From assembly GCA_030427585.1 (NCBI GenBank), contig JAUIBW010000013.1:1-64000 (forward strand): a stretch of DNA of 64,000 nucleotides, given 5' to 3'. Both the position numbers and the translations under genes were made by a program. Under the pieces are notes generated by a model, which saw only the letters and a list, made by a program, of their open reading frames with translations, had not been told where the DNA came from and did not search any database. The stretch's first letter is position 1; every line of letters begins with the position of its first letter. Below, one piece after another: positions 1-64,000 of the stretch. Source of the DNA: Bacteroidia bacterium. GTDB lineage: Bacteria; Bacteroidota; Bacteroidia; Flavobacteriales; Flavobacteriaceae.

Positions 1-691
1 TGAAATCAAGGTTTATTTTTCCTTTTCCTAAATCCAATAATACTCCCATCATTAATCGAATTTGGTTTCTTTTAAACCCTTCTCCTTTTACTCGTAAAAG
101 ATAACTTTCTTTTGGGAAAAAACTAGCAGTATACACTTCATTTTTTTCAATTTCACAATGTGTTATTTCACCTTCTAAAATTGTATTTTTTGTGGGCCTG
201 TGGCAATATGATCTAAAATTGTGTTTTCCTACAAATAAAGCAGCAGCTTCTTGCATTAAATTTATGTTAAGCTCTTCTGCAATATTGTACATAAACGGGG
301 CACAAAAAGGATGAAATTTCTCTCCAAAGGAGAATAAATACAAATATTCTTTACTTTTTGAGGATTGAATAATATTAAACTGTTCATTAGTTTCTTCAAT
401 ACCCAAAGCCCTAATATCCTGAGGAAGGTTTTGATTCAATAAAGGATAAAAAGTCTCAATATCTAAAGGCTGATGGTCTACAAACAACTCAATATAGGTT
501 TGATTAGCCGATACTTTGGCATCTGTTCTTCCTGTAGCCAAAACCTTAAAATCTTTATGTTCGAGAACAAAAGCAATTGTTCGTTCTACCATTCGCTGAA
601 GAGTATTTACTGTAGGTTGTTTCTGCCAACCATGATATCTAAAACCGAGGTATTGTAACTGAATGATATAATAATAACGCTTACGAAACAT
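1..691 (-). CDS. truA: tRNA pseudouridine synthase A, 3' end missing
   Basis: The reading frame enters from the left edge and gives about 230 residues without a stop. TruA converts uridines 38-40 of the tRNA anticodon stem to pseudouridine in the cytoplasm. The N-terminus reads FRYHGWQKQP and is followed by the catalytic segment ATGRTDAKVSA, whose aspartate is the family nucleophile. The visible C-terminal end contains RNQIRLMMGVLLDLGKG, a conserved TruA region. I chose the ATG at 691 (MFRKRYYYIIQLQYLGF) because family members begin just before the first beta strand. An in-frame ATG at 736 would add 15 unconserved residues. Only the last 15 to 30 residues should be missing. It is divergent from the LysM gene to its right. 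Confidence 0.9.
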   Translation of the reverse strand, partial: MFRKRYYYIIQLQYLGFRYHGWQKQPTVNTLQRMVERTIAFVLEHKDFKVLATGRTDAKVSANQTYIELFVDHQPLDIETFYPLLNQNLPQDIRALGIEETNEQFNIIQSSKSKEYLYLFSFGEKFHPFCAPFMYNIAEELNINLMQEAAALFVGKHNFRSYCHRPTKNTILEGEITHCEIEKNEVYTASFFPKESYLLRVKGEGFKRNQIRLMMGVLLDLGKGKINLDF

Positions 692-797
692 TGAATATAG
701 TATTAAAAAGTGTCCAGATATAGATAAATTACGCATTTCAACGATAATTGATCAATTTTTAATCCTAAAATTATGTGAACACCATTCTATTATTTGT

Positions 798-805
798 TAT
801 ATTTG
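798..805 (+). promoter_or_regulatory. Candidate -7 box for the LysM gene
   Basis: TATATTTG matches the Bacteroidota sigma-A -7 consensus TANNTTTG and lies 37 bases before the ATG at 843. No clear TTG -33 element is seen at the usual 17-23 base spacing, so this is a partial match. Confidence 0.4.
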
Positions 806-842
806 GGTAAAGCTAATTAATAATTTAAAAATCAACTTAGTT

Positions 843-1220
843 ATGGTGAAGTCAAAATATCAAAGTGTTCTGGATTTAGGACAAAAATTAAATATCCAGG
901 ACGGTGATGTATCTGAAGAAAATGGAACTCTTAAGATAAAAGGTACTGCAAAAACGCAGTATGAAAAAAATCAACTTTGGGATAAAATAAAAGAAATAGG
1001 TGGAGAATCTCCTTCTGATATCATGGCAGACATCAAAGTTGCTGATACATCTGTATACCATAGACATACCGTAAAAAGTGGGGAGTCATTAAGTAAAATT
1101 GCAAAGCACTATTATGGTGATCCAATGAAATACAAAGCTATTTTTGAAGCAAATACAAATATTCTTAAAAATCCTGACGTTATTCATCCAGACCAGGAGC
1201 TTGTTATTCCTAATTTATAA
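843..1220 (+). CDS. BON/LysM domain protein, Kbp (YgaU)-like
   Basis: The 125-residue protein has two parts. Residues about 15-68 resemble a BON domain (GTLKIKGTAKTQYEKNQLWD). Residues about 73-124 form one LysM domain, beginning HTVKSGESLSKIAKHYYGDP and ending HPDQELVIPNL. This is the architecture of E. coli Kbp (YgaU), a small potassium-binding protein thought to be cytoplasmic. There is no signal peptide, so a role in wall binding is less likely than the LysM domain alone would suggest. It is a single-gene unit, with a TANNTTTG box upstream and a strong hairpin terminator downstream. The domain calls are firm. The potassium-sensing role is only by analogy. Confidence 0.8.
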   Translation: MVKSKYQSVLDLGQKLNIQDGDVSEENGTLKIKGTAKTQYEKNQLWDKIKEIGGESPSDIMADIKVADTSVYHRHTVKSGESLSKIAKHYYGDPMKYKAIFEANTNILKNPDVIHPDQELVIPNL

Positions 1221-1246
1221 AAAAACATAATTCAATTATCTATTAT

Positions 1247-1271
1247 AAAAGACCACTTAGAGTGGTCTTTT
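1247..1271 (+). terminator. Rho-independent terminator after the LysM gene
   Basis: A perfect 11-base stem AAAAGACCACT/AGTGGTCTTTT with a 3-base TAG loop starts 26 bases after the stop codon and ends in a T run. Confidence 0.85.
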
Positions 1272-1413
1272 TAGTATTCTACTTTACATATTCCTTATCA
1301 CATACTACTTCTTCTATTAAGTAAGGTATTCTATATCTTTTACCTCGCGTAAGATTATATCTATACAATAAAGTATCTTCAAAAAAACCCCTATTAATTT
1401 AAGGGAAAACCAC

Positions 1414-1449
1414 AATATTTAACAAAAACCAAACTTATTGTTAAATATT
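1414..1449. repeat. 11-base inverted repeat upstream of the metalloprotease
   Basis: AATATTTAACA (1414-1424) and TGTTAAATATT (1439-1449) are perfect inverted copies separated by 14 bases. The repeat ends 24 bases before the candidate -7 box at 1474 and could be an operator. It is AT-rich, so chance is not excluded. Confidence 0.5.
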
Positions 1450-1473
1450 TTACAAAATTTTAGATAATATTTT

Positions 1474-1481
1474 TACTTTTG
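1474..1481 (+). promoter_or_regulatory. Candidate -7 box for the metalloprotease
   Basis: TACTTTTG fits TANNTTTG and lies 24 bases before the ATG at 1506. A potential TTG start at 1479 lies inside this box, which argues that translation starts at the ATG instead. No TTG -33 element is visible at normal spacing. Confidence 0.45.
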
Positions 1482-1505
1482 CAGTCTAACTCAAACTCAA
1501 CTTAT

Positions 1506-4500
1506 ATGAAAACGCGATTATTTTTATTCGTGGGCTTATTCATTGTAGGCCACGTATTCGCCCAAGGTAATAACCCTTGGCAAAGAACTAATTCTTCAAA
1601 AAGTCTTAATATTATAAAGACAAAGACCGATTTACCATCAAATACTCTTTTTGATCTTAATATTGAGGCTCTGAAAAAAACACTTCAGAATTCTCAATTA
1701 CGAGGAAAATCATCAAATGGCTCTACTGTTGTTATGCAGTTCCCTAATGAACAAGGTATTATGGAATCTTTTAGAATAGTAGAAGCTCCTGTAATGCACC
1801 CTGATCTTGCAGCCAAATATCCTGAGATTAAATCGTATGCCGGCCAGGGAATTGATGATCCAACAGCTACAATCAGATTTAGTGTTGCCCCTTCTGGATT
1901 ACAAAGTATGCGTCTATCTGGTAATTCTAAAACGGTATTTATAGAGCCTTATACGACAAGTGGTTCTGTATATACTATTTACTCTAGGGATCAGAGATCG
2001 GGTACTATTGACAGATTAAATTGTTCTGTAGATAAGAATACACCTAATTTTTCTCACGGTGTAAACCATCAAAAAAATGCTGATGACGGTGTTTTAAGAA
2101 CGTATAGATTAGCTGTTTCGACTACCGGAGAGTATGCTCAATTTCACGGAGGTACTAAAGCAGGAGCTATGGCAGCAATTAATGCGACTATGACTCGTGT
2201 AAACGGAATATACGAAACAGATTTTGGAGTTACAATGGTTCTTATTGCAAACAATGATGATGTTGTTTATACAAACGCAAATACAGATCCATATACAGGA
2301 AGTTATAACAGCCAGTTACAATCTACATTAACAAGTGTAATTGGAGAAGCTAATTATGATATCGGTCATGTATTCGTTCTTGCTCCAAAAAATGGTAATG
2401 CAGGATGTATCGGATGTGTATGTGTGGATGGAAAAAAAGGAAGTGGTTTTTCTTCTAGAAATACACCACAGGGAGATATTTATGATGTAGACTATGTAGC
2501 ACACGAAATGGGACATCAATTTGGAGGAAATCATACTTGGACATTTGGTGGAAGTGAAGGAAGAAATGTGCAAATGGAGCCAGGAAGTGGAACTACGATT
2601 ATGGGCTATGCAGGAATTACAGGTGCTAACACAGATGTACAACAAAATAGCGATCCCTATTTTCATGCTATAACTATTCAACAAATTACTAATTATGTAA
2701 AATCAACAAATTGTCAGACCAATACAAATACAGGTAATGCTATTCCTACTGCAAACGCTGGAACAGATTATACGGTTCCAAAAGGAACTGCATTCGTACT
2801 AACTGGTCAGGGTACTGATGCTAATAGCGGAGATGCACTTACCTACTGTTGGGAACAAATGGATGAAGATGATGCTGCAACAAAAATTCCTAGTACTACT
2901 TCTACAACAGGGGTTGCTTTCAGATCCTATACTCCTACTGCATCTAATCAAAGGTATTTTCCAAGATTAGAAACGATTAAAACCGGTGCTACTTCATGGA
3001 AATGGGAAGCCGTACCAGAGGTAACAAGAACTTTAAACTTTAGATTAACCGTTAGAGATAACAAAGCTGGTGGTGGAGCAAATAATAGTGATAACATGAA
3101 AGTTAATGTTACTGCTTCTGCCGGGCCTTTTGTAGTTAATACTCCTAACACTAATGTTAGCTGGTCTGCAGGTTCTACACAAACTGTAACCTGGGATGTT
3201 GCTGGTACAACAGGAAATGGGATTAATGCTGCTAATGTTGATATTTTATTATCTACAGATGGAGGAAATACATATCCAACTGTTATCGCTACAGCGGTAC
3301 CAAACGATGGTTCTCACAGTATAACAGTTCCAAATGCTCAAGGAACACAAAACAGAATCATGGTAAGAGGATCTGGAAACATATTTTTTGATATTTCTAA
3401 TACCAACTTTGAAATTACAGGGGGAACAGGTGGAGACACACAAGCGCCTACAACTCCTGCAAGTTTAGCTGCCTCTAACGCAACACAAACTACTATTGAT
3501 CTATCCTGGAGCGCTTCTACAGATAATGTTGGAGTAAGTGGATATGATGTTTACCAAGGGAACACAGTTATAGGAACAGCTACAACCACAACCTATCAAG
3601 CTACAGGACTATCTGCAAATACATCATATTCGTTTAGAGTAAAAGCTAAAGATGCTGCAGGAAACCAATCTGGTTTTAGTAATACTGCAACAGCAACTAC
3701 ACTACCAGGAAATACCGGTGGAGGATGTACAGGAGAGATTTCGTCTTTCCCTTATGCTGAAGGATTCGAAAATACGCTTGGAGCATGGTCTCAAGATACT
3801 AGTGATGATATTAACTGGACTATAGACGCTAACGGAACTCCATCAAATAACACAGGGCCATCAAGTGCAGCAGAAGGTACATACTATGTATATACAGAAG
3901 CTTCTGGAAACGGTTCAGGATTCCCTAACAAAAGAGCAATATTAAACTCTCCTTGTTTTGACCTTAGTGCTGAGTCTCAAGCAACATTTACTTTTCAATA
4001 TCACATGTATGGTACCAGTATAGGGACATTAACACTAGAGGCCAGTACAGATAATGGATCTAATTGGACTTCTTTATGGACCAAATCTGGTAATCAAGGT
4101 AATTCTTGGAAATCAGCAAGTGTTGATTTAGCATCATATACCGGAGCTACAGTTAAATTAAGATTTAATGGGATTACCAGTACATCTTGGAGTGGTGATA
4201 TTACTTTTGATGATGTTAAATTAACGACAGGAACGGTTAATCCTTCCTGTACCGATGTAAACCTATCTATTACATTTGATAGATACCCAGAAGATATAAA
4301 TTGGGAAATTACGAATAGCAGTAACCAAGTTGTAGCTTCAGGAGGGAATTATGGTTCTCAGGCTGATAATTCTACACTAACTCTTACAGAGTGTCTGGTT
4401 GCGGGTACTTATACATTTACAATAAATGATACGTATGGAGATGGTCTTTGCTGTCAATATGGTAACGGGTCGTACTCATTAACAGCTGGTAGTACAACAT

Positions 4501-4841
4501 TAGCATCTGGTGGTTCTTTTGGTAGTTCAGAAAACACTTCATTTACAGTAGGCGGTACTGCTGCTAGAGGTGTAACAGTAGAGAGCTTTAATACTACAAA
4601 AGCTTCTCAGGTTTCAATAGCACCAAATCCGGTAGTAAGTGGTAGTAACACTATCCTTAGAGTTACTGCTCCAACAGATAACATTTCGGTTATCATTTTC
4701 GATCTATTTGGAAGAAGTGTATACAAAAATGATAATGTAAGTAATAAATCATTTAATCCAGGTAATCTTGCCAATGGTGCATATCTGGTTAAACTAAAGA
4801 CTGATCATAAAACATCTGTTCATAAACTAATTATGAACTAA
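1506..4841 (+). CDS. Secreted M12B-like zinc metalloprotease with Fn3, MAM-like and T9SS sorting domains
   Basis: This 1111-residue exported protease starts with the signal peptide MKTRLFLFVGLFIVGHVFA. A propeptide follows to about residue 195, then a reprolysin-like metzincin domain. Its zinc site is HEMGHQFGGNH at about residues 333-343, and the downstream TTIMGYAG supplies the Met-turn. Next come Ig/PKD-like segments (about 415-640), a fibronectin type III domain (about 645-735), a MAM-like jelly-roll domain (about 749-915) and a cysteine-containing DGLCCQYGNGSYSL module. The last 75 residues are a type A T9SS sorting domain (SIAPNPV, FDLFGRSV, LANGAYLVKL). The T9SS should carry it across the outer membrane. 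The ATG at 1506 is chosen because it starts the signal peptide. It is a single-gene unit with its own terminator. The natural substrate is unknown. Confidence 0.9.
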   Translation: MKTRLFLFVGLFIVGHVFAQGNNPWQRTNSSKSLNIIKTKTDLPSNTLFDLNIEALKKTLQNSQLRGKSSNGSTVVMQFPNEQGIMESFRIVEAPVMHPDLAAKYPEIKSYAGQGIDDPTATIRFSVAPSGLQSMRLSGNSKTVFIEPYTTSGSVYTIYSRDQRSGTIDRLNCSVDKNTPNFSHGVNHQKNADDGVLRTYRLAVSTTGEYAQFHGGTKAGAMAAINATMTRVNGIYETDFGVTMVLIANNDDVVYTNANTDPYTGSYNSQLQSTLTSVIGEANYDIGHVFVLAPKNGNAGCIGCVCVDGKKGSGFSSRNTPQGDIYDVDYVAHEMGHQFGGNHTWTFGGSEGRNVQMEPGSGTTIMGYAGITGANTDVQQNSDPYFHAITIQQITNYVKSTNCQTNTNTGNAIPTANAGTDYTVPKGTAFVLTGQGTDANSGDALTYCWEQMDEDDAATKIPSTTSTTGVAFRSYTPTASNQRYFPRLETIKTGATSWKWEAVPEVTRTLNFRLTVRDNKAGGGANNSDNMKVNVTASAGPFVVNTPNTNVSWSAGSTQTVTWDVAGTTGNGINAANVDILLSTDGGNTYPTVIATAVPNDGSHSITVPNAQGTQNRIMVRGSGNIFFDISNTNFEITGGTGGDTQAPTTPASLAASNATQTTIDLSWSASTDNVGVSGYDVYQGNTVIGTATTTTYQATGLSANTSYSFRVKAKDAAGNQSGFSNTATATTLPGNTGGGCTGEISSFPYAEGFENTLGAWSQDTSDDINWTIDANGTPSNNTGPSSAAEGTYYVYTEASGNGSGFPNKRAILNSPCFDLSAESQATFTFQYHMYGTSIGTLTLEASTDNGSNWTSLWTKSGNQGNSWKSASVDLASYTGATVKLRFNGITSTSWSGDITFDDVKLTTGTVNPSCTDVNLSITFDRYPEDINWEITNSSNQVVASGGNYGSQADNSTLTLTECLVAGTYTFTINDTYGDGLCCQYGNGSYSLTAGSTTLASGGSFGSSENTSFTVGGTAARGVTVESFNTTKASQVSIAPNPVVSGSNTILRVTAPTDNISVIIFDLFGRSVYKNDNVSNKSFNPGNLANGAYLVKLKTDHKTSVHKLIMN

Positions 4842-4873
4842 TTACGAATTATTTTAGTGATCAAAACATGAGT

Positions 4874-4911
4874 AAAAAGCCATTAAAAAATATTTTTTAA
4901 TGGCTTTTTTT
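4874..4911 (+). terminator. Terminator after the metalloprotease
   Basis: AAAAAGCCATTAAAAAA pairs with TTTTTTAATGGCTTTTT around a very short loop, and the structure ends in a T run. Confidence 0.85.
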
Positions 4912-4984
4912 CTGTTTTAAGTAAGTTAAATGGTCAAAATCGTGCATTTCATCGAAAAAACAACGATCTCAGCACTATAAAATC

Positions 4985-5014
4985 TTGTATTTTTACGGTT
5001 TTACCGTATTTTTG
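4985..5014 (+). promoter_or_regulatory. Bacteroidota sigma-A type promoter for the 5040 gene
   Basis: TTG at 4985-4987, 19 bases, then TATTTTTG at 5007-5014: a good match to TTG-N19-TANNTTTG. The ATG follows 25 bases after the -7 box. Confidence 0.6.
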
Positions 5015-5039
5015 CTTTCCGAATTAATAGAATATTTAT

Positions 5040-5408
5040 ATGAAAAAATTATTACTTTTATTTTTCTTGTTTATTTCATTACATAATTACGCACAATCCT
5101 TATCCAAAACAAGGATTATATATGAGCATAAGGATCAAATAGTAATGAATAACGGAAAACAATATAAAATCCTGGTTAACAAACCATTTTATTCAGTTTC
5201 AGACACTACAATAAAAAAATACAAGCAATATGCTAATCACCATCTTTTACGATTAAATCGTGTCCTTATTCTTAGTAATGATGAGGAGTATATACAACTA
5301 ATTGAATGGGTAAAAGAAGAAATGAAGTTATATGAATCTCGTGAGCTTTCTGATTTAAATTTAGAAGAAAATAATATTTCGGGTTCTCTTGTTGCTCCAA
5401 GAAACTAA
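5040..5408 (+). CDS. Small exported protein of unknown function
   Basis: I do not recognise this 122-residue protein. Residues 1-19 form a clear signal peptide (MKKLLLLFFLFISLHNYAQ), so the mature product is periplasmic or on the cell surface. The rest is hydrophilic and lysine-rich, with a short predicted beta region (IIYEHKDQIVMNNGKQYKIL) and a helical second half. No cysteine lipobox, transmembrane helix or sorting domain is visible. It has its own promoter. Its TAA stop overlaps the TAG stop of convergent cmk by four bases, with no hairpin between them. The signal peptide and promoter make it a real gene. Confidence 0.7.
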   Translation: MKKLLLLFFLFISLHNYAQSLSKTRIIYEHKDQIVMNNGKQYKILVNKPFYSVSDTTIKKYKQYANHHLLRLNRVLILSNDEEYIQLIEWVKEEMKLYESRELSDLNLEENNISGSLVAPRN

Positions 5409-6106
5409 GTCGTAGTAATAACAGTAGTTTTAGCAAGCTGTAGAATTTGTTCAAATTGTTCTTTTAAGGTAAGATTAGAATTATCAATTTTGACAGCATC
5501 TTCTGCTTTCTTAAGTGGTGAATCTTTTCTTGTACTATCTATATGATCTCGATTTACAACATTTTTTAAAACATCTTCATAAGTTACATCTTCCCCCCTT
5601 TCTCTAAGTTCTAGAAATCTACGTTCTGCACGATCTTTAGCGGTTGCGGTCATAAATAGCTTAAGTTCTGCATTTGGAAAAACGACAGTCCCGATATCTC
5701 TTCCGTCCATAACAATCCCCTTATCTTCTCCCATTTTTTGTTGCTGTTCGACTAATTTTTTACGAACACTAGAGATTGCTGCAATTTTACTTACATACTT
5801 AGACACTCTAAGTGTCCTGATTTCTCTTTCCACATTTTCTCCGTTAAGTAAGATTTCTGCCAAACCGGTTTCAGGATTTATCTCAAATCTAAGATCTATT
5901 TCAGAAAGATCTTTTTCTAGTGCTTCCTGATCAAAATGAAACTCATCAATAATTTTTTTTCTCATAGCATATAAAGAAACCGCTCGATACATTGCTCCTG
6001 TATCTACATAAATATATCCTAATGCTTTTGCCAATTGTTTCGCAACGGTACTTTTTCCTGTAGAAGAATGTCCATCTATAGCTATTATTATCTTATTATC
6101 TTCCAA
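5405..6106 (-). CDS. cmk: Cytidylate kinase
   Basis: Cmk phosphorylates CMP and dCMP with ATP in the cytoplasm. The P-loop GHSSTGKST lies near the N-terminus and is followed by the family signature YVDTGAMYRAV. The CMP-binding region appears as IVMDGRDIGTVVFPNA, and the LID arginines as RAERRFLELRERGE. About 233 residues is normal. No ATG precedes the P-loop. I prefer the TTG at 6106, giving MEDNKIIIAIDG, because it sets the usual distance to the P-loop and because the other TTG at 6139 lies within a -7-like box. The gene is divergent from the mreB-like gene and convergent with the 5040 gene. Confidence 0.9.
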   Translation of the reverse strand: MEDNKIIIAIDGHSSTGKSTVAKQLAKALGYIYVDTGAMYRAVSLYAMRKKIIDEFHFDQEALEKDLSEIDLRFEINPETGLAEILLNGENVEREIRTLRVSKYVSKIAAISSVRKKLVEQQQKMGEDKGIVMDGRDIGTVVFPNAELKLFMTATAKDRAERRFLELRERGEDVTYEDVLKNVVNRDHIDSTRKDSPLKKAEDAVKIDNSNLTLKEQFEQILQLAKTTVITTT

Positions 6107-6136
6107 TTTATGAGAAATACTATTTGTATTAAAAAT

Positions 6137-6144
6137 CAAAAATA
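6137..6144 (-). promoter_or_regulatory. Candidate -7 box for cmk
   Basis: On the minus strand this reads TATTTTTG, a full match to TANNTTTG, 31 bases before the preferred TTG start at 6106. No -33 TTG is seen at normal spacing. Confidence 0.4.
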
Positions 6145-6430
6145 AACCAAACTATTTGGAAAATACAGATTATACAAAAAAAGTTATTATCAATGAAATA
6201 ATTATATCACATAATATCTTATAAATCATTTATTAAAGCGTACAAGACCACTATGCTATAGACAAGGACATGTTATCATGATACTACAAAAAATAATGTA
6301 AAACTTATTGATGAATACAATAATTACGTTTTATCGAAGTTATTTACCTTTAAACCATAACTACATGAATATAAGCTACTTTATTACACCTTAAATCATC
6401 ACGGATTAACCTAATAAGTACACACAAATT

Positions 6431-7468
6431 ATGGGCTTTTTTGATTTTTTAAACGAAAAAATAGCAATAGATCTTGGTACCTCAAATACGCTTATTACCT
6501 ACAAAGGAAAGATAGCAGTAGACAATCCTTCTATCATATCAATTCATCAAATTACCGGAAAAATTATTGCAGTAGGTAAAGAAGCTGGGATGATGCGTGG
6601 CAAAATTAACAAGAACATAAAAACAATATCTCCGTTTAATAATGGTGTTATTTCTAACTTTGATGCGGCAGAGAAAATGCTCAAAACATTTATTAAAGGA
6701 TTATCTGTTTTTAATACTTCTGCTTTTTCTACTTCTTACAATATGATTATATCTATCCCCTGCGGAAGTACCGAAGTCGAAATGCGAGCTGTGCAAGAAT
6801 CTGCAAAACGACTTAATGCAAAAAATATATTTCTTATACCAGAACCTATAGCTGCTGCTATAGGTGGAGGAATAGATGTGTTAGAGCCTAAGGGAAATAT
6901 GGTCGTAGATATAGGTGGAGGAACTACAGAAATTGCAGTAATCTCTTTGGGTAGAATAATTAGTGGGCAATCTGTAAAAATTGCCGGAAATGTTTTTAAT
7001 GAGGATATTACTCAATATGTTCGAGAATCTCGAAATCTACATATTGGCGAATCTATGGCAGAGAAAATAAAAATTAAGATTGGTTCTGCCATTGATACCT
7101 TAGCATCACCCCCAGAAAAAATGCAGGTAGAAGGAAGAGATATTCTTACCGGAAAACCCAAGCAAATAGAATTATCATATAAAGAGATTGAAAAAAGCCT
7201 GGACAAATCTATTATACAAATAGAAAATGCAATTATGGAAACACTTTCTGAAATTCCTCCAGAAATCTCTGCAGATATTTATAACTCTGGGATCTATTTA
7301 ACAGGCGGTGGATCAATGTTAAGAGGATTAGATGATAGATTATCTAGAGCTACAGAACTCCCCGTGCATCTTGGGGATCAGCCACTAAAAACCGTAGTAA
7401 AAGGAAGCGATATTGTTCTGAAAAACATGGAGTTATACAAAGATGTCCTGATTAAAAAGAGAAGATAA
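6431..7468 (+). CDS. MreB-family actin homologue, divergent paralogue
   Basis: The 345 residues align along the whole length with MreB, the bacterial actin that organises cell-wall growth. Phosphate 1 loop: IAIDLGTSNTLI. Phosphate 2 loop: VVDIGGGTTEIAVISLG. The adenosine region is YLTGGGSMLRGLD, and IPEPIAAAIGGGIDV is also MreB-like. An amphipathic start (MGFFDFLNEKI) resembles the MreB membrane-binding end. The sequence departs from canonical MreB in several loops, for example ISPFNNGVISNFDAAEKM and IISIPCGSTEVEMRAVQESA. No mreC, mreD, pbp2 or rodA follows, so it is probably not the main MreB. It is a single-gene unit with a strong terminator. Its role may be a specialised filament, but that is inference. 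Confidence 0.85.
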   Translation: MGFFDFLNEKIAIDLGTSNTLITYKGKIAVDNPSIISIHQITGKIIAVGKEAGMMRGKINKNIKTISPFNNGVISNFDAAEKMLKTFIKGLSVFNTSAFSTSYNMIISIPCGSTEVEMRAVQESAKRLNAKNIFLIPEPIAAAIGGGIDVLEPKGNMVVDIGGGTTEIAVISLGRIISGQSVKIAGNVFNEDITQYVRESRNLHIGESMAEKIKIKIGSAIDTLASPPEKMQVEGRDILTGKPKQIELSYKEIEKSLDKSIIQIENAIMETLSEIPPEISADIYNSGIYLTGGGSMLRGLDDRLSRATELPVHLGDQPLKTVVKGSDIVLKNMELYKDVLIKKRR

Positions 7469-7471
7469 TTT

Positions 7472-7509
7472 AAAAACAAAGCAGCATTTAAAAATGCTGC
7501 TTTGTTTTT
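7472..7509. terminator. Bidirectional terminator between the mreB-like gene and lon
   Basis: A perfect 18-base stem from AAAAACAAAGCAGCATTT to AAATGCTGCTTTGTTTTT, with a 2-base loop, lies between two convergent genes. Flanking A and T runs allow use in both directions. Confidence 0.85.
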
Positions 7510-7532
7510 ATAATAATGCTAAAATTATATTC

Positions 7533-9983
7533 TTATAATTTCTTTGCATTCTTAACCTTGGTATTAGTAATTGCTAGTTTTAATACATCTTCCATATCCT
7601 TAACATAGTAAAATTTAAGCCCTTTTAAATATTCTTCTTTAATTTCATTAATATCTCTTCTGTTATCTTCACAAAGTAATATCTCTTTTATATGTGCTCT
7701 TTTTGCAGCAAGGATCTTTTCCTTAATCCCACCAACAGGTAATACTTTTCCTCGTAGTGTAATCTCTCCTGTCATCGCCAGGCTTTTCTTAACTTTACGT
7801 TGTGTAAATAAAGAAACCAGTGATGTTAGCATTGTAACTCCTGCACTAGGACCATCTTTTGGTGTGGCCCCTTCTGGCACGTGTATATGCACATTATATG
7901 TTTCAAAAATGTCTGGATTAATACCTAATTCTGCAGCATTAGCCTTAATATATTCCATAGCAATGGTAGCAGATTCTTTCATCACTTTTCCTAAGTTTCC
8001 GGTAATCGTTAGGTTTCCTTTTCCTTTAGACAGAATAGATTCTATAAATAAAATATCTCCTCCAACACTTGTCCATGCAAGCCCTGTTACTACACCCGCA
8101 ACATCATTATTTTCATATCTATCACGTTCTAATTTTGGTGTTCCTAGAACTTCTATAATATCTTCATTACTAATTTTCACATTATACTCCTCTTCCATTG
8201 CTATGTTCTTCGCAGCATAACGTACCATTTTAGCAATTTGTTTTTCTAGACCTCGTACTCCAGATTCTCTGGTATATCCTTCAACTATTTTTTCTAGTTG
8301 CGGTTTTCCTATTTTAATATGAGACTTATCTAACCCATGCTCTTTTAACTGTTTTGGCAGTAAATGTTGTTTGGCAATCTCAATTTTTTCTTCAATTGTA
8401 TACCCTGTGACATTAATGATCTCCATACGATCTCTAAGTGCAGGTTGAATTGTGCCCAAACTGTTAGAAGTAGCTATAAACATTACTTTAGAAAGATCAA
8501 ATCCCATTTCAAGAAAATTATCATGAAATTCTGAATTCTGCTCGGGGTCTAAAACTTCTAATAAAGCAGAAGATGGATCACCTTGATTACCGACTGATAA
8601 TTTATCTATTTCGTCTAGCACAAACACAGGATTACTGGTTCCTGCTTTTTTAAGACTTTGGATAATTCTACCTGGCATTGCTCCTATATACGTTTTTCGA
8701 TGGCCTCTTATTTCTGCTTCATCACGCAATCCCCCTAATGATATTCTTACATATTCTCTTCCTAGAGCTTCTGCAATAGATTTTCCTAATGATGTTTTAC
8801 CAACACCAGGAGGTCCATATAAGCATAATATAGGAGATTTCATATCATTACGCAGTTTCAAAACAGCAAGGTATTCTATAATTCGACGCTTTACTTCATC
8901 CAAACCATAATGATCTCTATCCAAAATCTTCATAGCTCGTTTTAGATCAAACTTATCTGTACTAAACTCATTCCAGGGTAAATCCAAGAATAGATCTAAA
9001 TAATTTCGTTGTATAGAATATTCTGCAACTTGAGGATTCATACGTTGCATTTTGGATAGCTCTTTATTAAAGTGTTTTTTTACTTTTTCGTCCCATTTCT
9101 TATCCTTGCTACGTAAACGCATTTCTTCAATTTCATCTTCATGCGAAACGCCACCAAGTTCTTCTTGTATGGTTTTCATCTGTTGATGTAAGAAATATTC
9201 TCGTTGTTGTTGACTCATGTCATGCTGAACCTTACTTTGAATGACATTTTTAAGTTCCAGTTTCTGAAACTCTACATTCATATATTTTAAAGTAGCTAAA
9301 GCTCTTTTTTTAAGGTCATTAATCTCTAGTAATTTTTGCTTCTCTTCTACCGGAAGATTTAAATTAGACGACACAAAATTGATAAGAAAAGAATTACTTT
9401 CTATATTTTTTATAGCAAAAGAGGCTTCAGAAGGTATTGTTGGACTTTCCTTTATAATTTCTAAAGCCAAATCTTTTATCGAATCAATTATAGCACTAAA
9501 TTCTCTATTCTCTTTTGCTGGTCTTGCTTCAGGGACTTCCCTAACCTTAGCTTTGATATAAGGCGCTTCTTCTACGACTTCATCAATATGAAATCGTTTT
9601 TTTCCTTGTAAAATTACCGTAGTATTGCCGTCTGGCATTTTTAAAACCCTTAAAATACGGGCTACTACACCTACTCTATTAATATCTTTTAAGGATGGAT
9701 TTTCTATACTTTCTTCTTTTTGGGAAACTACCCCAATCGTTTTATTACCATTATTAGCTTCATTAAGAAGTTGAATCGATGTATCTCTTCCGGCAGTAAT
9801 AGGAATAACAACTCCTGGAAATAGCACTGTATTTCTTAAAGGTAATATCGGTAATATTTCGGGTAAATCTTCTTTGTCTATTTCTTCTTCATCTTCTGGC
9901 GTCATTAAAGGAATTAATTCTGCATCTTCGTCTATTCCTTGAAATGACAAACTGTCAAGTGTTGTAAATTTGGTTTTAGCCAT
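7533..9983 (-). CDS. lon: ATP-dependent protease La
   Basis: Lon degrades misfolded and short-lived regulatory proteins in the cytoplasm as an AAA+ hexamer. This 816-residue protein is full length. The N-terminal substrate domain begins near residue 45 ([19 protein letters not shown]). The AAA+ module carries Walker [12 protein letters not shown] and Walker [10 protein letters not shown]. The C-terminal peptidase has the Ser-Lys dyad, with serine in GPSAGVTM (about residue 713) and lysine in [14 protein letters not shown] (about residue 754). An acidic extension before residue 45 is common in Bacteroidota. It is monocistronic. A weak promoter-like pair lies upstream, and no heat-shock operator was recognised. 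Confidence 0.97.
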
Positions 9984-9993
9984 AAGTATATAT

Positions 9994-10023
9994 CAAAGTC
10001 ATTTTGTCATCACAACAAAGCAA
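9994..10023 (-). promoter_or_regulatory. Weak promoter candidate for lon
   Basis: On the minus strand TTG (10023-10021), 19 bases, then TGACTTTG (10001-9994). This has one mismatch to TANNTTTG. The spacing is good and it lies just before the ATG. Confidence 0.3.
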
Positions 10024-10205
10024 CATTTTTTTTTAGAATTTAATGAAACTGATTAAAAACCATATAAAACCCTTTAAAACAAGGCTTTTATAATAGATTC
10101 GTTAGTTATATTTCAATTGTTATGCCACAAGTTTTAAAAAAAAAATTAAAAAACTGTAACAAAGCATTGCAATATATATCTTTATGTTAAAGTAAATTAT
10201 TTTTT

Positions 10206-10754
10206 TTGTCACTAACCCAACTAAATACAGAGCAATTAATTGCGAAATGTCGCGAGCGAGATCAAAATGCGCAACTCGAAACATACAATCGTTATTATAA
10301 AGCAATGTACAATACAGCATTGAGAATCATAAAGGACACAGCAGAAGCTGAGGATATTATGCAGGAAGCTTTTTTAACAGCTTTTACAAAACTATCAATG
10401 CTAGAAGACAATAATATGTTTGGGGCCTGGTTAAAAAGGATAGTAATTAATGCCAGTTTAACCGCTTCACGCAAAAAAGAGGTACATCGTGAGATTGCCT
10501 TAGAAACTGTTGAGTATGCCCTTACCGATAGCAACGGAATTGTAGAAGAAGACCTTGCTTCTGTAAAAGTAAATACAGTGCTAAATACACTTGCTCAACT
10601 CAAAGACAGCTATAGTACTGCATTATCATTACATCTTATAGAAGGTTATGATTATGAAGAAATCTGTCAAATTATGAACATATCATATTCTAATTGTCGT
10701 ACGCTTGTTTCGCGCGCAAAAGAAAGCTTACGAAAAAAATTACAATTTGTATGA
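10206..10754 (+). CDS. RNA polymerase sigma factor, ECF (sigma-70 family)
   Basis: The 182-residue protein has region 2 (LETYNRYYKAMYNTALRII, then AEDIMQEAFLTAFTKL) and region 4 (LHLIEGYDYEEICQIMNIS, then SNCRTLVSRAKESLRKKL). It lacks regions 1 and 3, so it is an ECF-type factor directing RNA polymerase to a small regulon. No ATG lies between the upstream stop at 10188 and the conserved region. TTG at 10206 (MSLTQLNTEQ) is the only plausible start. Its TGA overlaps the ATG of the next gene as ATGA, so the two are translationally coupled. The downstream genes suggest a stimulus at the envelope. The specific inducer cannot be read from the sequence. Confidence 0.9.
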   Translation: MSLTQLNTEQLIAKCRERDQNAQLETYNRYYKAMYNTALRIIKDTAEAEDIMQEAFLTAFTKLSMLEDNNMFGAWLKRIVINASLTASRKKEVHREIALETVEYALTDSNGIVEEDLASVKVNTVLNTLAQLKDSYSTALSLHLIEGYDYEEICQIMNISYSNCRTLVSRAKESLRKKLQFV

Positions 10755-11311
10755 ATACCGATAAAATAGAAAAGTTATTTAAACGTATGCAAGATCAATT
10801 AGACATACATGAACCTTCTGCTAATCACCAAATGCGGTTTTTAGAAAAGTTGCAGCAACAAAACAAAGTTGTACAGTTGCAACCAAAAAAGGTAAATTGG
10901 TTTAAGCCACTTGCAATAGCTGCTTCGATTGCTATACTATTTGGAATGGCAGCAATGACTTTTATGTTTAATCCAACAGAAGAAGTAGATCTGGCAAATG
11001 TATCCCCACAAATGAAGGAAACTCAGAGCTTTTTTACCTCTGCTATCCAATTGCAACTCGAAGAAATCGATAAAGTTTCTTCTGCAGAAACAAAAGAACT
11101 GGTTTTGGATGCTATGAATCAATTAGAAAAGCTAGAATCTGACTATGAAATACTTAAAAAAGACCTTTTTCATAGCGGAAACGATAAACGTGTAATTAGC
11201 GCTATGATCAAAAACTTTCAGAAACGTGCAAATTTATTAGACGAGGTATTACAAAAAATTAACAGCATTAATGAATTTAAATTATCAGAAAATGAAAACT
11301 TTATACTATAA
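10751..11311 (+). CDS. Single-pass membrane protein, probable anti-sigma factor
   Basis: The 186 residues comprise an N-terminal cytoplasmic part (1-46), one transmembrane helix at about 47-68 (FKPLAIAASIAILFGMAAM), and a helical, coiled-coil-prone periplasmic part (SAETKELVLDAMNQLEKLE). Position directly after an ECF sigma gene, with a four-base overlap, and this topology fit an anti-sigma factor. The zinc-binding HxxxCxxC motif of the classical anti-sigma domain is absent, so the family is not certain. The true start is the ATG at 10751 (MNTDKIEKLFKRMQDQ). The 3' end overlaps the next gene by 20 bases. The role is inferred mainly from context. Confidence 0.75.
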   Translation: MNTDKIEKLFKRMQDQLDIHEPSANHQMRFLEKLQQQNKVVQLQPKKVNWFKPLAIAASIAILFGMAAMTFMFNPTEEVDLANVSPQMKETQSFFTSAIQLQLEEIDKVSSAETKELVLDAMNQLEKLESDYEILKKDLFHSGNDKRVISAMIKNFQKRANLLDEVLQKINSINEFKLSENENFIL

Positions 11312-12383
11312 TATAATCCTCTTGTTGATGATTCCTGCCCTGGTATTCGCCAATAATGGAGACCTGAAAGGAAAATATACCAAAGAAAAAACATTAAAAA
11401 AAGACTTCTCGGTTAATGCAGACGCTTTATTAAAAATTAGCAATGATTATGGAAACCTTGATATTACTTCCTGGAATGAAAACCGAATCGTTATGGAAAT
11501 TACTATCAAAGTAAGCGGAAATAATGAAGAAAAAGTGATCAAAAAACTTGAATCAATCGATGTCGAATTTGATTCTTCTTCTCAAATGGTTAGTGCCAAA
11601 ACCACTTTTAACAAAAACAATAGCTCATGGTGGGACAAATGGACTAGTGGATGGAACAACAATTTGAATATGAAAATCAATTATACGGTAAAAGTTCCTG
11701 TGACCAATAGTGTCGATTTTAATAATGACTACGGAAGTATCACCTTAGATAAAATAAAAGGCAACGCTAAAATCAACTGCGATTATGGTCAAATTATTAT
11801 CGGAGAATTATTAGGTGATAACAATTATATCAATATAGATTATACCAACAACAGTACTATTTCTTATATGAAAAATGGAAAAATCAACGCAGATTATTCT
11901 GATTTTGAAGTTGGTAATGGCGATAGAATTGATCTAAATGCAGATTATACACAATCAAAATTCAAATCTATAAAAAACCTAAATTACAATTGTGATTATG
12001 GTGGGATTCGAATAGAAAATGGAGGAAAAATAATAGGAGTTTCAGACTATGTAAATACAAAATTCGAAAGTATTTCTGAAGAACTAAGTATTGACTCTGA
12101 TTACGGATCTATTGAAATCCATTCACTACAACCAACCTTCAAAAGTGTAACAATCAAGACAGATTATACCAGTGTTAATATCGGATATGAAAATGGGTGC
12201 ACCTTTGATTTTGCAATCAGGACTTCATATGGAGGCATTGAACTAGATGACAGCATAAATGTGCAAAAGAAATACGTTAAGGATTCTAAAAAAGATTATC
12301 AAGGATATAATGGCCAGGCTAATAGCGGAAAAACAATTAATATAACTTCTAGCTATGGTGGAATCAAATTAAGAAAAAACTAA
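11292..12383 (+). CDS. Exported DUF4097-like beta-solenoid protein, putative adhesin
   Basis: The protein has 363 residues with an N-terminal signal peptide (MKTLYYNIILLLMIPALVFA). The rest is a ladder of short beta repeats, each starting with a DYG-like triplet: NDYGNLDI, NDYGSITL, CDYGQIII, CDYGGIRI, SDYGSIEI, TSYGGIEL, SSYGGIKL. The spacing is roughly 20-30 residues, as expected for a beta-helix of the DUF4097 putative adhesin type. The ATG at 11292 starts the signal peptide and overlaps the previous gene by 20 bases, so it belongs to the sigma operon. It carries no T9SS sorting domain, so its final location (periplasm or outer surface) is open. Confidence 0.8.
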   Translation: MKTLYYNIILLLMIPALVFANNGDLKGKYTKEKTLKKDFSVNADALLKISNDYGNLDITSWNENRIVMEITIKVSGNNEEKVIKKLESIDVEFDSSSQMVSAKTTFNKNNSSWWDKWTSGWNNNLNMKINYTVKVPVTNSVDFNNDYGSITLDKIKGNAKINCDYGQIIIGELLGDNNYINIDYTNNSTISYMKNGKINADYSDFEVGNGDRIDLNADYTQSKFKSIKNLNYNCDYGGIRIENGGKIIGVSDYVNTKFESISEELSIDSDYGSIEIHSLQPTFKSVTIKTDYTSVNIGYENGCTFDFAIRTSYGGIELDDSINVQKKYVKDSKKDYQGYNGQANSGKTINITSSYGGIKLRKN

Positions 12384-12412
12384 TACATACAAAACAATAA
12401 TATATCAATACA

Positions 12413-13147
12413 ATGAAAACAGCAGCATTTATTATAGGGCTTACATTATGCAGTATAACTTCTTTACAAGCACAATGGTGGGGAAATGGAAAGAAAATTA
12501 ATGGTGATGGTAATTCTGTTACCAAAAACAGAACGACGCCTGACTATGATCAAGTAAAAGTAAAAGGAAGTTTGGATGTATCCTTAATATCGGGTACAGA
12601 AGGAAAGATTATAATCAAAGGAGAAAGCAATCTTATTGATTATATAGTAACCGAAGTCGAGGGAGATGCCCTTAAAGTTTATGTAAAAAAAGGATATTAT
12701 TTAAAACCTTCTGTAGGAAAAAAATTAATTATTACCGTTCCTTTTAAAGATCTAACTCAAGTTACATTATCAGGATCAGGAGACGTGTACAGTTCTGACC
12801 CAATTAAGGCTTCTGATTTTAAAACCGGAGTATCTGGATCTGGTGATGTTAAACTTGTTGTAGATGCCGAAAACATATGGGGCCAAGTATCTGGATCTGG
12901 TGATCTAGCTCTTAAAGGAAGCGCAGAGAATTTTAACGGAAATGTATCTGGATCTGGTGACCTTTCTGCATATGAGTTAAATGCAAAGAATGTAACAGCA
13001 ACCGTATCTGGATCAGGAGATATCGAAGTAACGGCTACGACCTACTTAAAGGCTCGTGTATCTGGATCTGGTGATATATTCTATAAAGGAGATCCCCAAA
13101 AAGAAGATAAAAAAGTATCTGGATCAGGAGATATTACAAAAAAATAG
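12413..13147 (+). CDS. Head GIN domain-containing protein (DUF2807), putative adhesin
   Basis: The 244-residue protein has a signal peptide (MKTAAFIIGLTLCSITSLQA). A beta-rich body follows (YDQVKVKGSLDVSLISGTEG), then seven copies of [LV]SGSGD spaced about 18-25 residues apart, the hallmark of DUF2807 proteins. The repeat region probably folds as a right-handed beta-helix with the SGSGD turns stacked. The gene follows the DYG-ladder protein after 29 bases and precedes the operon terminator, so both are probably under the ECF sigma factor. The family label is firm. An adhesin role is only the family's tentative name. Confidence 0.85.
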   Translation: MKTAAFIIGLTLCSITSLQAQWWGNGKKINGDGNSVTKNRTTPDYDQVKVKGSLDVSLISGTEGKIIIKGESNLIDYIVTEVEGDALKVYVKKGYYLKPSVGKKLIITVPFKDLTQVTLSGSGDVYSSDPIKASDFKTGVSGSGDVKLVVDAENIWGQVSGSGDLALKGSAENFNGNVSGSGDLSAYELNAKNVTATVSGSGDIEVTATTYLKARVSGSGDIFYKGDPQKEDKKVSGSGDITKK

Positions 13148-13173
13148 TATTTAAGATCACTATTAAATATACT

Positions 13174-13210
13174 AAACTGTTTAAGAACCTATATTCTTAA
13201 ACAGTTTTTT
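13174..13210 (+). terminator. Terminator of the sigma-factor operon
   Basis: A 14-base perfect stem, AAACTGTTTAAGAA with TTCTTAAACAGTTT, a 6-base loop and a T run, 26 bases after the DUF2807 stop. Confidence 0.9.
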
Positions 13211-13318
13211 TATGTATAATAAATCTCTATTTTTACATTTTACTTGTTATATACATTAATAATGTTATTATAATAGGTATATTTTATTTTATACGTTCAC
13301 CCCAAAACAAAAATCAAA

Positions 13319-14056
13319 TTGCTGTTCTTATTAAAAAAAGAGGTTCCTTTTAAAGAAATTGTACCCAATGGTTACGTCGATATTCATTCGCATTTGCTTC
13401 CGGGTATTGATGATGGAGTAAAGACAATTTATCAATCAAGTTATATTCTCGAACAATTCGAAAATTTTGGTTTTAAAAAAGTAATTACTACTCCTCATAT
13501 AATGCAAGATATATGGCCAAATTCTTCGCAAATAATAACTAATAATTTAAAAAAACTTAAGGATGTTCTTGTCCCCTTAGGAATAACAAAAATTGAACTA
13601 CAGGCAAGTGCAGAATATATGATGGACGATTTGTTTTATGAACGTATAAAAAACAATGACATTTTACCGTTACACCAGAATTATATTCTGGTCGAAATGT
13701 CTACTTTTGCCCCTCCTATCAATTTAAACGAAATTTTATTCGAAATTAAATTAGCAGGATACACTCCAATATTAGCACACCCAGAACGATATTCTTTTTA
13801 TCATGATGACCTAAAAAAATATGATGAATTAAAAAAATCCGGATTTTTATTTCAGGTTAACCTATTATCAATATCAGGATATTACGGTGAGCAAATAAAA
13901 TCTTTTACCAAAAAACTAATAGATCAGGGTTATATTGACTTTGCGGGTACTGATGTACACAATTATCATCAATTAGAAATTCTTGAAAAAGGATTTGATT
14001 TTAAAATTGCTAAAAAGATTACTTCATTAATGAAAAACAATATCGAGTTTTCTTAA
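13319..14056 (+). CDS. cpsB: CpsB/YwqE-type PHP-family protein tyrosine phosphatase
   Basis: CpsB/YwqE enzymes are metal-dependent phosphatases of the PHP superfamily that dephosphorylate the BY-kinase controlling capsule export. This 245-residue protein has the metal-binding start YVDIHSHLLPGIDDG (His23, His25), then TTPHIMQ, the acidic ASAEYMMDD, LAHPERY, and a final AGTDVHNY. These are all the expected metal ligands. No ATG precedes the domain. TTG at 13319 gives MLFLLKKEVPF and matches the short family N-terminus. It is convergent with wzc and their stop codons overlap by four bases. This puts the phosphatase beside its likely substrate, though not in its operon. Confidence 0.88.
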   Translation: MLFLLKKEVPFKEIVPNGYVDIHSHLLPGIDDGVKTIYQSSYILEQFENFGFKKVITTPHIMQDIWPNSSQIITNNLKKLKDVLVPLGITKIELQASAEYMMDDLFYERIKNNDILPLHQNYILVEMSTFAPPINLNEILFEIKLAGYTPILAHPERYSFYHDDLKKYDELKKSGFLFQVNLLSISGYYGEQIKSFTKKLIDQGYIDFAGTDVHNYHQLEILEKGFDFKIAKKITSLMKNNIEFS

Positions 14057-16413
14057 TTCTTTTTACCATAACCATATCCGTAGTTATATCCTGTCTTAGT
14101 GCCAGCTGCATTAAGTAAAACTGCAATATTTGGTAAGCGTTTTTCTCTATAGAAATTTTCTGGAACCTGCAATACTCTTTTATCAGAGTAATTTTCTCTT
14201 ACGATATAAATACTTAAATCTGCATGTTTTGCTATCAAAAGTGTATCAGTAACAAGGCTAACAGGAGCGGTATCTACAATAATATAATCATAGTGCTCCT
14301 CCAGATACTTAAACATGACATTTACTCTTTCCTGCATTAGAAGCTCTGCAGGATTAGGTGGTATTGCTCCAGATGGTATAATATCAAATGCATCTTCTTT
14401 TTTATATTTATATATAATATCTTCTGGAGTTAACTCATTATTCATTATAAAATTAGTAAGTCCTTTAGAGTCTTTCCCATTAGGCAGATCAAAAAACATA
14501 TGAAACTTAGGATCTCTTAGATCTGTACCTAAAAAGGCTACTTTCTTTCCTGAAATAGCTAAAGTTTTAGCTAAATTCGAAGATATTAACGTCTTTCCCT
14601 CTCCAGAAATAGTAGATGTAACAAAAATAACCTTCCCTTTAGTTTTATTAATTCCTGCCATTAAGAAATCTAAATTCGTTCTTAAAATCCTAAATGCTTC
14701 TGCTATTCCTGATCTATCATTTTGCGAAATCATAATTTTATTTTTGGATTTTACCTTTGGTATAGATCCAATAATTGGCATAGAAAGTACTTTTTCGAGA
14801 TCTTCTCTAGAACTTACTTTTACATTCAACAAATCTGAAGTATAAATAATAAGAAAAGGTAATATTAAACCAAGAAAGAAAGCTCCGGCATATATTGTTT
14901 TCTTATTTGGGGAAACCGGATACGAGCCCAACGTAGATGCTTTATCGATTACTCTGGCATTAGAAAGCGTAATATGACTTTTTATCTCTGCTTCTTCCCT
15001 TTTCTGAAGTAAATAAAGATATAATTGCTCTTTTATAGTCTGTTCCCGCTCTATAGCTCTAATATCTTTCTGTCGTGTTGGTGCACTATATATTTGACCT
15101 CCAAAATACTGGTTCTGGGTATTTAAGCTTCGTAACTGCCCATTAATAGAGCTTTTTAAGCTATTTAAACTTCCTGTAAGAACTTGTCTTAATCCTTCGA
15201 TTTGTTGATCTATATTTACAACTACAGGATTCTTTACGCTCGAGGTTTTTAACAATCGTTGTCTCTGAAGGATTAACCCATTATATCTTGATATTGTACT
15301 GGCAACCGTTGGATCACTAAATCCTGAATTGGATTGTGGTACAAGATCAAACTTACCCTCTTGGCTAAGTACAAATTTTCGCATCGATTCTATAAAATAA
15401 AGCTGTGTATTTAATCGTGCTATTTCCTGAGAGTTTTTTGTATCTAAATCCGAGAATTGCTGGGCCTGAACTGCCACATCACTACTAGTTAACCCTCTAC
15501 TTGACTGATACGTCGCCGCCTGATTATCTACTTGGGTCAAATCCCCGGAAATAAGTTCTAAACGATCATTTATAAAATCTGCCGTCCTAGCCGAGGCTTG
15601 TTTTTTATTCTCTATAGTTGCCTTGTTATATTCTTCTACAAGGTTATTAATAATATCTTTTGCTTTTTCCTTTACCGGGTCATTCAAGGATAATCTAACA
15701 ATAGACGAGCCTTTAACAGGAATAATAGATAATCTATTCCTGTAGGATTCTGCAATAAGTTTTACCGGTGTTACTATAATCTTTATCACCCTACCTATAT
15801 TGGCTTCCATAGTATCTACACTAGGAGTAATAATAATATCTCCAATACTGGTACTAATAGTATTTCCGAAGGAATGGTTACTTAATTTTTGTTTTTTTTC
15901 GTCTAAAAAAGAGAAAGAAGTCTCAGAATCAATTTGTACATGAAAAATCTTTGATTTCTTATGTACAATAGAATCATCTGATAAAAAATTGATCTCGATA
16001 AGTGATTTTGGATAGTTTTCTACTTCTAGGATCCTTCCTTCACTAAAGTACCGAACATTAAGTTTTAAATTATTAACGACATTAGTTAATAATGTTCTTG
16101 ATTTTAAAATTTGAATCTCATTTTCAATTTTATTCTGTCCATCATCTAATAAACCAAGATCTTTAAATGCCGATAACTCTGATTCTCCCATACTATCATC
16201 CTGAGAAATCACAATACTAGAAGATACATTATATTGAGGAATTGTATATCTTACTTTAAGATATGCTAAACCAACAAAAATAAAGACACTTAACACAAAC
16301 CAATACCAACGTTTAAGGTATTTTAAAATTTGATCTCTAAGATTAAAACTAAATCCAGAAGACGAATCAAAATTAGTATTATTTGCAGAAGTATTATTGG
16401 TATTGGAAATCAT
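14053..16413 (-). CDS. wzc: Wzc-like BY-kinase and polysaccharide co-polymerase
   Basis: This 786-residue inner-membrane protein couples polymer length control to export. Transmembrane helix 1 lies at about 36-56, the periplasmic Wzz-type region with coiled coils at about 60-500, and helix 2 at about 506-526. The C-terminal cytoplasmic tyrosine kinase has Walker A SGEGKT (about 603-608), Walker A' LGTDLRDP and Walker B YIIVDTAP. The tail NYGYGYGKKN holds the clustered tyrosines that are autophosphorylated. In Walker A' the first aspartate of the proteobacterial motif is glycine, which I believe is usual in Bacteroidota. It follows wza by seven bases and should be counteracted by the CpsB-like phosphatase. 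Confidence 0.93.
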   Translation of the reverse strand: MISNTNNTSANNTNFDSSSGFSFNLRDQILKYLKRWYWFVLSVFIFVGLAYLKVRYTIPQYNVSSSIVISQDDSMGESELSAFKDLGLLDDGQNKIENEIQILKSRTLLTNVVNNLKLNVRYFSEGRILEVENYPKSLIEINFLSDDSIVHKKSKIFHVQIDSETSFSFLDEKKQKLSNHSFGNTISTSIGDIIITPSVDTMEANIGRVIKIIVTPVKLIAESYRNRLSIIPVKGSSIVRLSLNDPVKEKAKDIINNLVEEYNKATIENKKQASARTADFINDRLELISGDLTQVDNQAATYQSSRGLTSSDVAVQAQQFSDLDTKNSQEIARLNTQLYFIESMRKFVLSQEGKFDLVPQSNSGFSDPTVASTISRYNGLILQRQRLLKTSSVKNPVVVNIDQQIEGLRQVLTGSLNSLKSSINGQLRSLNTQNQYFGGQIYSAPTRQKDIRAIEREQTIKEQLYLYLLQKREEAEIKSHITLSNARVIDKASTLGSYPVSPNKKTIYAGAFFLGLILPFLIIYTSDLLNVKVSSREDLEKVLSMPIIGSIPKVKSKNKIMISQNDRSGIAEAFRILRTNLDFLMAGINKTKGKVIFVTSTISGEGKTLISSNLAKTLAISGKKVAFLGTDLRDPKFHMFFDLPNGKDSKGLTNFIMNNELTPEDIIYKYKKEDAFDIIPSGAIPPNPAELLMQERVNVMFKYLEEHYDYIIVDTAPVSLVTDTLLIAKHADLSIYIVRENYSDKRVLQVPENFYREKRLPNIAVLLNAAGTKTGYNYGYGYGKKN

Positions 16414-16420
16414 ATACTTA

Positions 16421-17209
16421 TTATCTTACGACTAGAGTAACTACAGATAGGACTACACCAACTATACTGATAATTACACCAAGGGTGTTATTACGTGTTT
16501 TGGATTCCTTTATCCTAGAGTCATTTGGCTCAACATAAAGAACATCGTTTTGTGCTAAATAGTATACAGGAGATTCAAAAATTGACTTCGAAGTAAGATC
16601 CACACGATGATATGTATTTACTCCTTCATTTTCTCTAATGATCATTACATTTTCTCTTTTTCCTTTAATTGTCATATCTCCTGCCAAACCGAGAGCTTCA
16701 ATGATAGTAATTCTTTCATTAGGAATTGTATAGGAGCCTGGTTTTGAAACTTCTCCCACAACAGTAATTTTAAAATTTTTAAGTCTTACACTTACTATAG
16801 GATCATTAATATATATTTTTAATTTTTCTTTGATCATTTTCTTAACCTCAATACGAGTTAAGCCAGCAATCTTTAGCTCCCCCAAAACAGGAAAATCAAT
16901 ATTTCCTTCTTCGTTTATTAGATAAGTCGGTTCACCTGATCCAGCAGAACTTGCTGTATTTCCTCCTCCACCTTCTCCCAGCGATATAGAAGAACTTTGC
17001 ATTAAATTAAATGGTCTTGCTGCATCCATATCTGCTGCCGAAACCACTATCCCAACGATATCATCTACTTTAAAAACAGAGGTAAAAGAATTTGTAGAAG
17101 AAATCTTCTCCAAATTTGCAGAATTTTGAAAATAAACCACATTTTCCGGTACTTTACAGGAAAAAACTGATATTAATACCACAAATAATAACAAAAATCT
17201 ACATCGCAT
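16421..17209 (-). CDS. wza: Outer-membrane polysaccharide export lipoprotein, Wza family
   Basis: Residues 1-18 form a lipoprotein signal ending in the lipobox SVFSC, so the protein is anchored through Cys18. A Poly_export domain follows (FTSVFKVDDIVGIVVSAAD), then SLBB-type beta segments (PVLGELKIAGLTRIEVKKM, VVGEVSKPGSYTIPNERITI) and a C-terminal hydrophobic helix. At 262 residues it is shorter than E. coli Wza, as is common in Bacteroidota, where the C-terminal helix sits in a membrane. Wza forms the exit channel and docks to Wzc, encoded seven bases downstream. A good promoter lies upstream. Confidence 0.92.
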   Translation of the reverse strand: MRCRFLLLFVVLISVFSCKVPENVVYFQNSANLEKISSTNSFTSVFKVDDIVGIVVSAADMDAARPFNLMQSSSISLGEGGGGNTASSAGSGEPTYLINEEGNIDFPVLGELKIAGLTRIEVKKMIKEKLKIYINDPIVSVRLKNFKITVVGEVSKPGSYTIPNERITIIEALGLAGDMTIKGKRENVMIIRENEGVNTYHRVDLTSKSIFESPVYYLAQNDVLYVEPNDSRIKESKTRNNTLGVIISIVGVVLSVVTLVVR

Positions 17210-17226
17210 ATTTTAGTACTTTATAA

Positions 17227-17248
17227 GTAAGCTTTTTTAATAGCTTAC
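17227..17248. repeat. GTAAGC/GCTTAC inverted repeat in the wza leader
   Basis: A six-base perfect inverted repeat (17227-17232 and 17243-17248) touches the end of the -7 box and covers the expected transcription start of wza. It could be an operator or a leader hairpin. Confidence 0.4.
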
Positions 17249-17276
17249 AAAAATATAACTTTATTTAGTTTATCAA
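17248..17276 (-). promoter_or_regulatory. Promoter of the wza-wzc operon
   Basis: On the minus strand TTG (17276-17274), 18 bases, then TATTTTTG (17255-17248), a full match to the Bacteroidota consensus. The wza ATG lies 38 bases beyond. Confidence 0.55.
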
Positions 17277-17337
17277 AGATTTTGTTTTATCTATACTATT
17301 TCCTTTCATACGCTCTAATAGAACAGCATAAAACATT

Positions 17338-17367
17338 TAGGCTAGTTTATTCCTCTAAACAAGCCTA
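17338..17367. repeat. Imperfect 12-base inverted repeat downstream of the PglF-like gene
   Basis: TAGGCTAGTTTA and TAAACAAGCCTA pair at 11 of 12 positions around a 6-base loop. Outside them AAAACATTTAG and CTAAAATGTTTT can also pair. It lies between the PglF-like gene and the wza promoter and may be a terminator, although no clean T run follows. Confidence 0.45.
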
Positions 17368-17444
17368 TCTCTTCTTACTAAAATGTTTTTGAAGGTATTT
17401 TTTCCCTTACTATAATAATACCAACTATTTTGTTATATCAAGGC

Positions 17445-19373
17445 TTATACAAGAACTTCTCGCTTACCTTGAATACTTTTTTTATTAATTTTATCAATAC
17501 TCTCGAAAGTAGAGTTATTGGAGATAAACTCTGGAACAATTTCTTTTAATTTCCCTACAATTTGATGATCCTGACTTAGTAAATTCATAATACATAGATC
17601 GTCAATTTTATCTTTTACCAATATGCAATCATTATCATCAAATCTACTTATCATTATTTTCTTGTGGTACGTTGGTAACGTATTTTCTGTATCAGCCAAG
17701 AGTTCTTCATACAATTTCTCTCCAGGTCTAAGACCAGTTATTTTTATATCTATATCTTCTGGGTATCTAAGGCCAGATAATCGTATCATTTTCTTTGCAA
17801 GGTCAAAAATCTTTACAGATTCTCCCATATCAAAGATAAATATTTCGCCTCCATTACCCATTGTTCCTGCCTCTATAACCAATTGAGAAGCTTCTGGTAT
17901 AGTCATAAAAAAGCGAGTTACATCTTTATGAGTAACTGTTAATGGACCTCCTTTTTGGATTTGTTTTTTAAATAATGGAATAACAGATCCATTTGATCCC
18001 AGTACATTTCCGAATCTAGTGGTAATAAACTTGGTATTACTGGTCCTATTAATACATTTTATATACATTTCGGCAACTCTCTTCGTTGCTCCCATTACAT
18101 TTGTAGGGTTAACTGCTTTATCTGTAGATACAAAAACAAATTTATCTACACCAAACTCAGACGATAAATCCGCTAGTTTTCGGGTTCCAAGTACATTAAT
18201 CTTAATTGCCTCACAAGGGTTATTCTCCATAAGAGGCACATGCTTATATGCCGCCGCATGAAAAACCATATTAGGTCTATATTTTTCAAATATAGTTTCT
18301 ACTCTTTGATGATCTCTTATATCAGCAACAATAGGTGTGAAATTGGTTACTCCTTTACTTAACAGTTCTTGTTGTAAATCGTATAATGGAGACTCTGCCT
18401 GATCAACCAAAACGAGGTGTCTATAGCTATAATATGAAGCTTGCCTTACTATTTCACTTCCTATTGATCCTGCAGCTCCCGTTATCAAAATTACTTTATC
18501 ATTAAGTTCTTGTGCAATATTCTGATTATCCATATTAATAGGAGCCCTTTCCAACAGGTCTTCTATCTGAATTTCTTTAATCTGAGAAACATTTAATTTA
18601 CCATCAATCCAATCATTTACGGCAGGTATTATTTTAACAACAACTTTTAGCTTAAGCAAGTTGTCAGAAATTTCTGAAAGTCTTTTCTTACTTATATGCG
18701 GAATAGATACAACAATCTCCTTAATATTATTTTTAGTGATAAAGCTTTGATCAATCATTCCCGAAGGATAAACCTTTATCCCATTAATAGTCTTACCAAT
18801 TTTTCGAGAATTATCATCGATAAAACCAACTACCGACAAAGATCTATTAGAATCATTAGTTACTGCAGCAAGGGTTATTAACCCAGAGTCTCCTGCTCCA
18901 TAAATCAATATTCTTGAAGTCTCTCCTATTTTTGATTTCACATAATAATAGCAATATTTAAACACTAAACGACTTGTAGTAAGTGTTATAATATTTAACA
19001 AATAATGCACGCAAATTATAGAAACAGGAATATTCAACAATTCTGGCATTAGTGCTAACCTACTGGACGCCATAAAGAATCCCATTAAACAAATTAAGAT
19101 AGTTACAGCAAGAAACAGGTTATAGGCATCTCTCATTCCTGTATGTCTAACTACTCCTTTGTAAGAGCCTATCATTAAAAAACTTAAGGTAGATAAACCT
19201 GCTACAATTGGCAATTGGTATATTAAATTAGTGGTATCAAAATTTAAAGTGATTCCAAATCTAATTACATATGCCAAAAAGAAATTAAAGATTGTAATTA
19301 ATACATCAATTGATAAAACAAGCCATTTAGATGCGTGTTTATGCGAATTATTTATAAGATAGCCTTTTATCAT
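17445..19373 (-). CDS. Membrane-bound UDP-GlcNAc 4,6-dehydratase, PglF/WbpM family
   Basis: The 642-residue protein has four N-terminal transmembrane helices (residues about 18-150) followed by two Rossmann regions. The first is a degenerate nucleotide-binding module (ILIYGAGDSGLITLAA). The second is the catalytic SDR with VILITGAAGSIGSEIVRQA and FVSTDKAVNPTNVMGATKR, which holds the Thr-Asp-Lys catalytic group. This is the full-length FlaA1/PglF/WbpM layout that makes UDP-4-keto-6-deoxy-HexNAc on the cytoplasmic side of the membrane. The ATG overlaps the upstream aminotransferase stop as ATGA, giving a two-gene operon that would yield a UDP-4-amino-4,6-dideoxy sugar. The exact stereochemistry cannot be read from sequence. 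Confidence 0.92.
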   Translation of the reverse strand: MIKGYLINNSHKHASKWLVLSIDVLITIFNFFLAYVIRFGITLNFDTTNLIYQLPIVAGLSTLSFLMIGSYKGVVRHTGMRDAYNLFLAVTILICLMGFFMASSRLALMPELLNIPVSIICVHYLLNIITLTTSRLVFKYCYYYVKSKIGETSRILIYGAGDSGLITLAAVTNDSNRSLSVVGFIDDNSRKIGKTINGIKVYPSGMIDQSFITKNNIKEIVVSIPHISKKRLSEISDNLLKLKVVVKIIPAVNDWIDGKLNVSQIKEIQIEDLLERAPINMDNQNIAQELNDKVILITGAAGSIGSEIVRQASYYSYRHLVLVDQAESPLYDLQQELLSKGVTNFTPIVADIRDHQRVETIFEKYRPNMVFHAAAYKHVPLMENNPCEAIKINVLGTRKLADLSSEFGVDKFVFVSTDKAVNPTNVMGATKRVAEMYIKCINRTSNTKFITTRFGNVLGSNGSVIPLFKKQIQKGGPLTVTHKDVTRFFMTIPEASQLVIEAGTMGNGGEIFIFDMGESVKIFDLAKKMIRLSGLRYPEDIDIKITGLRPGEKLYEELLADTENTLPTYHKKIMISRFDDNDCILVKDKIDDLCIMNLLSQDHQIVGKLKEIVPEFISNNSTFESIDKINKKSIQGKREVLV

Positions 19374-20503
19374 CTCAATACATTTTTAATTACTGATACA
19401 ATTCTATATAAATCATCTTCTTCAAGATTAGACCCGCTGGGTAAGCAAAGGCCACGATCAAATAGGTCATCAGAAATTCCATTGAGGTACGCATCACAAT
19501 CTGCAAATACAGTTTGTTGGTGCATGGGCTTCCATAACGGTCTTGATTCTATGTTTTCTTCTGCTAATGATAACCGTATCCCTTCTCTTAATTTATAAGA
19601 ACTGGTTTCTATACAAGTTAACCATCTATTAGAATGATACCCCAAAGGTTCTTCTAAAAATTTTATCTCAGATGAATCTTCAAGATTCTTTTTGTAAAAT
19701 TCAAAATTACTACGTCTATTAGTTATATGGGCATCCAAAACTTCCATCTGTCCTCTTCCAATACCTGCTGTAATATTACTCATCCTGTAATTATATCCTA
19801 TTTCAGAATGTTCATAATGAGGTGCATCGTCTCTGGCTTGAGTTGCCAAAAAAATGGCCTTATTTTTATATTCTTGTTTTTTAGAAACAAGTGCTCCACC
19901 ACCAGATGTAGTAATAATCTTATTCCCATTAAATGATAGAATTGCAATATCTCCAAAAGTTCCACATTTAATTCCTTGATAAGAACTTCCCAAGGCTTCT
20001 GCGCTATCTTCTAATATTGGAATTTTATATTCTGAAGCAATCTTATGAATAGCATCTACATTATATGGCATTCCATATAAATGCACTGTAATAATTGCTT
20101 TAGGCTTTTTACCTTTTGCAATTCTATCTTTTATTGCTATTTCTAATTGATCTGGACATAGATTCCAGGTACTTCTTTCGCTATCAATAAATATAGGTTT
20201 AGCACCAAGGTATACAATTGGATTAGCTGAGGCAGCAAATGTCATACTTTGGCATAACACTTCATCACCTACTGTAACCCCAAGTAATTTTAATCCAAGG
20301 TGTAATGCAGCCGTACCAGAACTTAATGCTGCTACATAAACATCTTCGTCAAGGTAATTTTCAATATCACTTTCAAATCCATTAACGTTTGGACCCAAAG
20401 GTGCTACCCAATTTGTGTCAAATGCTTCTTTTATAAATTTTTGCTCTGATCCACCCATATGCGGTGAAGAAAGCCATATTTTTTTTGAATCAATTATATT
20501 CAT
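19370..20503 (-). CDS. PLP-dependent sugar aminotransferase, DegT/DnrJ (PglE-like)
   Basis: The 377-residue enzyme has all the marks of the DegT/DnrJ/EryC1/StrS family: ALSSGTAALHLGLKLLGV near the N-terminus, LEDSAEALGS, and SFNGNKIITTSGGGAL with the PLP lysine at about residue 195. It probably aminates the 4-keto group made by the PglF-like dehydratase encoded next, with which it overlaps by four bases. The start at 20503 (MNIIDSKKIWLSSPHMGG) is chosen because family members begin with this strand. An upstream frame to 20593 has no conserved sequence. PglD-type acetyltransferase genes lie at 30117 and 27109, completing a bacillosamine-type route. Confidence 0.92.
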   Translation of the reverse strand: MNIIDSKKIWLSSPHMGGSEQKFIKEAFDTNWVAPLGPNVNGFESDIENYLDEDVYVAALSSGTAALHLGLKLLGVTVGDEVLCQSMTFAASANPIVYLGAKPIFIDSERSTWNLCPDQLEIAIKDRIAKGKKPKAIITVHLYGMPYNVDAIHKIASEYKIPILEDSAEALGSSYQGIKCGTFGDIAILSFNGNKIITTSGGGALVSKKQEYKNKAIFLATQARDDAPHYEHSEIGYNYRMSNITAGIGRGQMEVLDAHITNRRSNFEFYKKNLEDSSEIKFLEEPLGYHSNRWLTCIETSSYKLREGIRLSLAEENIESRPLWKPMHQQTVFADCDAYLNGISDDLFDRGLCLPSGSNLEEDDLYRIVSVIKNVLR

Positions 20504-21180
20504 AATTTTCCCATTAATAATGAACAATAATTTCCTGTTGACATAACAATTACACAATATGCATAATGACTCGTCAACTCTTTTTGATGACAATCTAAAA
20601 AACGCTGGAAGAAGGGGGGTAGAACTTCCTTTTCTGAACTTATTTTATATTTGTTTTCCAAGGCTAAAATAGTCTAGTTAAATCAATTAACAATTCAAAA
20701 TCTAATTTTTTAGACAGAATACTTAAAAAAAACGTTCAATGACTCACGTTTACCTAAATATTGTCTTACAATACGGAAATCCCGTAAGAAAAATATTATA
20801 GATACACTATAATATTACTTGTAATAAGAAACGAATTTAAACTCAAAATCATATTTCATCACAAAATTAAATATATTAAATTGTCGAAATTCATTTTTCA
20901 TATTACTTTTTTGTAAACTATTTTGGGTAGTACAAGTATAGCTTATTAGTACATTAATTTCATGGGGATAACACCTATTTATAAAGGGGTGTATTCCCCA
21001 TCGCAAGATATTCTTTAACAAATAACTTCATGTCCTGTATTAAGAAAAAAAATAACTTGATAAATATTTGATTTATAAAATTAAATACACAAAATTTATG
21101 CCTTTCAATAGCAATGAGATTTTTTCGTAATATTTCTTTGCATAATCCTTCTCCAAATTATATAATTATAAACAGTATAG
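20504..21180. other. 677-base divergent intergenic region
   Basis: This AT-rich gap separates the divergent PglE-like and MBOAT genes. I see no convincing gene: a 68-codon minus-strand frame at 20815-21021 has no recognisable feature. It contains a 40-base hairpin at 20962-21001, the palindrome TATTACTTGTAATA at 20813-20826, and TACGG/CCGTA at 20772-20786. A -7-like TATTTCTTTG at 21131-21140, with a non-standard spacer, precedes the MBOAT ATG. It is the largest candidate control region of the locus. Confidence 0.6.
20962..21001. repeat. 40-base inverted repeat in the divergent region
   Basis: ATGGGGATAACACC (20962-20975) and GGTGTATTCCCCAT (20988-21001) pair at 12 of 14 positions around a 12-base AT-rich centre. 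It is unusually G/C-rich for this region and no T run follows, so an operator or RNA structure is more likely than a terminator. Confidence 0.55.
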
Positions 21181-22632
21181 ATGTTATTTAATTCTTTAGA
21201 TTTTTTTATATTCCTGCCAGTCGTCTTTGTTCTTTACTGGTTTATTTTCTATAAAAAAATTCAGGTTCAGAATTTTTTTATACTTATCGCCAGCTATATC
21301 TTTTATGGCTTATGGGACTGGAGATTTCTATTTCTTATACTAGCAAGTACTGTTGTTGACTTTTTTATCGGTCAGGCTATTTATGTCAATGATGCTATTT
21401 CAAAAAGAAAAGCCTGGTTATGGATAAGTGTAATTTTTAACATAGGTCTTTTAGGCTTCTTTAAATACTACAATTTCTTTATAGGGTCCTGGATAGATTT
21501 TCTTTCTGTTTTCGGATACGAACTTAAAAGTACATGGACACTACAAATTATTTTACCTGTTGGAATATCTTTTTATACGTTTCAGACCATGTCGTATTCA
21601 TTAGATATTTATTACAAAAGATTAACACCTACCAAGAATTTTATCGCATTTGCAACATTTGTTAGTTTTTTCCCTCAATTGGTTGCTGGCCCTATAGAGA
21701 GGGCTTCTAATCTCTTATCACAAATCACTTCTAAAAGAACTTTTAATTATATACAATGTACAGAAGGTTTAAAGCTTATACTCTGGGGGTTATTTAAGAA
21801 AATAGTCATTGCAGATTCTATTGCGCCAATTGTAGATGATATTTTTCTGAATTATAATGACTATTCTGCTTCTACTTTGATCCTGGGCGTATCGCTTTTT
21901 AGTTTTCAGGTCTATGGAGATTTTAGCGGGTATTCTGATATTGCTATAGGAACAGCAAAACTATTTGGAATAGAATTAATGTCTAATTTTAAGTTTCCAA
22001 CATTTTCTAGAAATGTTGCCGAATATTGGCAACGATGGCACGTTTCTTTATCTACCTGGTTTAGACATTATGTATACATTCCTCTTGGCGGAAGCAGAGT
22101 AAGTAAACTTAAATCGGTTAGAAATATTATTATTATTTTCTTAGTAAGTGGTTTCTGGCATGGTGCAAACTGGACTTTTATTGTATGGGGGGCAATTCAT
22201 GCTGCTTTATACATTCCTGTTTTTTTAATGGGGAGAAATCGTATTTATATGAATACAGTAGTAGCAGAAAATCGTTGGTTTCCTTCGTTAACAGAAATCT
22301 CACAAATTTTACTCACTTTTATATTAGTTACATTTTCTAGAGTCTTCTTTAGATCAGAGTCCATTACAGATGCTTTTGGTTTTTTAGAGCAGATATATTC
22401 TAATTTTTCTTATGAAACCTACCAACACCCATTAGGGTATCGTATGATAGATTATTTTATTTTACTAGGACTTTTTATTTTATATGAATTTAGGATTAGA
22501 AGAGATGAGCGTGCTCCCTTTAAATTTAAGTCTAAAATCGTGAGATTCGTTGCATATACTTTAGTAATTTTAGGAATGTTATTGTTCTTTGATGACAATA
22601 TAGACAGATCATTTATTTATTTCCAATTCTAA
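21181..22632 (+). CDS. MBOAT family O-acyltransferase, AlgI-like (pair 1)
   Basis: This is a 483-residue polytopic inner-membrane protein of about 11-12 helices. It has the conserved MBOAT sequences FPQLVAGPIERA and RWHVSLSTWFRHYVYIPLGG (first histidine about 287). The presumed catalytic histidine lies in FWHGANW, at about 327. It ends in FIYFQF. AlgI-type MBOATs take an acyl group from a cytoplasmic donor and pass it through the membrane, usually to a partner SGNH protein that transfers it to polysaccharide. The next gene, 53 bases downstream, is such a partner. It is the only MBOAT on the plus strand here. The acyl group is unknown, and acetyl is the default guess. Confidence 0.92.
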   Translation: MLFNSLDFFIFLPVVFVLYWFIFYKKIQVQNFFILIASYIFYGLWDWRFLFLILASTVVDFFIGQAIYVNDAISKRKAWLWISVIFNIGLLGFFKYYNFFIGSWIDFLSVFGYELKSTWTLQIILPVGISFYTFQTMSYSLDIYYKRLTPTKNFIAFATFVSFFPQLVAGPIERASNLLSQITSKRTFNYIQCTEGLKLILWGLFKKIVIADSIAPIVDDIFLNYNDYSASTLILGVSLFSFQVYGDFSGYSDIAIGTAKLFGIELMSNFKFPTFSRNVAEYWQRWHVSLSTWFRHYVYIPLGGSRVSKLKSVRNIIIIFLVSGFWHGANWTFIVWGAIHAALYIPVFLMGRNRIYMNTVVAENRWFPSLTEISQILLTFILVTFSRVFFRSESITDAFGFLEQIYSNFSYETYQHPLGYRMIDYFILLGLFILYEFRIRRDERAPFKFKSKIVRFVAYTLVILGMLLFFDDNIDRSFIYFQF

Positions 22633-22685
22633 TTAAAAATAGATAATGACAATAAAAAAACATTATGATATAATTTAAAAGTCGC

Positions 22686-23657
22686 ATGAAAAAACTTATA
22701 ATCAAAAGTATCTTATACGTTTTTTTAATACTTATTGTGTTAGAAGGATTAGTACGTGTTTTTCATTTAGGAAAAGACACTCCTACCCGATTTCTCGACA
22801 AATATAAAGTAGAAAAATGGAAGCCAAATCAAAATGGTTTTTCTGTTACCGGAAACAGAAGACAAAATTTTTCAGAATATCATATTAATACAACAGGATA
22901 TAATTCATATAGAGAATTTACCCCAACAAAAGATAAAATAGAAGTAGCATTGGTTGGAGATTCGTTTATAGAAGGGTTTCATCAAAACTACTATAACTCT
23001 ATTGGTAAAAAGATTGAAAATGTTATTCCCGAAATTGAAGTATATGAATATGGCTATGCCGGCTATGATTTTGCAGATCAACTACATCTGGTACATTCAT
23101 ATGCATCGCAATTCGACCTTATTGATCACGTTATTTTAGGTATAAAATTCTCTAACGACCTAACCCGTGCAGAATATCAGGTTGTTAATAGTCGGTTAGC
23201 CTTAGAATCCCCCATGAATAAAATGCTTAAAAAAAGTAAACTAATAGTGTATTGTAAAAGTATTGGAATTTTAGACCCTCCTCAGGAATTTATGTATCGA
23301 CTAATTAATATTTTTAAACCTAAGAAAAAAACAGTTTCGATAGATGAAGCCGAAACATTGAGAATTAAAAAGAAAAATGAAGAAAAATATCTGGCAAACT
23401 TCAAAAGTTTGGTTTCTAAATACGGATATGATAAAAAACGATTTACACTTCTTTTAGACTCCAGAATAACAAGCCCTCTATTTTTATCGTATTTAGAAAA
23501 AAATGGATTTAATTACATTGATTTCTCGACCTCTTTTGAAACTTCTGATCGCTCTACTACTTTGATCTATGACAGACACTGGAATAATCATGGTAGGGAT
23601 ATCATAGCAAAGGATATTATCCAATATTTAAGAGATACTAATTTTGTAAAAAACTAA
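22686..23657 (+). CDS. Membrane-anchored SGNH-type acyltransferase partner (pair 1)
   Basis: The 323-residue protein has an N-terminal membrane anchor (KSILYVFLILIVLEGLVRVF) and a periplasmic SGNH-hydrolase-like domain. Block I is VALVGDSFIEGF with serine in GDS, and block V is YDRHWNNHG with the Asp-x-x-His-like pair. This arrangement resembles AlgJ/AlgX/DltD-like proteins that finish MBOAT-driven O-acylation outside the cytoplasm. It lies immediately downstream of an MBOAT gene on the same strand. Its stop overlaps that of the convergent AraC-family gene by four bases. The motifs support the fold, and the transfer role rests on the pairing. Confidence 0.8.
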   Translation: MKKLIIKSILYVFLILIVLEGLVRVFHLGKDTPTRFLDKYKVEKWKPNQNGFSVTGNRRQNFSEYHINTTGYNSYREFTPTKDKIEVALVGDSFIEGFHQNYYNSIGKKIENVIPEIEVYEYGYAGYDFADQLHLVHSYASQFDLIDHVILGIKFSNDLTRAEYQVVNSRLALESPMNKMLKKSKLIVYCKSIGILDPPQEFMYRLINIFKPKKKTVSIDEAETLRIKKKNEEKYLANFKSLVSKYGYDKKRFTLLLDSRITSPLFLSYLEKNGFNYIDFSTSFETSDRSTTLIYDRHWNNHGRDIIAKDIIQYLRDTNFVKN

Positions 23658-24475
23658 TATCTCTCTGATACTCTTATTGATTTATCATAAAAGTGATATT
23701 CATAATTTTTTGCCACAAAGTAATCAGAAGGCTTTTCTTTGGCAAAACGCTGAAACTCATTAATAAAATGACTTTGATCGTAATAACCATGATCTAATGC
23801 AGTAGATAAATATTCTGAATTTCTGTTTAACAGTATTTTTTTTACAGTGGCTTCAAACCGTATAATTCGTTGAATTTTCTTTGGCGTAATGCCAAATTGA
23901 GATTTAAAATTTCTTTCAAATTGTCGATAACTCAAATTAGTATAAGCAGCTAATTCTTTTAAAGAAATTGAATTATACTGTTTATATAAAGAATGCATGA
24001 TAGCATCCCATTTTTCGTTTTGCTTATCATGGTAATCATATAAACATTTAAGTAAAAAAGATTCTATGCATTTAATTTTATCATTAATAGTACGATACTC
24101 ATTTAGCTTTTCTAAAAAATCCTTCCCCTTAGTTCCCCAAATATCCTCGACAGAAGCAAACCGATTATTTAGCTCTATATATGGAATTGAAGAAAAATGA
24201 CGAAAAGCCCCGCTTTTAAATCGAACAGATATAAAAGAAACATCACTAAACTCATTTATGTGTACTATTGAATTTCTAGGACAAATAATATGTCCATGAT
24301 CACATTTATGATTATTTATTAGCAATGGTTTATGAGTATGAAATAGCAATTCTAAACCAGTACCCGGCAAAATAACGGGTAGTTTAAATGCCCCCGAATG
24401 TTTTAGTACATAAATCCGGTCAACATATTTTGCCAAGCTTTTATTAGGCTTATATGACGTTTTATGGATTAACAA
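23654..24475 (-). CDS. AraC-family transcriptional regulator
   Basis: The 273-residue protein has an N-terminal effector region (LPGTGLELLFHTHKPLL) and a C-terminal double helix-turn-helix at about 165-260. The latter contains SLKELAAYTNLSYRQFERNF and DHGYYDQSHFINEFQRFAK, a typical AraC/XylS domain. No ATG precedes the conserved part. TTG at 24475 directly follows the TAA of the monooxygenase-like gene, so the two are one transcript. It may regulate that gene, possibly through the 24774-24793 palindrome, or the surrounding polysaccharide genes. It is the only dedicated DNA-binding regulator in the polysaccharide region of the window. Confidence 0.88.
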   Translation of the reverse strand: MLIHKTSYKPNKSLAKYVDRIYVLKHSGAFKLPVILPGTGLELLFHTHKPLLINNHKCDHGHIICPRNSIVHINEFSDVSFISVRFKSGAFRHFSSIPYIELNNRFASVEDIWGTKGKDFLEKLNEYRTINDKIKCIESFLLKCLYDYHDKQNEKWDAIMHSLYKQYNSISLKELAAYTNLSYRQFERNFKSQFGITPKKIQRIIRFEATVKKILLNRNSEYLSTALDHGYYDQSHFINEFQRFAKEKPSDYFVAKNYEYHFYDKSIRVSERY

Positions 24476-24754
24476 TTAGAAGACTTCTATTATTGGTTCT
24501 GATGTAAGCATTGAGGATACCTGCGAGATAAACTCTTTAAAATGATTCGAAGAATTATGTGCATCAACTGCCTTCATATTCGTATATTCCTCATAAAAAA
24601 TAAATTCTGTATCGACATCTATTTCTTGATATAAACGATAGGTCATACAATCTTCTTCTAAATTACTTTCCCGAACCATCTTTTTTGCATGTATCAAAAA
24701 TTGTTCACTACTTTCTTTCTGTACACTTAATCGTGCTATAACTGTTTTTTTCAT
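24476..24754 (-). CDS. Antibiotic biosynthesis monooxygenase-like (ABM) small protein
   Basis: At 92 residues this is a single ABM/ferredoxin-like domain: beta strand TVIARLSVQ, helix SSEQFLIHAKKMVRESNLEE, then CMTYRLYQEIDVDTEFIFYEEY and NSSNHFKEFISQVSSML. Members include cofactor-free quinol monooxygenases (YgiN) and enzymes of unknown substrate. It is co-transcribed with the AraC-family gene and has no evident link to glycan assembly, so the two may be a small stress module lying inside the locus. A -7-like box only five bases before the ATG suggests a leaderless or nearly leaderless message. Confidence 0.82.
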   Translation of the reverse strand: MKKTVIARLSVQKESSEQFLIHAKKMVRESNLEEDCMTYRLYQEIDVDTEFIFYEEYTNMKAVDAHNSSNHFKEFISQVSSMLTSEPIIEVF

Positions 24755-24758
24755 ATCA

Positions 24759-24766
24759 CAAATATA
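24759..24766 (-). promoter_or_regulatory. Candidate -7 box of the ABM/araC pair
   Basis: The minus strand reads TATATTTG, matching TANNTTTG, only five bases upstream of the ATG at 24754. No -33 element is found at normal spacing. Confidence 0.3.
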
Positions 24767-24773
24767 TACCGAC

Positions 24774-24793
24774 TTACAATGCCAGGATTGTAA
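24774..24793. promoter_or_regulatory. Palindrome upstream of ABM/araC, possible operator
   Basis: TTACAAT and ATTGTAA are perfect inverted copies around the 6-base centre GCCAGG. The site is just upstream of the candidate promoter of the ABM/araC pair and just beyond the stop of the 24808 gene. Autoregulation is possible but not shown. Confidence 0.45.
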
Positions 24794-24807
24794 AAAAACG
24801 ACATCAT

Positions 24808-25983
24808 TTAGGAGACATATGAACTGGTTTCGAAAACAATTTTTTGCATCTTCGATTTCCCAATAATCAAATATGTATTTTCTTCTTCTAATACTTTTAA
24901 CACTCTAACATCTGATACTTTTTCTATACTGGTATACAGAAAATCAAATACAATTTTCCTTAAAAAACGATACTCGGTGCTATTATAATCTATTATAGGG
25001 TATTGCTTATCATGCTGTACTTCTATTATAGGTAATGCCTGATATTTCGGTTCTTGTAAGACAACAGTATTCTTTTTTCGTTTTGCTTTATATTTTTTAT
25101 ACCGAACATAGGCTATTTTAAAAACAAACTCTTTCAAACTTATTTTCAAATATTCAATCGTAGCACTAACAGCAGCAGAAATAGATTTTTTAGGATAGAT
25201 TATTTGGTGTTCAAAATTATAAATATGATTACACCATTCTCTCTTATAAGTAAGATCTCCCATCCCCATCTCATAAGACTTATGACCATTGGCAATACAC
25301 CAATCTAATTTCTTATAAATCTCTACACTTCCTAAGCTAAATTTTTGGTAATCAATATCATAGGATGATATTGCACTAAATAGTCGTTTATAAAAATGAT
25401 TATTAAGTGATATTACTATAGGATTATTATCGTCATAAACAACAAACAATGATGCTTTTTTTTGATTGATTAAAGAAAAATATATGTTTTTATAATGGTC
25501 CCATCGAATAAGACTTTGACTCACATCGTTACGCTGTTTAAATCTTCTAATCAACATTTTCTCTAAACAGTCCATCAATAGATTATACTCCTCCTCTCCT
25601 ATTGCACCATAATATGTTTTATATGAAATCTGAAAACACGATTCGAGTCGTTTTACTCTTCTTCTTATTCCTTTTGCATTACTCCTGAAACGATATTTTA
25701 TATAAGCATCTGCACTTACAAAACCATCGAGAAAAATAGCGTACCCCTTAAAAAACTGATGAACTCTTTTTAGGTTAAATACTCTTGCATTAAGCTCAGG
25801 TTTCAAATAATCAGCTATAAAGAAAACCGAATAAACCTTATCTGGGTTATTTATTAGCTTCTCATCATAATCTGGATTGATTAGTTCTTCTTCACTTTCT
25901 AAATTACTAATCTTAGGAAATATTTTGGGAATCAATCCTTTTTCAAAAAGCTCAAAAAAGTAATCTATCTGGACCTTTTTCAT
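24808..25983 (-). CDS. GNAT-fold acyltransferase, BcsL/CelD-like
   Basis: The 391-residue protein resembles the Acetyltransf_6 (CelD/BcsL) group of double-GNAT acyltransferases. Residues about 105-265 hold the characteristic run of an arginine-rich helix (SNAKGIRRRVKRLESCF), ASLFVVYDDNNPIVISLNNH and SLGSVEIYKKLDWCIANGHK, then YEMGMGDLTYKREWCN. There is no signal peptide or obvious membrane helix, so it should work in the cytoplasm. Its ATG overlaps the stop of the upstream GNAT by four bases. The pair probably adds acyl or aminoacyl groups to nucleotide- or lipid-linked sugars. The donor may be a CoA, ACP or aminoacyl-tRNA. Confidence 0.65.
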   Translation of the reverse strand: MKKVQIDYFFELFEKGLIPKIFPKISNLESEEELINPDYDEKLINNPDKVYSVFFIADYLKPELNARVFNLKRVHQFFKGYAIFLDGFVSADAYIKYRFRSNAKGIRRRVKRLESCFQISYKTYYGAIGEEEYNLLMDCLEKMLIRRFKQRNDVSQSLIRWDHYKNIYFSLINQKKASLFVVYDDNNPIVISLNNHFYKRLFSAISSYDIDYQKFSLGSVEIYKKLDWCIANGHKSYEMGMGDLTYKREWCNHIYNFEHQIIYPKKSISAAVSATIEYLKISLKEFVFKIAYVRYKKYKAKRKKNTVVLQEPKYQALPIIEVQHDKQYPIIDYNSTEYRFLRKIVFDFLYTSIEKVSDVRVLKVLEEENTYLIIGKSKMQKIVFETSSYVS

Positions 25984-27068
25984 ATACTTAATCTATAAAA
26001 AGGAAAAAAATAATCTTTTACATTCTCTTTATGAACATGAGAATATTCTGGATTGGCAGAGAGACATAACTCATCATAAACCTTTTCGTTAATAATTTTT
26101 CTACCGGTATAAAAAATCACATCTTCATCTTTTGGAAAAAGTGATTTTTTATGTCTATACAATCCATCACCATCTTTCATACCTCCCCCTAAAACATAAC
26201 ATTTGATTCTATTTTTGATTGCCCATTCAATAATTTTTACTCTAAGAAAATCATTAGGTCTATAACTAAAATACTCTGCATTTGTTCCTCCAAGAAATGC
26301 AAAAATAGTATCTCTATAACCAATAATAAGTTCAATAGAAATTGGGATACCCTCGTAATAGGCAATGGCAATAGAAAAATTATCTAAATTAGATAATATC
26401 AGGTTTTCAAAATACGTATTGGAGAAAAAATAAATACGATCTGCATTATTACGATTCATCGTATTCACATAGATATCATTAAAAATTTTAATGATATCTT
26501 TTGTTATTTCATGTTTATGAAATATTTTAAACACTAAATTGTGATTTACAGCCTTTCTGTAGTTATTCCTAACTTTTGGCAAAAATGCCACCCATTGATC
26601 GTCAAAATTTTCTAAAAGATGCCCTCTAACATTTGATAATGTATTAGTTAAACATCCCGAATATTTTTTGTGGTTTCCATTTAAGCTAAATCGAATGAAT
26701 TCTGTTACTACATTATGTTGCATATACCATTGATCAACATTGTCCCAAAATTGAGCAATATCGTCTTCTGTAACAGCATTATTAAACAAGGGTCCACTAT
26801 AGCCATATGGGCTAGTAACATCGAAATACGGATGTTTCTTATCTTTTATTTTTATTTCTCTAAAAACAAAAGGCATTAGAATAATAGGTTTGTTATCTTT
26901 TTCAAACAAAAAGTATTTTAGCGTATCAGAATCCTTCTCAAAATGTAACAAATGCTCGGGAGAATAGTACACATTATTGTTCCATTTTTCTTGAAGGAGC
27001 GTCTTATATTCAATGATGTTTGAATTTTCATCCAGGTTTTTAATTATCAGTTTGTAATTTTGCTCCAA
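25980..27068 (-). CDS. FemAB-like GNAT-fold acyltransferase
   Basis: The 362-residue cytoplasmic protein has the double-GNAT organisation of FemAB-like enzymes. It carries HLLENFDDQWVAFLPKVRNN, FSIAIAYYEGIPISIELIIG, then FAFLGGTNAEYFSYRPNDFL and VLGGGMKDGDGLYRHKKSLF; the GG and YRHK parts are typical. FemAB proteins move amino acids from aminoacyl-tRNA to a peptidoglycan precursor. Relatives in polysaccharide loci are thought to modify sugars. No ATG lies between the upstream stop (27084) and TTG at 27068, so TTG is the likely start. It is translationally coupled to the 24808 gene. The substrate is unknown. Confidence 0.7.
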   Translation of the reverse strand: MEQNYKLIIKNLDENSNIIEYKTLLQEKWNNNVYYSPEHLLHFEKDSDTLKYFLFEKDNKPIILMPFVFREIKIKDKKHPYFDVTSPYGYSGPLFNNAVTEDDIAQFWDNVDQWYMQHNVVTEFIRFSLNGNHKKYSGCLTNTLSNVRGHLLENFDDQWVAFLPKVRNNYRKAVNHNLVFKIFHKHEITKDIIKIFNDIYVNTMNRNNADRIYFFSNTYFENLILSNLDNFSIAIAYYEGIPISIELIIGYRDTIFAFLGGTNAEYFSYRPNDFLRVKIIEWAIKNRIKCYVLGGGMKDGDGLYRHKKSLFPKDEDVIFYTGRKIINEKVYDELCLSANPEYSHVHKENVKDYFFPFYRLSI

Positions 27069-27108
27069 TTGTAAAAATATTAGTTAGGTATGGTTGTTTA
27101 TTAGCTAT

Positions 27109-29352
27109 TTATATTGGTTTTTCTTTTAACTCTACATTTCTAAAAAAATAATCATTAATTATTTCTGATAACACTTGTGATAGCCATATAATTCTACCAC
27201 AGTGTTCTACATGCCATACAGCTTTACCTTCAAATACATTTCCTGCCAGTAATGGTCCTACAATATGTAAATTATCAGAAGTTTCTAATTGCTCATTAAC
27301 CTCAAATCCTATTTTAGAATTATTAGGTTTGCAATATCCTTTGTCTATTATATTTTTTAGTAATTCTGGAATATTTGGTTTGGTTAAATTTGTACTGCCT
27401 ACACAGTTAATCACTATACTAACAGGGTCTTCATAAATTTTGTTTTCTCCAGATTGTGTATCTAAATATTCTAAGGAATATTCGTCTGTCTTAGTTTTTT
27501 TAATATCACTAAATCGTCCTGCTATATGATCAAAACGATTTTCCTGCTTTAATTCATCAACGGTTTTTGAGTAATGAAAACCAGCGCATCGTTGTCTTCT
27601 TCCTATTTCATTACCATAATAGCAAGCAAACTTTTTTAGTTCTTCTGGATTTAACTTATTTAATAAAGTACCAAAAGCTTTTGATATAATATCTACCGTA
27701 GACGCTGCTCCCAAATGAATCTGATCGGCATAATCCAAATCTTTAAATGTTGCTTCTGCAATAATTTCTGCGGTTATATTTTTTTCTTTGGTTAATGCCT
27801 GTAAATTAAAAGGTGTATATTCTTTTTTTCGTTCTTCATCAATAACAGCATCTGGTAATAACCCCTGAGTAGAAAGAATAATGAATTTATTGATTTCAGA
27901 CTTTATTTTTTCAACATCATTTAATTTATACAGTAACTCTAATCCACTCGCATTGGCTCCTACTATAAGCACATTAGTTTTCTTTCCTGATTGCTTTTCG
28001 AGAAAGCTGTCTATTTTCTCTAACGTTGTCTTTAACTCAGAACCATAGGGATCATTTACAAAAAGTAAATTATCCTCTTCTACTATATCTTCTTCTTTCC
28101 AAAGGTGATTAACTGGCAGAGAACCAACAGATAAGATAACTTTTTCAGAAAAAACAGTGTCTTTGTTATCCAGAGACAATTCGTATGCATTTTCTGATTT
28201 TTCTATATCGATCACTTCTGCATTAATATAATTAACATCAATAGCGCCTTTAATTTTAAATTCTTCTAGTCTGTTCTTTACTTTTTCATTGATATACCAT
28301 CCAAAAAAACGACGAGGAATAAAAAGATCTTCCCACTCATTATTTTTAATTTTATCTTCATGCTTAGTAATCCATTCTGAAGATAAGGTTCCTCCATCTT
28401 TTTTTAGCTCATCTAATAACCAATTCTTATTATTATTAAGCCATTTAATAAATTTTCCTAATTCTGGTTCTGGCAAAAAGTTTTTTAAAGATGTTATAAG
28501 ATGAACCGAAAAACCAGATCTTGATCCATAAGGTATTCCCGAGTGAAACTCTCGATATTTATCAATTATATTGATATTGATCTTTCTTTTTGTTTTATGG
28601 TTTTCGATAAGATCCAAGAAATGTAAAATAGTGAAGGAAGATGAAATCCCTGAACCAATAAAAGTGATTTCTGACGATTTTGGTTTGTTATTAAGTTTCA
28701 AGTCTGTTAGTTTTGTTTTTATAATTTTACCGGGATTACCAACAACGGTAGAATAATCAGGAACGTCTTTTAAAACTACGGCTCCTGCTCCAATAGTGCA
28801 CCATTTTCCTATTTTAACCTTTGGTATTACAACAGCACCAACTCCAACATGTGAACCTTCTCCTACCTCAACATGACCGCATAAAGCAGCTTTTGGTGAG
28901 ATGTGCGCAAAGTTCCCAATAACATTATCATGATCTATACTTGCCGCTGTATTTATAATTACATGTTCTCCGATAACTGTATTGGGTTGAATTATCGCTC
29001 CTGCAAAAACAACGGTACCTTCTCCTATTTTTGCCGTTGGGGCTATAATTGCTGAGTGGTGTATCGCCTTTTCAAAATCACTTTTTAGAAAACCTGCTAT
29101 TTCTGCTCTTTCTGCATTTATACCTACTGCCACAATTACGGGATATCCTTTATGCGGAAATTCTTTTAGATTTTTTCTTGCCCCAGAAGTTACATTCTTA
29201 GATGCATAATGGCGCCCAGAAGGTTTATCATCAAAAGTTTCGGTTACTTCATAACCGTTCTCTTCTAATACCTCTCGTATGACTTGAGAATGCCCTCCAG
29301 CTCCATAAATCCTTATTTTTTTAGGGTCATCAGTTATTTTCATTTTACTCAT
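27109..29352 (-). CDS. Fusion of PglD/NeuD-type acetyltransferase and FAD/NAD(P)-binding oxidoreductase
   Basis: This 747-residue protein joins two activities. Residues 10-215 match a PglD/NeuD sugar O/N-acyltransferase. They form a PglD_N Rossmann region (IRIYGAGGHSQVIREVLEEN) and a left-handed beta-helix with the catalytic-type His-Asp (NTAASIDHDN, His141) and GAGAVVLKDVP. After a short linker, residues 228-740 form a flavoprotein of the NAD_binding_9 type. Its FAD site is FIGSGISSS (233 on), with PYGSRSGFSVHLITSL and a second nucleotide site VLIVGANASGLELLYKL. No frameshift or internal start is needed. The first half could acetylate a 4-amino sugar; what the flavin half oxidises is unknown. 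A cotranscribed ACP raises the chance of a carrier-bound substrate. Confidence 0.82.
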   Translation of the reverse strand: MSKMKITDDPKKIRIYGAGGHSQVIREVLEENGYEVTETFDDKPSGRHYASKNVTSGARKNLKEFPHKGYPVIVAVGINAERAEIAGFLKSDFEKAIHHSAIIAPTAKIGEGTVVFAGAIIQPNTVIGEHVIINTAASIDHDNVIGNFAHISPKAALCGHVEVGEGSHVGVGAVVIPKVKIGKWCTIGAGAVVLKDVPDYSTVVGNPGKIIKTKLTDLKLNNKPKSSEITFIGSGISSSFTILHFLDLIENHKTKRKININIIDKYREFHSGIPYGSRSGFSVHLITSLKNFLPEPELGKFIKWLNNNKNWLLDELKKDGGTLSSEWITKHEDKIKNNEWEDLFIPRRFFGWYINEKVKNRLEEFKIKGAIDVNYINAEVIDIEKSENAYELSLDNKDTVFSEKVILSVGSLPVNHLWKEEDIVEEDNLLFVNDPYGSELKTTLEKIDSFLEKQSGKKTNVLIVGANASGLELLYKLNDVEKIKSEINKFIILSTQGLLPDAVIDEERKKEYTPFNLQALTKEKNITAEIIAEATFKDLDYADQIHLGAASTVDIISKAFGTLLNKLNPEELKKFACYYGNEIGRRQRCAGFHYSKTVDELKQENRFDHIAGRFSDIKKTKTDEYSLEYLDTQSGENKIYEDPVSIVINCVGSTNLTKPNIPELLKNIIDKGYCKPNNSKIGFEVNEQLETSDNLHIVGPLLAGNVFEGKAVWHVEHCGRIIWLSQVLSEIINDYFFRNVELKEKPI

Positions 29353-29425
29353 TGCTAAATTTAAGTTGATTTGTTGGTTGTGTGAATTATATCGTTCTTA
29401 TAGAACTTTTATAAAAGTTTTTTTG

Positions 29426-30031
29426 TTAGTTATTTCCTTTCCAAGCAGGCATAATAGTATTTTGGTCAATGTTTACACCTTCTTTTTTAATTACTTTCTT
29501 TATGGTTAAAAATAAAATTTTAATATCTAAGATAAAACTTAGATTTTCTACATACCATACATCATATTCAAATTTCTGATTCCAGGATATTGCATTTCTA
29601 CCCTTTACCTGTGCCCATCCTGTTATACCTGGTCTTACATTATGTCTTTTCTTTTGCGTCTCATTATACAAAGGTAAATATTCAACCAAAAGAGGTCTTG
29701 GACCTATTAGACTCATATCTCCTTTTAAAACATTAATAAGTTGCAAAATCTCATCTAAGGAGTATTTTCTAATAAATGCTCCCGATTTTGTTATACGAGA
29801 AACATTATGCACATCATCTTTATCTTCTGATTTTAAATCAGACATTGTTTTAAATTTAATAATTTTAAAAAGTCGACCATTTTTTCCAGGTCTTAACTGA
29901 AAAAAAAATGGTTTTCCGCTATTTACAACAATTAATAGTAGAACCAGTACTAGTATAATGGGAGATAACATTACTATACCCAAAAAGGAAAGCACAAAAT
30001 CTAATAATCGTTTTACATATGGGTTGTACAT
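29426..30031 (-). CDS. PglC/WcaJ-type phosphoglycosyl transferase (copy A)
   Basis: This monotopic membrane transferase of 201 residues moves a sugar-1-phosphate from UDP-sugar to undecaprenyl phosphate, the first step of repeat-unit assembly. The re-entrant helix with its Ser-Pro break is at about 10-35 (FLGIVMLSPIILVLVLLL). FKIIKFKTM and the catalytic Asp-Glu dyad in KYSLDEILQLINVL follow, then MSLIGPRPLL and RPGITGWAQVKGRNAISW. The usual proline after the dyad is leucine here. It follows a PglD-like gene, as in the diNAcBac system. It is closely related to copy B at 33716, and one may start a different glycan. Confidence 0.92.
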   Translation of the reverse strand: MYNPYVKRLLDFVLSFLGIVMLSPIILVLVLLLIVVNSGKPFFFQLRPGKNGRLFKIIKFKTMSDLKSEDKDDVHNVSRITKSGAFIRKYSLDEILQLINVLKGDMSLIGPRPLLVEYLPLYNETQKKRHNVRPGITGWAQVKGRNAISWNQKFEYDVWYVENLSFILDIKILFLTIKKVIKKEGVNIDQNTIMPAWKGNN

Positions 30032-30116
30032 ATACTTTTTATCGCTTTTATAAATTTAATTAACAACACTTGTATACTTAAGCTTACCAATAATTTTAAA
30101 ATTACAATCTCTGTTC

Positions 30117-30785
30117 TTAGGACTTAGACAAATAGTTTTCTCCTTTAACAACAGTTCTTATTTCTTTACCAGGAACTCCATAAACCAGTTTAAAATCACC
30201 TACATCGTTTAGTAGTAAAGAACCTGCCCCAATAATACTATGTTTCCCTATAGTAATACCTTGAATAATATTTGCACCCAGCGATATTGCAGTACATCTA
30301 CCTATACTAACATTTCCTCCAACAGTAACTCCCGGAGCTAAACTAGAAAAGTCCTGTATATCACTATCATGATCAAAATTAGCATCGGTATTCATAATAC
30401 AAAAATCTCCAATCCTTGCATGCGCATTTATAGTAACAGAAGCCAATATTATACTTCCCTTACCTATTACAACACTTGGACTAATTATCGCTGACGGATG
30501 AATTATAGTAACAAACTCAAAATCAGGAGATATTTTTTTTATTCTCTCTTGCATTAAAAACCTAGTCCAGTTATCTCCTATTGCAATAATTCCTTTATTA
30601 ATCCCTTTTTCTACAAGGTCTTGAATATAATCTTCTGTACCAAGGACTTCATAACCAAGTAGCTTTTCGCCTTTTGGTTTAAACGTATCTATAAGACCAT
30701 GAATTTGATAATTTGCATTCAACTCAATAGTTTCTATAATCACTTTAGCGTGACCCGAAGCGCCGATTATCAAAACTTTATCCAT
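30117..30785 (-). CDS. PglD/NeuD-type UDP-amino-sugar acetyltransferase
   Basis: The 222-residue protein has the PglD_N Rossmann part (KVLIIGASGHAKVIIETIEL) and a C-terminal left-handed beta-helix of hexapeptide repeats (ISPSVVIGKGSIILAS, IIGAGSLLLNDVG). The His-Asp catalytic motif is NTDANFDHDSD. PglD acetylates the 4-amino group of UDP-4-amino-4,6-dideoxy-GlcNAc, giving UDP-diNAcBac. The needed dehydratase and aminotransferase are encoded at 17445 and 19370. It sits between the ACP gene and phosphoglycosyl transferase copy A on one strand. The substrate is inferred from family and locus. Confidence 0.9.
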   Translation of the reverse strand: MDKVLIIGASGHAKVIIETIELNANYQIHGLIDTFKPKGEKLLGYEVLGTEDYIQDLVEKGINKGIIAIGDNWTRFLMQERIKKISPDFEFVTIIHPSAIISPSVVIGKGSIILASVTINAHARIGDFCIMNTDANFDHDSDIQDFSSLAPGVTVGGNVSIGRCTAISLGANIIQGITIGKHSIIGAGSLLLNDVGDFKLVYGVPGKEIRTVVKGENYLSKS

Positions 30786-30839
30786 CGATGTTTTTTTACA
30801 AATTATTCCTTAGTATATCTACAAAAGTACTTCATATAC

Positions 30840-31079
30840 TTATAATTCTGATTCTATGGTTCTGATTAAGTCCCCAACATTATTCATATTCATTAAATCC
30901 ATTAGTTTAAATTTAATACCAAAAGATTTTTCGACTTCAGAAATAATCATCATATGTGTTACAGATTCCCACCCATCAACATCATCTGCTGTAGTCTCAT
31001 CAGCAAGCTGAAAATTATCATGTTCTAATACAGATACAAAAGCTTCTTTTACTTTTGCTAAAATCTCTTCTTTACCCAT
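30840..31079 (-). CDS. Acyl/peptidyl carrier protein (ACP 1)
   Basis: This is a 79-residue four-helix carrier protein. The attachment serine for 4'-phosphopantetheine is Ser39 in DVDGWESVTHMM. The usual Asp-Ser-Leu is here Glu-Ser-Val, in the style of small Dlt-like carriers. It lies 10 bases after the adenylation enzyme that probably loads it, and the GNAT-like gene at 32596 is upstream in the same operon. It closely resembles ACP 2 at 50054, for example in FGIKFKLMDL versus FDIKFKLRDL, so the two carriers are paralogues. No phosphopantetheinyl transferase gene is in the window. Confidence 0.9.
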   Translation of the reverse strand: MGKEEILAKVKEAFVSVLEHDNFQLADETTADDVDGWESVTHMMIISEVEKSFGIKFKLMDLMNMNNVGDLIRTIESEL

Positions 31080-31089
31080 TATTGATTAT

Positions 31090-32586
31090 TTAATTTATGT
31101 CAAAATATGTTCTTAATCCTTTTCTGTTAATTTTTCCGTTGATACTATGCGGAAATTCTTTTATAAATCGTACATGCCCCGGAATCATATAATCAGGCAT
31201 TTTAGTTTTCATATAACTGAATATCTCTTCAGTATCAAATTCTTCGGATTCTATAGCTAAACCTAACTCGGCATTTCCTAAGGCATTAGTAATATCCAAG
31301 GCAACCATATTCACTTTTCTCTCTGATTTTGCTTTGGCATGAAATTCTACTTCTGCAAGCTCTACCCGATATCCTCTAATTTTTACCTGAAAATCTGCTC
31401 TGCCAACATATAAAAAATCCCCTTCTTCATCTTTAAAACAAAGATCTCCGGTTTTATAGTAACGTTGTTTTTTTCCATTTTCTTCTCTCACAAAAAAACT
31501 TTGAGTATTTCGCTCTTCATTTTTCCAATATCCAGGAGTTATCTGTGGGCCTCCTAAACAAAGTTCTCCTGTTACATTTACAGGCACTTCTTCATTATGC
31601 TCATTTACGACAAGATACAATGTATCTTCTTGTGGTGTCCCAATGGCTATTATTCCGTTATGGGCTTTTTGATGAGTTTCTTTATGATATGGATAAAAGC
31701 CGCTATAAACAGTAAACTCTGTAGGGCCATAATAATTAAATATTTTGCAATTAGGAAGACATTCGCTCCATTCCTTGGCAATATCACTATGTAATGCTCC
31801 TCCTCCAAAACTACAATATCGCACATCGGGGGCATTAATTTCGGGGAAATACGGCCTTAAATAATTTATAATCGAAGGCACCATAGTAAGCACTGTAAGC
31901 TTTTGTTCTTTAATAAGTTTAAAAATATAAAAGTATTTAATTGCCCCTTTTGGTATTGTATAAATACAAGAACCTGATAAGAAAGGAAATAAGTAAGTTA
32001 CTACAGAAAAATCAAAAGTAAGTTCGAACATTTGTAAGCATCGATCTGAAGGAACCAGATTAAATTCTGGTTCGGCATCAATAGCATTTACCAATGCATT
32101 AACATTATCAAACGTAATAGGAACTCCTTTAGGAAGCCCTGTAGTACCAGACGTAAATAATATATATGCTAATTGATCCCCAGAAACATCTTTAGGTTTC
32201 AGATTAATATCTGTTGTATCTAATGCTCCCGAAGCAATAACTTTATAATCCTTATAAATTGAAGTTTCAGAAGAATCGATAACATATCGTGTTTCTGTTA
32301 ATTCAAAAACCTTACTATTACGCTCAATTGGTGTTGATGGATTTACAGGAACGTATGCCTTCCCTTCTAGCCATAGTGCAAGAATACTAGCATAGGTCTG
32401 AAGATCATCATTAGTAACCAAACCAATTAGTTTTTCAGCGTCTTCTACAGTATTAGCTATGGCATTTCTTATTTTAGATATTTCAATAGCAAAATCATGA
32501 TATGTATAAAACTTACGATTTATACATAATGCATTATGATCAGAATGATTTTCTATCGATTCTTGTAGTGCTTTTACAAATTTCAT
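31090..32586 (-). CDS. Stand-alone adenylation enzyme, DltA-like (A1)
   Basis: The 498-residue ANL-family protein activates a carboxylic acid as its AMP ester and passes it to a carrier. It has core motifs YILFTSGTTGLPKGVPIT, FDFSVVTYLFPFLSG, NYYGPTEFTVYSG, RYYKTGDLCFKDEEGD, and the C-terminal catalytic lysine in NGKINRKGLR. The aspartate in FDFS is the residue that holds the alpha-amino group in amino-acid-specific adenylation domains, so the substrate is probably an amino acid. There is no condensation or thioesterase domain. ACP 1 is 10 bases downstream and the GNAT-like 32596 gene is 9 bases upstream, a compact A/ACP/acyltransferase set. Confidence 0.88.
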   Translation of the reverse strand: MKFVKALQESIENHSDHNALCINRKFYTYHDFAIEISKIRNAIANTVEDAEKLIGLVTNDDLQTYASILALWLEGKAYVPVNPSTPIERNSKVFELTETRYVIDSSETSIYKDYKVIASGALDTTDINLKPKDVSGDQLAYILFTSGTTGLPKGVPITFDNVNALVNAIDAEPEFNLVPSDRCLQMFELTFDFSVVTYLFPFLSGSCIYTIPKGAIKYFYIFKLIKEQKLTVLTMVPSIINYLRPYFPEINAPDVRYCSFGGGALHSDIAKEWSECLPNCKIFNYYGPTEFTVYSGFYPYHKETHQKAHNGIIAIGTPQEDTLYLVVNEHNEEVPVNVTGELCLGGPQITPGYWKNEERNTQSFFVREENGKKQRYYKTGDLCFKDEEGDFLYVGRADFQVKIRGYRVELAEVEFHAKAKSERKVNMVALDITNALGNAELGLAIESEEFDTEEIFSYMKTKMPDYMIPGHVRFIKEFPHSINGKINRKGLRTYFDIN

Positions 32587-32595
32587 CTTTTTGAT

Positions 32596-33693
32596 TTAAT
32601 AAAAATGTCCATCTCTATTTAACATATTCGAATTTTCAAAATCGAGCTTAGTCTCATCATGTGCTAATCCTTTTTTTGTTACTCTATGGGTAAAAATAGT
32701 TCTATATCGTTTTGTTATAGTATTAGATAATTTGGTGTCATCTGTAAAAATGAATTTCGTTTTCTTTTGAATAAAATTCTCTATTAAAGCATCGATACAC
32801 AGGTCATAATTCTCCTCTTCTTTAACCAAAAAGTATTTAACATTAAACTCATTATAATTTATCACATAAGATAAAAAACCAATAATTTCATTTTCTTTTA
32901 TGATTTTAAGGTTATGAATATAAATATTATTACTGGTTCCTGTTTGTAATGATGTATATGGATGCTTTGTTGCAATTGGCGTTTGCATATACTGCATCAT
33001 ATTAATCTGCCAGTTTACATACTCCTTTGTTTTAAGAATCAGATCATTTTTACAAAGCGGATCTATAAACTCCCAGGTTGCATTGTCCAACCGGTTGATA
33101 TAATCATAAGAAAGTGTTTTAGTTCTTTTTCTAGCTTTAGGTCTATTTAGTAACCTAATACATGATGCTACCGTATTATCGATTCTATCCAGAACAAATT
33201 TAATTGATTTCAAAAACCGAAACCTTCCTATAAGTATAGATGCATCAAGGCTAAAAAAAATGGTATGCCTTAATCTTGATGCAATTACAGTAAAGGGTTG
33301 TTTTTCGTAAAACGTAGTGACATTTTCTGCATACGATTTTATGAGTATTTGTTTGCCCGTTAAATTAACAGCCTCGTTATAGATATAGGTTCCCAGAACT
33401 GTATCTTTATAATCTTTATGCACCCACCACGAGATCATCCAATATACTTTTGATGGTTCTGTGTTTCCGTTATTAAGCAAATCGGGAAACATAAAAACAA
33501 AAGAGATCATTTTTTCACCTTCATAACCAATAACTCCACAATAGTCCTCCTCTTCTATTCTCGAATTCGAAACTAACCATAATGCTTTACTTTTTGGTAA
33601 CGGGGTAAGATTTCCTTTCCAATAGGTATTTTTTTCTATACCTTCTCTAAGCATTTTTTTGGTTAAGGCTACTATATTTAAATTTTTATCCAT
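32596..33693 (-). CDS. Probable GNAT-fold acyltransferase partner of A1/ACP 1
   Basis: I do not recognise a specific family for this 365-residue cytoplasmic protein. It looks like a double-GNAT protein. The first half has CGVIGYEGEKMISFVFMFP and VYWMISWWVHKDYKDTVLGT, with a GNAT-like Gly-Thr turn before a helix. The second half has NLKIIKENEIIGFLSYVINY, the common substrate-side beta hairpin. It is 9 bases upstream of the adenylation gene and ends the stretch that begins with phosphoglycosyl transferase copy B. The obvious role is to transfer the ACP-bound aminoacyl group to an amino sugar, making an N-aminoacyl sugar. This is inference from context. Confidence 0.6.
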   Translation of the reverse strand: MDKNLNIVALTKKMLREGIEKNTYWKGNLTPLPKSKALWLVSNSRIEEEDYCGVIGYEGEKMISFVFMFPDLLNNGNTEPSKVYWMISWWVHKDYKDTVLGTYIYNEAVNLTGKQILIKSYAENVTTFYEKQPFTVIASRLRHTIFFSLDASILIGRFRFLKSIKFVLDRIDNTVASCIRLLNRPKARKRTKTLSYDYINRLDNATWEFIDPLCKNDLILKTKEYVNWQINMMQYMQTPIATKHPYTSLQTGTSNNIYIHNLKIIKENEIIGFLSYVINYNEFNVKYFLVKEEENYDLCIDALIENFIQKKTKFIFTDDTKLSNTITKRYRTIFTHRVTKKGLAHDETKLDFENSNMLNRDGHFY

Positions 33694-33715
33694 CTATTCT
33701 TCCTAAGAAATATAA

Positions 33716-34321
33716 CTAGTTTGTACCGTCAAAATATTCTGATGTCAGATCATTTGATAGGTTTACATCTTCTTTTTGTATTACTTTTTTTAATGTTAAT
33801 CCGATTATTTTTAAATCTAATAAAAAACTATAGTTTTCTACATACCAAACATCATATTCAAACTTTTTTTTCCAGGTAATAGAATTTCTTCCATTAACTT
33901 GGGCCCATCCTGTAATACCTGGTCTTACATTATGTCTCTTTTTTTGAACATCATTATACACAGGTAAATATTCTATGATCAAAGGACGAGGTCCTATCAG
34001 GGACATTTCTCCTAGTAATACATTAATTAATTGTGGAATTTCGTCTAAAGAAGTTTTTCTTACAAATGCTCCTACTTTGGTTATTCTATCCTTATCCGGT
34101 AATAAGTTTCCTTGTGCATCCTTTCTATCGTTCATCGTTTTAAACTTTATGATGCTAAAGATTTTTTCATTTTTACCCGGTCTTCTTTGAACGAAAAAAG
34201 GTTTACCCCAATTTGCAATAGCCAGAAAAAGAATCAATAGTATAAATACAGGTGAAATAAAGATCAGTAATAGTAGCGATATACTAAAATCAAGACTTCT
34301 TTTTATAAAAAATTTATACAC
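33716..34321 (-). CDS. PglC/WcaJ-type phosphoglycosyl transferase (copy B)
   Basis: The 201-residue monotopic transferase has the same plan as copy A: a re-entrant helix with Ser-Pro (LLLIFISPVFILLIL), FSIIKFKTMNDRK, a catalytic Asp-Glu in KTSLDEIPQLINVL with the normal proline, MSLIGPRPLIIEY and RPGITGWAQVNGRNSITW. The start is GTG at 34321, matching the N-terminus of copy A. It is the first gene of the A1/ACP 1/GNAT block, and a -7-like box lies about 50 bases upstream. Keeping two such transferases suggests two lipid-linked products, or one copy specialised for the modified sugar. Confidence 0.92.
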   Translation of the reverse strand: MYKFFIKRSLDFSISLLLLIFISPVFILLILFLAIANWGKPFFVQRRPGKNEKIFSIIKFKTMNDRKDAQGNLLPDKDRITKVGAFVRKTSLDEIPQLINVLLGEMSLIGPRPLIIEYLPVYNDVQKKRHNVRPGITGWAQVNGRNSITWKKKFEYDVWYVENYSFLLDLKIIGLTLKKVIQKEDVNLSNDLTSEYFDGTN

Positions 34322-34368
34322 CTTTTTTAAGTTTAAACGGCCATAAAAGGGACTCTATTATTTAATCC

Positions 34369-34391
34369 AACAAATGTATAAACCATTTGTT
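34369..34391. repeat. 8-base inverted repeat over the copy B promoter
   Basis: AACAAATG and CATTTGTT are perfect inverted copies 7 bases apart and cover the -7-like box at 34371-34378. It is a possible operator. Confidence 0.4.
34371..34378 (-). promoter_or_regulatory. Candidate -7 box for the 33716-24808 block
   Basis: The minus strand reads TACATTTG, matching TANNTTTG, about 50 bases before the GTG at 34321. No -33 TTG at normal spacing. Confidence 0.35.
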
Positions 34392-34646
34392 AAAAAGTGA
34401 AATAAAAGAATTACTATCTCCTTTACAATCATTAATATTAACAACCAAATGATATGATCCTAAAAATGCATTCAGGACGATCATATAACACTAAAAATTG
34501 GGGGAATAAACAGACAAATATTATTTATACTACCAGGGAATGAAGCTAATAATTTGTCTATGATTCTATATCTAAAAATCGAGAGTAAATATACAATCAA
34601 TATTTTGGTTTTTGCCTCATTAAATTAACTTTTTTTAACAAGGAAT

Positions 34647-34663
34647 TGTTATTAGTAATAACA
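34647..34663. repeat. 17-base perfect palindrome after the GT4 gene
   Basis: TGTTATTA-G-TAATAACA is a perfect dyad 41 bases beyond the stop of the 34705 gene. It lacks a T run, so it is either a weak terminator or a protein site. Confidence 0.45.
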
Positions 34664-34704
34664 GATGTAAACTCATTTTTAAAAAGTGTATATGTCATAC
34701 ATAA

Positions 34705-35850
34705 TTACAACGCACGATACTCTTCTAGCAGCGCTTCCCAAACTACTTTTCGTTCGTATCGACTAGTGATCGATTCTCTTGCATTGGCCGCTAAAGTGTC
34801 TCGTTGCGTCTTATCCTCTACTAGCATTTTTAGATTCTTAAATAACAGTTCTGAATCTTTTACCGGGATGATCTTACCATTTATACCATCTGTTATAATC
34901 TCATTACAGCCATTAATATTGGTAACAACACTAGCTAACCCCATAGATGCCGCTTGCATTACTACGTTAGGAAACCCTTCGCGATAACTGGGAAATGCCA
35001 ATACATCAGAAATGGCAAAATAGGGTCGTACATCATTCTGCCACCCTACCGTAATGATATTTGGGTTGGTATTGATTTCTTCTTCGGCATCTGGAGATAA
35101 CGGGTCCAAATCTTTTTCATAAGTACCTACCAATAGTAATTTGGCAGTAGTAGATGTTGTATTCAATTTCTTAAATGCATCAATAAGCTCATGTATACCT
35201 TTATCTTTTACCAACCGACCGACATATATAATTACCGTATCTGTAGGTCTAATCCCCAGACTCTCAGATAATTTATGGTTTTCTTCTTCAGCATAAAGTT
35301 CCGGATCAAAGAACGAAGTATCTATCCCGTTAGAACTCCCATTGGCAATAACTTTTAATTTTTTGGGTGACGTATATTTATTCGTTATAATAATATCATT
35401 TAGCCCCGATGAATTGGGATAAATTTTTGTAGCACAAGCATAGGTTACTTTTTCTACTGTATCCAACAATACTCTTTTTGCTCCAGTAGCTTCTAGTAAT
35501 GGTAATCCTGCGATAGTATGTAAACGGTGAGGTACGCCTGCCAGCTTTGCAGCCAACATAGATAATGTTCCTGCCTTAGGGGTATGACTGTGTACTATTT
35601 GTGGTTTTTCTTTTTTAAAAACTTTATATAATTTGTACACTGCTTTTAAATCTTTAATCGGAGTAATCTTACGGGTCATCTCTACAGGGATCACACGTAC
35701 TCCTTCATTCTGTGACACTATATCTAATTGCCCCTCTCCTTTTCCTGATACCCCAATCATATCATAATATTGAGACATAAACTTTAGTTGCCCTTGTAAT
35801 AATTTTCCTAATGATATAGGTACAGTAGTAACTCTAATTATTTTTTGCAT
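34705..35850 (-). CDS. Family 4 glycosyltransferase
   Basis: The 381-residue GT-B fold enzyme has a C-terminal nucleotide-sugar domain with VIIYVGRLVKDKGIHELIDA and YREGFPNVVMQAASMGLASV. The second glutamate of the classical E-x7-E motif is glutamine, a variant I associate with the GT4 enzymes next to PglC-type transferases. The N-terminal acceptor domain has PQIVHSHTPKAGTLSMLAAK. It probably adds the second sugar to the lipid-linked residue made by a phosphoglycosyl transferase encoded just downstream. It has its own leader with a -7-like box at 35948 and is separated from copy B by 383 bases. Sugar specificity cannot be read. Confidence 0.9.
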   Translation of the reverse strand: MQKIIRVTTVPISLGKLLQGQLKFMSQYYDMIGVSGKGEGQLDIVSQNEGVRVIPVEMTRKITPIKDLKAVYKLYKVFKKEKPQIVHSHTPKAGTLSMLAAKLAGVPHRLHTIAGLPLLEATGAKRVLLDTVEKVTYACATKIYPNSSGLNDIIITNKYTSPKKLKVIANGSSNGIDTSFFDPELYAEEENHKLSESLGIRPTDTVIIYVGRLVKDKGIHELIDAFKKLNTTSTTAKLLLVGTYEKDLDPLSPDAEEEINTNPNIITVGWQNDVRPYFAISDVLAFPSYREGFPNVVMQAASMGLASVVTNINGCNEIITDGINGKIIPVKDSELLFKNLKMLVEDKTQRDTLAANARESITSRYERKVVWEALLEEYRAL

Positions 35851-36269
35851 TTTTCCCCAGACTTAATAACGTATAACCAGTAAACTCATTACCAATTTTT
35901 GATGTTTAAAAATAGTAATTAGGATGATTTTAAATATTTTTCGGATACAAATATAGTTATATGCAAGTGTTTGAAAACTTTAAATCATGGTTTCTTTTAT
36001 TTTTTAATCATCAGGAAAAATAACTAGTAAAAATGTTGCTATTTTCTACGGAAATTCAACAAAAAAAATGAGGTTTGCCCCAGTAAAACCAAGTATTTTC
36101 GTTTTTTGAAGAAAATTTAACATTTCCAAATAAATTTTACACAATTAATTTTCTAATCTTACGTTAGTGCAGATAATAACTAACTCAAATAAAATAACAA
36201 CAAACTCAAAAATATGGTAAATAACCCAAAATCAGAATAAATAATTAACCCAAATAAAATCCCCCCCAA
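35851..36269. other. 419-base divergent intergenic region
   Basis: This gap holds the leaders of the GT4 (minus) and beta-helix lipoprotein (plus) genes. I see no gene. A -7-like box for the GT4 lies at 35948. Near the lipoprotein, AACTCAAATAAAAT (36182-36195) and AACCCAAATAAAAT (36247-36260) form an imperfect direct repeat. A run of seven C residues lies just before the ATG, in place of a Shine-Dalgarno sequence. Confidence 0.5.
35948..35955 (-). promoter_or_regulatory. Candidate -7 box for the GT4 gene
   Basis: The minus strand reads TATATTTG (TANNTTTG), about 98 bases before the ATG at 35850. No -33 element was identified. Confidence 0.3.
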
Positions 36270-38261
36270 ATGAAAAAGTTACCTTATTACCTACTTATTT
36301 TTATGAGCTGTATTGCTATTTCCTGTAGCAAAGAAAGTGTTGATAATGTTGCTCCAGTTGTTGGAGAAGAAACTCCTGGTGAAGAACCTCCTACACCAGA
36401 TACACCACCCAATGTAATTACAACGCCTTGTAATTTTGATTTATCTACTGTTGCTGCTAATGCTACAATTATATTTAATTGTGTTTTAGATCTTGAAGGA
36501 AAAACGATTACATTACCTGCAAATGTTAAGTTTGAATTTGACGGTGGTGATGTTAAAAATGGAAAACTAATTTTTGCCGGTGGTACTATTGCTGGCGAAC
36601 TTTTAAATTCCAGTATAGAAATTGAAGGAGATGTAAAACTTAAAGAACCTACCTTTAAATTTTTTGCTTCACGATGGGATGATATTGTAGAAGGAAATAC
36701 TACTTCTGAAAAGGCTTTAAAAAATAATACAGAATTAGAACGATTATTCTTTTTTACTAAAGAATTAGGTGCTACCACTTTTGAAATTGGAAAATTTGAT
36801 GCTTATTTTAATGTAACTACTGTAACCAGTACAACTACCAATCAAAACTTTTACCCTTCACGAGAAGCTATAAATATTCCATCAGATTTTCATTTAAAGA
36901 TGTCTAATGATACTAAGCTAAGAACATTTCCTACTGATTGGGCAAAAGGAGGTCTTATTCTTTCCTGTATCGAAATTTCTAATTCCAAAATTAGTGGTGG
37001 GAATTTGATAGGTGATCGCGATAAACATCTTTACAGTAATGGCTTTGAAACTAAAGAAGAAGGATCACATTGTCTAGGAATTTATTCTTCAGATAAGATT
37101 ATAATTGATGGGGTTAATATTGTTGATGGGTCTTTCGGAGGAATAAATATCGCTTCGATAGGATTTACTTTTCAGCCACACTATGATCCTACACATAATA
37201 TTACGATCAAGAATTGTACTTTTGATAATAACCGAAGAATGAGTATGTCTATTACCGATGGATATGATATCTATGTCGAAAACAACACATTTCTAAATAC
37301 TGGTCTAGATTCTGAATATATTAATGGAGGTGTTGTTGGGTATGCTATTAATATTGAAGCAACCCGAACCAGAGATGATAGTGGTGACCTTATTCTTTAT
37401 GAAAAAGCGCATAAAATTTTTATTCGCAATAATAAAGAAAGAGGAAGTAGAGTTGGTGGTATAACGGTTTCTATTGGTGAAGAAGTTACTATAGAAGGTA
37501 ATGACATGGAAAATAAGATTGTATATTCTGCCACTTCCAATTCTAAAATTAGAAATAACACCTTTGTAGCTACCGAAAAATCAAAAACTACTCCTGCAAT
37601 ACTTGCTGCTGGTAAAGGAGAAACCGTATTTAACAATGAAATTTCTGGAAACAAAATATCGGGGTACGGTGTTGGTATTGCTGCTTATTATGGAAATGTA
37701 AATATATTTAACAATGAAATTATAGATAATAGTAGTGGTATTCAGCTTAAAGAAATAGAAAAAGAGACCAATGTTTATGGAAACCTGATTAAAAGTATAA
37801 AATCATCCAGTAGAGGAATAAGTGTTCAGTCTACATATGCCAATAATTTATCAATACACTCGCATAATACTGCTACTAGCTACATTGACGTAAAAGCCAA
37901 CCACTTATACTTTGTAGCTGTTAACCAGGAAGCTGGTCAAGAAAACTATGGTATTAATGTACATGATAATACATTTACATCTTCTGCCTCTGTAGTATTT
38001 TCAAAAAGTAAAGGTGTTACTTATAACAACAATACAACCAATGGGCCTGTATTGCTAGTAGATGCATCTAAAGTTGATTTGTCATCAAATGACATTTCTT
38101 CTGCCGATTATCATGGTATTGCATTAAGTGGAGTAAATACTGCTATAAAAACCAGTTTAAATAAAATTAGTTTTCCAGCAGGCACACGCTTTGAATGTAT
38201 AAATATTGATGCTACAACAAATCCAAGTGAAGTTACTTTAGATAGAAACGATTGTAACTAA
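36270..38261 (+). CDS. Lipoprotein with right-handed parallel beta-helix
   Basis: The 663-residue protein starts with a lipoprotein signal ending in AISC (Cys19), so it is lipid-anchored and exposed to the periplasm or surface. A proline- and glutamate-rich linker follows (GEETPGEEPPTPDTPP). The body, about 120-660, is a pectate-lyase-like parallel beta-helix, seen as recurrent NxIxGN/NxFxN rungs (KIIIDGVNIVDGSFGGINIA, NITIKNCTFDNNRRMS, IYVENNTFLNTG, IFIRNNKERGSRVGG). Such folds include polysaccharide lyases, epimerases and hydrolases; I cannot place catalytic residues. Its setting between two opposite blocks of the locus suggests it acts on, or binds, the exported polymer. Confidence 0.8.
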   Translation: MKKLPYYLLIFMSCIAISCSKESVDNVAPVVGEETPGEEPPTPDTPPNVITTPCNFDLSTVAANATIIFNCVLDLEGKTITLPANVKFEFDGGDVKNGKLIFAGGTIAGELLNSSIEIEGDVKLKEPTFKFFASRWDDIVEGNTTSEKALKNNTELERLFFFTKELGATTFEIGKFDAYFNVTTVTSTTTNQNFYPSREAINIPSDFHLKMSNDTKLRTFPTDWAKGGLILSCIEISNSKISGGNLIGDRDKHLYSNGFETKEEGSHCLGIYSSDKIIIDGVNIVDGSFGGINIASIGFTFQPHYDPTHNITIKNCTFDNNRRMSMSITDGYDIYVENNTFLNTGLDSEYINGGVVGYAINIEATRTRDDSGDLILYEKAHKIFIRNNKERGSRVGGITVSIGEEVTIEGNDMENKIVYSATSNSKIRNNTFVATEKSKTTPAILAAGKGETVFNNEISGNKISGYGVGIAAYYGNVNIFNNEIIDNSSGIQLKEIEKETNVYGNLIKSIKSSSRGISVQSTYANNLSIHSHNTATSYIDVKANHLYFVAVNQEAGQENYGINVHDNTFTSSASVVFSKSKGVTYNNNTTNGPVLLVDASKVDLSSNDISSADYHGIALSGVNTAIKTSLNKISFPAGTRFECINIDATTNPSEVTLDRNDCN

Positions 38262-38281
38262 TACTCTGGAGAAAATAACAT

Positions 38282-38312
38282 AAAAATACCACCTTTCAGA
38301 GGTGGTATTTTT
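38282..38312. terminator. Bidirectional terminator after the beta-helix gene
   Basis: AAAAATACCACC pairs perfectly with GGTGGTATTTTT around a 7-base loop, between the convergent lipoprotein and SGNH genes. It probably ends the long minus-strand operon as well. Confidence 0.9.
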
Positions 38313-38316
38313 ATGT

Positions 38317-39282
38317 TTAGTTTTTAAATATTGGTTTTAAAATCTCTGCTAATACCTTATTACCTTTCTCGCTCAAATGACCATTGGCCACAAAATAGTT
38401 ACTTAATTCATCGGGGAATTCAACAACGTGAAAGTGTATTTTATCAGAGTCATTTCGATATTCCGTAATCCCATTAAGATGCATTCTCCCTAAGTTATTA
38501 ATAATCACAATATCTATAACCTGATCAAATTTTTGATCTTCTATTTTCTTTATTATCCAATCCAGTTTTTTTTCATCAAAATCCAGCTCTTTCTTTTTTC
38601 CTTTAGCGGCTCCGTAGTACTTAAACGTATTAAAAATTTTAAACATCAAAAGCCCCTTACTAAACCTTTTAATTTTACTAGGTAGAGATAAATTATTTCC
38701 GAAACTATTATATTTTGCTTTATGAAATACAATTGAATCTCCTTCTCTATATGGATAATTTCTGCCTGGATCATTTTTAGGGTTTCTTTTTCCAATATTG
38801 ACTACTTCTCCAGGAGTCATTACAAAAACAATCTTACTACATTCTAGTTTTTCGCTTTTTAACAAATGTTCTAGCAAAACTACTCCCTGAATAGGAGTCC
38901 ACACTCCTCCTGATCCAGCATTATTAATGGTTATATCCAGTTCTCGCTCTATAACTTCAGAAAACCGATCTTCTTTATTCATGCCAAAACCTTCTACAAA
39001 AGAATTACCAACAACAAGAACACCATTATCATTAAACTCATCATCTCTAAAGCCATATGAATTGATTTCGTTTACAATACCTCCCCATGGGTAATGCATC
39101 ATTTGTTTAGCATTTTTTTGCCTGGTAACTCCATATAACGAATCCATATCATAATAAAGAGGAGGATCATTAAACCCAGTAAAAGACAAAAATGTATCCC
39201 TTCCATTATAAAACAATCCTATAACCAGATTAAAAGCCTCTAAGATTATAACATATACTACTATTTTCTTTATGTATTTCAT
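38317..39282 (-). CDS. SGNH-like MBOAT partner with altered motifs (pair 2)
   Basis: The 321-residue protein is membrane-anchored through its N-terminus (KKIVVYVIILEAFNLVIGLF) and has an SGNH-hydrolase-like outer domain. Block I reads VLVVGNSFVEGF, with Asn in place of the Asp of GDS. Block II is NNAGSGGVWTP. Block V is ANGHLSEKGN, where the expected Asp before His is Asn. The gene starts three bases after the MBOAT stop, so the pairing is tight. Because both catalytic-type aspartates are replaced, it could be a weakly active or non-catalytic partner. It is the last gene of the long minus-strand operon. Confidence 0.75.
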   Translation of the reverse strand: MKYIKKIVVYVIILEAFNLVIGLFYNGRDTFLSFTGFNDPPLYYDMDSLYGVTRQKNAKQMMHYPWGGIVNEINSYGFRDDEFNDNGVLVVGNSFVEGFGMNKEDRFSEVIERELDITINNAGSGGVWTPIQGVVLLEHLLKSEKLECSKIVFVMTPGEVVNIGKRNPKNDPGRNYPYREGDSIVFHKAKYNSFGNNLSLPSKIKRFSKGLLMFKIFNTFKYYGAAKGKKKELDFDEKKLDWIIKKIEDQKFDQVIDIVIINNLGRMHLNGITEYRNDSDKIHFHVVEFPDELSNYFVANGHLSEKGNKVLAEILKPIFKN

Positions 39283-39284
39283 CC

Positions 39285-40694
39285 TTAAAATTGAAAATAA
39301 ATAAATTCTGCTTGTATCTCTCTATTTAATGATCCTATAATTGCCAGTACCATAAGAATCCACATGATAAAATGAATTTTCATTTGCTTATATCTCATAA
39401 AATCTAATACCAATAATGTGATAATAAGTAAGATATCAGAAAACATGATAAAACTCAATGCATCTACCTTAAACGAATCGATTCTCATGATGTAATTAAC
39501 CGCATCCTGAATAGAATCTGCTCTAAAAAAAATCCAGGCTAGCGTAACTACAGCAAAAGTGAACAGTATTTGTCCAAAATTTTTGGCGAATGATAACATT
39601 GTTATTTGTGCAGTACCATCTTCTAAATGTCTTCTATTTGTCCCCATTACAAATGAAGGTATAAATAATAGTGCATGAATTCCTCCCCAAGCAATAAAAG
39701 TCCAGTTTGCTCCATGCCAAAATCCGCTTACCAAAAAGATGGCAAAAACATTTCTAATTCCTTTTAACTTACCGACCTTAGAGCCTCCAAGCGGGATATA
39801 GAGATAATCTCTAAACCAGGTAGATAATGAGATGTGCCATTTTCGCCAAAACTCGCCAATACTTCTTGAAAAATAGGGGAAATTAAAATTGGTCATTAAA
39901 TCAAAACCAAACAATCTTGCCGTACCAATAGCAATATCAGAATACCCGCTAAAATCACAATAGATCTGAAATGCAAAGAATATAGCTCCCATGATCAACG
40001 TACCGCCAGAAAAATCTGTGTAATTAGAAAATATATCATTTACTATAGGAGCAAAAGAATCGGCTATAACCACTTTTTTAAACATTCCCCATACGATAAG
40101 TTCTATCCCTTTTATACTCTGAAGTTTATCGAATTTTCGTTTTTTCAACATCTGCGGCAGTAAATTAGATGCTCTTTCTATCGGTCCTGCCACCAATTGA
40201 GGAAAAAATGATACAAAAGCTGCAAAGGCAACAAAATCCTTTGTTGGTTTCAATTTTTTGCGATAGATATCAATAGAATATGACATCGTTTGAAATGTAT
40301 AAAAAGAAATACCAACTGGTAAAATTACTTTTAAGGTCCAGGTATTTTCAATTTGATATCCAATAGAAGCTAAAAGATCTATCCAGGATTCAATAAAAAA
40401 GTTATAGTATTTAAAGAAACCAAGGAGTCCTAAATTAAACAACATACTCACCAGCAGCCATCTTTTTCTAATTGATTTTTTATTAGAATTGTCAATAGTA
40501 AGTCCAATAAAATAATCTACTACTGTACTTAATGCAATCAACGATAAAAACCGATAATCCCACCATCCATAAAACACATAACTGGCCACCAATATCAAAA
40601 AATTCTGAAGTTTTAGTTTTTTATGTACTACAAACCAATATAAAACAAATACAAGGGGTAAGAACAAGAAAAATTCTAATGAGTTAAAAAGCAT
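39285..40694 (-). CDS. MBOAT family O-acyltransferase (pair 2)
   Basis: The 469-residue polytopic membrane protein has FPQLVAGPIERA, KWHISLSTWFRDYLYIPLGG, and the catalytic-type histidine in FWHGANW (about 327). It ends EFIYFQF. It is very similar to the pair 1 and pair 3 MBOATs, including the start LFNSLEFFLFLPLVFVLYWF. The adjacent SGNH-like gene at 38317 is probably its periplasmic partner. It is separated from pair 3 by 64 bases within a single-strand run. The donor and acceptor cannot be told from sequence. Confidence 0.92.
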   Translation of the reverse strand: MLFNSLEFFLFLPLVFVLYWFVVHKKLKLQNFLILVASYVFYGWWDYRFLSLIALSTVVDYFIGLTIDNSNKKSIRKRWLLVSMLFNLGLLGFFKYYNFFIESWIDLLASIGYQIENTWTLKVILPVGISFYTFQTMSYSIDIYRKKLKPTKDFVAFAAFVSFFPQLVAGPIERASNLLPQMLKKRKFDKLQSIKGIELIVWGMFKKVVIADSFAPIVNDIFSNYTDFSGGTLIMGAIFFAFQIYCDFSGYSDIAIGTARLFGFDLMTNFNFPYFSRSIGEFWRKWHISLSTWFRDYLYIPLGGSKVGKLKGIRNVFAIFLVSGFWHGANWTFIAWGGIHALLFIPSFVMGTNRRHLEDGTAQITMLSFAKNFGQILFTFAVVTLAWIFFRADSIQDAVNYIMRIDSFKVDALSFIMFSDILLIITLLVLDFMRYKQMKIHFIMWILMVLAIIGSLNREIQAEFIYFQF

Positions 40695-40758
40695 ATGTAA
40701 TAATTCTAATATTCATAAATAATCTATGTCTTTAAGTGCATTTTTTGATCATGCAACT

Positions 40759-41700
40759 TTAGTTATTATCCCATTTCATTCTCTTAATTTTATCGGCCAA
40801 AAGTTTTGTAAATAGTTCTGCTCCATTATTATTTAAATGTGAGGTATCATGAAATAATTCATATTGAGATACAAACTGTTCTGAATTAAAAAAATCAACA
40901 AAAGGAATATTTTCTTTTTTAGCAATTTCCTGTATCATAGTAAAGGAAATATTTTTTGAATTATCTACAGTATGTAAAGTCGGTGAGGTAACAAAAACCA
41001 GATTTACTTTTTTATTTTTTGTAGTAGCTATCAAATCTCTAAGTACTTTTACAAAATTTTGATCTATTTTTTTATCTTCTTCGTTACGTATTACTTTATC
41101 TATACGATCAGAAGGCTTTACTTTTCCAAATAATGGGCGATAGCCATTATAGTCTATTTGAGGCGATATATAATATCTAATTGCATGAACAATCGTAGAG
41201 TTGGTTTGATATGACTTAAAAAACAACTTAAAATCAATAAGCTTAGATTGTAATCCTAATATTGGTTTAAGTTCTCTTCTATGATCGGCATAATAAGGAT
41301 GTAAATCATTAAGCCTGTCATATGCTTCTTTTGATGTATACAAAAAGTCCTCATCGATATTTAGGATGATCAAATCTGGTGTGGTCCTTTTCAGTATCAT
41401 TTTTTGTAGTGCCGCATGATACAATAATTGTTGTCCTTCTGCACCTGCATTATAACTCGATGTTTTTAATTCTTTTTCAAAAACTTTAGGCACATAATGT
41501 CTATGTGCATGAGAACTTCCTAGTATCAGGATTTTGGCATTTGTCTCGTTTATTGCATGTGTAGACCTAGCATATTTACCTGTTTTCTGACTAAAAAACA
41601 CTTGTTTTGAGATAGCTCCCAATACAAAATCTGTAATCAGTAAAATCACAATAAACTTTACTAGTTTTATTAGTGCTAATTTATATTCTTTTTTAATCAT
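40759..41700 (-). CDS. SGNH-like MBOAT partner (pair 3)
   Basis: The 313-residue protein has an N-terminal membrane anchor (KLVKFIVILLITDFVLGAI). In its SGNH-like domain, block I is KILILGSSHAHRH, with Ser replacing the Asp of GDS and a histidine-rich stretch after it. Block II is YNAGAEGQQLL. The C-terminal catalytic pair is intact (HDTSHLNNNGAELF). The GSSHA form is known in DltD/AlgX-like families of Bacteroidota, so it is likely active. It starts three bases after the pair 3 MBOAT stop. The role is transfer of the acyl group to the polysaccharide in the periplasm, by inference. Confidence 0.75.
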   Translation of the reverse strand: MIKKEYKLALIKLVKFIVILLITDFVLGAISKQVFFSQKTGKYARSTHAINETNAKILILGSSHAHRHYVPKVFEKELKTSSYNAGAEGQQLLYHAALQKMILKRTTPDLIILNIDEDFLYTSKEAYDRLNDLHPYYADHRRELKPILGLQSKLIDFKLFFKSYQTNSTIVHAIRYYISPQIDYNGYRPLFGKVKPSDRIDKVIRNEEDKKIDQNFVKVLRDLIATTKNKKVNLVFVTSPTLHTVDNSKNISFTMIQEIAKKENIPFVDFFNSEQFVSQYELFHDTSHLNNNGAELFTKLLADKIKRMKWDNN

Positions 41701-41703
41701 CCC

Positions 41704-43116
41704 TTAAAATTGAAAATAAATAAATTGACTCTTACCAAATACTCCAAAATACAAAATCACAAATACTACAACTGCATAACCTGTAAGTCTTACTACTTCA
41801 TATTTATTTTTAGAAATAGAGAAAAGGGTATTAAAATATTCCTTTTTGGTTTCTACAAAAAGAAGAATACCTATTGCCAGAATAGCATATAAAAGAGCAG
41901 CTATATCGTCTCCACTACCAATATATAATCTCCCTGGGGCAGTAAAAATTGTTTTTATAATATAAAAAGCATTATCTATAGAATTAGCTCTGAAAAATAT
42001 CCACGCAAAATTGATCAATACAAATGTTAACAGCACATTAATGATTCCTTTTCTATTTTTTCTATGCACTAAAACTTCTGCTATTAAATACAAACCGTTT
42101 AATGCTCCCCAAGCAATAAAAGTCCAATTTGCACCATGCCATAACCCACTAATTAAAAAAGTAACGAAGAGGTTATAAAGCCAACGCATCTTCCCTACTC
42201 TGTTTCCTCCTAGAGGTATATATAAATAATCTCTAAACCATGTAGACAATGATATATGCCACCTGGTCCAAAACTCACTTACAGAAGCCGAAAAATAGGG
42301 GCGTCTAAAATTTGTCATTAAATCAAACCCAAAAAGTTTTGAGGTTCCTATAGCTATTAATGAATACCCAGCAAAATCGCCATATATTTGAAATGCAAAT
42401 AATACAGTTGCAACAATAAAACTTAAACCATCATGGTTCTCTATATTATTATACACTGCATCCACATAAATAGCAGCTCTGTCTGCGACTACTAATTTTA
42501 AGAAAAATCCCCAAATCATTAGTTTAATTCCGGTAGAAAAATTCTGGTAAGTAAACTCTCTTTTTTTCAAAAACTGGGGAACCAAATTGGTGGCTCTTTC
42601 TATTGGTCCAGCGACCAACTGAGGAAAAAATGATACAAAAGCCGCAAAAGCAATAAAATCATTAGTAGGCTTTAGCTTTTCTCTATAGATATCTATAGAA
42701 TATGATAAGGTCTGAAACGTATAAAATGAAATTCCGACAGGTAAAATTACTTTTAGTGTCCAAGTGTTTTGAAATTCATATCCAACAGAATCCAATAGGT
42801 CGACCCATGATTCTATAAAGAAATTATAGTATTTAAAAAAGCCTAACAATCCCAAATTAAATAATATACTTACCCAAAGCCATCTCTTTTGCATTGATTT
42901 ATCTTTGGATTGATAAATTCGAAATCCTACAAAATAGTCTGTTAATGTACTTAGTGCTATTAAAGACAGGAATCGCCAATCCCACCATCCATAGAAGACA
43001 TAACTTGCTATCACCAATAGAATATTCTGAAACTTAAGATTTTTATACACTATAAACCAATAGAGTACAAACACAATACATAGAAAAAGAAAAAACGCTA
43101 AAGAGTTAAAAAGCAT
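41704..43116 (-). CDS. MBOAT family O-acyltransferase (pair 3)
   Basis: The 470-residue membrane protein is of the AlgI type with FPQLVAGPIERATNL, RWHISLSTWFRDYLYIPLGG and the histidine in WHGANW (about 327). It ends in QFIYFQF. About eleven transmembrane helices are visible. Its SGNH partner is immediately downstream and the CapK-like gene nine bases upstream. The close similarity to the pair 2 MBOAT suggests a recent duplication, while the SGNH proteins have diverged more. That fits different acceptor sites on the same polymer. Confidence 0.92.
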   Translation of the reverse strand: MLFNSLAFFLFLCIVFVLYWFIVYKNLKFQNILLVIASYVFYGWWDWRFLSLIALSTLTDYFVGFRIYQSKDKSMQKRWLWVSILFNLGLLGFFKYYNFFIESWVDLLDSVGYEFQNTWTLKVILPVGISFYTFQTLSYSIDIYREKLKPTNDFIAFAAFVSFFPQLVAGPIERATNLVPQFLKKREFTYQNFSTGIKLMIWGFFLKLVVADRAAIYVDAVYNNIENHDGLSFIVATVLFAFQIYGDFAGYSLIAIGTSKLFGFDLMTNFRRPYFSASVSEFWTRWHISLSTWFRDYLYIPLGGNRVGKMRWLYNLFVTFLISGLWHGANWTFIAWGALNGLYLIAEVLVHRKNRKGIINVLLTFVLINFAWIFFRANSIDNAFYIIKTIFTAPGRLYIGSGDDIAALLYAILAIGILLFVETKKEYFNTLFSISKNKYEVVRLTGYAVVVFVILYFGVFGKSQFIYFQF

Positions 43117-43124
43117 AGTTTCTA

Positions 43125-44513
43125 CTAATTTTGAATTTTATCTTTGATATTATTTTTAATCAACCTAAACTTACCGCTCTTTTCTACAGGAATTGCATCG
43201 ACATATCTAAGTTCTATTCCGATTTTGGCTCCGACCCGATCTCTTAAGTTTTTTAAAAATACTTCTTCATATTTTGTACCAAATACGGTTTCATCCTTTT
43301 CTATCAGAACTAAAAGCTTCTCAATTGCATCTTGTTGGATCTGAAATTTTATTATCCCTTTTACTCCTTTAAGAGCATTTGATATATTTCCCAGATTTAT
43401 TTTTCCTATTTCCTCAGAATAAATATAATCTGAAATACGGCCAAGAACTTCTTTAACCAACGGATTGTTATTTCCGCAAGTGCATGTTCCAGTACCAAGT
43501 TCTATCTGGTCTCCTATGTCATATCGGATAAGCGGTGTACCATGAGTATTAAACGATGTTACTATTAACCTACCCTTATCACTTGGGTTATTTTCTTCAT
43601 CCAGTACTTCAAAAACACCGCTCTGTAATTCTAAGTGTAATTTCTTATTCTTACACTCAAAAATAAATGGTGCTCCTTCTGAGGAAGCATATTGATTATA
43701 TAAGTTTGTTTTAAAATATCCTTCTAAAACTTCTCGAATATCATCTGTTATAGTTTCTGCGGTTGGAAATATCGCTTTAATAATATTTTCGGGAAAATCA
43801 ATATTTTTAGCTAATCCATATTTTGCAATTTCATACATTGTAGAAGGGAATCCAACCATATATAAAGGCTTATAGTGTATTAAATTCTTAAGGTAATACT
43901 CTAAATATTTACCATGAATATGGAAAGTTGAATAATATCTTACATTATAAATATGATCTGTTTTCCAAAACCTTTTTTTATTAATATCTTTTTCACTTAA
44001 AAGATTTTTACCACTAAACCACGCAGTCTTTTTTCCTAATTTATATCCAAAACTACTTCTAAAATTATCTAACAAAGCAAATCGCTCCTGAACATCATCA
44101 TGGGTATATAGCACTTCTAGGGATTTCCCTGTAGTTCCTCCTGTTTTAGATATAATCCCTTCGTTTTTTTGAATTGTATAAATACCAGAATAATTACTCC
44201 GTAATGTTTCTTTATTAATTATAGGAAGTTTAGTAATATTGGTAATATCCTCTGAAGCAGTAATATTTCCTAATGTTTTGTTATAATATTCAGAATGTTT
44301 TTTTGCATAGGTAACAAACTCGCTATATTTATTTGCCTGTATGGTATTAAGTTGGTCAACAGATAGATTTCTATTTTTTAAATAGTAATTTACAAAATGT
44401 TTGTATTTACCAGAATATCTTTTTCTGTATGCTAAAACATTATATAATGATACAATCCAATTTTGTATAAAATGGGGGGATTTTGCATAGATCTTTTCTT
44501 GTAAATTTCCCAT
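43125..44513 (-). CDS. CapK/phenylacetate-CoA ligase-like adenylate-forming enzyme
   Basis: The 462-residue protein belongs to the PaaK/CapK branch of the adenylate-forming superfamily. Its phosphate loop is SKTGGTTGKSLEVLYTHDD, followed by NQYASSEGAPFIFEC, then TSFNTHGTPLIRYDIGDQIE and a CTCGNN zinc-type pair usual in this branch. CapK homologues are frequent in capsule loci without a settled role. It probably activates an acid for a transferase. It sits between an MBOAT gene and a GT4 gene with gaps of only 1-9 bases. It is not closely related to the three DltA-like enzymes, which lack the TGGTTG form. Confidence 0.82.
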   Translation of the reverse strand: MGNLQEKIYAKSPHFIQNWIVSLYNVLAYRKRYSGKYKHFVNYYLKNRNLSVDQLNTIQANKYSEFVTYAKKHSEYYNKTLGNITASEDITNITKLPIINKETLRSNYSGIYTIQKNEGIISKTGGTTGKSLEVLYTHDDVQERFALLDNFRSSFGYKLGKKTAWFSGKNLLSEKDINKKRFWKTDHIYNVRYYSTFHIHGKYLEYYLKNLIHYKPLYMVGFPSTMYEIAKYGLAKNIDFPENIIKAIFPTAETITDDIREVLEGYFKTNLYNQYASSEGAPFIFECKNKKLHLELQSGVFEVLDEENNPSDKGRLIVTSFNTHGTPLIRYDIGDQIELGTGTCTCGNNNPLVKEVLGRISDYIYSEEIGKINLGNISNALKGVKGIIKFQIQQDAIEKLLVLIEKDETVFGTKYEEVFLKNLRDRVGAKIGIELRYVDAIPVEKSGKFRLIKNNIKDKIQN

Positions 44514-44514
44514 A

Positions 44515-45657
44515 TTACTTATGTATTTGTTTCAGGTAAAAATCCTGAAAAATTTCAGTGTTTTTTTGAATATCATACCCTTTATTTTTTACCACATCAT
44601 AGTTATTGGCCTTCTCTTCTGACACCTTTTCTAAAATTTTATCTGCCCAGACTTCTGGTGAGATCGTAATCGGTAAAAATTCTATATCCTTGGTTAGATG
44701 TACTTCTTTTGTAATTCGATCAGAAGCAAAAACTTTAAGCCCTGCTGCCTGTGCTTCTATCAAAGTAACAGGAAGGCCTTCATAAAAAGAAGGAAAGACA
44801 AATATATCTAACATTTGATATAACTGGGGTATATCTGTTCTTACACCTAAAAAACGTATTTTATCATCAATAGATAAGCTTTTAGCTTCTTCTTCAATCT
44901 TAGTACGCAAAGGTCCGTCGCCAATAAAAACTAATATACTATCTTCTTTCTTTTGAACCAATTGATTAAAAATCTTCAAAATGTAAGAATGATTTTTTTG
45001 ACTTGTAAACCTTCCTACATGTCCTATGATCAATTTATCTTCTAGATCATGTTCTTTTTTATAGGTATCACTTACAATTGAATCATAAGCAAATGCTTTG
45101 GCATCAATTGCATTATTCATTATTGTAAAAGCAGTTTTTTCTTTGAACAGCCATTTCCCTGCTTTTTCTCCGCAAGAGAAACTATGAGTAGAATAGTTAT
45201 GTATTTTTTTCTTTAATTGAAATTTGACCAACTTTTTAAATGTCTCTTTAAGGCTTTCGCTATTTGACAATACATCTTTTAGTCTTATGGGTTCAATAGC
45301 AATATGTGCATGAGCAATTCTACAAGGTATATTGAACTCTTTTGCGATTTTAAGAGGAAAGCAACTAAATGTATTTAAATGCGAATGTACTATTGTATAT
45401 TCTTTATGTTCTTTAAAAAAATTTCGTAGTTCTTTATAATATGCACCAGGAAAAAAAGGACTTATAGGGTTCATTCTATATATTTTTCCTCCCAGACTTT
45501 CTATTTCATTATCAAAAGCAGCTCTTTCTTTTCTGTGAACCAAAAAATCAAACTGAACTTTATTTCTATCGATACTACGATAATAGTTCATGATCATAGA
45601 TTCTGCTCCTCCACGATTCATAACAGTAAAGACTTGTAAAACTCTGGTGATAGCCAT
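44515..45657 (-). CDS. Family 4 glycosyltransferase
   Basis: The 380-residue GT-B enzyme starts RVLQVFTVMNRGGAESMIMN, the typical acceptor-side start of EpsF/CapM-like enzymes. Its donor domain has LIIGHVGRFTSQKNHSYILK and FYEGLPVTLIEAQAAGLKV with a full E-x7-E motif. The ATG at 45657 shares one base with the upstream GT2 stop (TGATG); a TTG three bases earlier is less likely. It is cytoplasmic and probably extends the repeat unit. Its sugar and linkage are unknown. Confidence 0.9.
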   Translation of the reverse strand: MAITRVLQVFTVMNRGGAESMIMNYYRSIDRNKVQFDFLVHRKERAAFDNEIESLGGKIYRMNPISPFFPGAYYKELRNFFKEHKEYTIVHSHLNTFSCFPLKIAKEFNIPCRIAHAHIAIEPIRLKDVLSNSESLKETFKKLVKFQLKKKIHNYSTHSFSCGEKAGKWLFKEKTAFTIMNNAIDAKAFAYDSIVSDTYKKEHDLEDKLIIGHVGRFTSQKNHSYILKIFNQLVQKKEDSILVFIGDGPLRTKIEEEAKSLSIDDKIRFLGVRTDIPQLYQMLDIFVFPSFYEGLPVTLIEAQAAGLKVFASDRITKEVHLTKDIEFLPITISPEVWADKILEKVSEEKANNYDVVKNKGYDIQKNTEIFQDFYLKQIHK

Positions 45658-46547
45658 CAAAATTCGTTTTTGGTTTTATATCGAATATAAAGGTTAAGCA
45701 AAACCCCAAACGGAATCGCTAAAAATGTGATTAGTTTTTTTGGAGATTCTTTCAAAAAAGAACCATTTTTTATAAACATAGAACTCGAAACATAGTGAAT
45801 TGCATTTTTAAATTTGTCTTTAAAGTTTTTTGCCAATTGCATTCTACTTTTTCTTGAAAAAGCAAAACCTCTGGGATGTCTTCGATATTGTTTTAGCATA
45901 TTCATACTAGAGCCATCGGCCATATATTCTACAACACAAAAAACCTCATTTACCGGTAGCAATTTATAATCCTGATCAATGAGTTGATATAGGTACCCCA
46001 GTGGTACAAACCGCTCACCTTCAAAAATAGGATAAGGTGGGTATTTTTTTACTACTTCGGTTCTATATACTAATTTTTTATCTCCCTTTACCCCATGAAC
46101 ATTATATATATCATACAATGTAGTTTCTTTTATATTTTCGGGTATTTTGGTTCCTATGATAGCTCCACTTTCATCTGCATCTAATCCTACCAGGCCAGCA
46201 TATTCTGGTTCATCTTTAATAGTTTCCCATGAGTTAAGGATTTTTTCAATAGCAGTCTCAGCCATACAATCATCACTATCAATACATACATTAAGAGGAG
46301 TTTCGATAAGTCGATATGCAGCATTATGTCCCCCATGCATTCCCAGGTTTTCCTGGTAATGATATACAATATCTATTTTATTTTCTTTAATCCAGGATGC
46401 CACCAGTTCTTCTGTAGTATCTGTAGAACCATCGTCTATAATAAGCCATACAAAATCTTGATTTGATTGTTTAATCAGGCTTTCATAGCATTTATGTAAA
46501 CAATATGCTCGATTATATGTCGGTGTAAATACTGTAATAGTTTTCAT
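45657..46547 (-). CDS. Family 2 glycosyltransferase
   Basis: The 296-residue GT-A enzyme has ITVFTPTYNRAYCLHKCYES at the start, VWLIIDDGSTD for UDP binding, and the metal-binding CIDSDDCM (a DxD form). A C-terminal hydrophobic tail (LITFLAIPFGVLLNLYIRY) may tie it to the inner membrane. It lies 22 bases after the polymerase gene and is coupled to the following GT4. It probably adds one sugar of the repeat, with an inverting mechanism by family. Confidence 0.9.
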   Translation of the reverse strand: MKTITVFTPTYNRAYCLHKCYESLIKQSNQDFVWLIIDDGSTDTTEELVASWIKENKIDIVYHYQENLGMHGGHNAAYRLIETPLNVCIDSDDCMAETAIEKILNSWETIKDEPEYAGLVGLDADESGAIIGTKIPENIKETTLYDIYNVHGVKGDKKLVYRTEVVKKYPPYPIFEGERFVPLGYLYQLIDQDYKLLPVNEVFCVVEYMADGSSMNMLKQYRRHPRGFAFSRKSRMQLAKNFKDKFKNAIHYVSSSMFIKNGSFLKESPKKLITFLAIPFGVLLNLYIRYKTKNEF

Positions 46548-46569
46548 GTGTAGTTAAAATTAGTTTTTG

Positions 46570-47664
46570 TTATCCCCAATATAAATAGTACATAAAATAA
46601 GTAAACGAAAAATACACCAATACCACTTTACCTAACATAAAATGATGGTCCTTAAAAAATTTCTGTTTCAGGAAAGGATAAATAATGATTACTGCCATCA
46701 TAAACCATGATAAATAGGCAAATCTATTCGAGTAATTAGCTTTAATAACCAGAACCCAAAATCCATTACAAATCAAATAGGTGTTTAAGAGCTGATAAAA
46801 GAGTTTATCTTTAAATTGTTTTTTATAAATAAAATACCACCCGGCTACTATCGGAAATGAGCTATGAAATAAGAAATCCCATCGAAAACCTGTACTAGAA
46901 AAAGTACCTTCTGCGGCCTTAGATGTTAAATACCCTGATAATCTATCATCTGCAAATCCCATACTACTAAAAAGTGATATCCAAACTCCTCCCATAGCTA
47001 AGGATAATGGAATACACAAAAGCCATCCTTTGAGATACACTTTTGGGTTATTGTAAAAATATGTGGCAATAAATGCTAATACTGGTAAAAACAAAGTTTT
47101 ATGAAAAGCGATAGCACAAAGAAAAAATGCGGCCATCACTACTTTGTTTCTATGATAACTTACTCCCCACAAAAAAAGAGAACAAGCCGCTCCATTTCTC
47201 ATACCATTTACCCCATAGGTCCAAAATGAATAGGAAACGATAAACATCATAAAAGCGTAGTACCAATATTCATTAAAGAGTTGTTTAGAAATTCTGTATA
47301 AAGGAAATATGTATATAAAAGCACAAATAGTAAAGAAAGTATGGGCAGAAACCACATAAGCTAAGGTTTTCATGAAAATATGCCATGAATAATCTGCTCC
47401 AAACATAATCTCTCCCCCATTTTGATAATGCTGAAATGATCGCATATAATTAATCATATCACCAAACAAATAGGTAATAGGTCTTTGTCCTATATATAAG
47501 ATGATATAAGTAAGTAGAAGATATCCTGTGACATTAATAAAAATCAAATTCTTTTTATCGTCCATTTTCAAAACTCTGGTATGGAGTAGTGTAAATAGCA
47601 CTAGAAAGAGTGATAGATTAATATAAATCTTGTAATATATCCCTATTGGAATCCAATCAAACAT
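46570..47664 (-). CDS. EpsG-like polysaccharide polymerase (Wzy-type)
   Basis: The 364 residues contain about ten transmembrane helices with a large periplasmic loop, the topology of Wzy/EpsG polymerases that join flipped repeat units. Typical EpsG points are GDMINYMRSFQHYQNGGE and a conserved region around FWTYGVNGMRNGAACSLFLW. Wzy proteins are poorly conserved, so the call rests on topology and context. It is the only polymerase candidate in the window. The flippase is encoded at 60914 and the chain-length/export kinase at 14053, completing a Wzx/Wzy-type pathway. Confidence 0.8.
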   Translation of the reverse strand: MFDWIPIGIYYKIYINLSLFLVLFTLLHTRVLKMDDKKNLIFINVTGYLLLTYIILYIGQRPITYLFGDMINYMRSFQHYQNGGEIMFGADYSWHIFMKTLAYVVSAHTFFTICAFIYIFPLYRISKQLFNEYWYYAFMMFIVSYSFWTYGVNGMRNGAACSLFLWGVSYHRNKVVMAAFFLCAIAFHKTLFLPVLAFIATYFYNNPKVYLKGWLLCIPLSLAMGGVWISLFSSMGFADDRLSGYLTSKAAEGTFSSTGFRWDFLFHSSFPIVAGWYFIYKKQFKDKLFYQLLNTYLICNGFWVLVIKANYSNRFAYLSWFMMAVIIIYPFLKQKFFKDHHFMLGKVVLVYFSFTYFMYYLYWG

Positions 47665-47670
47665 TGTACA

Positions 47671-48591
47671 TTACTTCTTTTTATTTAAGAATATTAACTT
47701 ACATAAATTCTCTGTAAACTTTTTCCCTGCAAATTTATCTATATGGTGACCATCATAAGTCTCATACACCATATCCATTTTATTAAAATCGAAATACGGA
47801 ACTTGATTACTTTTTGATATAGAGTCTATCGTAGTATCGAATTTTGGGTAATATTTTTCTTCATATCCCAAATATTCTTTGCTTATAGGCATTCTTACCA
47901 AATACACATCTCCGTAATGGCCTAATTTTTTTATTAAAGTTACTAAGCTTTGTATTCGTACATCAGACACTTCAAAATTTCCCTGGTCCTTTAAGTATAA
48001 AGCGATCTGATTCTTTTTCCAATCTTCAAAAACTTGCTTATTCTTTGGTAGATTTGTTTCTTCTAACCAACCATCTTTATGTAAAGTAGAACTTTTTCTA
48101 AACATTCCTTTGAAATGAAAAAAAGAAAAATTCTTTACCAAGTATTCATAATTTGGATTCATATTTACAAAGTTCATATTATGAGGAGGTTGATCAATCT
48201 CTCGAAATTCTCCTTCCTCATTATTATAATCCTTGTGCGAGGTTAACATATCCGGAGTAATAGAAATAATAAAAATACCATGAGTCGATGTGGTATCTAA
48301 TTTTTTAAAGATGCTTTTGTTATATGGCGGTCCAATAAGAGCTTGCGCAATCGTAAAGCTATAGTTTAATATTGGGAGATTGTATCCTTTATCCTTAAAA
48401 TAGGCATTGATAACACTTGGCTGGATTCCTTGTAGGCTTCTAGAATCCCCTATGATCATCGACTTGGCCTTTGGAGTTGTAAACTTTTCATAAAAATAAT
48501 CCACATTACCACCATATTTAACCAGAACAATAGTAACTATCCCCAAACATATGATAAAGAAAAGACCTAACTTAAGTAAAAGTAATTTCAT
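47671..48591 (-). CDS. SGNH-like, DltD-like MBOAT partner (pair 4)
   Basis: The 306-residue protein has an N-terminal anchor (LKLGLFFIICLGIVTIVLV) and an outer SGNH domain. Block I is KSMIIGDSRSLQGIQPSVIN with intact GDS. The C-terminal pair is [14 protein letters not shown]. It is closely related to the pair 5 protein at 53962, sharing [18 protein letters not shown]. It lies six bases after an MBOAT gene that itself follows ACP 2, so it occupies the DltD position. In the Dlt system DltD takes the alanyl group from DltB to the teichoic acid. Here the acceptor would be a polysaccharide. Confidence 0.8.
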   Translation of the reverse strand: MKLLLLKLGLFFIICLGIVTIVLVKYGGNVDYFYEKFTTPKAKSMIIGDSRSLQGIQPSVINAYFKDKGYNLPILNYSFTIAQALIGPPYNKSIFKKLDTTSTHGIFIISITPDMLTSHKDYNNEEGEFREIDQPPHNMNFVNMNPNYEYLVKNFSFFHFKGMFRKSSTLHKDGWLEETNLPKNKQVFEDWKKNQIALYLKDQGNFEVSDVRIQSLVTLIKKLGHYGDVYLVRMPISKEYLGYEEKYYPKFDTTIDSISKSNQVPYFDFNKMDMVYETYDGHHIDKFAGKKFTENLCKLIFLNKKK

Positions 48592-48597
48592 GATTAT

Positions 48598-50043
48598 TTA
48601 AAATTGAAAATATATAAATGTATCCGAACTTCTCCCGAAAAACAAGATAAGTAAAAAGATGAATATGTATGATGACCATCGAAGGTAAACATTATAATTG
48701 CTTATTTCGAAATCATGTTTCTTCTCACGGTTGACCCATTCTACCAGCATAAAAAAACCAATCAAAGCGACTATCATTAAAGTATTAGCAGTAATATAGC
48801 TTGCCGGATACTCTATAATACTTGACGAAAAAATACCTTTGAAATAGTCCAATGCCATTGCAACACTATCCACCCTAAAAATCACATCTGTCATCATGAC
48901 CAAAACAAATAGTACCATCATTTTATAAGTTTCTTTAAAAGATGGAAACCATTTTCCCTTTGCCATGATATCTGATGTATTCATTGTACCAGAATATACC
49001 AAAGGAACAAAATAAATCCCATGAAGTAGTCCAAAAACAATAAATGTCCAATTAGCTCCATGCCAAAAGCCTACTAAAATAAAAGTAGCAATGATTGAAA
49101 TTACTAATCCTTCTTTTTGATACTTCCTAAGTGTAAATGATAAGGGGGTGAATACATAATCCATCATCCATGTAGTCAGAGAAATATGCCATTTTTTCCA
49201 AAAACCACTAATATTGGTTGAAAAAAACGGAGTTGCAAAATTACGTGTTAATTGTAACCCAAATAATTTAGATATTCCTATTGCCATATTTGAATACCCC
49301 GAAAAATCTGCATATATCTGTATTGCATAGAAAAATGCGCCTATTACCAATACACTTCCTGGTTTATCCTGGTAATTATTAAAAATAGGATTTGCAATAG
49401 CAGCGCAATTTTCTGCTACTACCACTTTGGTAAATAATCCCCATAATATTTGTCTAAACCCATCAACAGAAGTAGCATAAAAAAGTTCTCTTTTCTTTTG
49501 AATCTGCGGAATAAAGCTTCCTGCTCTTTCTATAGGTCCTGATAATATTTTTGGAAAAAATGCTATAAAAACAGAAAAATCAAGCAAATTGTTACTGGGT
49601 TCGATCTCTTCATTATACACGTCTAATAGATATCCCAATGTTTGAAAAGTAAAAAAACTAATCCCCAAAGGTAATAAGATAGAAAGTGTATTATATTCTA
49701 AATCAGCGCCAAAAACACTTATTATTTTATAAAATCCTTCGTAGAAAAAATTAAAATACTTAAAATATACCAGTAGACCGATATTAAATATTAACCCCAA
49801 ATTTAAAAGCGTTTTTTGTTTACTTTCTTTTAGAGTATTATGAATTTTTAATCCCAAATAGTAATTAATAAGAATACTTGCTATTAACAAAAAGAGAAAT
49901 CTCCAATCTGCCCAGGCGTAAAAAAATATGCTGGCCATTAGTAAAAGTATATTTTGGGCTACTGCTGTTTTTTTAAAAAACAGCCAGTATAGCACTAATA
50001 CAGGAATTAAAAAAACGACGAAATTAAATGAGTTAAAAATCAC
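48598..50043 (-). CDS. MBOAT family acyltransferase, DltB-like position (pair 4)
   Basis: The 481-residue membrane protein keeps FWKKWHISLTTWMMDYVFTP and the catalytic-type histidine in WHGANW (about 328), and ends in FIYFQF. It differs from the other four MBOATs here: the PLGG turn after the first histidine is replaced by TPLSFTLRKYQK, and the hallmark reads FPKILSGPIERA instead of FPQLVAGPIERA. It starts with GTG at 50043, ten bases after ACP 2, so it is the likely acceptor of the carrier-bound group. This suggests specialisation for ACP-delivered aminoacyl groups, as in DltB. Confidence 0.9.
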   Translation of the reverse strand: MIFNSFNFVVFLIPVLVLYWLFFKKTAVAQNILLLMASIFFYAWADWRFLFLLIASILINYYLGLKIHNTLKESKQKTLLNLGLIFNIGLLVYFKYFNFFYEGFYKIISVFGADLEYNTLSILLPLGISFFTFQTLGYLLDVYNEEIEPSNNLLDFSVFIAFFPKILSGPIERAGSFIPQIQKKRELFYATSVDGFRQILWGLFTKVVVAENCAAIANPIFNNYQDKPGSVLVIGAFFYAIQIYADFSGYSNMAIGISKLFGLQLTRNFATPFFSTNISGFWKKWHISLTTWMMDYVFTPLSFTLRKYQKEGLVISIIATFILVGFWHGANWTFIVFGLLHGIYFVPLVYSGTMNTSDIMAKGKWFPSFKETYKMMVLFVLVMMTDVIFRVDSVAMALDYFKGIFSSSIIEYPASYITANTLMIVALIGFFMLVEWVNREKKHDFEISNYNVYLRWSSYIFIFLLILFFGRSSDTFIYFQF

Positions 50044-50053
50044 GTTTTCTAAA

Positions 50054-50293
50054 TTAAATTTTACCTTGAATTACTGAGACAAGAGATCCCAAATTCTTTA
50101 ATTTATTTAAATCCCTAAGTTTAAATTTAATATCAAATTGTTCTTCAATTTTTGTGATGATCATCATATGAGATAGTGAATCCCAACCATCAACATCTTG
50201 TGCAGTCAATTCATCATTGGTCTCAAAATTACTATGTCCTAATACAGATTCGAGTGCTTCACTTATTTTTTCTTTAATCTCTGTGGTTTCCAT
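50054..50293 (-). CDS. Acyl/peptidyl carrier protein (ACP 2), DltC-like
   Basis: The 79-residue carrier protein has the phosphopantetheine serine at Ser39 in DVDGWDSLSHMM. It lies between adenylation gene A2 and the pair 4 MBOAT, the place that DltC holds in a dlt operon. The acidic helix around Ser39 would dock to both the adenylation enzyme and the MBOAT. It is a paralogue of ACP 1, with the same length and the same GHSNFETND/EHDNFQLAD region. A phosphopantetheinyl transferase from elsewhere in the genome would be needed. Confidence 0.92.
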   Translation of the reverse strand: METTEIKEKISEALESVLGHSNFETNDELTAQDVDGWDSLSHMMIITKIEEQFDIKFKLRDLNKLKNLGSLVSVIQGKI

Positions 50294-50327
50294 AAATATG
50301 GCTTTATGTATTTAGAATTATGTTTAA

Positions 50328-51809
50328 TTAAAATATTGTTGTCAATTCTTTTCTGTCAATTTTTCCGTTAACATTAAGGGGAAAAGTTTCCATAAATTTT
50401 ATCTGCGAAGGTATCATATATGCTGGCATTTTTGCTTTCATATATTCAGAAAGTTCGGTAAGGTCAAATTTTTCTGACTCTATTACCAATCCTATTTCGG
50501 TACTTCCCACTCCATTAGTGTATGCAACAGCTACTGCATTGATTTTATGCAATCCTTCTTTTGCATAGAGTTCGACTTCAGAAAGTTCTACACGATATCC
50601 ACCCTGTACTTTTGCTTGAAAATCTATTCTTCCCAAAAACATGATATCGCCATCAGCGTCTATATATGACAAATCTCCTGTTTTATAAAATCTAGTTTTT
50701 TTACCGTTATATTCGGTATAGAAAAATGCTTCTTCATTTTTCTCGGGATTCATCCAGTATCCCGGTGTTAATAAAGAGCCCGCCAGACATAGTTCTCCTT
50801 TTTTACCTGTTTCAAGAATCTCATTAGATTCATTTATGATTATGGTTTCAACGCCCTTCCATGGTTTTCCAATAGATACTACTCCATTATGTGTTTTCTT
50901 AGCGTCTTTATCATACGTATACCCTGTACAAAGCATTGTGCTTTCTGTTGGACCATACACATTCATTATTTTAGTATTTGGTAAGCGTTGCGCCCATTCT
51001 TCTGTTACATCTACCGGTAAGCCTTCTCCGCAAAACAAGCTATATTTCAAATAAGGAGAATCTATCTCATCAAAATACGGTCTTAAATAGTGTAAAATCG
51101 AAGGAACCATTAAGGCATATGATAATCTTTCGTCTTGTATTAACTCGAAAATATAACTGAACTTAATCTCATCTTTTGGAATGGTATATACCCTTGCTCC
51201 TTTAAGTACGGGAAGCATAAACGACATTACCGATACATCAAATGTTAAACCGAACATCTGCAAACATCTATCATTTTCATCTATTTGAATACCAAAATCA
51301 AAAAATGCATCGCAAAAGGCTATAAGATTAGAAAATGTAATGGGAACACCTTTAGGAATCCCAGTAGTTCCTGAAGTAAATAAGATATAGGCTATTGATT
51401 TATCTCGTACTTGTTTGGGTTCTAAATCATCAATATTTCCTTTTGCCATGGTCGAGGAAATAGTATTATAGTCTGGATATACAACTACATCAGAAGAATC
51501 TACTATTGATCTTATGTTAGTCTGTTTGATGATATTATCGTTTCGTTCTTCTGGGCTCTCTGGATCAAGAGGAACATATGATTTTCCTTCAAACCATATT
51601 GCGAAAATTGCTGCATACGTTTGTATATCATCATTTGCAATTAATCCAATATGAACCTCATTATCAGAAACTTTTTCCTGTATTATTTTTCGTATACCTG
51701 AAATTGACTCAGCTAAATCCTTATATGTATATTCTTGCTCATTAATAACAAAAGCAATACGATCCAGGTTTCTAGTAATGGAATGGCTAAGTGCTTGCTG
51801 CAAATTCAT
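50328..51809 (-). CDS. Stand-alone adenylation enzyme, DltA-like (A2)
   Basis: The 493-residue ANL enzyme has YILFTSGTTGIPKGVPIT, FDVSVMSFMLPVLKG, NVYGPTESTMLCTG, RFYKTGDLSYIDADGD and the catalytic C-terminal lysine in NGKIDRKEL. The aspartate of FDVS supports an amino-acid substrate. It is a single domain with no condensation or carrier part. ACP 2 follows 34 bases downstream, and A3 is 15 bases upstream, so two activating enzymes feed one visible carrier. Substrate choice would need a structure-based comparison with DltA and NRPS domains. Confidence 0.88.
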   Translation of the reverse strand: MNLQQALSHSITRNLDRIAFVINEQEYTYKDLAESISGIRKIIQEKVSDNEVHIGLIANDDIQTYAAIFAIWFEGKSYVPLDPESPEERNDNIIKQTNIRSIVDSSDVVVYPDYNTISSTMAKGNIDDLEPKQVRDKSIAYILFTSGTTGIPKGVPITFSNLIAFCDAFFDFGIQIDENDRCLQMFGLTFDVSVMSFMLPVLKGARVYTIPKDEIKFSYIFELIQDERLSYALMVPSILHYLRPYFDEIDSPYLKYSLFCGEGLPVDVTEEWAQRLPNTKIMNVYGPTESTMLCTGYTYDKDAKKTHNGVVSIGKPWKGVETIIINESNEILETGKKGELCLAGSLLTPGYWMNPEKNEEAFFYTEYNGKKTRFYKTGDLSYIDADGDIMFLGRIDFQAKVQGGYRVELSEVELYAKEGLHKINAVAVAYTNGVGSTEIGLVIESEKFDLTELSEYMKAKMPAYMIPSQIKFMETFPLNVNGKIDRKELTTIF

Positions 51810-51824
51810 TTTTTTACTATTTGT

Positions 51825-53312
51825 TTAACTAAATAATTCTTTTAATTTTTTTCTATCTGTTTTTCCATTAGTATTTAACGGAAAATTATCTACAAATCTA
51901 ATCTGAGTTGGGATCATGTAATGGGGTAATTTTGTTTTTAACTCCTCTAATAATTGATCTGTTTCAAATTTTTGAGATTCAATTACCAGTCCTATTTCTG
52001 TAGTATTCATAGCATTATCAAATGCTATAGCAACCACATTCATCTTATCTAAACTTGCTTTTGAATGAAATTCAATTTCGGATAATTCGACTCTAAATCC
52101 TTGGATTTTTGCTTGAAAATCTACTCTTCCTAAATATAAAATATCACCTTCTTCATCTACAGTACATAAATCTCCTGTTCGATAGAACCTTGTTTCTTTT
52201 CCTTTATAATCTTTAAAGAAAAAAGCTTCTTTATTTTTCTCTTCATTTTTCCAATACCCAGAAGTAAGTTGAACACCACTTAAACACAACTCTCCTTTTT
52301 CACCAGTCTTTACTTCATTATTATCATCATCTACAATAATTGTTGTAGTATCAAACATATCTTTTCCGATAGTCAAAACACCATTATGCGATTTATTACC
52401 CCCTTTTCTTTTATAGGTATAATCTGTACAAAATATGGTGCATTCTGTTGGGCCATACACATTTGCTATCGTTGCATTTGGCAAGCATTTACTCCATTCT
52501 TCGGTAACATCAAGAGGTAAAGCTTCTCCACAAAACAAACTGTATTTCATATCCGGACAATCTATTTCATCAAAATACGGCCTTAGGTAATGCAATATGG
52601 AAGGAACCATTAAGGCGAAGGTTAACTTATAATCTTCCATAAGTTCAAAAATATAGCTATACTTAATCTCATCTTTAGGGATAGTATAGATACATGCTCC
52701 TTTAAGTATTGGAGCCAAATATGAAAACACTGATAAATCAAATGTCAATTCAAACATTTGCAAACATCTGTCTGCATTAGTCAATTCATAGCCAAGTTTC
52801 CAAAATGCTTCTGTAAAACCTGATAGGCTATTAAATGTTATAGGAACTCCTTTTGGAGTACCCGTAGTTCCTGATGTAAAGAATATATATGCAAGATCTT
52901 CTTCTGATATATGATCTACCGGACATAAGTTAATCTCTGAAGCAGGTAATTTTTTAGTAAGTATTGTATTATAATTATTAAAAATTTTGTCTGTTGAAGA
53001 ATCTAAAATGGTTTTTATACCGGCCTGTTTAATTACAGTATGATTTCTATTAACCGGAAATTCTGGATTTAACGGGACATATGCTTTTCCTTCCATCCAC
53101 AATGTAATTATAGATGCATACGTTTCAATATCATCATTGGTTACTAATCCGATAATAACCTCTGTTTTTTCTACCGAAGTCTGAATTGCCTGTCGAATAT
53201 TAGAAACTACCTGAGCAAAATCCTTATAGCTATAATATTTGTTTCTAATACAGAAAGCATTATGATCATAATTATCTTCAATAGATTTTTGTATGTTAGA
53301 AATTAGGTTCAT
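51825..53312 (-). CDS. Stand-alone adenylation enzyme, DltA-like (A3)
   Basis: The 495-residue enzyme has YIFFTSGTTGTPKGVPIT, FDLSVFSYLAPILKG, NVYGPTECTIFCTD, RFYRTGDLCTVDEEGD and NGKTDRKKLK with the C-terminal lysine. FDLS is the exact form seen in DltA. It resembles A2 throughout (KYSLFCGEALPLDVTEEW against KYSLFCGEGLPVDVTEEW), so the two arose by duplication. Why both are kept is unclear: two substrates sharing ACP 2, or A3 serving another acceptor. The LbH acetyltransferase gene lies 47 bases upstream. Confidence 0.88.
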   Translation of the reverse strand: MNLISNIQKSIEDNYDHNAFCIRNKYYSYKDFAQVVSNIRQAIQTSVEKTEVIIGLVTNDDIETYASIITLWMEGKAYVPLNPEFPVNRNHTVIKQAGIKTILDSSTDKIFNNYNTILTKKLPASEINLCPVDHISEEDLAYIFFTSGTTGTPKGVPITFNSLSGFTEAFWKLGYELTNADRCLQMFELTFDLSVFSYLAPILKGACIYTIPKDEIKYSYIFELMEDYKLTFALMVPSILHYLRPYFDEIDCPDMKYSLFCGEALPLDVTEEWSKCLPNATIANVYGPTECTIFCTDYTYKRKGGNKSHNGVLTIGKDMFDTTTIIVDDDNNEVKTGEKGELCLSGVQLTSGYWKNEEKNKEAFFFKDYKGKETRFYRTGDLCTVDEEGDILYLGRVDFQAKIQGFRVELSEIEFHSKASLDKMNVVAIAFDNAMNTTEIGLVIESQKFETDQLLEELKTKLPHYMIPTQIRFVDNFPLNTNGKTDRKKLKELFS

Positions 53313-53359
53313 TCGATCTTGTGTTTAAATTCATCTAATATTTTGCACTACTATTATAA

Positions 53360-53932
53360 TTATACTCGTTTCCCATCTTTTTTTATAATTCGTGCAGGGT
53401 TTCCTACAACAACGCAGTTTTCAGGAACATCTTTTACCACTACAGCTCCGGCTCCTATTACGCTATTATTTCCGATTGTAATATCCCCAATAATGATTGC
53501 TCCAGTATTTACAGAAACATTATCTCCGATAGTTGGTCTTTTCCCTTCTATTTCTCCTACCGTCACCAAATGGTTTACATAAAAGTTTTCTCCAATAGAA
53601 TCGGCATTTAAAATTGTACAATAAGGATGTCCTGTAAGTACACCACCACCTAATTTAGTGTTAATATCAATTGTGAAATTAGATTGCTTTCTACAATAGA
53701 TATTAAGTACGTGAGAAAAAATACTTCGGTTTCTAAAGTAAAACAAGGTTCTAAAATCTGGAGAGTTTGTTAAAAATGTAAGTAGTAAAGAATATTTTCC
53801 TTTTTGTATTCCTTTTGCCTCGGCCCATCTTTTTATATCTTGATCAATACTACTTTGATTCTTACTAAATTTATACATTATTACATGTGGTAAGAGTAGT
53901 ATTTTATATAAAAAAGAAAATAAAGATCTCAT
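53360..53932 (-). CDS. Serine acetyltransferase-like left-handed beta-helix acyltransferase
   Basis: The 190-residue protein has an N-terminal helical region and a C-terminal hexapeptide-repeat beta-helix ([40 protein letters not shown]). The histidine needed for CoA-dependent acetyl transfer is in NHLVTVG. It resembles CysE-type and polysaccharide-locus acetyltransferases ([14 protein letters not shown] at the end). There is no cysteine-synthesis gene nearby, so it more likely O-acetylates a sugar in the cytoplasm. It is co-directional with the pair 5 genes upstream and A3 downstream. Confidence 0.85.
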
Positions 53933-53961
53933 CTTAGTTGTACTTAATTTAAATAATTCTT

Positions 53962-54891
53962 CTATTGATTTGCGGATAAAATAGAATCTGCAAGTGCTTT
54001 GGTAAACAATTCTCCTCCTTTTTTATCAATATGGTGTCCATCATAATTGCTAAACTCCTTTAGTTTTGGATGTCTTGTGAAATTAAAATATTTAATACCA
54101 TTTGATATAGCGACTGAATCTATGAAATTATCGAATTCTGGGTAAAACTTATTTTCTATTTCTAAAATATCCAAATCTATTGGGCTCCTTACAAAAAAGA
54201 CATCGCCGTGCTCTTTTAAATCTTTTATTAAATCGTAGAAACTTTGTTTCCTAACATTAGACAGTTTGTAATAATCTAAAAAGTCTACAATCATATCTTT
54301 TTGAACCTTTTTTCTTGAGTTAAAAGAAAATTCATCTTTGCTTAGTTTCTTTCTTTCCATCCACCCATCTTTATGAAGTAGATAATTTGTTTTAAACACA
54401 TGTCTAAAGCTAAAAAGGTTAAGGTTACGAAGTATATACTCATAATTAGGGTTTACATCAACATAGAGCATATTATGAGGAGGTTGATCTTGTTCTCTAA
54501 ACTCACCTAAATCATCATTATAATCATCACCAGAGCAAAACATCCACGGTGTTAGGCTTAGTATGTATACTCCATTCTTAGATTCTTTATCTAATTTACG
54601 CAAAATACTTTTCCTATATGGAGGTCCCATAGGAGTTTGAGCAATGGTAAACGCATAATTATACACTGGTAATTCATAATCTTTACCACTTGATTTTATG
54701 GCTTTATTAAGGATTTCTGGTTGTATCCCTTGCATTGCCCGACTATCACCTAAAATCATAGATTTAGCTTTAGGTGTTGTAAATTTATTATAAAAGTGAT
54801 CTATATTTCCTCCATATTTTAGAAGTATAGCCGTTAGTATCACAAAACAAACAAACAAAAACAAACTTACTTTTTTTATATACTTTTTCAT
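53962..54891 (-). CDS. SGNH-like, DltD-like MBOAT partner (pair 5)
   Basis: The 309-residue protein has an N-terminal anchor ([20 protein letters not shown]) and the outer SGNH domain with [20 protein letters not shown] and [14 protein letters not shown], both intact. It is a near paralogue of the pair 4 SGNH protein. It lies five bases after the pair 5 MBOAT gene and 29 bases before the LbH acetyltransferase gene. By this resemblance it may also be used by the A2/A3/ACP 2 set, but its own MBOAT is of the standard type, so acetyl transfer is equally likely. Confidence 0.8.
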
Positions 54892-54896
54892 AGCGA

Positions 54897-56324
54897 CTAA
54901 AATTGGAAGTAAATAAATGAAGTTGAAGACTTACCAAAGAACAAAATGATTAAAAATAAAGTCATATATGATCCCCATCTTATATAAACAGGCCTATTAC
55001 CTATTGCTAATCCATGTTGTTCTTTTCTATTGATCCATTCGACTACTAATAAAATAATAATGACTGCTATCGAAATTTTATCCAAATTACCCCATGTATT
55101 TCCTTGAAAACTAAAAATTCTTTTGATGTATAAAAATGCATCTTCTATAGAATCGGCTCTAAAAAACACTCTAATAAAACAAGTCACTATAAAAGTTTCA
55201 AAAATGGCATATCCTTGCCTAAAAGAAGGTAAAAAACTATTCGCTGCTACAATCTCCAGGTTGCGGCGGTTTCTCTTGGATAACATTAAAGGAACATAAT
55301 ACAATGCATTAAGAAAGCCCCAAAATATAAATGTCCAATTTGCCCCATGCCAAAATCCACTAATAAGATAAATGATAAAAACATTACGGATCTTTTTATT
55401 GAGTCCTACTCTACTTCCTCCTAACGGAAAATATACATAGTCTTTAAACCAGTTAGTAAGAGACATATGCCATCTTCTGTAAAACTCTGCTATATCTCTC
55501 GCAAAATATGGGAAAGCAAAATTTTGTTTCAAATCAAAACCAAACAATCTTGCGCTTCCGATAGCAATATCCGAATACCCAGAAAAATCACCATATAACT
55601 GAAAAGCAAAGAAAATCATACCTACAAATAATTCTCCAGAAGAACTCATAGAAGGATCTGCAAAAGCCTGATCTACAAAAACTGCACAATTATCGGCAAC
55701 AACAACCTTTTTAAAAAATCCCCAAAGCATTTGTCGCATTCCATCTGCTGCCTTATCATACTCAAAAGTTCTTTTCTTTTGAAACTGCGGTAGCAAGTTA
55801 GTCGCTCTTTCTATTGGTCCGGCAACTAACTGAGGGAAGAAACTTACATATGCAAAAAATTGAACAATTGAATTTGAAGGTTCAATTTTATCTCTATATA
55901 CATCTATTGTATAACTAAGCGTTTGAAAGGTGTAAAAACTAATACCAACCGGTAAAATAATATGTAACGTTGTGTAATCTGCATGAAACCCAACAAGATT
56001 AAAAAGGTCAACCAGAGAATCTGCAAAAAAGTTAAAGTACTTAAAAAAGCCTAGTAACCCAATATTCATAACAAGACTAATCCCTACAAAAACCTTTTTT
56101 GTATTCTTCTTCTGAGAAGCCTTTATTTTTTTTGCTACCCAAAAATCTATTAATGAACTGGCGGCAATTAAAAACAAAAAACGCCAATCCCAACAACCGT
56201 AAAAGAAATAACTTATTATTAACAAATAAGTATTCTGAATTTTTAATGACTTTTTTGAAAGAAGCCAGTATATCGAAAAAACGATCGGTAAGAAAATTAA
56301 AAATATAACCGAGTTAAATATCAT
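54897..56324 (-). CDS. MBOAT family O-acyltransferase (pair 5)
   Basis: The 475-residue polytopic protein has FPQLVAGPIERATNL, RWHMSLTNWFKDYVYFPLGG, and the histidine in FWHGANW (about 326), and ends SFIYFQF. The start at 56324 (MIFNSVIFLIFLPIVFSIYW) agrees with the others. A 72-base AT-rich gap separates it from the GT4 at 56397. It belongs to the same group as the pairs 1-3 MBOATs by the PLGG turn. Together with the DltD-like gene downstream it probably transfers an acyl group to the exported polymer. Confidence 0.92.
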   Translation of the reverse strand: MIFNSVIFLIFLPIVFSIYWLLSKKSLKIQNTYLLIISYFFYGCWDWRFLFLIAASSLIDFWVAKKIKASQKKNTKKVFVGISLVMNIGLLGFFKYFNFFADSLVDLFNLVGFHADYTTLHIILPVGISFYTFQTLSYTIDVYRDKIEPSNSIVQFFAYVSFFPQLVAGPIERATNLLPQFQKKRTFEYDKAADGMRQMLWGFFKKVVVADNCAVFVDQAFADPSMSSSGELFVGMIFFAFQLYGDFSGYSDIAIGSARLFGFDLKQNFAFPYFARDIAEFYRRWHMSLTNWFKDYVYFPLGGSRVGLNKKIRNVFIIYLISGFWHGANWTFIFWGFLNALYYVPLMLSKRNRRNLEIVAANSFLPSFRQGYAIFETFIVTCFIRVFFRADSIEDAFLYIKRIFSFQGNTWGNLDKISIAVIIILLVVEWINRKEQHGLAIGNRPVYIRWGSYMTLFLIILFFGKSSTSFIYFQF

Positions 56325-56396
56325 TTTTAAAAATTAATTATATTGTTTTTTAAAATTTTTATTATGTTAATTGGGGTATAATTTTCTTTTTATTAC

Positions 56397-57518
56397 TTAT
56401 AAGTTTAATAATTCATTAAACATGTTACTCCATAATTTCATTACATTTTCAACATTATAATTTGAAGCATTTTGTCGTGCGCTTTTGCCCATCTCTTCTA
56501 ACTTCACTCTATTATTCATAAGCTCAATTAATTGATTCGCAAATTCTACATTATTGTATATGGGGATCAATACTCCGTTCTGAGTATTCACTATATTTCT
56601 GGGTCCATTAGGACAATCAAAAGAAATGATAGGTAAACCACAAGCTTGAGCTTCTAACAATACCAAAGGAAAACATTCATTATGTGATGACATTGCAAAA
56701 ATAGAGGATGCCAACATTTTTCCTTTTACATCACTTGTTACTCCTTTCAGCAGCAAATGATTTTGTAAATTTTTAGCATCTATTTTATCTTGTAACATTT
56801 TTACATAACCCGGTTCTCCATCACCATAAATATGAAGCTCCCATCCTGGGTGCTTTTTGCTAACAATTTCCCATATATCAATTAGCATATCATATCCTTT
56901 TACCGATGCTATTCTACCAGCAGTAATCACAATATTATTAGATATGGTCGAAACTTTTTCTGGATAAAAAGTAAGAGGATTAGGAATAACAATTGTATTA
57001 TCTGAAGTATAATAAGCAGCCTCATCCTGATTAAGAATAACAAGTTTATCATATTTAGTCTCTACATAGTCTGCAAACTTCAGGAAATATTTTTTTTGAA
57101 GGTTTCTGGGGTTTTTCCTGTTCTCGAGTTCAATAAATTTAGAATAATGAAACTCTTTTACCTTAGGAATATCCTTATTAATAAAAGGTATAAAATAGGT
57201 ATCTGTACTATGACTACAGACTACGACAATATCCGGGTTTATTTTTTTGATTACAGATTTAGTCTTTTTGATATGCTTAGGAAGCTTTCTTAAATTAACC
57301 GGATGGAAATAGGATTTATTTCTATGATAATTAATTCCCAGGTCTTTAAAAATAATTTTATCATTAAACTCATAACAAGGTTTTTTATCCTTTTGTTCTG
57401 TAGTAATGATATAAATTTCATTATCTGGCATTGAAGCAAGATAGTTTGCTTTGATAGAAAGCACTCTCTCAATACCACCGTGTAAATACACCTGATCAAT
57501 AATAAATACTATTTTCAT
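56397..57518 (-). CDS. Family 4 glycosyltransferase
   Basis: This 373-residue GT-B enzyme begins MKIVFIIDQVYLHGGIERVL, the usual EpsD/CapM-like start. Its donor domain has VITAGRIASVKGYDMLIDIW and NECFPLVLLEAQACGLPIIS with an E-x-x-F/L-P...E motif. It overlaps the next upstream gene by four bases (57515-57518). The two proteins share the same organisation and the SFDCP.GP segment, so they are paralogues that may add related sugars in sequence. Sugar specificity is unknown. Confidence 0.9.
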   Translation of the reverse strand: MKIVFIIDQVYLHGGIERVLSIKANYLASMPDNEIYIITTEQKDKKPCYEFNDKIIFKDLGINYHRNKSYFHPVNLRKLPKHIKKTKSVIKKINPDIVVVCSHSTDTYFIPFINKDIPKVKEFHYSKFIELENRKNPRNLQKKYFLKFADYVETKYDKLVILNQDEAAYYTSDNTIVIPNPLTFYPEKVSTISNNIVITAGRIASVKGYDMLIDIWEIVSKKHPGWELHIYGDGEPGYVKMLQDKIDAKNLQNHLLLKGVTSDVKGKMLASSIFAMSSHNECFPLVLLEAQACGLPIISFDCPNGPRNIVNTQNGVLIPIYNNVEFANQLIELMNNRVKLEEMGKSARQNASNYNVENVMKLWSNMFNELLNL

Positions 57519-58624
57519 TTAGATGTATTATTAGTTAAACTTGTAAATAACACATCCCATTCTGCTGTAATTTTTTCTGGTAAATATCGTTTTACAGCTT
57601 TTCGAGCATTTTTGCCCATCAAAGTCCTGGATTCTGGATTCTCTACGAGAGATAAGATGCTTCTTGATAAGCCATCAATATCTCCATTCTCTACCAATAA
57701 TCCATTTTTTTTATCAGAAATAATGTCGGACGGACCGTATGGACAATCAAACGAAACACAAGGAACTCCATAAGCCATAGCTTCTGTTAATACCATTCCA
57801 AACCCTTCATATCTAGACGACATCACATATATAGAGGCCTCTTGGTATTTCTCTGCTATATTTCGTACCGGAGCATAAAAATTAACCGTTTCTAATATTC
57901 CTAAATTACGTGCAAGCTCATCTAATCCTTCTTCTTTACTTATCGTCCCGTAAATATCAAGACTCCAATCCGGATATTTTTCTACTACGGGTTTCCAGCT
58001 TTTTAGTAGCCTGTCATATCCTTTCTGAAAGCTTTGTTTCCCTACAGCGATAGCTTTTTTGTTTTGTAAAGTACTTTGTTCATTTGGATAGAATGATAAT
58101 GGATTAGGAATTACCTTAAGATTTTTAAGATTCCATTCTTTCAGGTTGCCTTTTGTTAAAACAATAAAATGGTCATAGAATTTACCTCCAAAATTCATTA
58201 ATCCAAACTTTATCGAAGCCTTTATTTTGTGTGATAAGGACGGGGTTCCTTTTTGTATCTCTACATTTTTAGAAACATGTCTTTCGTATATCATTGGGCA
58301 AGGTTTGCCAAGAAAAACAGGCACTAAAAACCCTTTAAGTCCATCATCACATACTGCAATAACATCTGGGTTTAATTTTTTAATTACACTCCTTAACTTA
58401 GTAATATACTTATAGATATAAACGAATGGATTGCCGCTAACCGTTATATTATGATATGTTAGTTTTGAACTAAAATCATAGAAGAGCTTGTCTTCATCCT
58501 GATTTAAAGTCACAATATGTATATCATAGTTATATCGATCAGCTAGCATACTGGCTTTTATAGAAAGTACTCTTTCTAATCCTCCAGGGCCATCTACTCG
58601 GTTAACAACATATATAAGTTTCAT
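57515..58624 (-). CDS. Family 4 glycosyltransferase
   Basis: The 369-residue GT-B enzyme has MKLIYVVNRVDGPGGLERVL at the start, AIAVGKQSFQKGYDRLLKSW at the donor domain and SRYEGFGMVLTEAMAYGVPC with an E-x7-E motif. The downstream GT4 gene overlaps it by four bases; the pyruvyltransferase gene upstream is 14 bases away. It probably adds one sugar in the cytoplasmic build-up of the repeat. It is a paralogue of the 56397 product. Confidence 0.9.
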   Translation of the reverse strand: MKLIYVVNRVDGPGGLERVLSIKASMLADRYNYDIHIVTLNQDEDKLFYDFSSKLTYHNITVSGNPFVYIYKYITKLRSVIKKLNPDVIAVCDDGLKGFLVPVFLGKPCPMIYERHVSKNVEIQKGTPSLSHKIKASIKFGLMNFGGKFYDHFIVLTKGNLKEWNLKNLKVIPNPLSFYPNEQSTLQNKKAIAVGKQSFQKGYDRLLKSWKPVVEKYPDWSLDIYGTISKEEGLDELARNLGILETVNFYAPVRNIAEKYQEASIYVMSSRYEGFGMVLTEAMAYGVPCVSFDCPYGPSDIISDKKNGLLVENGDIDGLSRSILSLVENPESRTLMGKNARKAVKRYLPEKITAEWDVLFTSLTNNTSK

Positions 58625-58638
58625 ATACAGTTAAAAAT

Positions 58639-59610
58639 TTATTTGTTTAACTGATTTCTTACCTTTTCTTTTAAAGCATTGGCTAAATCATGATGTTTTT
58701 CAAGATTCTTTACCATAGTATTATGATCTATTTTTCCATTTAAAGGAAAATTTGCTGTATACTCACCTGTTTTACTATCGATATCAATTCTATTAAATAG
58801 TTCTAAAATACCATCAAATCGACAAGAATCTACAAAACTGTCAAACCCATTAACGAAGATTACAGGAGTTCCCATAGCAAGACAGGGTAAAGCACAATGA
58901 ATTCTCGAAGTGATCACTAGCTTTGCCTTAGCATATTTATGTAAAAGCTCTTCTGCCATACTAAATTTCTCTTCATCGGAATATGTATTAGACGGAGGTT
59001 CTTGATTTATAAATTCTGCAGAAGCCAGTACTTCTTCGCTTATAAAATTCTTTAAATGTTTATTCTTTTTCCCTAATTGAAATGCAGTACCATTAAGGAT
59101 ATTTTTTACTGTAATTTTAGCATTATAGAATATTTTCTCGGGCCTTGGATAGCTATAAAGAGGATCTACAATATAAATGGTATCATCTCTTTCTGAATCA
59201 TCAACTTTGTATGAGTCTAAAGTTAGCGTTAGACAGCCTGTAAAATGAGCATCTATCCCTTTTGCTTTTAAAGTATCTGCAGTAAACTGATCTCTGCATC
59301 CAATAGGTTCATGTTTTTTTAAATACGCAATTCCTTTTTCGCTCAACATATGTGGAGCTGCTGTATTATTCATATGAAAAGACACAAATACTGGATCTAT
59401 ATTTTCTGATGGAACCCAATTATGAATATTATGAGTAAACCATCCATTCATTACCAGTTTAACAGGATCTCCTTTATAGTCAGCTAATTTTTCTCTATTT
59501 AAAAAAACATCAACTTGCGGTAAAAACTGTTTCGCAGCAAGGCTCTGAATATTGTCTCCAACATTAAAAAACCGCTTATTTTCATCATATTTAAGTAGTC
59601 CGTATTTCAT
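58639..59610 (-). CDS. Polysaccharide pyruvyl transferase family protein
   Basis: The 323-residue protein has the family hallmark SRIHCALPCLAMGTPVIFV with the conserved histidine near residue 230, and an N-terminal region with NVGDNIQSLAAKQFLPQVD. Family members (CsaB, WcaK, ExoV) move pyruvate from phosphoenolpyruvate to a sugar hydroxyl, giving an acidic ketal. The enzyme is cytoplasmic. It fits between the glycosyltransferases and the QueC-like gene (13-14 base gaps). Pyruvylation would add negative charge to the polymer. Confidence 0.9.
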   Translation of the reverse strand: MKYGLLKYDENKRFFNVGDNIQSLAAKQFLPQVDVFLNREKLADYKGDPVKLVMNGWFTHNIHNWVPSENIDPVFVSFHMNNTAAPHMLSEKGIAYLKKHEPIGCRDQFTADTLKAKGIDAHFTGCLTLTLDSYKVDDSERDDTIYIVDPLYSYPRPEKIFYNAKITVKNILNGTAFQLGKKNKHLKNFISEEVLASAEFINQEPPSNTYSDEEKFSMAEELLHKYAKAKLVITSRIHCALPCLAMGTPVIFVNGFDSFVDSCRFDGILELFNRIDIDSKTGEYTANFPLNGKIDHNTMVKNLEKHHDLANALKEKVRNQLNK

Positions 59611-59623
59611 TAGTCAATATTTT

Positions 59624-60907
59624 TTAGTGCATTATTTTTTTATATAATCTTCTTAACCAGGGAAATTTATTTCGTATAATAAACTTGATCCTATGCTTTA
59701 TTTTATTGGGATTATTAATTTTCTGTTCTAAGAGATCATCTATTTTGCCTTCTCTTATTTTATTAATTTGTATTGTCTCTTCTTCCTTATCATTAAAGAC
59801 ATAAAAGTCATCCACTTTTTTTGCCTTTTCCATCAGTTCCCACCAGAAATACTTAACTCCTTTACTGGCAGAACCTATTTTTAATACTGTATAAAATTTG
59901 TCATATACTTTTTCATCTACATTAAAACCATAATCATTAGGATTTTTCCCATTTAAAATTAAACCTAAGATTGTTCTAAAGCATTTCTCACAGTTACTGC
60001 AATTAAACTCTGTTCTTAACTCAGAATAGCATACTCTTAATTTAAATTTAGCATTAGTTTTAGTAGCGAACTCTGCTATCGAATCGACTTTGTCTTGCCT
60101 TTTAAGTTCGTATCCATCATGAAATACTTTTATACCACCTCCCCATGTAATTTTATGATCAATTTCTGGCGTAGATCCCCAATCAATATCAATATGATCT
60201 GTATATGAAGATGCGATATAAATAGCATTATAGTTCTTTATATAAGAAATGGGAGCTACAGACCCTACAAGTGCCAAACCATGCTGTACTTTTCCCCACC
60301 ATCCTATATCTTTTAATAGTAGTTCTACCTGGTATGTATAGAAGTCACGTAGATTTGTTTCTATAAATTCTTTATCGTTGTTATTTAATAAAGCTTCACT
60401 TTCTATAAAACTGGTAAAATCATTCCATTGTGTTTTGTCGTCAATAGTAATATCTGCACCATGAATAGTTACCAAATCTGGCTTTTTATCATAAATTCTT
60501 ATATAGGTTGCATATGCATCTACTCCCCCACTAAATAACATTGCAGGTTGAGTTCCTTCGATACTATTTTTTACTAATTTTCCTACAATTAGTTTTCCAT
60601 TAAGAGTATATGACGAATCTCTCTTTGCAAATTCTTCTTTTATTATTTCCTGAGCATGAAAAAAATCTTCATCTACTTCATCTACTTCAATAACAAATCC
60701 AGCAAACCATGCAATAGGAAGTATATTTGATAAAAACGGGATTACTGCAATACTATCGGGAATACCACTTACATCCATTTGATAGCTTACATATAATGAT
60801 TGCTCCTCTACAAAAAACTTCTGAACCTGAGCATCGGCAACATAATCGTAAATGATTTTCTTTCCTTCTTCTGAATAGGATATATTATGAAGTTTTACTT
60901 TTTCCAT
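59624..60907 (-). CDS. PP-loop protein with QueC-like cysteine motif, unknown function
   Basis: I do not recognise a named family for this 427-residue cytoplasmic protein. Residues 122-135 form a PP-loop, MLFSGGVDAYATY, where the usual Ser after Asp is Ala. PP-loop enzymes adenylate a substrate with ATP. Further on, CYSELRTEFNCSNCEKC gives C-x9-C-x2-C-x2-C, close to the zinc site of QueC, which makes the nitrile of preQ0. The N-terminal 110 residues are not QueC-like. It lies between pyruvyltransferase and flippase genes, with 13- and 6-base gaps, so a role in modifying a carboxylated or amidated sugar is possible. This is inference. Confidence 0.6.
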   Translation of the reverse strand: MEKVKLHNISYSEEGKKIIYDYVADAQVQKFFVEEQSLYVSYQMDVSGIPDSIAVIPFLSNILPIAWFAGFVIEVDEVDEDFFHAQEIIKEEFAKRDSSYTLNGKLIVGKLVKNSIEGTQPAMLFSGGVDAYATYIRIYDKKPDLVTIHGADITIDDKTQWNDFTSFIESEALLNNNDKEFIETNLRDFYTYQVELLLKDIGWWGKVQHGLALVGSVAPISYIKNYNAIYIASSYTDHIDIDWGSTPEIDHKITWGGGIKVFHDGYELKRQDKVDSIAEFATKTNAKFKLRVCYSELRTEFNCSNCEKCFRTILGLILNGKNPNDYGFNVDEKVYDKFYTVLKIGSASKGVKYFWWELMEKAKKVDDFYVFNDKEEETIQINKIREGKIDDLLEQKINNPNKIKHRIKFIIRNKFPWLRRLYKKIMH

Positions 60908-60913
60908 TGTAGT

Positions 60914-62455
60914 TTATTTTCGTTTTAATAGTGAAGCAATAGGTTTGGTAAATAATTGCTTCTCATATTCTAATAATCCAAAAAAGTACATTATCACTGC
61001 AAATACAATAGTATATGCACTTCCTTTTAGTATAAAATTTCCCCATCCATTACCCTGGATATAATTTATAAAATACCCTATTATCATCACTACTAGTATC
61101 ACTATGAGTGTTTTATAAAACAATTCTCTAAAAAATCGAAAAATATTTAAACCAATTTTTTTATGATAATAAAAATTCATCACATTTTGTACAATTAACC
61201 ATCCTGCAACCAATCCAGAGATCATTCCTAGCGCGCTATATTTTACTGCGAGAAATCCTCCTAGTATTGTACCCAGAATCATAAACACAAGATATAGGAT
61301 AGCTTTAAAAGATAATTTATTCTTAGCTTCGAGAATAGAATTTCCAAATGCTTGCAATAATGGTAACGTATATCCTATCATAATAATTAATGCAATACTG
61401 TATATTTCTCTGCATTCTTGCATATTATACGTACCATCGGCTTCTAATTCTGCGCCTCCTACCCATAAATTGATAAATTGTTCTCCATACAGTATAAAAG
61501 CTCCTAATACATACATTAACATAATAAAAGACAACCTACCTAATTTGATCATCATATCGGTTAACTCTTCTCCTGTTGCATTTCTTACTGTCATTTGCGT
61601 TGCTCTAGGTAAAAAAACACTGGATATCGCAGTAGAAAAAGCACCGTAATATGTTCCCAGGGCTATTCCGATTCCATAAACACCCAAAACCTTTGGTACA
61701 CTCATAGCCCCCAGCACCCAGCTACCAGATTTCCACTGTAGCATTCCTACAATAGAAAACACAAAAATCCAACTAGAATATTTTAATATTTGTTTAATAA
61801 ATGCTTTAGAGAGCTTATGCAATTTAAATCGTACATTAAGTTTTTTAATCACATAATAGGCAGATACCGAAATGGTAAGAATATTAAATATCGAATCGAC
61901 TATGACCAACGATATAGCACGACCTCCTAAAAAAAGTACAGCTACTACGGTCACTGATCTTAGAAGATACCTTATTACACTAACAGATTCTGGAAATACA
62001 AATGCTTCGTATCCTTTACAGATTCCTGTAAAGATCATCCCTGGAAGTTGAATTGCCAGATTAAAAATCAAAATAACAAACATTATTTTTGCTATTTTGA
62101 GTTCTTCGATGCTAAACTTGGTAAAATATGAGTCTATAAAGAAATAGAAGATAATGCCGAAAATAATAACGAGCAGAGAAATAACAAAATATAATATTCC
62201 TATTGTTGCTAAAAAATTTTCTTCTCCTTTTCTATCTTTTTCTGCTCTATATTTAGCTATAAACCGAACAACGGTATTGGTAAGTCCAAAATCCAAAAGA
62301 GCAATAGTACCTATTAATGCTCCAATTGCATTAAATATACCATATTCATCCTTCCCCAAATAACTAACGATCAAAGGTGTAATTACAATACCTATAACAT
62401 TAGTAAGGAAAATCTTTAGATAAGTTAGTAATGCCCCTTTTTTTAATTGACTCAA
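60914..62455 (-). CDS. Wzx-type polysaccharide flippase (MOP superfamily)
   Basis: The 513-residue protein has about 12-14 transmembrane helices and no soluble domain. It starts LLTYLKIFLTNVIGIVITPL, with SYLGKDEYGIFNAIGALIGT, the classical PST/Wzx N-terminus, and has RFIAKYRAEKDRKGEENFLA at the first large loop. Wzx moves the finished lipid-linked repeat across the inner membrane. It starts with TTG at 62455, as no ATG is available near the conserved start. It pairs functionally with the EpsG-like polymerase at 46570. Its length and topology are normal. Confidence 0.9.
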   Translation of the reverse strand: MSQLKKGALLTYLKIFLTNVIGIVITPLIVSYLGKDEYGIFNAIGALIGTIALLDFGLTNTVVRFIAKYRAEKDRKGEENFLATIGILYFVISLLVIIFGIIFYFFIDSYFTKFSIEELKIAKIMFVILIFNLAIQLPGMIFTGICKGYEAFVFPESVSVIRYLLRSVTVVAVLFLGGRAISLVIVDSIFNILTISVSAYYVIKKLNVRFKLHKLSKAFIKQILKYSSWIFVFSIVGMLQWKSGSWVLGAMSVPKVLGVYGIGIALGTYYGAFSTAISSVFLPRATQMTVRNATGEELTDMMIKLGRLSFIMLMYVLGAFILYGEQFINLWVGGAELEADGTYNMQECREIYSIALIIMIGYTLPLLQAFGNSILEAKNKLSFKAILYLVFMILGTILGGFLAVKYSALGMISGLVAGWLIVQNVMNFYYHKKIGLNIFRFFRELFYKTLIVILVVMIIGYFINYIQGNGWGNFILKGSAYTIVFAVIMYFFGLLEYEKQLFTKPIASLLKRK

Positions 62456-62506
62456 AATGATTGGTCTTAAATTGTTATTTTGTTATGCTACCGTAAGATT
62501 ACTCTA

Positions 62507-63790
62507 TTATAATCGCCCGTGAACCTTTTCTTTAAGTATTCCTTTAACATCATACAGAACACCTTTTGGTGAAAGCATAGATTTTAAATCTATATCTAAA
62601 AATTCTTTATGCGCAACTGTTAATACCACTGCATCGTATTTTTTTTTTGGTAAATTAATTGTAGTTTCCAGATTATATTCATGCATTACTTCTTCAGGGT
62701 TTGCCCATGGATCATATACAGTAACATCGGTTCCAAAATCACCTAATTGTCTAATAACATCAACGGCTCTTGTATTACGTACATCGGGGCAATTTTCTTT
62801 AAATGTCACACCAAGTATTAATACTTTAGCACCTTTTATATGAATATCATGTTTTACCATAAGTTTAATTACTTCTGATGATACATACTGTCCCATACTA
62901 TCATTTAATCTACGTCCTGCTAAGATAATTTCTGGATGATATCCAAATTCTTGTGCACGTTGAGCCAGGTAATATGGATCAACACCAATACAATGACCAC
63001 CTACCAGTCCTGGTTTAAAAGGCAGAAAATTCCATTTGGTTCCCGCTGCTTCTAATACGTCATTAGTATCTATATTCATTAGGTTAAAGATCTTAGCTAA
63101 CTCATTAACAAAAGCAATATTGATATCTCTCTGCGAGTTTTCGATAACTTTTGCCGCTTCTGCCACTTTTATGGTTGGGGCAAGGTGAGTTCCTGCCTTA
63201 ATAATAGAAGCATATAAATTATCTACTTTTTCCCCAACTTCTGGAGTAGATCCTGCAGTAACTTTCAGGATTTTCTCGACTGTGTGTTTTTTATCTCCCG
63301 GATTGATTCGTTCTGGTGAGTATCCTGCAAAAAAGTCTTCATTAAATTTTAGCCCACTTACTTGTTCCAGTACAGGAACACATTCTTCTTCGGTAACTCC
63401 CGGATATACAGTAGATTCATAAATAACAATATCTCCTTTTTTTAATACCTTACCAACAGCTTCACTAGACTTATATAAAGGTGTAAGATCTGGTCTGTTA
63501 TTTTTATCTACTGGGGTAGGCACCGTGATTACATAATAATTACAATCTTTTATATCTGCTATATCAGAAGAACAATAAAGTCCGTTTTCATCCAAATCAC
63601 TATTATCTTTTAATACTGATTTTAATAAATCGTCTTCTACTTCTAAGGTAGAATCGGTTCCCGAACGTAATTCTTTGATTCTTTTTTCATTGATATCAAA
63701 ACCTATTACTGGATATTTCGTTGCAAATAATCTGGCTAGCGGTAATCCTACATATCCTAATCCAATGATGGCAATCTTAATATTTTGCAT
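62507..63790 (-). CDS. UDP-HexNAc 6-dehydrogenase, TviB/WbpA-like
   Basis: The 427-residue enzyme oxidises C6 of a UDP-sugar with two NAD+. It has an N-terminal NAD site AIIGLGYVGLPLARLF, YESTVYPGVTEEECVP, SPERINPGDKKHT, and the catalytic Cys267 in LVGGHCIGVDPYYLA, followed by LGVTFKENCPDVRNT. The ERINPGDK version is typical of enzymes acting on UDP-GlcNAc or UDP-GalNAc rather than UDP-glucose. The epimerase gene 31 bases upstream is the normal partner in Vi-like pathways. The product would be a uronic acid of N-acetylhexosamine, an acidic repeat component. Confidence 0.9.
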   Translation of the reverse strand: MQNIKIAIIGLGYVGLPLARLFATKYPVIGFDINEKRIKELRSGTDSTLEVEDDLLKSVLKDNSDLDENGLYCSSDIADIKDCNYYVITVPTPVDKNNRPDLTPLYKSSEAVGKVLKKGDIVIYESTVYPGVTEEECVPVLEQVSGLKFNEDFFAGYSPERINPGDKKHTVEKILKVTAGSTPEVGEKVDNLYASIIKAGTHLAPTIKVAEAAKVIENSQRDINIAFVNELAKIFNLMNIDTNDVLEAAGTKWNFLPFKPGLVGGHCIGVDPYYLAQRAQEFGYHPEIILAGRRLNDSMGQYVSSEVIKLMVKHDIHIKGAKVLILGVTFKENCPDVRNTRAVDVIRQLGDFGTDVTVYDPWANPEEVMHEYNLETTINLPKKKYDAVVLTVAHKEFLDIDLKSMLSPKGVLYDVKGILKEKVHGRL

Positions 63791-63821
63791 AGTTATTCTT
63801 TATTTACTAGAAATTTAGAGT

Positions 63822-64000
63822 CTATTTTAGATGCTTCCAATACCATTTTACAGCTTCTTTTAATCCTGATTTGATATCAAACTTTGGGTTATACCCCAAA
63901 AGTGTTTTTGCTTTATCTACAGAAGCCAAAGAATGTGGTATATCGCCTTTACGTTCTGGCCCATATATAATATCTACATCTGCAATAGCATTATCATACG
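63822..64000 (-). CDS. NAD-dependent sugar epimerase, 5' part beyond the window
   Basis: The last 59 codons of a minus-strand gene enter from the right edge. They read IIYGPERKGDIPHSLASVDK, then LLGYNPKFDIKSGLKEAVKW, and end WKHLK. This is the normal C-terminus of the SDR UDP-sugar 4-epimerases of the WbpP/TviC/GalE type, which convert GlcNAc and GalNAc forms of UDP-sugars. It lies 31 bases before the UDP-HexNAc dehydrogenase gene, as in Vi antigen loci. The catalytic YxxxK region is outside the window, so the family is clear but the specificity is not. Confidence 0.85.
   Translation of the reverse strand, partial: YDNAIADVDIIYGPERKGDIPHSLASVDKAKTLLGYNPKFDIKSGLKEAVKWYWKHLK

Follow-up and report, generated by a model that had tools for sequence, protein, structure and literature searches.

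Gene content and setting of the locus

The window, i.e., the whole analyzed stretch of 64,000 nucleotides, derives from a marine bacterium. Amid its slime-polysaccharide genes, five complete ORFs lie consecutively on the minus strand at 47671-53312. ORF calling and Pfam thus bear out the initial annotation, which had placed a set of five genes here. The set comprises A2, a stand-alone amino-acid adenylation enzyme of 495 amino acids (51825..53312; AMP-binding, E = 3.1e-59), A1, a second adenylation enzyme (50328..51809; 493 amino acids; AMP-binding), the carrier protein ACP1 (50054..50293; 79 amino acids; PP-binding, 28.4 bits for a cut-off of 20.8), MBOAT_d, a membrane O-acyltransferase with a GTG start (48598..50043; 481 amino acids; MBOAT), and SGNH_d, a predicted periplasmic SGNH transferase with an N-terminal helix (47671..48591; 306 amino acids). 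All Pfam matches (MBOAT, PP-binding and twice AMP-binding) exceed the gathering cut-off, and the intergenic gaps are 6, 10, 34 and 15 bp in ascending coordinate order. The motifs claimed earlier are all present: FDVS in A1, FDLS in A2, the phosphopantetheine site Ser39 of ACP1 (GWDSL, in GWDSLSHM), FWHGANW with its His in MBOAT_d, and GDS in SGNH_d, which also carries a C-terminal DGHH. The gene order A-A-C-B-D equals the order of action, in which respect the claimed functional order of the Gram-positive dlt operon holds; the gene order itself is not dlt(X)ABCD.

The cassette is bordered by an EpsC-like hexapeptide acyltransferase (53360..53932; EpsC model 96 bits, cut-off 150) and, at the other edge, by an EpsG-family protein, a probable polymerase (46570..47664; Pfam EpsG). 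Further along, and likewise on the minus strand, the EPS backbone includes a pyruvyl transferase (58639-59610; PF04230), a protein without a Pfam match (59624-60907), a Wzx-type flippase (60914-62455; PF01943) and a UDP-sugar dehydrogenase (62507-63790; PF03721/PF00984/PF03720), while Wzc-like (14053-16413; Wzz/GNVR/AAA_31) and Wza-like (16421-17209; Poly_export/SLBB) proteins, encoded on the same strand, represent export. This gene content predicts an acidic EPS of the Wzx type. A neighboring minus-strand pair (53962..56324), consisting of an SGNH gene (53962-54891) and an MBOAT gene with Gly-Gly (GG) at the helix discussed below (54897-56324), probably uses acyl-CoA and offers a contrast within the locus. 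Besides MBOAT_d, the window holds four MBOAT genes with an SGNH-like neighbor and without an adjacent carrier, as well as a second pair of adenylation enzyme and carrier (A3/ACP2; 30843-32586), which adjoins PglD-like enzymes.

An ACP1-type carrier occurs in 20 out of 63 Aquimarina genomes. The linkage of adenylation enzyme, carrier, MBOAT and SGNH is kept in all 19 other orthologous loci fetched, and the arrangement is therefore not due to chance. The conserved gene order that had been suggested as a check is thus found for these four functions among Aquimarina loci, but not for A1, which is present in only two of the 19. Six of the 19 cassettes sit on the opposite side of EpsC. Among 17 loci of relatives without the cassette, the site between EpsC and EpsG is empty in 13; EpsG is present in all 17 and the EpsC-like enzyme in 14. 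The latter was considered as a member of the cassette since it adjoins it in 19 loci, yet its retention in these 14 loci speaks against this, and it belongs to the EPS backbone. The cassette is, to judge from these loci, an optional insert in a conserved acidic-polysaccharide locus.

The enzymes in relation to known systems

A1 and A2 are 57% identical. A2 is the copy with orthologues across the genus Aquimarina (pocket letters DLFMLCVIF), whereas A1 (DVMMLCVML) is found only in the window and the two loci mentioned above, and all three copies have an additional Gly in core motif A8. On a quick tree (not starred), A1 does not fall within the A2 group of Aquimarina but joins Ferruginibacter (SH-aLRT 91); a recent tandem duplication was therefore rejected. 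All 59 rows, A1 and A2 among them, have the Asp by which amino-acid adenylation domains hold the substrate's alpha-amino group. According to the excerpted text of one report, DltA surrounds the methyl group of D-Ala with Leu, Met and Cys (PMC8972799). An alignment with DltA, for which a structural comparison had been suggested initially, shows that both enzymes of the window keep the Asp and the D-Ala-choosing Cys, but not both the Leu and the Met. The Cys is found in all 23 Aquimarina cassette enzymes. As aligned, it also occurs in the Gly-loading domain of LgrA and is hence no proof of D-Ala; moreover, Ser or Thr replaces it in three of the eight adenylation enzymes of carrier- and MBOAT-containing cassettes outside Aquimarina. 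D-Ala is accordingly not put forward as a settled substrate. An amino acid is the probable cargo, and it may be D-Ala, in our view a better candidate than Gly or other small amino acids. A Segatella copri capsule locus encodes a 41% identical adenylation enzyme beside a carrier and an alanine racemase.

Although DltA is among the best PDB matches for A1 and A2, both stay below the cut-offs of the DltA models (TIGR01734: 279 and 286 bits, respectively, for a cut-off of 559.85; PRK04813: 296 and 300 bits for 476). ACP1 scores 20.4 bits with the DltC model (equivalog cut-off 68), and its best PDB match, 2lml, is not a DltC. MBOAT_d reaches 175 bits with the DltB model (equivalog cut-off 375). DltB is the sole PDB family that it matches, and its predicted structure (pLDDT 83) has DltB 8jem_A as top Foldseek match (E = 1.4e-14; TM 0.66/0.75). 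The identity to DltB is 23-24% by fold alignment, compared to about 45% with a carrier-less GG-type MBOAT of the same window. For SGNH_d, no Pfam or NCBIfam match at E ≤ 0.001 and no PDB sequence match of note were obtained. Its predicted fold (pLDDT 75) matches SGNH proteins weakly (TM 0.36-0.42), with C. jejuni Cj0610c (8gr2; E = 1.2e-4) and PatB (8tlb; 3.9e-4) ahead of DltD (6pfx_A; 3.6e-3, rank 30).

The C-terminus of MBOAT_d, beyond the features noted initially, reads FIYFQF (codons at 48601..48618), an instance of the acyl-shuttle motif FxYxxF, which was reportedly defined in a 2023 paper. It is invariant in all 16 aligned orthologues. No separate DltX was found within the cassette, where gaps span just 6-34 bp, and FIYFQF is the apparent stand-in for it. 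AlgI-type MBOAT/SGNH O-acetylation systems of Gram-negatives fall in the same group as PatA/PatB. In PatA/PatB-type pathways, as outlined in the consulted portion of a 2025 account, the motif likewise sits on the MBOAT C-terminus next to a separate SGNH protein; these fused-motif pathways have no carrier and draw on acyl-CoA, whereas Dlt has a carrier and a separate DltX (PMC12148441). The cassette shares the fused motif, the adjoining SGNH partner and, by nearest fold, Cj0610c/PatB, but it encodes a carrier and a loader and has Ser-Phe instead of GG; judged by gene content and this helix signature only, it departs from the acyl-CoA-using, carrier-less type.

With Dlt (dltXABCD, teichoic acid D-alanylation in Gram-positives), the cassette has in common an adenylation enzyme, a carrier, an MBOAT, an SGNH protein and a predicted Tyr-to-Ser relay, as well as the pocket Asp and Cys and a non-GG carrier-docking helix. 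It differs in having the shuttle motif fused to the MBOAT, a carrier and MBOAT from other lineages and a presumed target other than teichoic acid. Because scores with the models of DltA, DltB and DltC all stay below cut-off, the order is A-A-C-B-D and no DltX was found, the cassette appears to work like Dlt without being a Dlt operon. The description as a complete Dlt-like gene set, taken as Dlt membership, is therefore not supported.

Whether such systems had been described was left undecided in the initial annotation. Dlt-like systems of Gram-negatives are in print, while our literature search found no paper describing a fused-shuttle MBOAT combined with a carrier. The Dickeya dltBAC and dltD genes and the Bordetella pertussis dra genes were compared by their published description rather than by gene sequence; in the text available, D-Ala on a surface component is reported for Bordetella, and the target in Dickeya is left open. 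AlmEFG of Vibrio cholerae, as far as the consulted description goes, similarly uses an adenylation enzyme and a carrier to place a small amino acid (glycine) on an envelope glycolipid, lipid A, but its AlmG is an LPLAT-type transferase without MBOAT or SGNH, whereas the cassette has an MBOAT and an SGNH fold as transferases. Two Burkholderia-order loci encode a short MBOAT (384 and 375 amino acids) and, just upstream of it, a frame ending in FVYQQF or FQYQQF, which amounts to a DltX-like tail encoded on its own. The DltB model retrieved 0 of 394 at E ≤ 1e-60 in the order of a Pseudoalteromonas genome and 2 of 349 in that of a Burkholderia genome, neither above the cut-off. No closer relative among the named Gram-negative dlt operons emerged from these searches, which covered sequences other than the published Dickeya and Bordetella genes.

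A helix signature of carrier linkage

On the helix where DltB binds DltC (helix HC), residues P300-L301-S302-F303 of MBOAT_d (codons at 49135..49146) align with PLGG of carrier-less MBOATs and with R303-L-V305-I306 of DltB, such that Ser-Phe replaces GG. The GG columns correspond to DltB Val305 and Ile306, both of which contact DltC according to the excerpted text of PMC11035591. In a set of 107 related rows, the same data on which the signature was noticed, GG occurs in 72 out of 75 MBOATs that have no carrier gene linked to them versus 1 out of 32 carrier-linked ones (72 out of 79 versus 1 out of 28 before L074, L075, L088 and L094 were relabeled by hand as carrier-linked). Duplicates (L162-L191) were dropped from this set and 16 named Aquimarina loci thinned out; a tally made ahead of thinning counts some genes twice. 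The exceptions are a GG-type MBOAT near a carrier (L077) and three non-GG ones without (L116, L118 and L244).

In a second sample from Pseudomonadota, covering all six non-GG loci and 12 of 24 GG loci at equal width, a carrier gene lies nearby in four of the six non-GG loci (three on the same strand; L306 and L308 are the exceptions) and in none of the 12 GG loci (Fisher p = 0.005, or 0.025 without the opposite-strand case). On a careful 60-row tree, carrier linkage requires four changes compared to a shuffled mean of 17.0; it offers only three independent pairs, each of them pointing the expected way (sign test p = 0.25). A single origin of carrier-linked MBOATs was rejected on this tree, in which long branches are present (AU test p = 1.1e-9). 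Its rows exclude L075, L116, L118 and L119, together with ten orthologues of MBOAT_d and roughly half of the rows that lack a carrier, and L077_11371 was scored as not linked. The helix-HC signature constitutes new, alignment-based evidence that the MBOAT may use a carrier.

A putative decoration route and its implications

We consider it likely that the cassette is an optional module which decorates an exported acidic polysaccharide and depends on its carrier to do so, with chemistry, substrate and EPS target deduced from the genes. A2, and perhaps A1, would use ATP to activate a small amino acid and attach it in thioester linkage to the phosphopantetheine of ACP1. The latter would dock on the cytoplasmic helix HC of MBOAT_d, in which a hydrophobic residue stands in the place of the GG of acyl-CoA-type relatives, and feed the aminoacyl group into the MBOAT_d tunnel. 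MBOAT_d would transfer this group to the Tyr within its C-terminal FIYFQF, in lieu of the DltX microprotein. From there, SGNH_d would take it over on its Ser and esterify it to a hydroxyl group on the EPS that the neighboring genes produce, yielding a partly zwitterionic polymer. The Dlt-like logic proposed initially, aimed at the exported polysaccharide as presumed target, thereby agrees with the gene set, the acidic EPS locus and the optional nature of the insert.

The same machine may carry a different cargo, i.e., a hydroxy or other short acid, or an amino acid whose amino group is capped on the carrier, resulting in an acyl ester without positive charge. FkbH-type loaders (called by motif, with Pfam for one protein) replace the adenylation enzyme at the same site in two Aquimarina relatives and also elsewhere, and the MBOAT/SGNH pair is hence not restricted to amino acid cargo. 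In sister cassettes, a GNAT gene, alone or together with a formyltransferase gene, is inserted between adenylation enzyme and MBOAT. Given the universal pocket Asp, the lack of either tailoring gene in the cassette of the window and the retention of the EpsC-like acyltransferase in most cassette-less loci, we deem this reading unlikely for the window. Still less probable is that two unrelated neighbors are involved, with adenylation enzyme and carrier serving another job, e.g., aminoacylating a sugar precursor, next to an ordinary acetyl-CoA-dependent O-acetylase. Pairs without an MBOAT do exist (A3/ACP2 by PglD-like enzymes; the Segatella pair with AAC(3) and the racemase), but the linkage in 19 out of 19 loci, the helix-HC signature with its second-sample test, the recurrence of carrier-MBOAT adjacency with other loaders and the clustering of carrier-linked MBOATs on the tree all argue for a joint function. 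Acquisition of a genuine Dlt operon from a Gram-positive donor, with D-Ala placed onto some surface polymer, would explain the same four activities and the DltB and DltA matches in the PDB; this reading is largely refuted, and very improbable, in view of the model scores, the gene order, the missing DltX, the closer kinship of MBOAT_d to a carrier-less MBOAT of the window and the 2lml match of the carrier.

Beyond the carrier-dependent decoration cassette itself, the balance tips slightly towards a wider branch of carrier-dependent, fused-shuttle MBOAT/SGNH systems across Bacteroidota and Pseudomonadota. Such a branch would be marked by loss of GG on helix HC, have several origins and draw on interchangeable loaders, adenylation enzymes where the group is an amino acid and FkbH enzymes where it is of the glycerate type, while GNAT, formyltransferase, SDR or MaoC genes would serve to tailor the group on the carrier. 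If so, an exchange of loaders at a single optional position would let bacteria put many different esters on exported polysaccharides. The cassette joins both halves of the 2025 division of MBOAT/SGNH systems, a carrier with a separate DltX on the one hand and acyl-CoA with a fused motif on the other, and this division is therefore not strict. The helix-HC signature provides a cheap sequence test for polysaccharide acylases that are fed by a carrier and may therefore add groups other than acetyl. Finally, a single genus offers natural empty-site, acetyl-type and FkbH-type versions of one polysaccharide locus, which makes the question of the target of Dlt-like systems in Gram-negatives testable by comparing polymers.

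Gene content of the cassette and its relation to Dlt

The five-gene set at 47671-53312 is confirmed, with all open reading frames present on the minus strand: the adenylation (A) enzymes A2 (51825-53312) and A1 (50328-51809), the carrier ACP1 (50054-50293), the MBOAT protein MBOAT_d (48598-50043) and the SGNH protein SGNH_d (47671-48591). Core motif A8 of A1 holds one extra Gly (QGGYRVE) in all three copies (window, L044 and L045). The surrounding genes encode Wzc-, Wza- and Wzx-like proteins, an EpsG-family protein, several glycosyltransferases, a UDP-sugar dehydrogenase and a pyruvyl transferase. Because of the latter two, the polymer is likely an acidic exopolysaccharide.

The initial annotation described a complete Dlt-like gene set. 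A Dlt-like function is indeed likely, but membership of Dlt does not hold, as models of DltA, DltB and DltC score far below cut-off on the cassette proteins. The best solved relative of ACP1 is 2lml, GmACP3 of Geobacter and not a DltC. By fold alignment, MBOAT_d shares 23-24% identity with DltB, whereas it is ~45% identical to MBOAT_c, a Gly-Gly (GG)-type MBOAT of the same window. Dlt employs a separate DltX, while the gaps between the cassette genes are too small for a DltX gene and MBOAT_d itself ends in the acyl-shuttle motif (FIYFQF, invariant in 16/16 aligned orthologues). Together, the model scores, the 2lml match, the likeness to MBOAT_c, the missing DltX and the fused motif largely rule out a Dlt operon. 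Two Burkholderia-order loci encode short MBOATs (384 and 375 aa) with an adenylation gene alongside; here, the shuttle-like tail (FVYQQF or FQYQQF) ends a separate frame just upstream of the MBOAT, unlike the fusion in the window. No carrier gene was found at these two loci with our own carrier profile.

Dlt-like genes of Gram-negative bacteria have already been published for Dickeya (dltBAC/dltD, target left open; PMC3544676, also PMC5541007), Bordetella (dra; PMC4448142) and AlmEFG (PMC3783018, PMC12930378). Fused-motif MBOAT/SGNH pathways are said to lack a carrier in PMC12148441. The window cassette has both fused motif and carrier, a form for which no description was found in a literature search that most subscription papers lay beyond. 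The cassette joins two known designs in a new variant with a testable sequence signature.

A helix-HC signature of carrier-linked MBOATs

Several sequence comparisons suggest that ACP1 supplies MBOAT_d with its cargo. DltC contacts helix HC of DltB at Met302, Val305, Ile306 and Met309 (PMC11035591). We aligned 107 MBOATs from all loci and scored the position of PLGG in MBOAT_c, where DltB has Val305-Ile306 and MBOAT_d S302-F303. Gly-Gly occurs in 72/75 MBOATs without a linked carrier gene and is absent from 31/32 carrier-linked ones (72/79 and 27/28 prior to the manual reassignment of four rows). In the sole carrier-linked exception, an SGNH-like gene stands between MBOAT and carrier. The two Burkholderia-order MBOATs, read by eye, likewise lack Gly-Gly.

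Since the pattern was first noticed on these data themselves, a second sample was drawn from 383 Pseudomonadota genomes, which supplied the 30 best loci. Six were non-GG, four of them with a carrier gene nearby (same-strand at L303, L305 and L307, opposite-strand at L304) and two without (L306, L308); none was present at 12/12 GG loci read at up to equal width (Fisher p 0.005; 0.025 without L304). A careful 60-MBOAT tree requires four changes in carrier linkage versus 17.0 when shuffled, and it places MBOAT_d with MBOATs linked to FkbH and with further ones linked to A enzymes (85/98, not starred). A single clade of carrier-linked MBOATs is rejected (AU p 1.1e-9). Non-GG accompanies the carrier in 3/3 independent tree pairs (p 0.25; n = 3 cannot reach significance).

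Cargo and a second A/carrier pair

The Asp of amino-acid-activating domains is kept in A1 and A2 (59/59 rows), and all 23 Aquimarina cassette A enzymes have a Cys at DltA's Cys position, shared by LgrA module 2, which loads Gly. The pocket reads DLF..C in A2 and DVM..C in A1; DLM..C occurs in 4/23 Aquimarina enzymes and in 4/8 from other carrier and MBOAT cassettes. The DltA cavity for the methyl group of D-Ala is lined by Leu, Met and Cys, of which Cys selects the D form (PMC8972799). A Segatella copri plasmid capsule locus combines a 41% identical A enzyme with a carrier, an AAC(3)-like protein and an alanine racemase. As cargo, D-Ala is the best single guess rather than a result. Sister cassettes contain an inserted GNAT (L083, L089 and L095 by Pfam, others by our own profile), in L082 with an additional formyltransferase. 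In these cassettes the carrier-bound amino group may thus be capped; neither gene is part of the window cassette.

A3 (31090-32586; 50% identical to A1) and the carrier ACP2 (30843-31085) possibly aminoacylate an amino sugar. The A3 pocket, DFVMSGYVY, has no Cys and, judged by its carrier, the pair occurs in most of the genus. Their region (27109-34321) includes adjoining PglC- and PglD-like genes, with FemAB/GNAT-like genes farther off (24808-27068). A 365-aa protein (32596-33693) is conserved beside A3 across the genus and matches nothing in Pfam or NCBIfam. Contig C51 of the source genome (G000) holds a large NRPS-like open frame (4555 aa, four A-domain matches).

Distribution and the optional site

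The A family occurs in 5/395 Bacteroidota genomes, source included (E<=1e-105, three candidates scored per genome), and a carrier adjoins the MBOAT in 3/56 MBOAT-centred Bacteroidota loci fetched; the carrier form is a minority. Other loader arrangements exist. In Ignavibacteria and one further genome (L092, L093, L194), A enzymes and GNAT genes both come in tandem, and here too the A gene is doubled. In two Bacteroidota genomes (L208, L209), the genes preceding the MBOAT encode a carrier and an AMP-binding-like protein of 572-577 aa that is distant from the A family. In L077 (4615-11370), carrier, FkbH, MaoC and SDR genes adjoin an MBOAT/SGNH pair, where a carrier-bound glycerate-type group may be tailored ahead of transfer. 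L076 (6785-8780) pairs a carrier with an FkbH-motif gene and no MBOAT was found within the 14 kb read; this loader pair therefore occurs in other settings too.

Close ACP1 relatives (72-100% identical) are present in 20/63 genomes of the genus, source included. The A-carrier-MBOAT-SGNH unit is kept in all 19 other loci fetched, two with two A genes. It lies between EpsC (53360-53932 in the window) and EpsG (46570-47664) in 13/19, as in the window, and beyond EpsC's other side in 6/19. The neighbouring GT2 gene, found in 43 of 61 genomes searched, led to 17 carrier-less loci that were read, with six more distant matches left out. EpsC immediately adjoins EpsG in 13 of these; a GG-type MBOAT/SGNH pair occupies the site in L266 and lies close by in L259, and in L262 and L263 a glycosyltransferase adjoins EpsG, with no EpsC. 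In G017 and G023, the site is filled by carrier-FkbH-SGNH-MBOAT (FkbH_N by Pfam in one, by motif in the other). Given its empty, GG-pair and FkbH versions, the cassette site is therefore a decoration slot that need not be filled and whose modules are interchangeable.
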